Below, piece after piece: positions 1 through 41,240 of a stretch of 41,240 nucleotides of DNA. The DNA lies in contig NVWF01000002.1 in assembly GCA_002746155.1 (NCBI GenBank), positions 132 to 41,371 of the forward strand, in the 5' to 3' direction. A model generated the notes under the pieces. It did not search any database and was not told the origin of the DNA. It saw only the letters and a list, made by a program, of their open reading frames with translations. A program made the translations under genes and the position numbers. Numbering within the stretch: the first letter of the stretch is position 1; each line of letters starts with the position of its first letter. Source of the stretch: Gammaproteobacteria bacterium (GTDB taxonomy: Bacteria > Pseudomonadota > Gammaproteobacteria > Enterobacterales > GCA-2746155).

Positions 1-357
1 CAGAAATCACGTTCACAACTGCTCTGCGCTTGTTGTGGTAGGCCGATGCAGATCGTTGCAACACGGATCAACCGAAGCACTCGAGAAACTCTGGTGCCTG
101 TTTGAATGAAAACTGAAGCTCTGATCATGTGACCGTAGATAGAAGTTGGGATAATGCAAGCCGGGATCGCTGGAGGCTCTTGCTCGCCAGGAATTCAGGG
201 GAAATGGTGTTATTTATCCTTAAAAGCAGTACATCAATAGCCGTAAATGGGCTACTAGGAACCGGAGTAGTCTCCCGACAATCCGCTCTTACTCAAGACA
301 CCCTCGTCAACAAAAAGCTGTTTGCATAGCTCCTCAAAAATTCTCACCTTCGGGCTT

Positions 358-420
358 GTTCAACAAACGGTTCAGATTGTGGTTCGCTCCGCTCTCACAA
401 TCTAACCTTATTCGTTAGGC
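358..420. repeat. attC-like integron recombination site
   Basis: GTTCAAC (358-364) and GTTAGGC (414-420) match the RYYYAAC/GTTRRRY core boxes. Internal arms GGTTCAGATTGTG / CACAATCTAACC pair over 12 bp with one bulged C. Confidence 0.75.
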
Positions 421-438
421 GTTTAGTGTGGAGCTTCC

Positions 439-1230
439 TTATTTCTCAATAATTTCCTTATTCAAAATGTCCAATATTTCCAGAATGCGTTTACGTATTG
501 CTTGAGATTGTATGTTGGCCGCCTGATTTAATGAAATCGCAATTGACATGATACCTTCAATTTCCTTATTTTTTAATATTTCACTTGTCACAGGAATCTT
601 ATTTGAATTGCTTGCTTCAAGCTGATTACTAGCTATCCCCTCCAAAATCCATTTTAGATTTTTTTCATCATTCCACCATTTGTGGAGGACATTCCTAAAA
701 ATTCCAATATCAATATAGTTAGGAACAACATATTCCCACACTGTTCTGCTCCAGATTTGTTCAATTTCTGTTAGTGAAGCAACATTTGATGGCCAGGTGA
801 TAATTAGTCCTTTTAAGTCTTCATTTGCAATCAGTCGCAGATTTCCAGAGTTGACTAAATCATTTTGAACAGGGTTGAACGTGGGGTCTCCAATGACAAC
901 ACTCAATTGTGATAGAAGGCTTTCTTTATCAACATTTGTTGGCTCATCGATGTATTTTATTACTTTAGCGGCTGATTGAATAATGTACCTGCGATGGGTT
1001 GTTTTTTGATCCAGTTGTATAAGGTTTGTCTCATACTCCTCTTTTAATTGATTTAATATTTGTAGTTCTTTATCTAAGTCATTGCGGCGTTCGTTCCAGT
1101 CATTTACCGCTAACGCTAGCAGAATACCAATCATAACTAATGCGATTTCTCCAATGGCATAGAGCAGGTAATTGCTGAACTTATTTTCAGCGAGTAGTCG
1201 TTTGCGAACGTTTCGAAAAAAATTAATCAT
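439..1230 (-). CDS. DUF6090-like membrane protein (integron cassette gene)
   Basis: 263-aa ORF; N-terminus MINFFRNVRKRLLAENKFSNYLLYAIGEIALVMIGILLALAVNDWNE is typical of DUF6090 proteins with one TM helix. Flanked by attC-like sites. Confidence 0.75.
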   Translation of the reverse strand: MINFFRNVRKRLLAENKFSNYLLYAIGEIALVMIGILLALAVNDWNERRNDLDKELQILNQLKEEYETNLIQLDQKTTHRRYIIQSAAKVIKYIDEPTNVDKESLLSQLSVVIGDPTFNPVQNDLVNSGNLRLIANEDLKGLIITWPSNVASLTEIEQIWSRTVWEYVVPNYIDIGIFRNVLHKWWNDEKNLKWILEGIASNQLEASNSNKIPVTSEILKNKEIEGIMSIAISLNQAANIQSQAIRKRILEILDILNKEIIEK

Positions 1231-1266
1231 TGGTTAGTTGGTCTTAGTATTGATGTATAACAGCCA

Positions 1267-1338
1267 GCATAACGCCTTACATAAGTTGTAGTTTTGGAGT
1301 GTAACGGAAAAACTATCGACTTCATGTATTGGTTACAT
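1267..1338 (-). repeat. attC-like site of the toxin-antitoxin cassette
   Basis: On the minus strand: ATGTAAC (R'') ... GTTATGC (R'). Imperfect inverted arms TACATGAAGTCGATAGTTTT / AAAACTACAACTTATGTA with a bulge. R'' overlaps the stop codon of the upstream gene. Confidence 0.65.
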
Positions 1339-1617
1339 GCCTTTTTCGACGAGCTGGCCGTCTACAAACTTGTGGAGAACGCTAGAAACTAATGTTTGGT
1401 ATGGCATGCCTTCTTTAAGCGCCCTACTTTGTATGGCACGAAGATCCTTTGAGGATAAACGAATATTAATTCGAGCGTCTTTTTTAAAAGATGCTTCAGA
1501 TATTGTTATATGATTCGCTAATTCTGTCTTTGTATTTTTTGAACGTTTGAGTTTACCATTGTCAAAAGCTTTCAGTATTTCAAGTTCCTCTTTGTCTAAT
1601 TTACTCATTATTATCAC
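1333..1617 (-). CDS. CopG/BrnA-like antitoxin
   Basis: 94 aa; ribbon-helix-helix-like segment ARINIRLSSKDLRAIQSRALKEGMPYQTLVSSVLHKFVDG; overlaps the upstream toxin-like ORF by 17 nt. Confidence 0.75.
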   Translation of the reverse strand: MIIMSKLDKEELEILKAFDNGKLKRSKNTKTELANHITISEASFKKDARINIRLSSKDLRAIQSRALKEGMPYQTLVSSVLHKFVDGQLVEKGM

Positions 1618-1882
1618 CTAAATATTGTTTAGTTGCTTTCCTGCTAGGAATGATGGTTTTCAGAAATATTTCCTCGTCATTTTCCACATATGGAACGAGA
1701 TAAACATAGTCTTCTACTTGAACAACAGATACTTTCTGATTTGGATAGCGCTCAAGGTTTGGATGGTCATAGATATCTAACTCATTACCTAAATTGATAT
1801 TTACGATAATATCTTCGAATGAAATATTGCGTTCATTTTTGAGCAATTCATTTTTATCTGAGTTCCAAGTAAAAGCTTTCAT
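1601..1882 (-). CDS. BrnT-like toxin
   Basis: 93 aa; MKAFTWNSDKNELLKNERNISFEDI...VYLVPYVENDEEIFLKTIIPSRKATKQYL resembles the BrnT family; toxin-first order with an overlapping antitoxin. Confidence 0.7.
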   Translation of the reverse strand: MKAFTWNSDKNELLKNERNISFEDIIVNINLGNELDIYDHPNLERYPNQKVSVVQVEDYVYLVPYVENDEEIFLKTIIPSRKATKQYLGDNNE

Positions 1883-1923
1883 ACAATCATGGTAACATAT
1901 GGTGTGCCTAATGTCATCAAGTC

Positions 1924-2020
1924 ATGTAACGCTTTGCTCAGCGGCAATTTAAATGGGCACGTTTTTGCGGAAGCAAAACAAGTGACGCTTTAAATTGTCC
2001 GCTGGAGCTGATTGTTAGAT
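1924..2020 (-). repeat. attC-like site of the first cassette
   Basis: On the minus strand ATCTAAC...GTTACAT; arms GCTCCAGCGGACAATTTAAA / TTTAAATTGCCGCTGAGC pair perfectly except for two unpaired bases in the longer arm, as in attC extrahelical bases. Abuts the stop codon at 2021. Confidence 0.8.
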
Positions 2021-2374
2021 TTAGTACTGTTCATGCTTACCTGTTGTTGGTAACAGTATGGGTACAGAAAATTTTATTCTGTTACTAGAAGTATTTTGTT
2101 CATTTGACTGAGTTCCTGACATTACCGTTACTTCGCCGACTTTATCACCTTCTGTTGTAGAACTCTCTTGTGTTACAGATATTTGTACATCAAATTCGAT
2201 TCTTTCAATTAATGCACCAGTATTAGAATCATAAATATGAGTGGTATTCCCAGAAGTCATAGATGCACTAACAGGATTTACCAGAGCTCCTTTCGTAGCT
2301 CCATGTGCTTGAGCTAAAACAACACCATCAATTATTTGTTTTAGTGTTTCGGAGACAAATTGATCTAGTTTCAT
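2021..2374 (-). CDS. hypothetical protein (cassette gene)
   Basis: 117 aa, MKLDQFVSETLKQIIDGVVLAQ...IEFDVQISV...NRIKFSVPILLP; 8 nt downstream of the 2383-2967 gene. Confidence 0.7.
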   Translation of the reverse strand: MKLDQFVSETLKQIIDGVVLAQAHGATKGALVNPVSASMTSGNTTHIYDSNTGALIERIEFDVQISVTQESSTTEGDKVGEVTVMSGTQSNEQNTSSNRIKFSVPILLPTTGKHEQY

Positions 2375-2382
2375 ACAAACCT

Positions 2383-2967
2383 CTACGCTAACAATCCAGC
2401 CAATGCTGGAAGAATTGGTGCCAATATACTCATATGATTTGCGGCCGTTGCCATGAAATCCTTGTAACTTTGAATAAAATTCGGTGTACCGCAGTCTGAT
2501 TGCATTTTATTTGTTAGTGCTATTAAATCATTTTTGTCTTTTTTATCTGTTATTTCTTTAGAAATAATTTCTTTCATTAATGCAAATAACTCTTCTGGCG
2601 AATTATTAATTTGATTATTTGAATAATCTTGTGAATTTATATTTACCCTAGAGTTCTGACCACTAACATTATATATAACTGTGCTTGGCTCCGGCTTTTC
2701 TTTGCTTAATGAATCTTCTCTTTTATATTTAATTTGATAATGTGCTTTAAAGCCAGCTACTCCTGCAAAATAGCCAGGGTCTGTAACTATGAAGCTTTCC
2801 TCAATGCCACTAGGCAATTCTCTAAGTATTGTGTCGCCAACTTCGACAGGTATGGACGCATTACTAAATAAAATCATTTTTGGTTGGACTCCAGCCTTAA
2901 GATTGTCATAAACGACACCAGCCTTATTGATGATTTTAATTTTGTCTTTTTCAAATTGACTGAACAT
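2383..2967 (-). CDS. hypothetical protein with hydrophobic C-terminus (cassette gene)
   Basis: 194 aa; N-terminal beta-rich part, central [19 protein letters not shown] segment, C-terminal [16 protein letters not shown] hydrophobic segment. Confidence 0.7.
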
Positions 2968-2974
2968 TAATTTA

Positions 2975-3000
2975 CCTTTTTAAATCTAACTTTGATATAT
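2975..3000 (-). promoter_or_regulatory. candidate attI recombination junction
   Basis: Minus strand reads ATATCAAAGTTAGATTTAAAAAGG. CAAAGTTAGAT resembles the AAAGTTAGGC end of attI1 and sits between the intI remnant and the first cassette. Confidence 0.5.
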
Positions 3001-3224
3001 ACAGCCAAACTGGAATATCCGGCTTTTTTGCTGTGTATGTGTGTTCATTTGATACATCCTGCAAGCAATGTCTTTGATTTGCAAGTCAAAAACTTTATCT
3101 ATTGGGTGATTCCCCGTACATATACTGCAAATACGCAGTCTAATCCGGTGCCATTTCCTACTAAAGTACGCGTAAGTTGTTGATATTGATTCTTTTGAAA
3201 GTGCTTTAAGCTTTTATGACTTAA

Positions 3225-3904
3225 ATGGAGCGGGCTATGTCAAAACTATTGAATGAGGTTAGAAACACACTTCGAGTACATCATTATGTAATTAAAAATG
3301 CAATTAAAACCGAAAAAGTTTATGTCCAGTGGATTAAGCGCTTTATCTTGTTTCATAATAAAATTCACCCTCGGGAAAGTACAACAACGCGTTCCTGTGG
3401 TGCTTTCTAGGGAAGAGGTAAGCCGTGTAATATCGGCATTACAAGGCCAATACAAACTAATTGCTCAGATATTGTATGGGAGCGGTCTGAGGTTGTCTGA
3501 ATGTTTGCGCTTACGGGTAATGATGGTTGATCTTAGTCGCTTAAGTCTGACTGTTTTTTCTGGTAATGATGGCAAGGACAGGGTAACCGTATTACCTGAA
3601 ACAGTTGTAAGCGCAATTTCCCAACAGATACATCATGTGAAATTGTTGCATCAACAGGATATTGTCATGGGCTATGGGGGGGTATATATGCCACCGGCAT
3701 TGTCTAGAAAGTATCCTAAAGAACGGTATGAGCTGAAATGGCAATATCTTTTCCCATCAACTCGAATCAGGCATGGATATCCGTACTATTCAACAATTGC
3801 TGGGGCATAAAGATGTTTCAACAACCATGATTTATACTCATGTAGTAAACCGTGGGGCGCTGGGGGCACGCTCGTCACTGGACAGACTGTACGAACAATC
3901 ATGA
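3225..3904 (+). pseudogene. intI: integron integrase (intI) pseudogene, frameshifted and internally deleted
   Basis: Three fragments in different frames: LLNEVRNTLRVHHYVIK..KTEKVYVQWIKRFILFHNKIHPRE (3225-), RVPVVLSREEVSRVISALQGQYKLIAQILYGSGLRLSECLRLRV...[38 protein letters not shown] (within 3298-3810), and [39 protein letters not shown] (3773-3904). The middle fragment contains the IntI-specific extra helix region. Confidence 0.9.
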
Positions 3905-4047
3905 AGATATGAAAGGCACGAATCAGTTAGATTTATCTGATAATCGCTTATGTAAGAACTCAGCTTCTTTAGCTAGCATGGGTTCTAGTTCGGAAAGCCT
4001 TGTCTTGGATGAATTTTTCAGGGTGCATGGGCAGTATTTAGTAATAT

Positions 4048-5241
4048 TTAAATTTTACTAAGCGCTATTTCTATATCATTTAGAATGTCACAGAGATCCT
4101 CGATACCCACCGACATTCTAATCATGCCGGGTGTGATGTTGAGCTCGGTAATTTCTTGATCTGTTAGACGAGCCCTAAACATAACGGCTGGCTGAACTAC
4201 TAAGGTATCAACACCCCCAAGGCTGGCTGCGTTAAGACAAATATTGAGTGCTTTTAAAAATTTGCTGCCAGCCTGATATCCACCCGGAATATCGAATGAA
4301 AGCATGCCGCCAAAACCACTCATTTGTTGATTGGCTAATTTAAATTGAGGGTGTGATGTCAGGCCTGGGTAAAAGACATCGCCAATTTTAGGGTGTTGCT
4401 CTAAATAAGACGCTACCTTAAGAGCATTCGCGTTATGTTCCATGACACGTAACTTTAAAGTTCTTATGCCCCTAAGTGCTAGCCATGAATTAAACGGCGC
4501 GGCAGTAGGACCCAAATCCATACTCGTATCCCAGATGCGGCGTAACAATTCAGTTGAGCCAACCACACATCCTGCTAACAAATCATGGTGACCGCCAATG
4601 TATTTTGAAGCACTGTGAACTACTAGATCAATGCCTAGTTTTATTGGCGTTTGGTTAATTGGCGTCGCAAAGGTATTGTCGCATATGGTAATAATATTAT
4701 GTATTTTTGCTAGTTTAGAAACTGACCTAAGGTCAGTCAGTCTCATGAGAGGATTGACGGGGGTCTCGACCAGAATGATCTTTGTCTTCGAAATTATAGC
4801 CTTTTCAAACTCTTCTATAGATTGCTGGTCGACAAGGGTAATATCGACACCAAACCGAGGTAAAAACTTGGTCAAAAAACTAGCCGAAGCACTATATAGG
4901 CTCTTTTGGGCAATTACATGATCACCTTGCTGTACCAATGCTAGAATAGTCGTCGTGATCGCACCCATACCTGAGGCAAACATCATAGCTTCTTCTGCGC
5001 CTTCGAGATCAGCGAGTATTTTTGCAATTCGAGAGGATGTAGGCGTGCCATGTCGCGCATAAAACACATCATTAAAAGGTTCCTGTGCTTTTTGAGAAAA
5101 GTCTTCAGGGCTATCTGTTCGATAAGTCACTGATTGATGTATTGGGGGAGAAACAGCGGCTCCATCTTCTATTGCATGGTCAACATGAAGTGCTTTAGTA
5201 GCCGACTTTATATTTGCGGGGAGTTTTCTTCGTAACATCAT
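4048..5241 (-). CDS. Cys/Met metabolism PLP-dependent enzyme (cystathionine gamma-synthase/lyase or methionine gamma-lyase family)
   Basis: 397 aa; YARHGTPTSSRIAKILADLEGAEEAMMFASGMGAI, ETPVNPLMRLTDL, CDNTFATP, VHSASKYIGGHHDLLAG. Confidence 0.92.
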   Translation of the reverse strand: MMLRRKLPANIKSATKALHVDHAIEDGAAVSPPIHQSVTYRTDSPEDFSQKAQEPFNDVFYARHGTPTSSRIAKILADLEGAEEAMMFASGMGAITTTILALVQQGDHVIAQKSLYSASASFLTKFLPRFGVDITLVDQQSIEEFEKAIISKTKIILVETPVNPLMRLTDLRSVSKLAKIHNIITICDNTFATPINQTPIKLGIDLVVHSASKYIGGHHDLLAGCVVGSTELLRRIWDTSMDLGPTAAPFNSWLALRGIRTLKLRVMEHNANALKVASYLEQHPKIGDVFYPGLTSHPQFKLANQQMSGFGGMLSFDIPGGYQAGSKFLKALNICLNAASLGGVDTLVVQPAVMFRARLTDQEITELNITPGMIRMSVGIEDLCDILNDIEIALSKI

Positions 5242-5293
5242 TAATCCTTATCATTATCTCGAACGTTACTATATCATTCAATATTTACTTTAA

Positions 5294-5329
5294 TATCGTT
5301 ATAAGGACTACTTATATCGATATAAGGAC
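5294..5329. promoter_or_regulatory. paired direct-repeat candidate operator
   Basis: TATCGTTATAAGGAC (5294-5308) and TATCGATATAAGGAC (5315-5329), 14/15 identical, 21 bp apart, directly upstream of the AraC-type gene. Confidence 0.55.
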
Positions 5330-6070
5330 ATGCCGATGGATGCCATAAAGTTTAAGGAGCTTGATTATATTCGTGGGGATTATATTCCTTCCCATGAACA
5401 TGAAGAAGGGCAAGTACTCTTTGCTCGTTCAGGCACTATGGAAGTGACTGCAGATAGTCACTTTGTTTGCGTTCCTGCCTCAAGAATAGTCTGGGTACCT
5501 CCCAAGGTGGACCACAGTATTAGGTTTCGAACTGATACCAAAATGCGAACAGCATTTATAAAACCAGATTTACTGGATAATACGTATAAGCATATCTGTG
5601 TTCATCAGGCTACTGGGTTGTTTCGCGAAATTTTACTCAGGCTTGTTGAAAATAATTTACATGATCAAGATTATAAAGACTTGCTAGAACTTTCTCTCAT
5701 TAAAGAAATGTGTTCATTAAAAGATGAGCCATTTTCGATAAAGTTTCCACAGGATATACGCGCGAAGAGGGTAGCCGATGCACTACTGGTAGATCCTTCA
5801 AATACAGCAAAAATTAACGAGTGGGCGGAGCTAGCAGCTTGTAGTTCAAAAACATTAAGCCGCCTTTTTATAAAAGAAACGGAGCTGACATTTCAATTAT
5901 GGCGTAGACATCTTCGGCTTCTACTTATTCATGATTTACTCGACATGGGTTCTTCCGTAACAGAAGCTGCTCATGCAGTTGGATTTGCAACCTCGAGCGC
6001 CCTTACAGAGGCTCACAAAAAGACATTTGGATATCCACCAACAAGGTTGTTCGATAGAGTAGATAAATAA
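5330..6070 (+). CDS. AraC-family transcriptional regulator with N-terminal cupin
   Basis: 246 aa; HEHEEGQVLFARSGTMEV cupin-like segment; C-terminal HTH LAACSSKTLSRLFIKETELTFQLWRRHLRL...AVGFATSSALTEAHKKTFGYPPTRL. Confidence 0.88.
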   Translation: MPMDAIKFKELDYIRGDYIPSHEHEEGQVLFARSGTMEVTADSHFVCVPASRIVWVPPKVDHSIRFRTDTKMRTAFIKPDLLDNTYKHICVHQATGLFREILLRLVENNLHDQDYKDLLELSLIKEMCSLKDEPFSIKFPQDIRAKRVADALLVDPSNTAKINEWAELAACSSKTLSRLFIKETELTFQLWRRHLRLLLIHDLLDMGSSVTEAAHAVGFATSSALTEAHKKTFGYPPTRLFDRVDK

Positions 6071-6103
6071 TTATTGTTGTTGGTGATATCAAACGGAGCC
6101 ATT

Positions 6104-6514
6104 CTAAGAAATGAGTTTTGTAAATGGCCGCTTATTTGATTTTCGGTAAATGTCAAAATCGCGATCAATAGTTGCCACCTCATCTATATCTAGTTTTTCT
6201 CCCAGATAAACGAGACATGCATCTGCAAAATCCATTGGCAAATCGGAATACTTATCCATTAACGATTTTATTCTTTCAATATCATGAATTGTTATATTTA
6301 CGATATTTACCGCACCTAAGCGGAGCCATTCCAAAAAGTTCGATTGAGCTACTCTGCTAAAATCCAGTAGATGAGTCACCTCTGTTATAGTAGCCAAAGT
6401 AGTGACTAACTCATGTTTATTCTTCTTTATGAAAGCCACAGAGGCAAGGTGATATTTATCATCTTTGTTAAAAAGAGCAATTATTGGTCCTGAATCGATA
6501 AGAATTTTTTTCAT
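6104..6514 (-). CDS. PIN-domain toxin (VapC-like)
   Basis: 136 aa; acidic motifs LIDSGPI, TEVTHL, DFADACLVYL, TIDRDF. Confidence 0.85.
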   Translation of the reverse strand: MKKILIDSGPIIALFNKDDKYHLASVAFIKKNKHELVTTLATITEVTHLLDFSRVAQSNFLEWLRLGAVNIVNITIHDIERIKSLMDKYSDLPMDFADACLVYLGEKLDIDEVATIDRDFDIYRKSNKRPFTKLIS

Positions 6515-6759
6515 TACTTTTTTGAAGTTTTATCTTTAAAGATTTTCTTACGGTCTTCTGCTAAATTACTTTGACCACTCGCCTGATTTCCAAATAATTC
6601 TTTACCTAATTCCCAAGCAGAAGGTTTCGGCTTTTTTGCTAAATATTCAGTAAGACTTTCACGAACTACTTCTGATTTGGACAAGCCTTGTTGTTCAGCT
6701 ACTAGTTTTAGCTGATCTTCCAGATTCTTGTCTAGTCTTAGTGTAATCACTTGATGCAC
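6514..6759 (-). CDS. ribbon-helix-helix antitoxin (VapB-like)
   Basis: 81 aa; MHQVITLRLDKNLEDQLKLVAEQQGLSKSEVVRESLTEYL; directly upstream of the PIN gene. Confidence 0.85.
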   Translation of the reverse strand: MHQVITLRLDKNLEDQLKLVAEQQGLSKSEVVRESLTEYLAKKPKPSAWELGKELFGNQASGQSNLAEDRKKIFKDKTSKK

Positions 6760-6768
6760 CTATATTTA

Positions 6769-6791
6769 ATGTATTACACATTGTAATACAT
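6769..6791. promoter_or_regulatory. inverted-repeat candidate TA operator
   Basis: ATGTATTAC-ACATT-GTAATACAT, perfect 9-bp arms, 10 bp upstream of the antitoxin start. Confidence 0.6.
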
Positions 6792-6921
6792 GCTATAAAA
6801 TTGTCAAATACTATTACCTTTAAATAAACAATCAACCACAAGAGAGCTTTCCAAGCCTTAAATAATAGATTATTCTCACAGCATAACTCATCCCTAAAAT
6901 ACTGGCCATCAAACAACTATT

Positions 6922-8232
6922 ATGAAAAACACCATACTCGACTTCATTCATCAGGACGACTCTCAGTTTAACGATGAACTCTACAAGCAAGCTAAGCGAT
7001 GCTTACTTGACTTACTTGGCACTGCGGCTGGCGCAACAGTGACTGAATCTAGTCAAATTTTAGCTCGACATGTACTTGCGCAATACGGCGCAACAGAGAC
7101 TAGTCGTAGTAAAATGTTATTTAAAGATAGTTATGTTAGTGAGTGTGGTGCTTCCATGTACGGTGCCGGCTTAATAGACTCCCTCGATGCTCACGATGGA
7201 CATGTACTTACTAAGGGTCACGTAGGGGTAGGCATATTGCCGGTGCTACTCGCCCAGCAAAATATTGAACAGCTCAGTGGTAAGGCATTTTTAAATGCAC
7301 TTATCATCGGCTATGAGATTGGCACTAGAGCGGGTATAGCTCTACATGACAGTGTTAGTGATTACCATACCTCAGGCGCCTGGAACTCCATTGCGGGCGC
7401 TGCACTTGCTGCACGTGTAAAGAAGCTCTCCCATGATCAAACCTTTGAAGCCTTAGGTATTGCTGAATATTACGGGCCACGCAGTCAAATGATGCGCTGT
7501 ATTGATTTCCCCACTATGCTAAAAGACGGTTCGACCTGGGGTGCACTAGCGGGTGCATCGGCAGCCAACTTAGCGGCAGATGGTTTTACAGGTGCACCAG
7601 CAATAACCCTGTTTGATTCACAACTAGAATCTATTTGGAGTGATCTTGGAGAACTATGGTATATATTTGAGCAATACTTTAAAGCCTATCCAGTGTGTCG
7701 ATGGACACAACCGGCGGTAGAATGTATTCGCCAGCTACAAGAGCAACATGAGATTGATCCCAATGAGGTTGTAAAAATAGAGATCACTTCTTTCCATGAG
7801 GCCAAACGTCTTAGTACTAAGGAGCCTAAAACCACCGATGCAGCTCAGTACAGCACTCCCTTTGCAATAGCTTGTGCACTGCGTGATGGCCTTGTTACTC
7901 CCGAAGCCATAGCAGAAGATATCCACGACCCTTTATTGGTGAGATTAAGTAACAGCGTAGAAATTTCAGAGTCGGAAAACTATAATGAAAAATTTCCAGC
8001 AGAACGCTGGGCTGAAGCAACCATTGAGTTAGCTTCAGGTAAACGATTGAAGTCAAAACCAATGATAGCGCGAGGTAATCCTGAAAATCCCTTGAGCGAT
8101 GTCGAGATAAGAGAAAAGTTCTTTAACTTGAGTCGTAACACTTTAAGCCCAGATCGAAGTAAAAGTATTTACGAGTCGGTTATGCACTTAGACGACTTAC
8201 CATCAGTAGCTTCATTGATACACTATTTATAA
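6922..8232 (+). CDS. MmgE/PrpD family protein
   Basis: 436 aa; LLDLLGTAAGA, LIDSLDAHDGHVLTKGHVGVGILPVLLA, LIIGYEIGTRAG, GAWNSIAGAALAA, KAYPVCRWTQPAVECI. Confidence 0.88.
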   Translation: MKNTILDFIHQDDSQFNDELYKQAKRCLLDLLGTAAGATVTESSQILARHVLAQYGATETSRSKMLFKDSYVSECGASMYGAGLIDSLDAHDGHVLTKGHVGVGILPVLLAQQNIEQLSGKAFLNALIIGYEIGTRAGIALHDSVSDYHTSGAWNSIAGAALAARVKKLSHDQTFEALGIAEYYGPRSQMMRCIDFPTMLKDGSTWGALAGASAANLAADGFTGAPAITLFDSQLESIWSDLGELWYIFEQYFKAYPVCRWTQPAVECIRQLQEQHEIDPNEVVKIEITSFHEAKRLSTKEPKTTDAAQYSTPFAIACALRDGLVTPEAIAEDIHDPLLVRLSNSVEISESENYNEKFPAERWAEATIELASGKRLKSKPMIARGNPENPLSDVEIREKFFNLSRNTLSPDRSKSIYESVMHLDDLPSVASLIHYL

Positions 8233-8252
8233 GTGATAAGGCGTAATTAATT

Positions 8253-9152
8253 ATGCGAAGAAATCTGCCTCCCTTTGCAGCGTTGCGAGCCTTTGAAGCC
8301 GCTGCGAAACACAATAGTTTTGCAGTCGCAGCAGAAGATATTCATTTGTCTGCCTCAGCGATTAGTTATCAGGTAAGATCTCTGGAAGAGTATCTAGGGT
8401 TTCAGTTGTTTATTCGTGACAAAGGGCGAGTACGCTTGACAGCAAAAGGACAAGATTACTATATATTTTTAGAAAAATTGCTGGATAGTCTAGAAGATAA
8501 AACCAGCAAAATAAGCGATTCAGGTCCAGGTAAAAGAATTTCGATCAATCTTTTTCGTTCATTATTATCATCTTGGTTGTTGAACTTGATTCCTGATTTC
8601 AACCAACAATACCCCGAAATTGAACTTGATTTCATCGTATCAGAAAACCCGCCTGATACCGATCTTTATGAGTTTGATTTAGCCATATATTACGGTAGCA
8701 AGCCTCCAACTGGCTATCATAGCCAGCACTTATTTGATGATTACACTACACTGGTTTGCAGTCCTCAGGTGGCTAATCAATTACCATTAGAAAAGAACAT
8801 TGATGATCTGGTTGAACAGACTTTTCTACATTGCACTTCTGACAAGAATGAGTGGCAGGTATGGTATGCCGCCTTCGGTAAAATATACTCTGAGCAACAC
8901 TACGAACTATCAACCAATGATCGTTCATTAGTATTAGATGCGGCCGCCAACGGTTTGGGTATTGCCATAGGTCGCCCTCCTTTTTTGCAGCAATATTTGA
9001 ACACAAATAGACTTACAGTTCCCTATAAAAAACGCGTCTACTCAGACAATAAATATTATTTAATTTATCCCAAAAGTCTTCAACAGGATAAAAACATCCC
9101 ATTTTTTCAAGAATGGCTTTTAGCACAATGTAATGATTTCAACGAAACATGA
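8253..9152 (+). CDS. LysR-family transcriptional regulator (GcvA-like)
   Basis: 299 aa; RRNLPPFAALRAFEAAAKHNSFAVAAEDIHLSASAISYQVRSLEEYLGFQLFIR. Confidence 0.9.
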   Translation: MRRNLPPFAALRAFEAAAKHNSFAVAAEDIHLSASAISYQVRSLEEYLGFQLFIRDKGRVRLTAKGQDYYIFLEKLLDSLEDKTSKISDSGPGKRISINLFRSLLSSWLLNLIPDFNQQYPEIELDFIVSENPPDTDLYEFDLAIYYGSKPPTGYHSQHLFDDYTTLVCSPQVANQLPLEKNIDDLVEQTFLHCTSDKNEWQVWYAAFGKIYSEQHYELSTNDRSLVLDAAANGLGIAIGRPPFLQQYLNTNRLTVPYKKRVYSDNKYYLIYPKSLQQDKNIPFFQEWLLAQCNDFNET

Positions 9153-9320
9153 AAATAACTTTCTGCTAGGTGAATTCTATTTGTTTGCTCAACTGATCCC
9201 AAGCAAGTACACTTCTTAGTTCTAACCAGAGTATGATTCTGTTGCTAAAAAACACTCTTCTATTAACTGTAATTCTCAGTATTTGTTAAGACTAGGAATT
9301 CTTAAAAAAGTGGATTCAAA

Positions 9321-9992
9321 ATGCAAAATATTACATCTTTTGATCAAGAGCAAATGGCGTCCTTTATAGAAAGAATGCCCGACACCAAATCAGTGACTCA
9401 ATTTAAGGAGTCACCTGAAATTAAACGCTTGTCGTTGAAATTTGATATTGACGAACTTCGTAAGGCAGTAGACAGTATTAGTAAAAATGAAACAGAAAAC
9501 GGTTTCACTTCATTAGGTAGTGGCTTTCATGCTATTTCTCTTTCCCGTCGACCGGGTGCTACTGAGGAAACTGCAAATGATTTAAGTGGGCGCTATTACA
9601 TGCGTACCGATGAAAGTATGATAGAAGAGCCAAGAGAGGATCTTGTACAGGAAATAGAATTTAGTGAATTTAACAGCAACTATCAGGGTAGTTATTTTGA
9701 GTACGTTCATCAAGAGCTTTCTAAGCTCTTTCCAATTGGACGAATGCGAATATTAATGAAAGACCAATATAATTGTAACTCTTGGCACAGAGATCCAGAA
9801 CCTCGGTTGCATATCCCTATTTATACAAATCCAGGTTCGTTATTTATCGTCAATCACCACTGTACACATATGCCAGCAGATGGCTCGGTTTACTTCACGG
9901 ATACCCGAGGCTATCACATGGCTGTTAATGGCGGTGAAACCCAGCGTATACATATTGTTGCTGCTCTTGCTTATCCTCCCATTACCGAGTAA
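9321..9992 (+). CDS. Asp/Asn beta-hydroxylase-like 2OG-Fe(II) oxygenase
   Basis: 223 aa; NSWHRDPEPRLHIPIYTNPGSLFIV...GSVYFTDTRGYHMAVNGGETQRIHIVAAL fits the HxD...H...R arrangement with the RxHIPI motif. Confidence 0.75.
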   Translation: MQNITSFDQEQMASFIERMPDTKSVTQFKESPEIKRLSLKFDIDELRKAVDSISKNETENGFTSLGSGFHAISLSRRPGATEETANDLSGRYYMRTDESMIEEPREDLVQEIEFSEFNSNYQGSYFEYVHQELSKLFPIGRMRILMKDQYNCNSWHRDPEPRLHIPIYTNPGSLFIVNHHCTHMPADGSVYFTDTRGYHMAVNGGETQRIHIVAALAYPPITE

Positions 9993-10025
9993 AAATAACC
10001 GAGTAAAAATTACCAAGTAATTAAA
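9984..10025 (+). repeat. three-copy 14-bp tandem repeat at gene end
   Basis: ACCGAGTAAAAATA / ACCGAGTAAAAATT / ACCAAGTAATTAAA; the first unit contains the stop codon of the 9321-9992 gene. Confidence 0.75.
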
Positions 10026-10029
10026 CCTT

Positions 10030-11109
10030 ATGAATCAAAGTCAATATTCAGCAATGCAGCAAACAGCGCTTGTGTCTAACAATGGCCTTAAACCCGTAGA
10101 TTATAGAAGTGATACAGTGAGCATGCCCAGTGAGGCGATGAAACTTTACGCTGCGTCATGCCCGCTAGGTGATGATGTCTTTGAGGAAGATCCAACCGTC
10201 AAAGCCTTAGAAGAAAAAGTTGCCGATCTGTTGGGAAAACCTGCGGCCTTGTTCTTTCCAACAGGAACACAAAGTAATTTGGCGGCCGTATTAAGCCATT
10301 GCCAAAGAGGTGAAGAAGTGTTGATCGGTGATAACTATCATATCTACCGAGATGAAGCACGAGGTGTTTCCGTACTTGGTGGAGTTACCATGGAAACCAT
10401 GACTACCGATAAAACAGGACGCCTGCTGCTTGAGGATATTAAAGCCGCTATTAAACCAGATGATCCTCATTGTGCAATTACGAGGTTAGTCTGCCTCGAG
10501 AATACTGTTTCAGGTTGCGTGCAAAATCAACAAGAACTCGATGCTATTGCCGATTATGCCCATAAGAATAATTTATCCGTACATCTCGACGGTGCTAGGC
10601 TTTTTAATGCGGCAGCGGCACAGGAAAGTGCCATATCTGACATGGCAAAAAAAGCCGATTCGGTCTCATTATGCCTGTCTAAGGGGCTCGGTACACCAGC
10701 AGGTTCTGTGCTAGTAGGCTCAAGAGATCTAATAAAGAGAGCTAAACGCAACCGTAAGATGCTGGGCGGAGGTATGCGCCAAGTAGGATTTCTAGCAGCC
10801 TGTGGGATTTACGCCTTAGATAACAACGTTAACCGCCTTGTTGATGATCATCGTATTGCCAAACAGTTAGCGAATGAACTGTCCACCATTGAGCAGCTTG
10901 AAGTCGATCTTGACTTAGTTCAGACGAATATGCTGTTTATTCGGCCAAGGGCTAATAATCATCAGCAATTACAAGAGTTTCTTGGTCAGCATAATGTGTT
11001 AATCGGTGGCCAAGTTCCCTTTATTCGTATGGTTACCCATATGGATATTTTGGAAGAAGATGCTGAGCGTACTGTGGATTTATTTAAGCAGTTCTATCAA
11101 GTCAAGTAA
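10030..11109 (+). CDS. ltaE: low-specificity L-threonine aldolase family (beta-hydroxy-amino-acid aldolase)
   Basis: 359 aa; DYRSDTVSMPSEAM, GDDVFEEDPTVKALEEKVADLLGKPAALFFPTGTQSNLAA, HLDGARLFNAA, SLCLSKGLGTPAGSVLVG. Confidence 0.88.
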   Translation: MNQSQYSAMQQTALVSNNGLKPVDYRSDTVSMPSEAMKLYAASCPLGDDVFEEDPTVKALEEKVADLLGKPAALFFPTGTQSNLAAVLSHCQRGEEVLIGDNYHIYRDEARGVSVLGGVTMETMTTDKTGRLLLEDIKAAIKPDDPHCAITRLVCLENTVSGCVQNQQELDAIADYAHKNNLSVHLDGARLFNAAAAQESAISDMAKKADSVSLCLSKGLGTPAGSVLVGSRDLIKRAKRNRKMLGGGMRQVGFLAACGIYALDNNVNRLVDDHRIAKQLANELSTIEQLEVDLDLVQTNMLFIRPRANNHQQLQEFLGQHNVLIGGQVPFIRMVTHMDILEEDAERTVDLFKQFYQVK

Positions 11110-11159
11110 TTCATCATAGCTAAACATGTTAGTGATTTGATATTTTAATCCATGGATAT

Positions 11160-11183
11160 AAATGACTATCTCAAAAGTCATTT
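11160..11183. promoter_or_regulatory. inverted repeat in the mttB-like upstream region
   Basis: AAATGACT-N8-AGTCATTT, perfect 8-bp arms. Confidence 0.4.
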
Positions 11184-11309
11184 GCCTCAAATATGACTAA
11201 ATATGTCTCAGTGGTTACAGTGCAAGCAAATCCTCTTTGTTAGTCTAAAAAGCAGCCACCAACCCGGTTGCGTTAATATTAAAGACTTTAACAATTTCAG
11301 GAGAATTTT

Positions 11310-12863
11310 ATGGCAAGAAACCCATCTAGGCGTCGTAGTCGTAAGGTTGCTGCAACTAAATCGGTAGCCGTTCATCAAATAGATAAGCGAGTTTTGCGCA
11401 ATCGAATGGCACCCATGGAGCCTCTTGATGAAGAACAACTTGAATTTATTCACGATATGTCCTTACGTATTCTCGAGGAACAGGGCATTGAAGTAATGGG
11501 TGAGCAAGCTCTAAGTCTTTTTCGTGATGCAGGAGCTACGGTTGATGACAATGGCGTGGTTTGTATAGACCGCGATCTGTTACTGCCTATTATTGCACAG
11601 GCACCTGAAACCTTCACAGTCACTCCTCGCAACGCTGAACAGGCAATCCAAGTTGGTGGCAATGTTATCAATTTCGGAATGGTATCTGGCCCCCCTAATG
11701 TCCATGATAATATAAACGGACGACGCATTGGAAACTTCGAAGATTACAAGAAACTGATCAGTTTTGGACAATATTTTAACGTGGTGACGTTTTTCGGAAA
11801 TCAGGCAACAGCTCCGACGGATCTGCCGGTAAACTCACGCCATATGGACACTGTCCTTGCCAACCTAACCTTGTCAGATAAAGTTTTTTTCTCTACTGGA
11901 ATAGGCGGCGGCCGTGCCCGAGATGCCATTGCAATGTCAGCCATTGCCTCAGGCCTCAGTCTCGAAGAAATGAAAAATAACCCCAGCGTGATGACTAACA
12001 TTAACGTCAACTCACCACGAAAACTGGATGATTCAATGGCCTATGGTGCCATGCAAATGGCAATGTACGGACAACCCGTTGCGGTGACTCCTTTTACTTT
12101 AATGGGAGCAATGACACCCACATCAATGGCAGGAGCCTTAGCGCAACAAAATGCTGAAGCTCTTCTCGGTATTGCACTACTACAACTTACCCGACCAGGT
12201 ACGCCGTCAATCTATGGTGCCTTTACTTCAAATGTAGATATGCGCTCTGGAGCCCCAGCTTTTGGTACACCTGAAAACAGCATTGCAAATATTGCAGGTG
12301 GTCAACTGGCAAGGCGTTACAAATTACCTTATAGAACCAGTGCTTGTAATGCATCCAATGCAGTGGATGCCCAATCAATCTATGAAACACAAATGGCTTT
12401 GTGGGGAGCGGTAATGGGCCATGGTAATCTTATCTATCATGCAGCAGGTTGGCTTGAAGGAGGGTTGGTTGCCTCGTTTGAAAAAGTAATAATAGACTGT
12501 GAAATGCTGCAGCAAATGTCTGAGATGCTACAGCCTCTGAAGATTAACCTTGAAGAAACAGGTCTTGAAGCGATGAAAGAAGTTGGCCCTGGAGGTCATT
12601 TTTTAGGTTGTGATCATACGCAGGAACGTTTCAGAGATGCATTTTATTCACCTTTTTTGAGCGATTGGCAGAACTATGAAAGCTGGCAACTAGCGGGTTC
12701 GAAGGATGCCACCCAAAGAGCAACGGAACTCTGGCCAAAAATATTGGCCGACTTCACGCCACCGCCGATAGATGCAGCTATTCAGGAAGAACTTGAGGCT
12801 TATGTGGCAAAACGTAAAGAGTCATTGGGCAAAGAGGAGCCAGACTTAGAACCACATTTTTGA
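11310..12863 (+). CDS. MttB-superfamily (trimethylamine methyltransferase-like) non-Pyl methyltransferase
   Basis: 517 aa uninterrupted; LDEEQLEFIHDMSLRILEEQGIEVMGEQALSLFRDAGA, GPPNVHDNINGRRIGNFEDYKKLI, PSIYGAFTSNVDMRSGAPAFGTPE, AAGWLEGGLVASFEKVIIDCEML. Arg-rich N-terminus. Confidence 0.92.
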   Translation: MARNPSRRRSRKVAATKSVAVHQIDKRVLRNRMAPMEPLDEEQLEFIHDMSLRILEEQGIEVMGEQALSLFRDAGATVDDNGVVCIDRDLLLPIIAQAPETFTVTPRNAEQAIQVGGNVINFGMVSGPPNVHDNINGRRIGNFEDYKKLISFGQYFNVVTFFGNQATAPTDLPVNSRHMDTVLANLTLSDKVFFSTGIGGGRARDAIAMSAIASGLSLEEMKNNPSVMTNINVNSPRKLDDSMAYGAMQMAMYGQPVAVTPFTLMGAMTPTSMAGALAQQNAEALLGIALLQLTRPGTPSIYGAFTSNVDMRSGAPAFGTPENSIANIAGGQLARRYKLPYRTSACNASNAVDAQSIYETQMALWGAVMGHGNLIYHAAGWLEGGLVASFEKVIIDCEMLQQMSEMLQPLKINLEETGLEAMKEVGPGGHFLGCDHTQERFRDAFYSPFLSDWQNYESWQLAGSKDATQRATELWPKILADFTPPPIDAAIQEELEAYVAKRKESLGKEEPDLEPHF

Positions 12864-12933
12864 AGGTGATTCATTGCTCTGATCCTTCTGGAAAGCTCTC
12901 GCATCTCGAATCTCGAATTTCGTCTCTCGTTTA

Positions 12934-12978
12934 GAGGGTAGAGGGTAGAGGGTGAGGGTGAGGGCTGATGGTAGAGGG
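12934..12978 (+). repeat. G-tract repeat with G-quadruplex potential
   Basis: GAGGGTAGAGGGTAGAGGGTGAGGGTGAGGG: five GGG tracts with 3-4 nt loops, followed by another AGAGGG. Confidence 0.7.
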
Positions 12979-12988
12979 TATTTAGAGA

Positions 12989-14317
12989 TTAACTCCAGGG
13001 AAACGGACTGTTAGAAACAGGATGTAATTTCCCCTGTGCATAACGAGAGAATCTAAAAGGTTCTAATAACCTTGAGCTATCACCACAAATCTCTTCAGCA
13101 ACCAACTTTCCTACACCTAACATTTTATAGCCATGGTTTGAATCGGCTATCAGATAGCAATTATCCCTTACCTTATCAAATACTGGAAAACTATCCGGTG
13201 TGAAGGCACCAATGCCACCTGAAGGTTCTTTAGTATTATAGTGGGCTATTTGGCCTGAAAAACGTTTTTGGCAATGGGCTAAAGCTGATACCCACATCTG
13301 TACAAAATCAGTACCTACGATAAACTCAGGTGACTCAGGTCCATAGGGATCAACTTGAACTGAATCGGCATCTTTATCAACAATAAAAGGTGCCGCTCCA
13401 CCTTGAATGCCACCAAAATGGAAATCGGGTTTATAGTAAATACCCCACATTTCATCAGTGATCAGTGAGCCGTCTATGTCAGAATATAATTCAGCAACTG
13501 AATCTACATGAATAACGGGTGGCATTTTTCCATCATTGGTTACCTGTAGCATTGGGTCAACACCCAAGGTTCCTTCCTGTAAAGACCAATAAACCCACAT
13601 GGGAACATCATTCTTTATGACACCCGTATCTGGATTTTTGATGCTGATGGTTTTAGGCATGTCTAACATATCCCAGAAATTTTTGACCCAAGGACCTGCT
13701 CCAATCACAACATAGTCTGTTGTGATCTCACCCTTGTTTGTTTCTACCGCCAATATAGTGCCCTGACTGTCCTGCTTAAAGCCCGTAACCGTGACACCGC
13801 TCATAATTCGAACTCCTTCTGCTTCGAGCTTACTGGCCAGACCATACATGGCCTTGGTGTTATTTGCGTAACCACCTGGCTTCTCATGTAAAACCGATGT
13901 AATGCCTTGGGCTTGCCAGTCATGGAAGATACCTTGCATGTATTTAGTACAATCTTTTTCGCCTTCGATTAACCTAGAGCTGTAGTCAATAGCCTTTTGT
14001 TGTTTATGTATTGAAGCTATGTCTTCATGCATACTCTCACAACTAATCTGCATGTATCCAACTGGATGGTAGCTGTAACTGTCTGGATCACTCTCCCAAA
14101 CGTTAACGCTGTGAGCCATTAGTTCTCTCATTGCTGGTTGAAAGTAATTATTTCGGATAACACCACAGGCAATACCCGTTGCCCCGGCACAAATACCAGA
14201 TTTATCGAGAACTATAATATCACTACCCTTGGTTTTAAGAGCAAGGTGGTAGGCTGTACTTAGGCCATGAATGCCAGCGCCGATGATGATATATTTAGAA
14301 TGACTAGGAAATGCCAT
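12989..14317 (-). CDS. DAO-family FAD-dependent oxidoreductase (sarcosine/dimethylglycine oxidase-like)
   Basis: YIIIGAGIHGLSTAYHLALKT Rossmann motif. Start at 14317 (MAFPSHSK) preferred over the ORF start 14347 because AAGGGAG lies just upstream. Confidence 0.85.
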   Translation of the reverse strand: MAFPSHSKYIIIGAGIHGLSTAYHLALKTKGSDIIVLDKSGICAGATGIACGVIRNNYFQPAMRELMAHSVNVWESDPDSYSYHPVGYMQISCESMHEDIASIHKQQKAIDYSSRLIEGEKDCTKYMQGIFHDWQAQGITSVLHEKPGGYANNTKAMYGLASKLEAEGVRIMSGVTVTGFKQDSQGTILAVETNKGEITTDYVVIGAGPWVKNFWDMLDMPKTISIKNPDTGVIKNDVPMWVYWSLQEGTLGVDPMLQVTNDGKMPPVIHVDSVAELYSDIDGSLITDEMWGIYYKPDFHFGGIQGGAAPFIVDKDADSVQVDPYGPESPEFIVGTDFVQMWVSALAHCQKRFSGQIAHYNTKEPSGGIGAFTPDSFPVFDKVRDNCYLIADSNHGYKMLGVGKLVAEEICGDSSRLLEPFRFSRYAQGKLHPVSNSPFPWS

Positions 14318-14330
14318 GTTTTTTGCTCCC

Positions 14331-14924
14331 TTAGGAAATATTTTCAATGGATTGAGTTATGCTGTGTAAAAATGATTCAGCTGAAGAACGCGGTGACATG
14401 AGTAGGTATTGGTCGTCTGACTCATGCAATATGATGACTGCTAAATGTTCCATGGTAGTTCTGGCCACCGAGCCTTGAGGAAAAGAGGTTTTATATAAAT
14501 CGATGGCACAAATACGTTCTAACGCTGTGCGACAACCTTTACCGCGAATTCTTAACATTACCCAGCTATCTGATTGATCGCATAGATAGACAAGTGCATT
14601 TAATCTTGATTTCACCTGCTCAACAGCACGATTATCTTTATAGTTGAAAAGCATCAAGAATTGCTCAGCCTGCATACCGAGAAATTGAGTATGATCAGTT
14701 TCAGACTTTACTGATAAACCAATTTTTGGAAGAGTCGTATTATAACTTTGCTTAATAGCATCATTAACCTCTTTTCTCTTTCCATTCGGTATTGCAAAAG
14801 AGACTAAGGCTTGATCCTTAACCACTTGTACTGAGATATCACCTAGAGTGAAATATCTCTGATTGAGAGCAGACTGTTCAACTAGCTTAAAATTAGACAC
14901 GCTGCCGTTCTCCTTTCGGATCAA
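14331..14924 (-). CDS. soxG: sarcosine oxidase gamma subunit-like
   Basis: 197 aa; 3' neighbour of soxA-like gene, overlapping it; ...QAEQFLMLFNYKDNRAVEQVKSRLNALVYLCDQSDSWVMLRIRGKGCRTALERICAIDL. Confidence 0.82.
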   Translation of the reverse strand: MIRKENGSVSNFKLVEQSALNQRYFTLGDISVQVVKDQALVSFAIPNGKRKEVNDAIKQSYNTTLPKIGLSVKSETDHTQFLGMQAEQFLMLFNYKDNRAVEQVKSRLNALVYLCDQSDSWVMLRIRGKGCRTALERICAIDLYKTSFPQGSVARTTMEHLAVIILHESDDQYLLMSPRSSAESFLHSITQSIENIS

Positions 14925-17853
14925 TAAAATGTGGAGATACGATCTCTACCTCTAAGGTATTTCCCTGTAAAGGATTACAGGCGTAAACAATTTCTCCAAG
15001 GCGATTATGGCCATTTTTTATAAATCCAAGCCCTACAAAATGCTTAAGTGATGGGGAGAATGTCACCGAAGTCATCCAGCCTTCATCATTAGCTGTTTTG
15101 ACGTCTTTACCTAATGCTACAAAATGAGCACCTGAATCAAGTGTTTTAGTCCGATTAACAGGAATAAATCCAACCAGACGTAATGCATCATCACTATTTA
15201 AACTAATACGTTCAGATAAAACATTGCCAATACTGTCTTTTTTCTTAGACACCATTCGGCCTAATCCAAGATTAAGTGCAGTGGTTTGGCCTGTTAATTC
15301 ATTACCAGCAGCGTGGCCTTTTTCGATACGCATAACACCTAAAGCTTCAGTACCGTAGCTTACGACATCGAACTCTTTACCCGCTTGTATTAGAGCCTCC
15401 ATCAAACTGTTGCCATATCGAGTAGCGACAGCTAACTCGTAGGCTAGTTCGCCTGAGAATGAAATTCGAAACAATCGTGCTGGTGTACCATTGGCAATAG
15501 TAATTTCACCACAGGCCATAAATGGAAAGGATTCGTTACTAATGTCAAATTCTGGGTCGATTATGTTTTGTAAAAGTTTGCGCGCATTAGGTCCGGCGAT
15601 GGCATATTGCGCAAACTGTTCAGTTGCTGACATTAAATGCACATCTAGGTTCGGCCAGAGGCATTGTCGGCAAAATTCCATATGCCTAAATACACCCACA
15701 GCATTGGCAGTAGTGGTGGTCATCAGGTAGTGATCCTTTGAAAGACGGGCAGTGGTACCATCGTCCATTACCATGCCATCTTCTCGCAACATCAAGCCAT
15801 ATCGAACCCTGTTTACTTTTAATGTGGAAAAAGTATTACAGTAAATACGATTTAAAAACTCACCGGCATCACGTCCTTGAATATCGATTTTGCCTAGTGT
15901 ACTGACGTCACAGATACCCACCGAGTTTCTTGTTTGAGTCACTTCACGGTCGACGCTTTGACGCCAAGAGGTTTCACCAGCCTGAGGGAACCACTGTGCA
16001 CGTAACCAAGCGCCTGTTTCGACAAAAACAGCGCCCTTGTTTTCTGCCCATTGGTGACTGGGAGTAAGGCGGGTCGGCCTAAAGGTTTTACCCCTCGCAC
16101 GACCAGCATAAACAGCTAGGGAAACGGGTGTGTAGGGAGGCCTGAACATGGTGGTGCCAATTTCAGGGATTGTTTTACCCATCTTGTCTGCCATCACCGC
16201 CATGGCAGTGATATTACAAGTTTTTCCCTGATCCGTAGCCATGCCAAGTGTGGTATAACGCTTAACATGTTCAACCGAGGTAAAGCCTTCCTGCTGAGCT
16301 AGTCGGATATCTTTAGTGGTGACATCATTTTGAAGATCTAACCAACTTCGTCCAGCTGCGTGTTTTACAAACCAGAAAGCTGAATTTTTGGTTGATTCTT
16401 CATCGGATTTCGCACAATTTTCAATACTAGCTGTATGACCAAGTTCGGCAGAAATTGATTTCGCAGCAGCATATCCACTTTGAAGTGCAGAAGATAGATT
16501 AAGTTCACCCTTTGCAGCCCCTGTAACAACCATACCATAGGGTAATTTTTCAGAGGGAACAAAGGCCAATAAATCTTCACGCCATACAGGTCTGTGATGA
16601 TGATGGCAGCTTAAATGCACGTTCGGATTCCAACCACCTGAAATACCCAGACAATCTGTTTTATAGTGTTTGCCATTAGAAAGAGTAATTGATTTTAGGC
16701 CATGCCGACCTTTTGTATTGATCACCTGAACACCCATTTCAATGGCTGCACCGGGTATATCTATCACAGGATCAATTGAACGTGTATCTACCACAGTTTG
16801 GATGTTAACTCCCTTAGCGATCAGATCAGAAGCAGTGCGCCAGCCATCATCATTATTGGTGAAGATACTGATATTCTTACCTGTAGCCACATCCCATCGA
16901 TTAGCATAACTTCTAACTGCACCGGCTAACATAATTCCAGGTCGGTCATTGTTGGGGAAAGCAATTGATCTCTCCGTAGAGCCTGCGCTCAAAATGGCTC
17001 GTTTTGAATAAATACGCCATAGAATTTGTCTAGGTTTGTTACTAGCAGTAGCTAGATGATCAGTCTTACGTTCAAGAGCACTATAAATACCATGATCATA
17101 AACGCCAAGTATTGTCGTTCTGTTAAGTAGCCGTACATTGGGCATAGCGCCTAATTTAGATAAGGTCTCTCTTGCCCACTGAACTCCACTTAGGCCCGAT
17201 ACAGAATAGGTTTCGCTATTTAAGCGACCACCCATCTCAAAATCTTCCTCAGCAAGGATAATCCTACTTCCGGCTTGAGCCCCAGCCAGAGCAGCGGCTA
17301 ATCCACTTGGTCCTGCACCAATAATCAATATTTCACAATGTAAAAAACCTTTATCATATTGATCAGGATCCTCTTGACCAGATAGCTCACCCAATCCTGC
17401 AGATGAGCGAATAATTGGCTCATAAACTTTTTCCCAGAATGCTTTGGGCCACATAAAGGTTTTGTAGTAAAATCCAGCCGTTAGAAAAGATGAAAATAAG
17501 TCATTAACAGCCATTAAATCGTATTTCAATGAACCACGATGGTTCTGGCTTGTTGCTTCCAGTCCGTCAAAAAGTTCAGTGACAGTTGCTCTTGCATTCG
17601 GTTCTTGATAGGCATTTTTTCTAAGATGCATCAAAGCATTTGGTTCTTCAGATCCTGAGGTAAAAATGCCCCTAGGTCTATGATATTTAAAGGAACGTGC
17701 AACGAATTTTTGCCCATTTGCGAGCAGTGCTGAGGCGAGGGTATCACCTAAATATCCCTCAAAGGTTTTACCATTAAAATTAAAAACACAGGTTTTATCA
17801 CGTTGAATAAGATGACTCTTGTTTCTGTTGTCTATTCGAAACCCTTGATTCAT
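14893..17853 (-). CDS. soxA: sarcosine oxidase alpha subunit-like
   Basis: 986 aa; N-terminal FNGKTFEGYLGDTLASALLANG, ILIIGAGPSGLAAALAGAQAG, C-terminal GcvT-like THF-binding region (GICDVSTLGKIDIQGRDAGEFLNRIY...). Confidence 0.93.
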   Translation of the reverse strand: MNQGFRIDNRNKSHLIQRDKTCVFNFNGKTFEGYLGDTLASALLANGQKFVARSFKYHRPRGIFTSGSEEPNALMHLRKNAYQEPNARATVTELFDGLEATSQNHRGSLKYDLMAVNDLFSSFLTAGFYYKTFMWPKAFWEKVYEPIIRSSAGLGELSGQEDPDQYDKGFLHCEILIIGAGPSGLAAALAGAQAGSRIILAEEDFEMGGRLNSETYSVSGLSGVQWARETLSKLGAMPNVRLLNRTTILGVYDHGIYSALERKTDHLATASNKPRQILWRIYSKRAILSAGSTERSIAFPNNDRPGIMLAGAVRSYANRWDVATGKNISIFTNNDDGWRTASDLIAKGVNIQTVVDTRSIDPVIDIPGAAIEMGVQVINTKGRHGLKSITLSNGKHYKTDCLGISGGWNPNVHLSCHHHHRPVWREDLLAFVPSEKLPYGMVVTGAAKGELNLSSALQSGYAAAKSISAELGHTASIENCAKSDEESTKNSAFWFVKHAAGRSWLDLQNDVTTKDIRLAQQEGFTSVEHVKRYTTLGMATDQGKTCNITAMAVMADKMGKTIPEIGTTMFRPPYTPVSLAVYAGRARGKTFRPTRLTPSHQWAENKGAVFVETGAWLRAQWFPQAGETSWRQSVDREVTQTRNSVGICDVSTLGKIDIQGRDAGEFLNRIYCNTFSTLKVNRVRYGLMLREDGMVMDDGTTARLSKDHYLMTTTTANAVGVFRHMEFCRQCLWPNLDVHLMSATEQFAQYAIAGPNARKLLQNIIDPEFDISNESFPFMACGEITIANGTPARLFRISFSGELAYELAVATRYGNSLMEALIQAGKEFDVVSYGTEALGVMRIEKGHAAGNELTGQTTALNLGLGRMVSKKKDSIGNVLSERISLNSDDALRLVGFIPVNRTKTLDSGAHFVALGKDVKTANDEGWMTSVTFSPSLKHFVGLGFIKNGHNRLGEIVYACNPLQGNTLEVEIVSPHFIDPKGERQRV

Positions 17854-18167
17854 TATTTATCCAACTCAGTTAGCTTTAATGCAACGTCTTTCGCTAGCTC
17901 AACTTGACTTATCTGGTGGGTAGTTGTGTTACGCGTAACTATCAGCCAAGAACGATCGCCTTGTTCGTGAAACCATAATTCGCGGTGTTCACCTGCATGA
18001 TTGTTTCGTAGATATAAATAGTCATGATACTCCTGAATGGCTGTCTGTGACTGTTGCTCATTGGCATCTTCGCCTTTCCAATGGGGCCTATTGATTAGTG
18101 AAGCGTCACCTAAATAGACAAACTCTGATGCGTCGCGGGGACCTAGAAGTGGGTGATTAATCATCAT
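17853..18167 (-). CDS. soxD: sarcosine oxidase delta subunit-like, cysteine-free
   Basis: 104 aa between soxB- and soxA-like genes; HPLLGPRDASEFVYLGDASLINRP...LWFHEQGDRSWLIVTRNTTTHQI. Confidence 0.85.
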   Translation of the reverse strand: MMINHPLLGPRDASEFVYLGDASLINRPHWKGEDANEQQSQTAIQEYHDYLYLRNNHAGEHRELWFHEQGDRSWLIVTRNTTTHQISQVELAKDVALKLTELDK

Positions 18168-18169
18168 GA

Positions 18170-19420
18170 TTAATGTAAATTGGGTTGAGCACCCACTCCT
18201 TTTTCATCAATTATTGCTCCTCTTGAGAAGCGGTCAAGTCTGAAATCTTTAGCTTTTGGGTGTGGCTCATCCGTTGCTAATAAATGGGCATAGCAGAGGC
18301 CACTGGCTGGTGTTGCTTTAAATCCGCCATAACACCAGCCGCCATTGAAATATAAGCCTTTGATGTGGGTGCGATCAATAAAGGGCGAACCATCCATTGA
18401 CATATCAACAACTCCCCCCCAATTACGTAGCAACTTTGCACGACCAATGGCGGGCATTATCGCCATACCGCCTTCACAGACATCCTCAACCACTGGCAGA
18501 CCTCCTCGTTGAGCGTAACTGTTATAACCATCAATATCACCACCAAAAACTAGACCACCCTTATCCGATTGTGAGACATAGAAGTGGCCTGCACCGAAAG
18601 TGATAACACCGGATATAAAGGGTTTTAAACCCTCAGTGACGAATGCTTGAAGTACATGGCTTTCGATGGGTAAGTTGATGCCAGCCAAAGACATGACTCG
18701 ACTGGATGAACCAGCGACACAGACTGCAATTTTATTTGCTGTAATTTGCCCTTTACTCGTATTAACACCCGTGCAGTTGCCGTTAGTGATCTGGAAACCG
18801 GTCACTTCACAATTTTGGATAATATCCACACCACGACTATCGGCACTTCTGGCATAACCCCAGGCCACTGCATCATGTCTAACCGTTCCTCCTCGAGGTT
18901 GCAATAAGCCCCCCTTGATAGGAAATCTTGCATTATCAAAATCAAGATATGGATAGAGTTTGCGCACAGCATCCTGATCGATTAGCTCTGCTCCAGCACC
19001 GGACATGATCATGGCATTGCCACGTCGAACATAGGCATCTCGCTGAGGGTCGCTGTGAAATAAATTTAAGATACCACGCTGAGATACCATGGTATTGAAA
19101 TTGAGTTCCTGCTCTTGGTTTTCCCAGAGTTTCATGGAGTATTCATAGAAGGGTTGGTTTTCTGGTAGCTGATAATTTGAACGTATGATGGTTGTATTGC
19201 GTCCAACATTACCACCGCCTATCCAACCTTTCTCCAGAACAGCAATATTATGCATGCCATACTTACTCGCTAGATAATGTGCGGTGGCTAATCCATGTCC
19301 ACCACCACCGACTATTATGATGTCATAATGTTTTTTTGGTTGAGGACTACGCCACACAGGTTTCCAACCCTTGTGTCCAGTTAAAGACTCTTTAATAACT
19401 TTTAAAGCTGAATAACGCAT
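18170..19420 (-). CDS. soxB: sarcosine oxidase beta subunit-like
   Basis: 416 aa; YDIIIVGGGGHGLATAHYLASKYG, GGTVRHDAVAWGYARSADSRGVDIIQNCEVTGF (keeps the RHDAVAW flavin-attachment histidine context). Confidence 0.93.
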   Translation of the reverse strand: MRYSALKVIKESLTGHKGWKPVWRSPQPKKHYDIIIVGGGGHGLATAHYLASKYGMHNIAVLEKGWIGGGNVGRNTTIIRSNYQLPENQPFYEYSMKLWENQEQELNFNTMVSQRGILNLFHSDPQRDAYVRRGNAMIMSGAGAELIDQDAVRKLYPYLDFDNARFPIKGGLLQPRGGTVRHDAVAWGYARSADSRGVDIIQNCEVTGFQITNGNCTGVNTSKGQITANKIAVCVAGSSSRVMSLAGINLPIESHVLQAFVTEGLKPFISGVITFGAGHFYVSQSDKGGLVFGGDIDGYNSYAQRGGLPVVEDVCEGGMAIMPAIGRAKLLRNWGGVVDMSMDGSPFIDRTHIKGLYFNGGWCYGGFKATPASGLCYAHLLATDEPHPKAKDFRLDRFSRGAIIDEKGVGAQPNLH

Positions 19421-19660
19421 AGTTTCATGTCGGTTTGAGTTTAATCATATATTGTACTGACTATGATCTCAGAAAAGATATTAGTAGGTCTTTGTTATAA
19501 TAGACTTTATATGTTCTAAGAACGACATCACAGGTGGGTAAAATAAATCTATCGTTAGTACTAGAAATTGGCGTCTTCAAGACTGTGTAGGTCGTTTATT
19601 CTCAACTTGATTGTTTTTTTTGAGTTAGTATTACGGTAATAATTTTCTAGGAAAACTCTA

Positions 19661-21349
19661 ATGACTAATAAACAAAAAAAGTACCTATCTGATATTGAAA
19701 TTGCCCGTGAAGCAAATATGCTGCCGATTCAAAATATGGCTGACAAATTAGGCATCCCAGAAGAACATATTATAACCTATGGTAAACATCGTGCAAAAAT
19801 TAGCCGTGCTTATCTTGAATCAGATCGTAAAACTAACAATGGAAAATTAATTTTAGTTGCCGGTATCACACCTACAAAAGCGGGTGAAGGTAAGACCACA
19901 ACATCTGTTGGCTTAGGTGATGGTCTTAATAAGATTGGCAAGAATGTCGCAATTTGTCTAAGGGAACCCTCTCTTGGTCCCTGTTTTGGAATGAAGGGTG
20001 GAGCAGCGGGGGGCGGTCAATCGCAGGTGGTTCCAATGGAAGAAATCAATCTTCATTTTAATGGAGATTTTCACGCCATTGGTGCCGCTCATAATCTGCT
20101 GTCAGCTATGATCGATAATCATATCTATTGGGGTAATGAATTGAACATCGATATTCGTAAAATATCCTGGGGCAGAGTGATGGATATGAATGATCGTGCC
20201 CTAAGAGAAACCACTGCCGCTCTTGGTGGTGTTTTTAATGGCTTTCCAAGAAGTGATCATTTTGATATCACGGTTGCTTCTGAAGTAATGGCTATATTTT
20301 GTCTAGCCAATGATCTTAAAGATTTACAGGAAAGGCTCGGTGAAATTGTTGTTGCAGAATCATTAGATGGCAAAGATATATACGCAAGAGACCTAAAAGC
20401 TGTTGGAGCAATGACAGCATTATTAAAAGATGCCATTCAACCGAACCTCGTACAGACGATGGAAGGAACCCCTTGTTTAATCCATGGAGGACCATTTGCA
20501 AATATTGCACACGGTTGTAATTCTGTTATTGCGACTAGAACGGCGCTTGAACATGCCGATTATGTTGTGACAGAAGCAGGTTTTGGAGCTGATCTTGGTG
20601 CTGAAAAATTTTTTGATATCAAGATGCGACAATCAGGATTGAAGCCTGATATGGCAATCATTGTTGCTACAATCCGCGCTCTAAAAATGCATGGTGGTGT
20701 TGAAGATAATTCTTTATCGTTAGAAAATGTCGAAGCTGTGGAACTAGGTTTTGCCAATCTTAAACGACATGTAATGAACACAAGAAAATTTGGTGTTCCA
20801 GTCATGGTGGCTATCAATAGTTTTGTTGGTGACACTGAGGCAGAAAGAGCATGTTTAATAAAGCTCTGTGAAAAAGTAGGCATTGAAATTGTAGAGTCTA
20901 ATCATTGGGCAGAAGGAAGTTCAGGTAGTGAAGATCTGGCTAAGGCTGTAATAAAAATGTTAGATGAACAACCCAGCAAATTTGATTTTTTGTATAACTC
21001 CCACATTTCACTATGGAACAAAACCCATACAATCGCACTTGAGTTATACGGTGCCGATGACATAATTGCCGATACCAAAGTAAGGGCAAAATTCGCTAAT
21101 TTTCAGAAAAAATATGGTGATCTGCCAGTTTGTATTGCCAAAACTCCCTTATCATTCAGCACCGATCCTCTATTGAAAGGAGCCCCTTCAGGACATGTAA
21201 TACCCATTATGGATCTACGGCTTTCACACGGAGCACGATTTATAGTTGTTATCTGTGGCAATATCATGACTATGCCAGGACTACCCAGACGGCCGGCCGC
21301 AGAAAATATTTATGTGAATGAGCAGGGTTGCATTGAGGGTTTATTTTAA
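19661..21349 (+). CDS. fhs: formate-tetrahydrofolate ligase
   Basis: 562 aa; [72 protein letters not shown]. Confidence 0.97.
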
Positions 21350-21503
21350 ATAATAAGCTTTCCGATGCTATTTCAGCAAAATTTATCAGTCAGCTAGTGA
21401 TTTTGTCGTCAACAGACAAGTCCAAGTCGTTAGTAAGTACAACTGCAAGTCTACTATAGAATAACATTAGCTCGAATATATGTGTTTCCAATGAGGTACC
21501 TTC

Positions 21504-22211
21504 ATGTCCGACGAAAACGCTAATGATGATATTGATCTAAGTGCACTTCCTGATGATGAGCTAGTTGAGCAGATCCAAGATGATCTCTACGATGGACTTC
21601 GCGATGAGGTTATCGAAGGGACTGAAATCCTATTAGAGCGAAAGTGGAAGCCTTCAGATGTACTCACTGAAGCCCTAGTGGGTGGCATGTCAATTGTAGG
21701 TGTGGATTTCCGTGATGGTATTTTATTCGTCCCAGAAGTTCTTTTATCAGCAAATGCAATGAAAGGTGGCATGGCAATTCTTAAACCTTTACTTTCTGAA
21801 TCTGATTCAGTGAGCGCTGGCAAAATGGTCATCGGTACAGTGAAAGGGGACATCCACGATATCGGCAAGAACCTCGTTAAGATGATGATGGAAGGCGGCG
21901 GCTTTGAAGTCATCGATCTTGGCATTAATCAAACGGCAGAAAACTTTTTCGCAGCACTTGAAGAACATAAACCTGATATTTTAGGCATGTCAGCGCTATT
22001 GACAACAACCATGCCATACATGAAGTTTGTTATCGATGAAATGGTGGAAAGAGGGATTCGTGATGACTATATCGTGTTAGTTGGCGGTGCTCCCTTAAAT
22101 CAGGAGTTTGGTGAAGCTGTTGGTGCAGATGCTTATTGCCGTGATGCTGCAACCACAGTCGATACTGCAAAAGAACTACTCGAATTACGTCAGCAAAAAG
22201 TCACAGGTTGA
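21504..22211 (+). CDS. corrinoid (B12-binding) methyl-carrier protein
   Basis: 235 aa; GTVKGDIHDIGKNLVKMMMEGGGFEVIDLG has the DxHxxG cobalamin motif; four-helix N-terminal domain ending in VLLSANAMKGGM. Confidence 0.95.
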   Translation: MSDENANDDIDLSALPDDELVEQIQDDLYDGLRDEVIEGTEILLERKWKPSDVLTEALVGGMSIVGVDFRDGILFVPEVLLSANAMKGGMAILKPLLSESDSVSAGKMVIGTVKGDIHDIGKNLVKMMMEGGGFEVIDLGINQTAENFFAALEEHKPDILGMSALLTTTMPYMKFVIDEMVERGIRDDYIVLVGGAPLNQEFGEAVGADAYCRDAATTVDTAKELLELRQQKVTG

Positions 22212-22218
22212 ATATCCA

Positions 22219-22893
22219 ATGAATCAAATCCTACCTATCATTAATATCATTGCTTGTGGTGCTCTAGCTAAAGAGTTATTTGCACTAAAATCTCTTAATC
22301 AATGGCAACAGATAAATATCACTTGCATACCTGCAAAGTACCACAATACTCCGGCTTTAATACCGGATGCTGTGGAGCATAAAATCATTGACATTAAAAC
22401 AGAAAATGACGGTCAAATATTTGTGGCCTATGGTGATTGTGGTACAGGAGGATTGTTAGATAGCCTACTGGAAAAGCATGATGTTAAACGCTTGCCAGGT
22501 GCACACTGTTATCAGTTTTTTGCAGGGCAAGAAGCATTTGAAGATCTCCAGGAAGACGAATTAGGCACCTACTATCTAACGGATTTTCTCGCTAGTCACT
22601 TTGATAACTTTGTCTGGAAGGCACTGGGCCTTGATAGACATCCTGAGCTACTAGACATGTATTTTTCCAATTATAAAAAGCTCATCTATTTAGCACAAAC
22701 CCACGATGATAAAATCACCGATCTTGCAAGAGAAGGTGCAAAACGCTTAAATTTAAAATTTGAACGCATCTATACAGGATATGGTGATCTGGACTCTAAG
22801 ATAAGCGAAATTCGAATGCAAGAAATACCATCCGTACAAATTCCATCTAGTCACCAAAACCCTTCACTGGATAATGAGCAGACTTATCAATAA
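22219..22893 (+). CDS. DUF1638 domain protein
   Basis: Start moved from the ORF track's 22108 to ATG 22219 (MNQILPIINIIACGALAKEL); VAYGDCGTGGLLDSLLEKHDVKRLPGAHCYQFFAG is DUF1638-like. Confidence 0.85.
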   Translation: MNQILPIINIIACGALAKELFALKSLNQWQQINITCIPAKYHNTPALIPDAVEHKIIDIKTENDGQIFVAYGDCGTGGLLDSLLEKHDVKRLPGAHCYQFFAGQEAFEDLQEDELGTYYLTDFLASHFDNFVWKALGLDRHPELLDMYFSNYKKLIYLAQTHDDKITDLAREGAKRLNLKFERIYTGYGDLDSKISEIRMQEIPSVQIPSSHQNPSLDNEQTYQ

Positions 22894-23372
22894 TGTACTC
22901 ATTACGCCGAGTCATGGTCAGCAATGCTAAAGCAGCATCCAATTTATACCATGCTTTAGAAGCCATACTTGTATTTCTAAACCCTGTTTGGAAATTTGTC
23001 GGTCTAGAGAGAATTGACAAGGCCTTTTCTTTTATTGAGAGAAATATCAAAGGATTATTATTTGATTGTCAAATGTGTGGCTATTGTGTGCTAGACAAAA
23101 CGGGCATGTCTTGTCCAATGAACTGTCCCAAGCAAATTAGGAATGGTCCCTGTGGCGGAGTTCGTGACGATGGCAACTGCGAAGTAAAACCTGAGATGCG
23201 CTGTGTCTGGTTGGAAGCCTGGAGAGGAGCAAAAAAATTAGATCCCAATACAACAGTTGTTCCAGATTTGGAAATTCTTTCACCGGTTGATCAACTCAGA
23301 AAAGGGCACTCATCCTGGTTGATTAAAGTGCAAGAAATACAATCATCAAAGGTTAGCGTAAGCCATGATTGA
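22893..23372 (+). CDS. MetV-like / MTHFR C-terminal-type cysteine-rich protein
   Basis: 159 aa; CQMCGYCVLDKTGMSCPMNCPKQIRNGPCGGVRDDGNCEV; TAATG overlap with the previous gene. Confidence 0.88.
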   Translation: MYSLRRVMVSNAKAASNLYHALEAILVFLNPVWKFVGLERIDKAFSFIERNIKGLLFDCQMCGYCVLDKTGMSCPMNCPKQIRNGPCGGVRDDGNCEVKPEMRCVWLEAWRGAKKLDPNTTVVPDLEILSPVDQLRKGHSSWLIKVQEIQSSKVSVSHD

Positions 23373-24369
23373 AGAAAAAAAATCATCGCCTAAGAGTCTT
23401 TTACCAGGTGATAAGCGCCCGATCCCAGCTGGTCATTCTACCGGTGGTCGATTAGAAGCTGTTTTACGCTCTGGTGGGTTCGCAGTCACTGCTGAAATGG
23501 CTCCTCCAGATTCAGCCGATCCTCAAGATGTCTATGACCGAGCTGCAATGTTTGATGGGGTTGTGGACGCCATTAATGCAACCGATGGCTCTGGTGCTAA
23601 CTGCCATATGTCCAGTATGGGCGTTTGCTCATTACTGACTCGTAAAGGTTATGCCATGGTGATGCAGATATCCTGTCGAGATAGAAACCGAATTGCCATA
23701 CAAGGTGATGTGCTGGGCGCATCTTCAATGAATGTAGCCAACATCCTCTGTCTTAGTGGGGATGGCATCAAAACAGGGGATCATCCAGAAGCCAAAGCAG
23801 TATTTGATTTGGATTCCATGACACTCTTAAAAGTCATCAGGAGGATGCGCGATAAGAGCCAATTTATGAGTGGCAGAAAAATCACAAAAGCACCTGATGT
23901 TTTTATAGGGGCTGCGGCAAATCCCTTTGCAGAGCCTTTAGACTACAGACCTCATCGCCTAGCTAAGAAAGTGGTGGCTGGAGCGCAATTTGTTCAAACA
24001 CAGTACTGTTTTGATATGCCTATTTTTAAAGATTATATGAAACGTGTTGTGGATTTGGGTTTGGCTGAAAAAGTCTTCGTTCTCGCTGGTGTTGGTACCA
24101 TGGTATCTGCGGCTTCTGCTACTTGGATTAGACATAATATACCAGGCATAAATATACCCAATCACATTATTAAGCGTCTCAAAGATTCAAAGAATCCTAA
24201 ACATGAAGGTCAGGAAATTTGCATAGAGATTATGCAACAGCTCAAAGAGATTGAAGGTGTTTCTGGTATACATCTAATGGCCTATCGACAAGAATCAACA
24301 GTAAAAGATATGGTATTAAAATCGGGTATTTTAGATGGCCGAAAACCTTGGCGACCTTCATACAACTAA
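23365..24369 (+). CDS. methylenetetrahydrofolate reductase (MetF family)
   Basis: 334 aa; GGFAVTAEMAPPDSADPQDVYDRAAMFDGVVDAINATDGSGANCHMS...MQISCRDRNRIAIQGDVLGASSMNVANILCLSGD; overlaps the MetV-like gene. Confidence 0.92.
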   Translation: MIEEKKSSPKSLLPGDKRPIPAGHSTGGRLEAVLRSGGFAVTAEMAPPDSADPQDVYDRAAMFDGVVDAINATDGSGANCHMSSMGVCSLLTRKGYAMVMQISCRDRNRIAIQGDVLGASSMNVANILCLSGDGIKTGDHPEAKAVFDLDSMTLLKVIRRMRDKSQFMSGRKITKAPDVFIGAAANPFAEPLDYRPHRLAKKVVAGAQFVQTQYCFDMPIFKDYMKRVVDLGLAEKVFVLAGVGTMVSAASATWIRHNIPGINIPNHIIKRLKDSKNPKHEGQEICIEIMQQLKEIEGVSGIHLMAYRQESTVKDMVLKSGILDGRKPWRPSYN

Positions 24370-24381
24370 AGGTAAATAAAT

Positions 24382-25281
24382 ATGACAACTCGTACACATT
24401 TAAGCTCTCACAGCAAAGAACTCATTATTGGATTTGATCAGCCTTTTACCATGATTGGTGAACGAATTAATCCAACTGGCAGAAAATTGCTAGCTGAGGA
24501 GATGAAAAATGGAGATTACAGTCGCGTAGAAAAAGATACCTTAGCCCAGATGGCTGCAGGTGTACAAATGCTAGATGTAAATGCCGGAATTCCACTGGCA
24601 GATGAACCTAAAATACTTGCTGAAACTATTCAGCTTGTCCAGTCAATTTCAAATTTACCTCTGTGCATTGATTCTTCCATCATCGAAGCACTGGAGGCTG
24701 GGCTTGCGGTTTATCAAGGTAGGGCTCTTGTTAATTCTGTTACAGGTGAGGACGAAAGTCTGGATCGAGTATTGCCACTGGTTAAAAAATACGATGCAGC
24801 GGTGGTGGCTATTTCCAATGATGAAACGGGCATCTCAGAAGATCCCAATGTGCGTTATGAAGTCGCTAAAAAAATCGTTGAGCGTGCCCAAGATTATGGT
24901 ATTGATCCCCAGGATGTTATCGTCGATCCCCTAGTGATGCCGGTAGGTGCAATCAATAGTGCAGGCCTGCAAGTTTTACATTTAATCAGCAGGCTTAGAA
25001 ATGAACTTAAAGTAAACACTACCTGTGGCGCTTCAAATTTCAGTTTTGGTATCCCTAATCGAAATGGCATGAATGCATCATTTATCAGTATGGCAATTGG
25101 AGCTGGAATGACCTCTGCAATTATAAATCCCTTACACTCTGAAGTGGTTCAAGCTGTTAGAGCATCGGATGTTATAATGGGCAAAGACCCTGATTGTTCA
25201 AACTGGCTAGTCAACTATCGTGAAGCCGTACCAGAAGGAACGGGGGGACGTGCAGGACGACGTGCTCGACGTCGTAAATAA
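24382..25281 (+). CDS. methyltetrahydrofolate:corrinoid methyltransferase-like (DHPS-fold)
   Basis: 299 aa; FTMIGERINPTGRKLLAEEM, MLDVNAGIP, LCIDSSIIEALEAGLAVYQGRALVNSVTGE, NTTCGASNFSFGIPNR. Arg-rich C-terminus. Confidence 0.92.
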   Translation: MTTRTHLSSHSKELIIGFDQPFTMIGERINPTGRKLLAEEMKNGDYSRVEKDTLAQMAAGVQMLDVNAGIPLADEPKILAETIQLVQSISNLPLCIDSSIIEALEAGLAVYQGRALVNSVTGEDESLDRVLPLVKKYDAAVVAISNDETGISEDPNVRYEVAKKIVERAQDYGIDPQDVIVDPLVMPVGAINSAGLQVLHLISRLRNELKVNTTCGASNFSFGIPNRNGMNASFISMAIGAGMTSAIINPLHSEVVQAVRASDVIMGKDPDCSNWLVNYREAVPEGTGGRAGRRARRRK

Positions 25282-27335
25282 TGAATAAAGTCAAGGTAGT
25301 CTTTACACCTTCTGGTATACAAGGAGAGGTAGATAAAGACACAGACATTATGACTGCGGCGAATGAGTTAGGCGCTGATATCGCTACACTCTGTGGTGGA
25401 AATGGTCAATGTGCCCGTTGTAAGATCCAAATTAGTAGCGGTGAATTTGCTAAACACAACATCACATCAAAAGTCGAAAACCTCAGTGATGTAACCGATA
25501 TTGAAATCAAACGATTATCAAAATCAGCTTTAGAGCAAGGTTATAGACTTGCCTGTAGGGCCAAAATATTAGCCGATATTGTGGTTGATGTACCTCTAGA
25601 CAGCCAAGTTCACGAACAAGTTATACGTAAACCAGCTACCACTTTGGATAGTGATTTTATATCCAGTGCTGTATCGGCAATTCAACTTATTTATGTCCAG
25701 GTAGAAGAACCTCAGTTGGATAGTCCAACGGGTGACTTGGAGCGTTTAAAACAAGCTATTGAGTCAGAAGTTGGATTAACAAAGCTATCCGTAGAACCTG
25801 CTTTATTGCCACAGCTACAAAATGTGCTCAGAAAGGGCAATTGGCAAGTGACTGTTGCAATCTATGAGCAATCAAAAGTAATCGCTATTTGGCCAAGCAA
25901 ACAGCTTACAGCCTATGGACTAGCCGTTGATATTGGTTCCACAACAATTGTCGGACACCTCTGTGATCTCGAAACAGGCGAAGTATTAGCAACTCATGGC
26001 TTGATGAACCCTCAGATTCGATTTGGTGAGGATCTGATGAGCCGAGTTTCCTATTCCATGATGAACCCTGGTGGTGTTCAACAAATGACAGATATTGTTC
26101 GTCAGAGCATCTGTACCATTGTGGATAAATTACTCTCAAAGTCAAAAGTTGCAAGAGATAAATTGCTTGATGCTGTGTTTGTAGGAAATCCGGTGATGCA
26201 TCATCTTTTTCTCGGTATCGATCCAATTGAACTTGGCGGTGCTCCATTTGCTTTAGCAACCCAAGGTTCAGTTTCACTACCAGCTTCCACTTTAAAATTA
26301 AACCTTGCTGAGGGTGCTCAGATCTATATACCACCCTGTATCGCTGGCCATGTTGGTGCTGATGCTGCAGCTGTACTTTTAGCTGAAAGACCTTATAAGC
26401 AAGGCAAAATCACTTTGATTATTGATGTGGGTACTAATGCTGAAATTATCCTTGGCAATCGAGAAAAGTTAGTTGCGGCTTCATCTCCTACGGGTCCTGC
26501 ATTTGAAGGTGCTCAGATTAATGATGGACAGCGTGCAGCACCTGGAGCCATCGAGCGGGTGCGTATAGATTCTGAAACACTTGAACCAACGATTAAAATT
26601 ATTGGCGTCGACTGTTGGTCAAACGACAAACAGTTTGAGTCAGCCTTAACTAAAAATAGAATTACAGGAATTTGTGGTTCTGGGATCATAGAAGCCATAG
26701 CAAGTTTATTCCTAGTGGGAATCATCAAGCCTGATGGCGTAATCGACGGTGATAAATCGGCGATATCTGATCGCGTGATTAAAAATGGAAAAACATGGGC
26801 TTATCGATTAGTAGACGAGCGCTATGGAGAAAGCTCATCGGTGTTAATCACTCAAAATGATGTCAGAGCCATTCAACTTGCCAAGGCAACGCTTTATGCC
26901 AGTATAAAGTTACTGTTGGCAAAGCTTAAGGGCAAAAATATCGAGAAGATCTGCTTTGCCGGTGCATTTGGTGCCCAGATCGATCCTCTTTATGCAATGT
27001 TATTAGGCATGATCCCCGATTGTTCACTGGATAACCTAGTTTCGGTTGGTAATGCAGCTGGCACAGGTGCTCGAAAAGCCCTGTTATGTACTAAATCGAG
27101 GCGGGAAATAGAGTCTGAAGTTATTAAACTCGAAAAGATTGAGACAGCAGTTGAAGCTAATTTTCAAGAACACTTCATCAATGCAATGGCACTGCCTCAC
27201 AAGGTCGATCAATTTGAGAATCTTGCGAAACTAGTAACAATCCCTCAACAATTATCTGAATCAAGATCTCAAGGAAGAGGAGCCAATAGAAGACGACGTT
27301 CCTCACTTGGAGATCGCTTAAAAAGCTCTCGATAG
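25281..27335 (+). CDS. RACo-like reductive activator of corrinoid proteins (2Fe-2S ferredoxin + ASKHA domain)
   Basis: 684 aa; LCGGNGQCARCKIQISSGEF, AVDIGSTTIVGHLCDLETGEVLA, IPPCIAGHVGADAAAVLLAE, LIIDVGTNAEIILGN. Confidence 0.93.
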   Translation: MNKVKVVFTPSGIQGEVDKDTDIMTAANELGADIATLCGGNGQCARCKIQISSGEFAKHNITSKVENLSDVTDIEIKRLSKSALEQGYRLACRAKILADIVVDVPLDSQVHEQVIRKPATTLDSDFISSAVSAIQLIYVQVEEPQLDSPTGDLERLKQAIESEVGLTKLSVEPALLPQLQNVLRKGNWQVTVAIYEQSKVIAIWPSKQLTAYGLAVDIGSTTIVGHLCDLETGEVLATHGLMNPQIRFGEDLMSRVSYSMMNPGGVQQMTDIVRQSICTIVDKLLSKSKVARDKLLDAVFVGNPVMHHLFLGIDPIELGGAPFALATQGSVSLPASTLKLNLAEGAQIYIPPCIAGHVGADAAAVLLAERPYKQGKITLIIDVGTNAEIILGNREKLVAASSPTGPAFEGAQINDGQRAAPGAIERVRIDSETLEPTIKIIGVDCWSNDKQFESALTKNRITGICGSGIIEAIASLFLVGIIKPDGVIDGDKSAISDRVIKNGKTWAYRLVDERYGESSSVLITQNDVRAIQLAKATLYASIKLLLAKLKGKNIEKICFAGAFGAQIDPLYAMLLGMIPDCSLDNLVSVGNAAGTGARKALLCTKSRREIESEVIKLEKIETAVEANFQEHFINAMALPHKVDQFENLAKLVTIPQQLSESRSQGRGANRRRRSSLGDRLKSSR

Positions 27336-28252
27336 CACTTACTAAAATGAGGGGCGGAAGAAAATCCACATACTAGAGATATCTCTATAATCGGTAGTCC
27401 CGTCTGTAACAATAAACGCTGAGCATTTATCAGTCGTAAATCAAGATAATAACGCGTAGGAGTTGTATTGAGGTGGCTACTAAACAACCTCTCTAACTGC
27501 CGTCTGGAGATATTAACAAGCCCCGAAATTTCATTAGGATTTAGTGGCTCTTCAAGATTAGTTTCCATGAGTTTTACGGCAATTTCTAGTTTAGGTTGAC
27601 TGGTGCCTATCTTCTGCCTAAGTGGAATACACTGGGTATCATTGGTGTTTCGTACTCGCTCAACAATAATCGATTCCATGACAGATGTTGCTATTTCACG
27701 ATCATATTTTAAAGTTATGAGGTGAAACATCATATCAATTGCCGATACTCCCCCGGCGCAGGTGTAGCGATCTCTATCAATGGCATAGATATCATCAGTT
27801 AAGTTTAATTTTGGAAAGATTTCCCTTGTTGAACTGAGGTTTTTCCAGTGGATTGTACAACGATAACCATCCAGCAAACCTGCCTTTGCTAGAATAAAGG
27901 TTCCAGTACAAAGTGCGCCTAAGTCAATGTTTCTTGATTGCATCATTTTCAGGCGTGCTTTGATCGATTCACTCCAAGTCTCGTTGACTTTAATTCCACC
28001 ACAAACAAATAATATATCGCAAATTTCTTTGCCCGTAAAAATTTCGTCGGGCACGATTGCTAATCCAGAACTTGCGTGAATGATGTCGTCAGCTGGGCTT
28101 ATAGTTTGCCAACTGTAGAGGGTTTTACCAGAGATTCGATTCGCTAGTCTCAGTACATCAATTGCCGTGGCATAGGGAACCAATGAGAAGCCTGGCAGTA
28201 CCAAAAATACGTAGTTTATGGGGGAGGGCGGGTCTAGAGTAGATGGCTTCAA
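27269..28252 (-). CDS. GlxA/GbdR-type AraC-family regulator (GATase1-like + HTH)
   Basis: 327 aa; INYVFLVLPGFSLVPYATAIDVLRLANRIS, GALCTGTFILAKAGLLDGYRCTIHWKN, C-terminal HTH ISRRQLERLFSSHLNTTPTRYYLDLRLINAQRLL...FKRSPSEERR. Confidence 0.92.
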   Translation of the reverse strand: MKPSTLDPPSPINYVFLVLPGFSLVPYATAIDVLRLANRISGKTLYSWQTISPADDIIHASSGLAIVPDEIFTGKEICDILFVCGGIKVNETWSESIKARLKMMQSRNIDLGALCTGTFILAKAGLLDGYRCTIHWKNLSSTREIFPKLNLTDDIYAIDRDRYTCAGGVSAIDMMFHLITLKYDREIATSVMESIIVERVRNTNDTQCIPLRQKIGTSQPKLEIAVKLMETNLEEPLNPNEISGLVNISRRQLERLFSSHLNTTPTRYYLDLRLINAQRLLLQTGLPIIEISLVCGFSSAPHFSKCYRELFKRSPSEERRLLLAPLP

Positions 28253-28257
28253 AGCAG

Positions 28258-29310
28258 CTAATATCCCATAGGTAAACGACTAGTTTTCATGGTTGAATTA
28301 GAAGCACCACGCAACTCGCCTCTAAGATTTTGTGACATCAAGCTCCTGACTAATTCAGGATCTTCATGGATGCTAAGCAGCCAGCTTAATTTTGTGATGC
28401 ATGTTTCAAGTTGCATGTCAGCACCATTAACCACACCGATTCTTTCTAAGATTGATCCCGTCTCATAGGCTGACATATCCACAGAGCCTTTTAAGCATTG
28501 GCTACAGTTAACAATAACGATGCCTCTATCACAGGCATCTTTAATCTTTGCAACCAAGGCTTTATTATTACTAGGGATGTTGCCTGCACCGTAAGTCATA
28601 AGCACTAAACCTTTCACGGGTTGTCTTAGATAGTTTTCTAGTACTTGAGGGGATACTCCTGGAAACATGTGTAGAGTGCCAATATCAACACTCCCCATCC
28701 TATGTATATGCAAAGGGTTTTCTGGTTTCGTTAAGGTTAAGGCTTTGTTAATTTTTATGTCTATACCAACAGATGCTAAGGCTGGATAATTTGGAGATTG
28801 ATAAGCCGAAAATCCTGAGGAGTCAGTTTTGCTACAGCAATTACCTCGATAAAGAGTATTATGAAAATATAGACACACCTCAGGAATTTTGGAACTAGCG
28901 GCAAGCTGAACTGCTCCAATAAAATTATCACGAGCATCACTTCTTAGTTGTGAAAAAGGTATTTGAGAACCTGTAAAAATGACCGGTTTGCTCAAATTTT
29001 CTAACATAAAGGATAGGGCTGAAGCTGAATATGCCATGGTGTCGGTACCATGTAATATCACAAACCCATCATACCGTTCATAGTTATTTGATATATCCTC
29101 AGCGATAATGTTCCAATGTTCAGGCGTAATATTAGAAGAATCAATTAATTCTGAATATTCATGAAGATGAATTTCAGGCAAAGATTTATCCTGAAATTCA
29201 GGTTGAACTTTGAGAGCATTCTCTAGATAGCCAGGTACTGGTGCGAACCCTTGAGCAGTTTGTTTCATGCCAATGGTTCCACCTGTATAGGCTACATAAA
29301 CAGAGGTCAT
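28258..29310 (-). CDS. ansA: type I L-asparaginase
   Basis: 350 aa; VAYTGGTIGMKQT, GFVILHGTDTMAYSASALSFML, PVIFTGSQIPFSQLRSDARDN. Confidence 0.95.
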   Translation of the reverse strand: MTSVYVAYTGGTIGMKQTAQGFAPVPGYLENALKVQPEFQDKSLPEIHLHEYSELIDSSNITPEHWNIIAEDISNNYERYDGFVILHGTDTMAYSASALSFMLENLSKPVIFTGSQIPFSQLRSDARDNFIGAVQLAASSKIPEVCLYFHNTLYRGNCCSKTDSSGFSAYQSPNYPALASVGIDIKINKALTLTKPENPLHIHRMGSVDIGTLHMFPGVSPQVLENYLRQPVKGLVLMTYGAGNIPSNNKALVAKIKDACDRGIVIVNCSQCLKGSVDMSAYETGSILERIGVVNGADMQLETCITKLSWLLSIHEDPELVRSLMSQNLRGELRGASNSTMKTSRLPMGY

Positions 29311-29335
29311 TAATTAGCTTCCTTTTTCTAGTTCA

Positions 29336-31216
29336 CTAATCAAGTGTACAAAGACAATGTGCATAAATATTTTGAGGATCATTCATCAAAACTAGTGCTT
29401 GATAACTTGCTTGTAACTGTCTCATGAGCAGGACTGTGGGCGATAACATCATATTCTGATTTGAATAAATGGCAGGAGATGTTGATACTAGGGAACTTAC
29501 GACAGAAGCAGTCATTAAATTTTTAATAAACTTCTCAGAATCGCTGAGTTTATGTTCTATATATTTAGTTTTATAGCTTACAAGTCCAGCCATAGTAGCT
29601 GCTGAATCAATTGCATCATTAATGTCACCCAGATGATCAACTAAACCGTTTTCCACGGCAGCTTTACCAGACCAAACACGGCCTTGGGCTACTTTGCTAA
29701 CGGCTTCTTTTGTCATCTTACGACCCTCAGCAACGATAGTTAAAAATCGATCATAGCTGTACTCAATAGAACTTTGCATAGCCTTACCAACGTCCTCACG
29801 AAGCGGTCGGCCCAGATCAAAGGCACCAGTTAATCTTGTAGTACCAACACCATCACGGTGTATACCTAATTGATTAAGAGGTTTTTCAAAAGTAGGCAAC
29901 ATTCCATAAACACCAATGGAACCTGTGATAGTGGTGGGACTTGCCCAAATTTCATCAGCTGAGGCTGATATCCAATAACCACCAGAAGCAGCGTAGCTTC
30001 CCATGGATATAACAACCGGCTTCCCTGCATCTCGAGTTTTCAGTACCTCTCTTCGAATAATCTCCGAAGCGTAGGCACTGCCTCCTGGACTATCTACCCT
30101 TATTACCAGAGCTTTGACAGATTTATCTAATCGAGCTTTTCTAATTAATTTTGCTGTGCTTTGTCCGCCTATGTTTCCTGCTTTTTGATGACCATTATAA
30201 ATAACGCCTTTGGCTACAACCACCGCCACTTTATCCTTACTGCTTTCACCTAGACTGGAAGTATTTTGTATGATTTTGAGATATTTTTTGTGGCTGATTT
30301 GTGGAAAATCGTCATCTGATGAACTGTCACCTAGCTTTTCAGTTAGATAGCTATTCATTTCTTGTCGGGTTTTTAAAGCATCAACTAATGACTTGTCAAT
30401 TGCCATACTAGCTGTATTGTATTTCGCTTGAGATAAGTTGTCTAAAAAATCATTACTGTAACGATTAATATCTGATTCAGTTAAACCCCGAGCCTCTGCT
30501 ACATCCCGGGTATAGCTTTGCCAAAGATCATTGAGGTAACCTAAATTGGCTTCCTTAGCGTCGTCAGACATATCGTTTCTGATATAAGGCTCGATTGCCG
30601 TTTTGTAATTGCCAGCTTTGAAAATGTGATAGTTAATGCCTAACTTATCCAAGGCGTCTTTAAAATAAGTATTAAACTGGCCATAGCCTTGAATATAAAT
30701 AGCACCAATGGGATCCAGGTAAATTTCATCTGCTTGGGATGCAATATAATACTGCGCCTGATTATAAAACTCAGAATAGGCATAAACGGGTTTACCCGAG
30801 GTTTTAAAATTTTGCACTGCTAAGGCGATATCTTGTAATTTACTAGGTGCTGCACCGTATAAATTCCCAAGATTCAAATAAAGTGCAGTAATTTTAGGAT
30901 CTTGTCTGGCAGTATCAATAGCCTTTAGTAGATCTCTAAGCAAGGTTTGTGCAACCTTGTCTTTAGAATCACTCAGTTCTTCAATTAATTCATCAAGAGG
31001 ATCAATATAATCAAGTTCATCAACTAAATATCCAGCAGGCTTCAGCACGAGTATAGAACCAGATTGAACCTTAGGAGTTTCAGTAAAAAATAAGCTGTTT
31101 ATGATTAAATAGACGAGTAGTAAAAATACCAGGTTAACGAGGGTACGACGGCTCTTATCTACTAGTGTCCATACACCAGTAAAAAGGCGATTTAAAAATC
31201 CAGGCTTAGTTGCCAT
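29336..31216 (-). CDS. sppA: signal peptide peptidase SppA (67K type)
   Basis: 626 aa; RVDSPGGSAYASEIIRREVL, SMGSYAASGGYWISASADEIWASPTTITGSIGV; adjacent to ansA. Confidence 0.95.
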   Translation of the reverse strand: MATKPGFLNRLFTGVWTLVDKSRRTLVNLVFLLLVYLIINSLFFTETPKVQSGSILVLKPAGYLVDELDYIDPLDELIEELSDSKDKVAQTLLRDLLKAIDTARQDPKITALYLNLGNLYGAAPSKLQDIALAVQNFKTSGKPVYAYSEFYNQAQYYIASQADEIYLDPIGAIYIQGYGQFNTYFKDALDKLGINYHIFKAGNYKTAIEPYIRNDMSDDAKEANLGYLNDLWQSYTRDVAEARGLTESDINRYSNDFLDNLSQAKYNTASMAIDKSLVDALKTRQEMNSYLTEKLGDSSSDDDFPQISHKKYLKIIQNTSSLGESSKDKVAVVVAKGVIYNGHQKAGNIGGQSTAKLIRKARLDKSVKALVIRVDSPGGSAYASEIIRREVLKTRDAGKPVVISMGSYAASGGYWISASADEIWASPTTITGSIGVYGMLPTFEKPLNQLGIHRDGVGTTRLTGAFDLGRPLREDVGKAMQSSIEYSYDRFLTIVAEGRKMTKEAVSKVAQGRVWSGKAAVENGLVDHLGDINDAIDSAATMAGLVSYKTKYIEHKLSDSEKFIKNLMTASVVSSLVSTSPAIYSNQNMMLSPTVLLMRQLQASYQALVLMNDPQNIYAHCLCTLD

Positions 31217-31457
31217 TAAAAATCCTTGAAAGTAATAGTGGTAATTATTGCTAGTTTAACTGTAGTTACTAATAACAGCTATCTTGATTATCTAAATCAT
31301 CAGTCATATATTAATGTTGTTTGTTAGGTAGTAGGCGTAACTTATTGATTATAAGGATTTAATAGTATGTTTTATTTATTGTAATTAAATATTGCTTTGG
31401 ACAATAAGATGCGAATTTTAAAGAAATTAAAAAGATGCTGCTGCTATAGCTTCCTCA

Positions 31458-31491
31458 GAGGAGGTGCTGGTTAAAACTTAAACACTTCCTC
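31458..31491. other. imperfect hairpin upstream of the chalcone-isomerase-like gene
   Basis: GAGGAGGTG-N16-CACTTCCTC, 9 bp with one G.U wobble; no T-tract follows. Confidence 0.3.
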
Positions 31492-31629
31492 ACTTGCTAA
31501 TTTCTGTTGATTGACGTAAGTTACACTCACAAAAATAAAATATAGATATGTGGACTATCTAACGGTTCCATACTCTTATTAGTGTTAATCTAATTTACAT
31601 AGTCCGATGTAGGTAAGTTTAATCGTAAA

Positions 31630-32214
31630 TTGGAGCTAGAAATGATAACTCGGTTTGGCATTATTTTCCTGATAACTTTATCCTCAACTTGGCTAATTCA
31701 TGGCAAGCAAGTTGCTGGTGTTGAATTAGAAGAAGTTGCACGTTTATCAGTAGATAATACTCAGCTACAACTCAATGGTTCAGGCGTTCGCCTTGAAGCT
31801 CAACATGCTGTATATGTTGGTGGTCTATATCTTAAAAATCAAAAAACAACGCTTGCTGATATCATAGCCGATCCAAATCCAAAACGATTTCTTTTTCACT
31901 GTAGCACTAGTCAGATTTCATCTGAGAAGCTGATTGGCGCTTGGGAACAAGGATTTGCTATTAATTATACTGAACAGCAAGTTAATGAACTGAAACCGAT
32001 GATCACTGAGTTTAATAAGGTATGGAAGTCCGGCTTATTTGAAGGTGATGAAGTCTGGGTTGACTTTATACCGAATGAGGGCACTAAGATCTCCATTAAT
32101 GGCAAGTTAGTGACTGAAATACCTGGTGATAAGTTTTATCATGCTTTTCTAAAGACTTGGCTCGGACCACATCCTTTTAGCCCTAAGATGAAAAAAGCGC
32201 TACTTGGGTTGTAA
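31630..32214 (+). CDS. chalcone isomerase-like protein
   Basis: 194 aa; LNGSGVRLEAQHAVYVGGLYLKNQKTTL...DEVWVDFIPNEGTKISINGKLVTEIPGDKFYHAFLKTWLGPHPFSPKMKKALLG. Confidence 0.82.
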   Translation: MELEMITRFGIIFLITLSSTWLIHGKQVAGVELEEVARLSVDNTQLQLNGSGVRLEAQHAVYVGGLYLKNQKTTLADIIADPNPKRFLFHCSTSQISSEKLIGAWEQGFAINYTEQQVNELKPMITEFNKVWKSGLFEGDEVWVDFIPNEGTKISINGKLVTEIPGDKFYHAFLKTWLGPHPFSPKMKKALLGL

Positions 32215-32322
32215 ATTCGCACTACCTCCTAAAAACTATTGATTAACTCTCTGGATGATCACTCCATTCTTCTATAGTATATTCGCGATTATTTAATAAC
32301 CTGAGTAACTTTAGAGGATTCT

Positions 32323-33357
32323 ATGACAATTGGCAGTTTGATGTTAGATATAGCGGGCACCGAGTTAAGTGCTGAGGATGTAGAACTACTACAACATCCT
32401 TTAACGGGTGGTGTGATTCTATTCACACGTAATTTTATCAATCAACAACAAATTCAAAACCTCTGTGCCAGTATAAGAAAAGCTGCGATGAATGATATTT
32501 TGATAGCGGTAGATCAAGAAGGTGGACGAGTTCAAAGATTTAAGGGTGACTTTACAACAATCCCAGCCATGGGAAAATTTAAAGATCTAGCTCTTTCTGA
32601 GTCTGAAATTCTAAAAAAATTATCCATTACCGGTTGGTTAATGGCTGCGGAGCTTATAGCTTCAGGGCTTGATATTAGTTTCGCCCCAATTCTTGATCTT
32701 GATTCAGGAATTAGTACTGTTATCGGTGATAGAGGATTTTCCAAACATCCTGAACAAATCATAGAATACTCTTCAGCTTATATGGAGGGTATGACAAGAG
32801 CTGGTATGTCAGCTACTGGTAAGCATTTTCCCGGCCATGGTTCTACTAAGGCAGACTCTCACTTTGAATTACCTATAGATCACCGTAACCTTGAGCAAAT
32901 ACGTGACTTGGATCTTTCGGTTTTTGCAGCCTTAAGTGACAGAGGATTAAAAGCCATCATGCCTGCCCATGTGATCTACCCTGAAGTTGACTCTCTACCC
33001 GCTTGTTTTTCAAGTTACTGGTTAAAAACAATCCTAAGAGATGAACTCAATTTTAAAGGCACTATTTTTAGTGATGACTTATCCATGGAGGGAGCAAAGG
33101 TTTTAGGTGATATTGCTACTAGAGCTAAAGAAGCGCTAAGTGCTGGATGTCATATGGTCCTTTGTTGTAATGATCGTCAAGCTACCATTGAATTACTCGA
33201 TAATCTACCTCATAAAAAGAATAGTGAAATTATTGATAGAATTAATAGTATGAGATGTGAGACAAGTCAGCTTAGTTTTCAACAACTGGTTTCACTTGAC
33301 TCTTGGCAAGAAGCTAATAAAATGCTCAATGAATTAGAGGTCTCAAAAGAATTATGA
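32323..33357 (+). CDS. nagZ: beta-N-acetylhexosaminidase
   Basis: 344 aa; LIAVDQEGGRVQRFKGDFTTIPAMG, GKHFPGHGSTKADSHFELP, FSDDLSMEGA. Confidence 0.96.
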   Translation: MTIGSLMLDIAGTELSAEDVELLQHPLTGGVILFTRNFINQQQIQNLCASIRKAAMNDILIAVDQEGGRVQRFKGDFTTIPAMGKFKDLALSESEILKKLSITGWLMAAELIASGLDISFAPILDLDSGISTVIGDRGFSKHPEQIIEYSSAYMEGMTRAGMSATGKHFPGHGSTKADSHFELPIDHRNLEQIRDLDLSVFAALSDRGLKAIMPAHVIYPEVDSLPACFSSYWLKTILRDELNFKGTIFSDDLSMEGAKVLGDIATRAKEALSAGCHMVLCCNDRQATIELLDNLPHKKNSEIIDRINSMRCETSQLSFQQLVSLDSWQEANKMLNELEVSKEL

Positions 33358-34436
33358 ATATGAATGAAATTAAACAATGGCTTACAGAACTGCAAGCTGA
33401 CTATGCTTGGGCAATTCAGATATTTGGGATAGTCTTTATTACATTATTGATAAACTTTATCTGGAAACGTTATTACAACAGTATCAAAGTAAAGTTAACT
33501 AAAACAAAAAACCTTTGGGATGACGCTCTTTGGGAATCTCTGCATAAGCCCTTAGGTTATTTAATTTGGATCATTGGTATTAGCTATGCAGCTGAAATAA
33601 CCAATAGTTTTGCTGAAACTGAATTTATTAATTTTGTTAATAATATTCGGGAGTTAGCTGTCATAGCTTGTCTAACTTGGTTTTTGTTTCGTTTTATTCG
33701 TTTTGGTGAAAGAAACATTCTCGATCCTAATCGAAAGGTGGAGAAGCCGATTGATCAAACTACCGTCAATGCAATTGCCAAACTACTCAGAGCATCAGTA
33801 ATAATTACATCCATGTTAATTGTCATGCAAACCATGGGTTATAGCATATCTGGTTTGTTAGCTTTTGGTGGAGTTGGTGGCTTAGCAATGGGTTTTGCAG
33901 CGAAAGATCTGCTATCTAATTTTTTTGGTGGTTTAATGATTTATCTCGATAGACCTTTCAAAGTAGGCGATTGGATACGATCACCTGATCGTGAGATCGA
34001 GGGTACTGTGGAATATATTGGTTGGCGTCAAACCCATATTCGTACCTTCGACAAAAGGGCTCTTTATATCCCTAACTCAATATTTACCACAATCGCTGTT
34101 GAGAACCCTTCTAGGATGAAGAATCGCAGAATTTATGAAACTATTGGCCTGAGATATGAAGATTCAACTAAGGTTGATGAAATAATAGCCGCAGTTAAAG
34201 CTATGCTAAAGAATCATCCTGAGATAGATGCTAAGCAAACCTTAATAGTAAATTTGAATAAGTTTTCACCCTCGTCCCTAGACTTTTTTGTTTATACTTT
34301 TACCAAAACAACAGACTGGGTGAGGTTTCATGAAATAAAGCAAGACGTCATGTTAAAGATCATGCAGATTATTGAAGATAGTTCAGCTGAAATGGCCTTT
34401 CCTACTTCAACGATTCACCTGCAACAGGTTAACTAA
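33354..34436 (+). CDS. MscS-family mechanosensitive ion channel
   Basis: 360 aa; LAFGGVGGLAMGFAAKDLLSNFFGGLMIYLDRPFKVGDWIRSPDREIEGTVEYIGWRQTHIRTFDKRALYIPNS. Confidence 0.93.
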   Translation: MNMNEIKQWLTELQADYAWAIQIFGIVFITLLINFIWKRYYNSIKVKLTKTKNLWDDALWESLHKPLGYLIWIIGISYAAEITNSFAETEFINFVNNIRELAVIACLTWFLFRFIRFGERNILDPNRKVEKPIDQTTVNAIAKLLRASVIITSMLIVMQTMGYSISGLLAFGGVGGLAMGFAAKDLLSNFFGGLMIYLDRPFKVGDWIRSPDREIEGTVEYIGWRQTHIRTFDKRALYIPNSIFTTIAVENPSRMKNRRIYETIGLRYEDSTKVDEIIAAVKAMLKNHPEIDAKQTLIVNLNKFSPSSLDFFVYTFTKTTDWVRFHEIKQDVMLKIMQIIEDSSAEMAFPTSTIHLQQVN

Positions 34437-34452
34437 TTTTAAAGGGATTTAA

Positions 34453-35283
34453 TCACCATTTTTTCTTAGTTTCGAAGGCATCATCTGATTCACTCTTTCT
34501 ATTAAGTGCTTCTTGAGATTCCTTAGCATTAAGCTGTTCTTCAGTAACTTCATCATTGGCAGCAATTGCAGCTGCGACCTGATCTATCGGAACAGTTCGC
34601 TGCTGGGAATCACCGGGTAGTTGATTATCTTCTTCTAAACTGTTTATTAACTCTTCAACCTTTTCTAGCTGAGTAATCACATAGGAATCTTCAGATCCAA
34701 AGCCAAGTAATTTATCCTTTGCATGTAAATAATACTGTTTAGCTGTGCCCGGATGTCCCTCATTTGCAGCTTGATGACCCATTTTGATATGACCTTCTGC
34801 ATCAAATTTCAATAGGGTTCGTTGCACGGCAGGCATGAGTAGTTGGTACTGGTGTTCAGCAATTGCACGTTTTTGAAACAATATAATAAGATATTTAACA
34901 AGTTTATTTAATCGTCCCACAAGTCCTTGTAACTCAATCATGGCCGAGGGCATTTGTACATAAAATTGAATAGAATCTAGCTCACTTAGGGTCATCTTCG
35001 CACTGTTTAATCGAAGCTTTATTCCAGGAGAGCGGGGGTCGATATTAAAGGCTTCTTGTAAATTCCCAATAATTCGTTCAAGTAAAAACTGATAGGTTAT
35101 TTTTTCCAAGCCTGCCGTTTGTAATCCATCGTATAAATCTTGTGCTTCATCAGCGCGATATCGAAAGCTTGATACCTGTTGACGTCTTAAGGCAGCAGCC
35201 TGTTCTTTTTTTGTAAAAATGATACTGCCTACAACACTCGCGACTAAAAGCACAATGATAATGATAATGATAGATGAATCCAC
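34453..35283 (-). CDS. conserved membrane-anchored hypothetical protein
   Basis: 276 aa; N-terminal TM helix SIIIIIIVLLVASVVGSIIF followed by a helical region. Confidence 0.7.
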   Translation of the reverse strand: MDSSIIIIIIVLLVASVVGSIIFTKKEQAAALRRQQVSSFRYRADEAQDLYDGLQTAGLEKITYQFLLERIIGNLQEAFNIDPRSPGIKLRLNSAKMTLSELDSIQFYVQMPSAMIELQGLVGRLNKLVKYLIILFQKRAIAEHQYQLLMPAVQRTLLKFDAEGHIKMGHQAANEGHPGTAKQYYLHAKDKLLGFGSEDSYVITQLEKVEELINSLEEDNQLPGDSQQRTVPIDQVAAAIAANDEVTEEQLNAKESQEALNRKSESDDAFETKKKW

Positions 35284-35321
35284 AATTTGCTCACTTAAGT
35301 TAACAGTTTAGGTTTTTTTTA

Positions 35322-36011
35322 TTAGGGTATTCTAATCGTAAAAATTCCACCAGAAGTATCGGCATTTGATAAGAAAATAGTGCCAATTTTGTCTTCACTT
35401 TTGTGCATAGAAGCCACTTGACCTGCAAAGTATAACCCTAGACCAGTACTTCCAGTGCTTTGATTTATACCCAGTATGACGTCATTTTGGCTTGCAATCA
35501 TCACTTCAGGATAACCAGGACCATCATCTTCAATAGTAATTTCTAACATATCATCAATAATAGTAGCAGTTACTAGAATAGTTGAGTCAGTGTAGCGAAT
35601 ATTGTTTGTCATGATATTACTAATAACGGTGGCCATCAAATCACTATCAAAAGCCCATTCAAGTTCTTCTTCTATATTTAGGCTCACCGTAATTTTTTTA
35701 CTCGATAATAACTCATCAAAAGCTAACACTTGATCTTCGAGAAAGTCATAGACGTTGTAATAATTAATATTTATGGGTAGTTGCTTTTGCTCAGCTTTGT
35801 AGAGGGCTAATAATTGGACTAACAAGCCATTTACGCGACTAGTTTCATAGCGCAGTACATTAATCTTTGTATTGTTAGGATCTGCCTCATTGAGTTTATC
35901 TGTGATATCTCCTAAGGAAATGAGAATGACGCCTAAGGCATTTTTCATATCATGTACTGTGGAGGCTAGAACAGTTGAGAAGGGAATGGTTTGTTGTTTA
36001 TCCTTGCTCAA
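35322..36011 (-). CDS. soluble sensor histidine kinase
   Basis: 229 aa; H-box VHDMKNALGVILISLGD, N-box NIMTNNIRYTD, G-boxes EDDGPGYP and GSTGLGLYFAGQVA. Confidence 0.88.
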   Translation of the reverse strand: MSKDKQQTIPFSTVLASTVHDMKNALGVILISLGDITDKLNEADPNNTKINVLRYETSRVNGLLVQLLALYKAEQKQLPININYYNVYDFLEDQVLAFDELLSSKKITVSLNIEEELEWAFDSDLMATVISNIMTNNIRYTDSTILVTATIIDDMLEITIEDDGPGYPEVMIASQNDVILGINQSTGSTGLGLYFAGQVASMHKSEDKIGTIFLSNADTSGGIFTIRIP

Positions 36012-37645
36012 GGGTTTTGAGCTCCAATGGATAAGTCATTGGCTAATCTTAATAACTGCTGGTGTCGTAGATAACGGTGATCGCTTTCTTTTAAATGTTC
36101 AAGCTTTTCAAGACAAACTAAAGCTTCAGTGAGCAATCCACTGTTATCATCAGTAGTTTCAGTTTGACGAATGAGCATTTGGGCTAAATTCATATTAAAG
36201 CTAATGTTATCAGGCGATAATACTAGGGAATCGCGAAAGGCGGCAATTGCGCCTTCTGTATCGTTGTTTGAAGATGCCTTCATACCAAGATTGTTAATTT
36301 TACTTGCCTTTACAGCCGTTTCAAATGCGGCTTTATCTTCAACAATATGCTCTAGGCTTGCCATAAGTTCTTTATCATCACCAAATTTTTCCATTATATT
36401 GGTTAAAATTTCCTGACAAGTTTCAAAATCTTCCCCGTCTTTACAAGCTTTAGCCATGTCAGAACAACCAATTCCGGATAAAGACTGCTTTAAAGATTCA
36501 TACATAGACCTTGCTGAGTCGAGTATTTTCTGGGCTTCTTCACCCCTGTCCAATTTATGATAAATAGAATGTTTGGCAATAGCAGCTCGAAGTTTTATTT
36601 CCTTGTCATCAGAATATTCTTTCTCTAGCTCAGTAATAACTCTAAAGGCTTCATCCACCAGTCTCTTATTTTTTATACCACCTTCATTAGTGATGTACTC
36701 TTTGAGAATTGATACAAGTTTCAAGTAGTTATCTGGGGTCTTATAACAGGAGGTGCGACCAAGTTTAATTGAAGCTTTAAACGCCCGTCTAGCCACATCA
36801 AACTCCTCATTTACCAAGGCTAAATTGCCTAAATGCATTTGTCGTAATATCGCTTTGGGAGATACTTGTATAGCAGATAGAAGCGTTTTTTGAGCCCCTT
36901 GAGGATCACCAAGTACCTGCTGAACTCTTGCAAGCCAATCCAGTGCCTCTGGAAAAGTCGACATGGTTTTAATAACTTGGCGAAAAAGTAGTAAGGCTTC
37001 CTCATAGTCTTCCTGAACAAACAGCAGTTTCCCCATACCCATAAGTGCCCAGGGGACGGGTCTATGGGCAATTACTTTACTATAAATTTGTTTTGATCGG
37101 CCGTAATCTCCCATCTTATCAAATAGATCAGCCTTAATTTTCATACAAGACATACTGTATTTAGACTTGCCAGCGATTAAGACATCACATTGTTGGATCG
37201 CTTTTAAATAATTCTTACTAATGGTAGCTTTATTTATTTTTTCTAAGGCGAACTTTTTAGTCAGTAATTTATCAATTCTGCTTTTTAGTAGTGCTTGAGT
37301 AAAGGGTTTTGTTAAATAACTGTCGGGGGTATGTTCAAGGGCTCCCATAACCATTTCTGTCGTGTTTTCAGCTGTGATCATGACGTAAACAGTGGTCGGT
37401 TTAAGTTGATCTCGGTGAATGAGTTCTTCTAGAACCTGCTGACCGTCCTTTCCATCTCCAAGATTGTAATCGGAAAGGATAATGTCGTAGCGTGATTTAG
37501 CACATTTTTCTAAGGCTATTTCGCCGGAGGAAGCTAAGTCAATTTCTTGGACACCTAATTGTTGCATCATACCTTTCATTGAAATTCTAAACTCTGGAAA
37601 ATCATCAATGATGAGAACTTTTTGATGGCGGTAATCAGTACCCAT
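36008..37645 (-). CDS. response regulator with TPR repeats
   Basis: 545 aa; KVLIIDDFPEFRISMKGMM...DIILSDYNLGDGKDGQQVLEEL...YLTKPFTQALL followed by TPR-like helices; overlaps the kinase gene. Confidence 0.9.
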   Translation of the reverse strand: MGTDYRHQKVLIIDDFPEFRISMKGMMQQLGVQEIDLASSGEIALEKCAKSRYDIILSDYNLGDGKDGQQVLEELIHRDQLKPTTVYVMITAENTTEMVMGALEHTPDSYLTKPFTQALLKSRIDKLLTKKFALEKINKATISKNYLKAIQQCDVLIAGKSKYSMSCMKIKADLFDKMGDYGRSKQIYSKVIAHRPVPWALMGMGKLLFVQEDYEEALLLFRQVIKTMSTFPEALDWLARVQQVLGDPQGAQKTLLSAIQVSPKAILRQMHLGNLALVNEEFDVARRAFKASIKLGRTSCYKTPDNYLKLVSILKEYITNEGGIKNKRLVDEAFRVITELEKEYSDDKEIKLRAAIAKHSIYHKLDRGEEAQKILDSARSMYESLKQSLSGIGCSDMAKACKDGEDFETCQEILTNIMEKFGDDKELMASLEHIVEDKAAFETAVKASKINNLGMKASSNNDTEGAIAAFRDSLVLSPDNISFNMNLAQMLIRQTETTDDNSGLLTEALVCLEKLEHLKESDHRYLRHQQLLRLANDLSIGAQNP

Positions 37646-37953
37646 TGTTAGCTCCTATGCTTTCCTTAGGGTGTATATTATTTTTATTTTATTCTAGTAT
37701 ATCAGGCACTTTATGGATAACAAATATATCCGTTTATTCTATTATAAATACCCCTGTACTTTTAAACTAGTTGTTGATAATGAGACTAAAGCCACAATAA
37801 ACTCCTAGTCGTTAGCATAAAATCGAACAAAAAGTTATAAATAGGACTAAACTAATTCCATTGAGTTATAGATATACTAAGAGTATGCTAAATTTAACTA
37901 GGGAACAACTTGTAATTTCTGCTTCGTTATAAGTGCTACAAAGGTCTTATTAA

Positions 37954-38910
37954 ATGCCTAAAAAGACAAAAGAAAATTTTCTTACCAAAAAGCTAGTAAT
38001 AGCCATTTCATCACGGGCTTTATTTGATCTTGATGACAGTCATAAAATTTATGAGGAAGAGGGAATTGAAGCCTATTCTAAACATCAAATTGCCCATGAA
38101 GATGAATTACTAGAGCCAGGAGCTGCTTATCATTTGGTTAAAAAACTTCTTGCATTAAATACTACCCTTAGTGTTGATTCTAGTCTTGAGCAGAGTGTAG
38201 AAGTGATTTTGCTGTCCCGTAACAGTGCTGATACTGGCTTAAGGATTTTTAATTCCATTGAGCAGCATGACATCGATATTTCAAGAGCAGCTTTTACAAG
38301 TGGTTCATCTCCTTATCGATATGCTCCGGCATTTCAAGCTGATTTATTTTTATCGACTAATCCTGAAGATGTAGCCCAGGCACTTGAAGCTGGTGTTGCA
38401 GCGGCAACTATCATTAAACCGTTAAATCAAGCAGATCATCAAGATCAATTGCGTTTTGCCTTTGATGGTGATGCAGTTTTGTTCTCCGATGAAGCAGAAA
38501 GAGTTTACCAAAAGAGTGGACTTAAGGCCTTTACTGAAAGTGAAAAAAATGCAGCCCATCACCCACTTAAAGGAGGTCCATTTAAGAACTTTCTGGCTAG
38601 CCTTCATGCCTTGCAAAAGGAGTTCCCCGAGTCTTGTCCAATTAGAACTGCTTTAGTTACAGCCCGCTCAGCCCCAACACATGAGAGAGTTATCCGTACG
38701 CTTCGTGATTGGGATATTCGCATAGATGAGGCACTATTTTTAGGTGGCCTGCCAAAAGGGGAGTTTTTGCAAGCTTATGGAGCAGATGTATTTTTTGATG
38801 ATCAGCAAGGTCATATTGATTCAGCTAGGCTTCATGTGGCCTCTGCCCATGTACCCCATGGAATAAGTAATCCTAATACCGAGAAAATAAAAACAGGAAG
38901 TGCCCGATGA
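37954..38910 (+). CDS. 5'-nucleotidase (cytosolic type I-like)
   Basis: 318 aa; KLVIAISSRALFDLDDSHKIYEEEGIEAYSKHQ, LVTARSAPTHERVIRTLRDW, FLGGLPKGEFLQAYGADVFFDDQQGHI. Confidence 0.9.
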   Translation: MPKKTKENFLTKKLVIAISSRALFDLDDSHKIYEEEGIEAYSKHQIAHEDELLEPGAAYHLVKKLLALNTTLSVDSSLEQSVEVILLSRNSADTGLRIFNSIEQHDIDISRAAFTSGSSPYRYAPAFQADLFLSTNPEDVAQALEAGVAAATIIKPLNQADHQDQLRFAFDGDAVLFSDEAERVYQKSGLKAFTESEKNAAHHPLKGGPFKNFLASLHALQKEFPESCPIRTALVTARSAPTHERVIRTLRDWDIRIDEALFLGGLPKGEFLQAYGADVFFDDQQGHIDSARLHVASAHVPHGISNPNTEKIKTGSAR

Positions 38911-39878
38911 AGTTACAGCAGTTGAAATATATTTATGAAGTGTCTAAACATGATTTAAATGTTTCAGCTACTGCTGAGAGTCTTTTTACCTCTCAACCCG
39001 GTATCAGTAAGCAGATCAGATTACTTGAAGACGAACTGGGTATACAAATCTTTGTGCGCAGTGGCAAACATCTGACTACCATCACTCCTCCTGGTAAATT
39101 AATATTGAATATAGCTGAACAAATCTTGAATCAAGCGGGGCAGATCAGCACTATTGCAAAGGAGTTTTCGAACCACAAAGAGGGTAAGTTATCCATTGCA
39201 ACTACTAATACACAGGCGCGCTACGATTTGCCTTCGATCATAGAATCTTATAACCAAGTCTATCCTAAAGTCATTCTACAAATGCATCAGGGCTCTCCCG
39301 CTCAAATCGCTGAATTTGCGATTAAGGGTGAGGTGGACTTTGCCGTAGCCACTGAACCTTTCGATAGTAATGATTTGGTGATGTTGCCTTGTTATCGTTG
39401 GAATCGTTGTATACTAGTTCCTAAAGGTCATGAGCTGACTAAGAGGAATACCGTTGCTCTTGACGAATTAGCCAATCATCCTCTGATTACTTATGTTAAA
39501 GGTTTTGCCGAGCGAACAGAATTAGATAGGGTGTTTCAGGAAGCTAAACTAGCCCCGTCCATAGTCTTCGCAGCAACTGACGCTGATGTTATTAAAACCT
39601 ATGTCAGACTAGGAATGGGAGTAGCTGTAATATCATCCATGGCCTACGATCCTATACTTGATGCCGATTTGGTCATGATGGACGCAAGAAATCTCTTTCA
39701 GGATGATATAGCTTACATTGGTTTTACTAGAACGCTTTATTTTAGACAGTATATGTACGACTTTATTGAGAGTTTAGCTCCTCATTTAACCACTGAATTA
39801 ATTCAGCAGGCTCAAGCCACTAAAAACAATGATGCTGTGGTTAAATTATTACAGGATATTGAGTTACCCTTTAGATAA
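38907..39878 (+). CDS. cysB: LysR-type regulator CysB
   Basis: 323 aa; MKLQQLKYIYEVSKHDLNVSATAESLFTSQPGISKQIRLLEDELGIQIFVRSGKHLTTITPPG. Confidence 0.93.
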   Translation: MKLQQLKYIYEVSKHDLNVSATAESLFTSQPGISKQIRLLEDELGIQIFVRSGKHLTTITPPGKLILNIAEQILNQAGQISTIAKEFSNHKEGKLSIATTNTQARYDLPSIIESYNQVYPKVILQMHQGSPAQIAEFAIKGEVDFAVATEPFDSNDLVMLPCYRWNRCILVPKGHELTKRNTVALDELANHPLITYVKGFAERTELDRVFQEAKLAPSIVFAATDADVIKTYVRLGMGVAVISSMAYDPILDADLVMMDARNLFQDDIAYIGFTRTLYFRQYMYDFIESLAPHLTTELIQQAQATKNNDAVVKLLQDIELPFR

Positions 39879-39897
39879 AACAAGTGTATCAAGCTTT

Positions 39898-41240
39898 CTA
39901 GCATTCGATAATATTCACCGCCAGACCACCTCGAGCAGTTTCCTTATACTTAACTTTCATATCTGCACCGGTTTCTTTCATGGTATTGATGACCTTATCG
40001 AGACTAACCTTGTGTGAACCATCCCCATGGAGAGCAAGCCTTGCTGCATTAATAGCCGTTACTGCTGCCATGGCATTACGTTCTATGCAAGGTATCTGTA
40101 CCAGACCACCCACAGGATCACAGGTTAGACCGAGATTGTGTTCCATGCCTATTTCTGCAGCATCTTCACATTGCGCTACTGTGGCACCTAACACTTCAGC
40201 AAGACCGGCAGCTGCCATTGAACAGGCAACACCAACTTCCCCCTGACATCCAACTTCAGCACCTGAAATGGATGCATTTTCTTTAAACAATATACCAATA
40301 GCACCAGCCGTTAAAAGGAAGTTGATGATGGAGCTATCATCAGAGTTTTCTTTAAACAGTTGAAAATAGTTCAATACAGCCGGTATTATTCCTGCGGCGC
40401 CATTAGTGGGAGCCGTTACCACTCTACCGCCTGCTGCATTTTCTTCATTAACAGCCAAAGCATAAAGGTTTACCCAATCCATTACCTTCAAGGGATCTTG
40501 ATTACTTTGCTCTGTGCTCTTAAGTCGCTTGTAGAGATGGGCTGCACGCCGCTTTACTTTTAATCCGCCAGGTAAGATGCCTTCTGTTCGACAACCTTTA
40601 TGGATGCAATCCTGCATAGTTTTCCAGATCAGCAATAAATAGTCTTTCGTTTCTTGTTCAGTCCGCCAAGCGGCTTCATTCGCTAACATTAAGGCACTAA
40701 TACTAAGACCATTAGCTGTACACTGCTGTAACAGTTCATCTCCACTGGAAAATGGATAGGGTAGGGTTCGGTTATCTTCTATAACAGGAGACTCATCATT
40801 AATAAATTCATTGACAATAAAACCGCCACCAACAGAATAATAGATCTTACTCACTAATAATTCTTGGTTGGCATTATAGGCGGTAAACTTCATACCATTG
40901 GGATGACCCGGTAATGATTTCTTGCGATGAAATATAATATGTTTTTTGCTGTTAAATATAATGCTGTTGGATTTATCTAACAACAAACTACCCGAGTCAT
41001 TAATCTGCTTAATTTTATCAGGTACTGTATCGGGCTCAACGGTTTCAGGTAGTTCACCTAGCAACCCTAGAATGACAGCTTTATCACTGCCGTGTCCTTT
41101 TCCCGTATGACCTAATGAACCAAATAGCTCAACTTTAATCGATTTTATTTTAACAAAATCGATTTCTTTTCGGGCTGTTTTAATAAACTGCAAGCCTGCT
41201 CGGATTGGCCCAACAGTATGTGAACTTGAAGGACCGATAC
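39898..41240 (-). CDS. sdaA: L-serine ammonia-lyase (Fe-S), truncated by the window edge
   Basis: [44 protein letters not shown]. In-frame translation upstream of the listed start reads [20 protein letters not shown], so the 5' end lies beyond 41240. Confidence 0.95.

Follow-up and report, generated by a model that had tools for sequence, protein, structure and literature searches.

An aerobic MtgBCD-type island in a gammaproteobacterial genome, probably for the breakdown of a methylated amine

This locus raises the question of how a quaternary amine could be demethylated by a corrinoid methyltransferase module that is encoded together with oxygen-using amine oxidases. The whole 41,240-nt stretch analysed, hereafter the window, comes from an assembly of 3.52 Mb in 52 contigs, about 90% complete, in which no SSU rRNA was found. 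In one block (11310-28252), the first-pass annotation had recognised an MttB-family methyltransferase, a corrinoid carrier, a methyl-THF:corrinoid methyltransferase (MeTr), a RACo-type activator, a methylene-THF reductase (MTHFR) with a MetV-like subunit and a formate-THF ligase (FTHFS), together with soxBDAG, a DAO-family enzyme and a GbdR-type regulator. Every gene that it named is an intact open reading frame in its place and matches its family, the corrinoid protein, SoxG and GbdR with scores below the cut-offs. A DUF1638 gene (22219-22893) was missing from its list. We conclude with good confidence that the block is an aerobic MtgBCD-type island for the catabolism of a methylated amine.

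First in order, up to 12863, come an MmgE/PrpD protein (plus strand, 6922-8232), a LysR gene and then, on the plus strand, a 2OG-Fe(II) beta-hydroxylase-like protein (9321-9992; similar to Cpz10, PDB 7v4f, E 8e-17), a GntG/threonine-aldolase-like PLP aldolase (10030-11109; NF041359, 407 bits) and the MttB-family non-Pyl methyltransferase (11310-12863; PF06253, 639 bits), the presumed quaternary amine:corrinoid methyltransferase. The PrpD protein, the hydroxylase and the aldolase are possible accessories, and the latter two genes (9321-11109) likely form an operon just 5' of MttB. A minus-strand run then extends from 19420 down to 12989. It contains soxB (sarcosine oxidase beta, 18170-19420; TIGR01373, 665 bits, over the cut-off), soxD (delta, 17853-18167; PF04267, 91 bits, over that cut-off and below the NCBIfam one), soxA (alpha, with a GCV_T folate domain, PF01571; 14893-17853; TIGR01372, 1280 bits, over the cut-off), soxG (gamma, 14331-14924; TIGR01375, 55 bits, below the cut-off, assigned with the help of synteny with the congener) and the SoxB-like FAD oxidoreductase of the DAO family (12989-14317; PF01266), whose more likely start is the ATG at 14317. 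With four subunit genes that match their families in one operon, this is a heterotetrameric sarcosine oxidase. The gaps in the soxBDAG-DAO run are -32 to +13 bp, which suggests a single transcript.

The second plus-strand run (19661-27335) starts with FTHFS (19661-21349; PRK13505, 857 bits, over the cut-off), which carries a P-loop. It continues with an mtgC-like corrinoid protein (21504-22211; best matched by MtgC models, MtgC_2 at 212 bits, below the cut-off of 370), the DUF1638 protein (PF07796, 95.6 bits), a MetV-like MTHFR C-terminal-domain protein with 8 cysteines (22893-23372; PF12225), a MetF-like MTHFR (23365-24369; PF02219, 106 bits), an mtgD-like methylcorrinoid:THF methyltransferase (MeTr, 24382-25281; PRK07535, 351 bits, over the cut-off) and a RACo/RamA-like corrinoid reductive activator (25281-27335; PF14574 at 280 bits, PF17651, PF17650 and Fer2). 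MtgC has the motifs DIHDIG (residue 116) and SAL, and RACo has the Fe-S cysteine pattern C38-x5-C-x2-C...C92. From mtgC to RACo the gaps are -8 to +12 bp, so these genes, too, are probably transcribed as one. Facing RACo on the minus strand is a GbdR-like AraC/GlxA regulator (27269-28252; NF052371, 376 bits, below the cut-off of 480). The RACo and GbdR frames converge with an overlap of 67 bp (27269-27335), and a convergent GbdR gene follows RACo in several other genomes as well. Within the window, Rfam gave no riboswitch or other RNA family, a promoter scan stayed at chance level, and terminator-like sites were slightly above chance. By eye, a 170-aa frame at 3298-3810 resembles part of a tyrosine recombinase or integron integrase and looks truncated, and a small frame at 6104-6514 has the appearance of a PIN-domain (VapC-type) protein.

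The aerobic MtgBCD pathway is recognised by this gene content: a pfam06253 methyltransferase, MtgC and MtgD are encoded together, accompanied by a RamA/RACo activator, DUF1638 and a dedicated MTHFR gene, the last presumably acting in the direction of methyl-THF oxidation. RACo-type genes occurred in 22 of the 369 gammaproteobacterial genomes sampled. Of 18 gammaproteobacterial loci compared, 17 have mtgC/DUF1638 followed by mtgD/RACo, and the remaining one is cut by a contig end; MetV and MTHFR lie between the two pairs in 12. A GbdR gene is nearby in 11 of the 18 and an MttB gene in nine. Since other genomes share this operon order, and since the MttB here is the only one found in its genome, the island is not a chance assembly. 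Beyond the Gammaproteobacteria, the operon also occurs on the betaproteobacterial plasmid pAZKH of Azoarcus KH32C, accompanied there by an ABC transporter for glycine betaine (ProV/ProW/ProX), purU, a DMGDH-like oxidoreductase and a regulator of the GlxA family. Another gammaproteobacterial family (f181) combines the mtgC operon with an MttB related to that of the window, a DAO, soxBDAG, GbdR and an osmoprotectant-type ABC transporter. No BCCT transporter was found in the source genome.

In the pathway that we propose, MttB would move one N-methyl group of a quaternary amine onto reduced cob(I)alamin on MtgC, and MtgD would pass it to THF. MTHFR with MetV would oxidise methyl-THF to methylene-THF, which FolD, encoded elsewhere in the genome, and FTHFS would convert to formate and ATP. 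Cobalamin that has become inactive as cob(II)alamin would be restored by RACo with DUF1638. The dimethylated product would be oxidised by the DAO enzyme, by SoxBDAG or by both, first to the monomethyl compound and then to the free amino acid (glycine), and the carbon of glycine could leave via serine and the L-serine dehydratase encoded near the island (39898-41193). GbdR would sense the substrate or a product. This scheme of corrinoid/THF demethylation, oxidative removal of the remaining N-methyl groups and disposal of C1 units via FTHFS, which the first-pass annotation had put forward, finds good support in the genes present, their motifs and conserved order, and in genetic work on Ruegeria and Phaeobacter. 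Loss of mtgC or mtgD abolishes growth of R. pomeroyi on glycine betaine, also when methionine is supplied (Mausz et al. 2025, PMC12478193), and RamA, DUF1638, MetF2 and two MttB-family proteins are upregulated on methylated N-osmolytes (PMC12478193). Genetic data from Phaeobacter connect DUF1638 with the reactivation of B12 (Price et al. 2018, PMC5764234). The novelty implied earlier for a corrinoid module paired with oxygen-dependent oxidases is not supported: work published in 2025 described the aerobic route and reported that mtg genes often lie next to those for the later demethylations in marine Alpha-, Gamma- and Deltaproteobacteria (PMC12478193). The pairing is therefore known, and the island is probably one more member of it.

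What is the substrate of MttB? The gene is one open frame of 517 aa. A pyrrolysine MttB is ruled out by the missing in-frame TAG and by Cys at the position of Pyl334. The protein is similar to MtgB of Desulfitobacterium hafniense (PDB 2QNE/9YCE, E 5e-83). We built a tree of 94 sequences and repeated it without the longest branches. In both trees, the MttBs of the window, of the congener and of family f181 form a clade B (SH-aLRT 100), while seven MttBs adjoining mtgC operons in other Gammaproteobacteria group with PDB 4YYC in a clade A (SH-aLRT 99), and D. hafniense MtgB falls outside both. The active sites differ accordingly when aligned to the M. barkeri MttB residues Pyl334, Tyr364 and Gly110 (PMC9842639). 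Clade A and MtgB mostly have R-[ST]-G-[GS]-[LFM] and Y-G-x-P-F loops with Leu at the Tyr364 position. By contrast, the first loop of clade B is one residue shorter and most often reads R-T-S-A-C-N-A-S-N, the second is mostly S-G-P-P-N-V-H, and 81 of 82 sequences have Tyr at the Tyr364 position. The window MttB is thus homologous to MtgB but not a member of the D. hafniense-type MtgB group, and, given the separate clade and the different loops, homology does not establish glycine betaine as the substrate. The simplest reading in the first-pass annotation, glycine betaine, stays plausible even though the enzyme lies outside both the MtgB lineage and the clade usually paired with the operon; with some reserve, we favour it. 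In openly accessible papers we found nothing on the substrate of a clade-B MttB.

The comparison with the only other genome of the genus (G001) bears directly on this point. There the same island is split between two contigs, whose ends have part of a DMGDH gene in common, and runs in the order PrpD, NhaC-type transporter, LysR, soxGADB, GbdR, MttB, DMGDH, FTHFS and mtgC to RACo, so that DMGDH stands beside MttB where the window has the DAO gene. Identity between the two is 84.5% for FTHFS, 83% for MtgC and for MtgD, 80% for MTHFR, 79% for SoxB, 74% for RACo, 71% for MetV and for SoxD, 69% for DUF1638 and 67% for SoxA. It is low for MttB (50%), GbdR (49.5%) and SoxG (46%). Judged from these sequences, the substrate-facing parts were apparently exchanged or diverged between the congeners, while the core stayed. 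The match to RACo in the congener (L143, contig C78) is interrupted by a single TAA, and the N-terminal part is missing from its longest frame, which points to an assembly error or a damaged gene.

As an alternative, the clade-B enzyme might act on another betaine, for example a longer or hydroxylated one, with the upstream PrpD, beta-hydroxylase and PLP aldolase in the same route, which would end in glycine and an aldehyde. The pocket signature shared by the 82 clade-B sequences and the 50% identity of MttB, against 67-85% for most other island genes, speak for this possibility, and so do the neighbours. We surveyed 86 loci with a clade-B MttB. PrpD lies within 11 kb in 13, directly upstream (41-240 bp) in four; a beta-hydroxylase-like gene adjoins MttB in three (L022, L024, L037), and a GntG-like aldolase is near it in three (L020, L022, L024), the gene orders differing. 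In Oceanospirillaceae-type MAGs, the hydroxylase and aldolase pair lies 3' of MttB in another order (L022 and L024; partly L020 and L037). Nevertheless, with the window counted, each of these two genes recurs in only four loci, and the 200-bp gap 5' of the window MttB is no proof of a single operon. Moreover, at 18 other loci in Rhizobiales, Rhodobacteraceae and Gammaproteobacteria, the next gene after a clade-B MttB, in the same orientation and 11-302 bp downstream, is DMGDH-like, which favours glycine betaine or a similar betaine, and GbdR and soxBDAG beside the window MttB fit glycine betaine as well. Overall, we regard another betaine as the substrate as possible but unlikely. More tentative still is the wider proposal that clade B is a corrinoid methyltransferase subfamily, widespread in aerobic Proteobacteria and so far uncharacterised, acting on a betaine other than glycine betaine, that congeners swap this input enzyme and keep the corrinoid/THF/sarcosine-oxidase core, and that PrpD, the beta-hydroxylase and the PLP aldolase finish the breakdown of the substrate.

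Further context restores part of the case for glycine betaine. GbdR-like genes are near clade-B MttB in 26 of the 86 loci, and on pSymA of S. meliloti a clade-B MttB has genes for a GlxA regulator and an ABC transporter of the glycine betaine type as neighbours. The DMSP lyase gene dddP is found near many of the MttBs most closely related to that of the window (L050:11656-13035, NF043017 at 643 bits, over the cut-off; similar in L003-L016). Genes for osmolyte catabolism thus cluster around these relatives.

Glycine betaine would leave dimethylglycine, and the window DAO is a lone DAO domain; it is not a DMGDH, which needs FAO_M and GCV_T fused to DAO. No FAO_M-type DMGDH was matched in the source genome at its roughly 90% completeness. 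Homologues 68-71% identical to the DAO adjoin soxBDAG in three genomes of family f181, all of which carry the mtgC operon, and a clade-B MttB is beside the homologue in two of the three loci. There was no close match in the PDB and only remote similarity among plasmids, and the predicted structure (mean pLDDT 30) was of no use. A strict substitution of DMGDH by the DAO is not borne out in general: of 20 genomes searched, 19 have FAO_M proteins, those of the DAO-bearing family f181 among them, so that replacement fits the source genome only. Because the DAO coexists with FAO_M proteins elsewhere, its role is a guess; removal of the second methyl group is a reasonable candidate.

The claim that demethylation proceeds without a Rieske oxygenase is correct as far as the window goes; elsewhere in the genome, contig C10 carries the gene for a single GbcA/Stc2-like Rieske protein (PDB matches 3n0q and 3vca). 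This gene adjoins an NhaC-type transporter (L084:8205-10985), and a homologous transporter lies in the MttB island of the congener. The protein and its neighbour lend weight to the idea that the Rieske protein is the real glycine betaine demethylase and that the island serves another methyl donor. We consider that improbable: the protein scores 305 bits with the GbcA model, well below the cut-off of 670, no reductase gene was seen adjoining it, and GbdR and the sox genes are located with MttB, away from the Rieske gene.

A corrinoid operon primarily for methionine synthesis, as a split methionine synthase like that of Phaeobacter inhibens with catabolism secondary, is very improbable and largely refuted, for although homologues of MtgC, MtgD, RamA and DUF1638 are required for methionine synthesis where MetH is absent (PMC12478193, PMC5764234), a full-length MetH frame (1235 aa) is present in the genome and makes a split enzyme unnecessary for methionine, and the operon has MttB, the sox genes, FTHFS and GbdR as neighbours. 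Of the genes suggested for a genome-wide search, folD is present, and bmt/mtgE was not found; the sole homocysteine-methyltransferase domain (PF02574) in the genome lies within MetH. A dual role in methionine synthesis with MtgE, a frequent rather than defining trait of the MtgBCD pathway, is therefore not expected here. About 70% of the published MtgBCD genomes lack MetH (PMC12478193).

An MtgBCD-type island of this kind would extend B12-dependent aerobic breakdown of osmolytes to a lineage that has retained MetH, in which the module can be purely catabolic. The presence of RamA and DUF1638 alongside MetH in some bacteria was left unexplained by Price et al. 2018 (PMC5764234), and a catabolic role is a ready answer. 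The analysis also singles out clade B as a large MttB subfamily open to direct substrate assay.

Among known systems, the island most resembles the aerobic MtgBCD route of Ruegeria pomeroyi and other marine Pseudomonadota, with an MttB-family protein, MtgC, MtgD, RamA, DUF1638 and a dedicated MTHFR, followed by dimethylglycine and sarcosine oxidation, co-located in marine Gammaproteobacteria. It differs in its clade-B MttB, in a DAO replacing DMGDH, in having FTHFS inside the island, and in a genome with complete MetH where MtgE was not found. With the anaerobic MtgB/MtgC/MtgA system of D. hafniense it shares the reaction logic, the protein classes and a homologous methyltransferase, whereas its MttB belongs to another clade with another pocket signature and is coupled to oxygen-using amine oxidases. 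The split methionine synthase of P. inhibens (PMC5764234) likewise has stand-alone corrinoid, pterin-binding, RamA-like and DUF1638 proteins, unlike the present genome, which has MetH and in which a separate homocysteine-binding subunit was not found. Finally, the GbdR-type regulator and soxBDAG recall the GbcAB/DgcAB/SoxBDAG route of Pseudomonas, where the first demethylation is carried out by a Rieske monooxygenase and not, as proposed here, by corrinoid methyl transfer.
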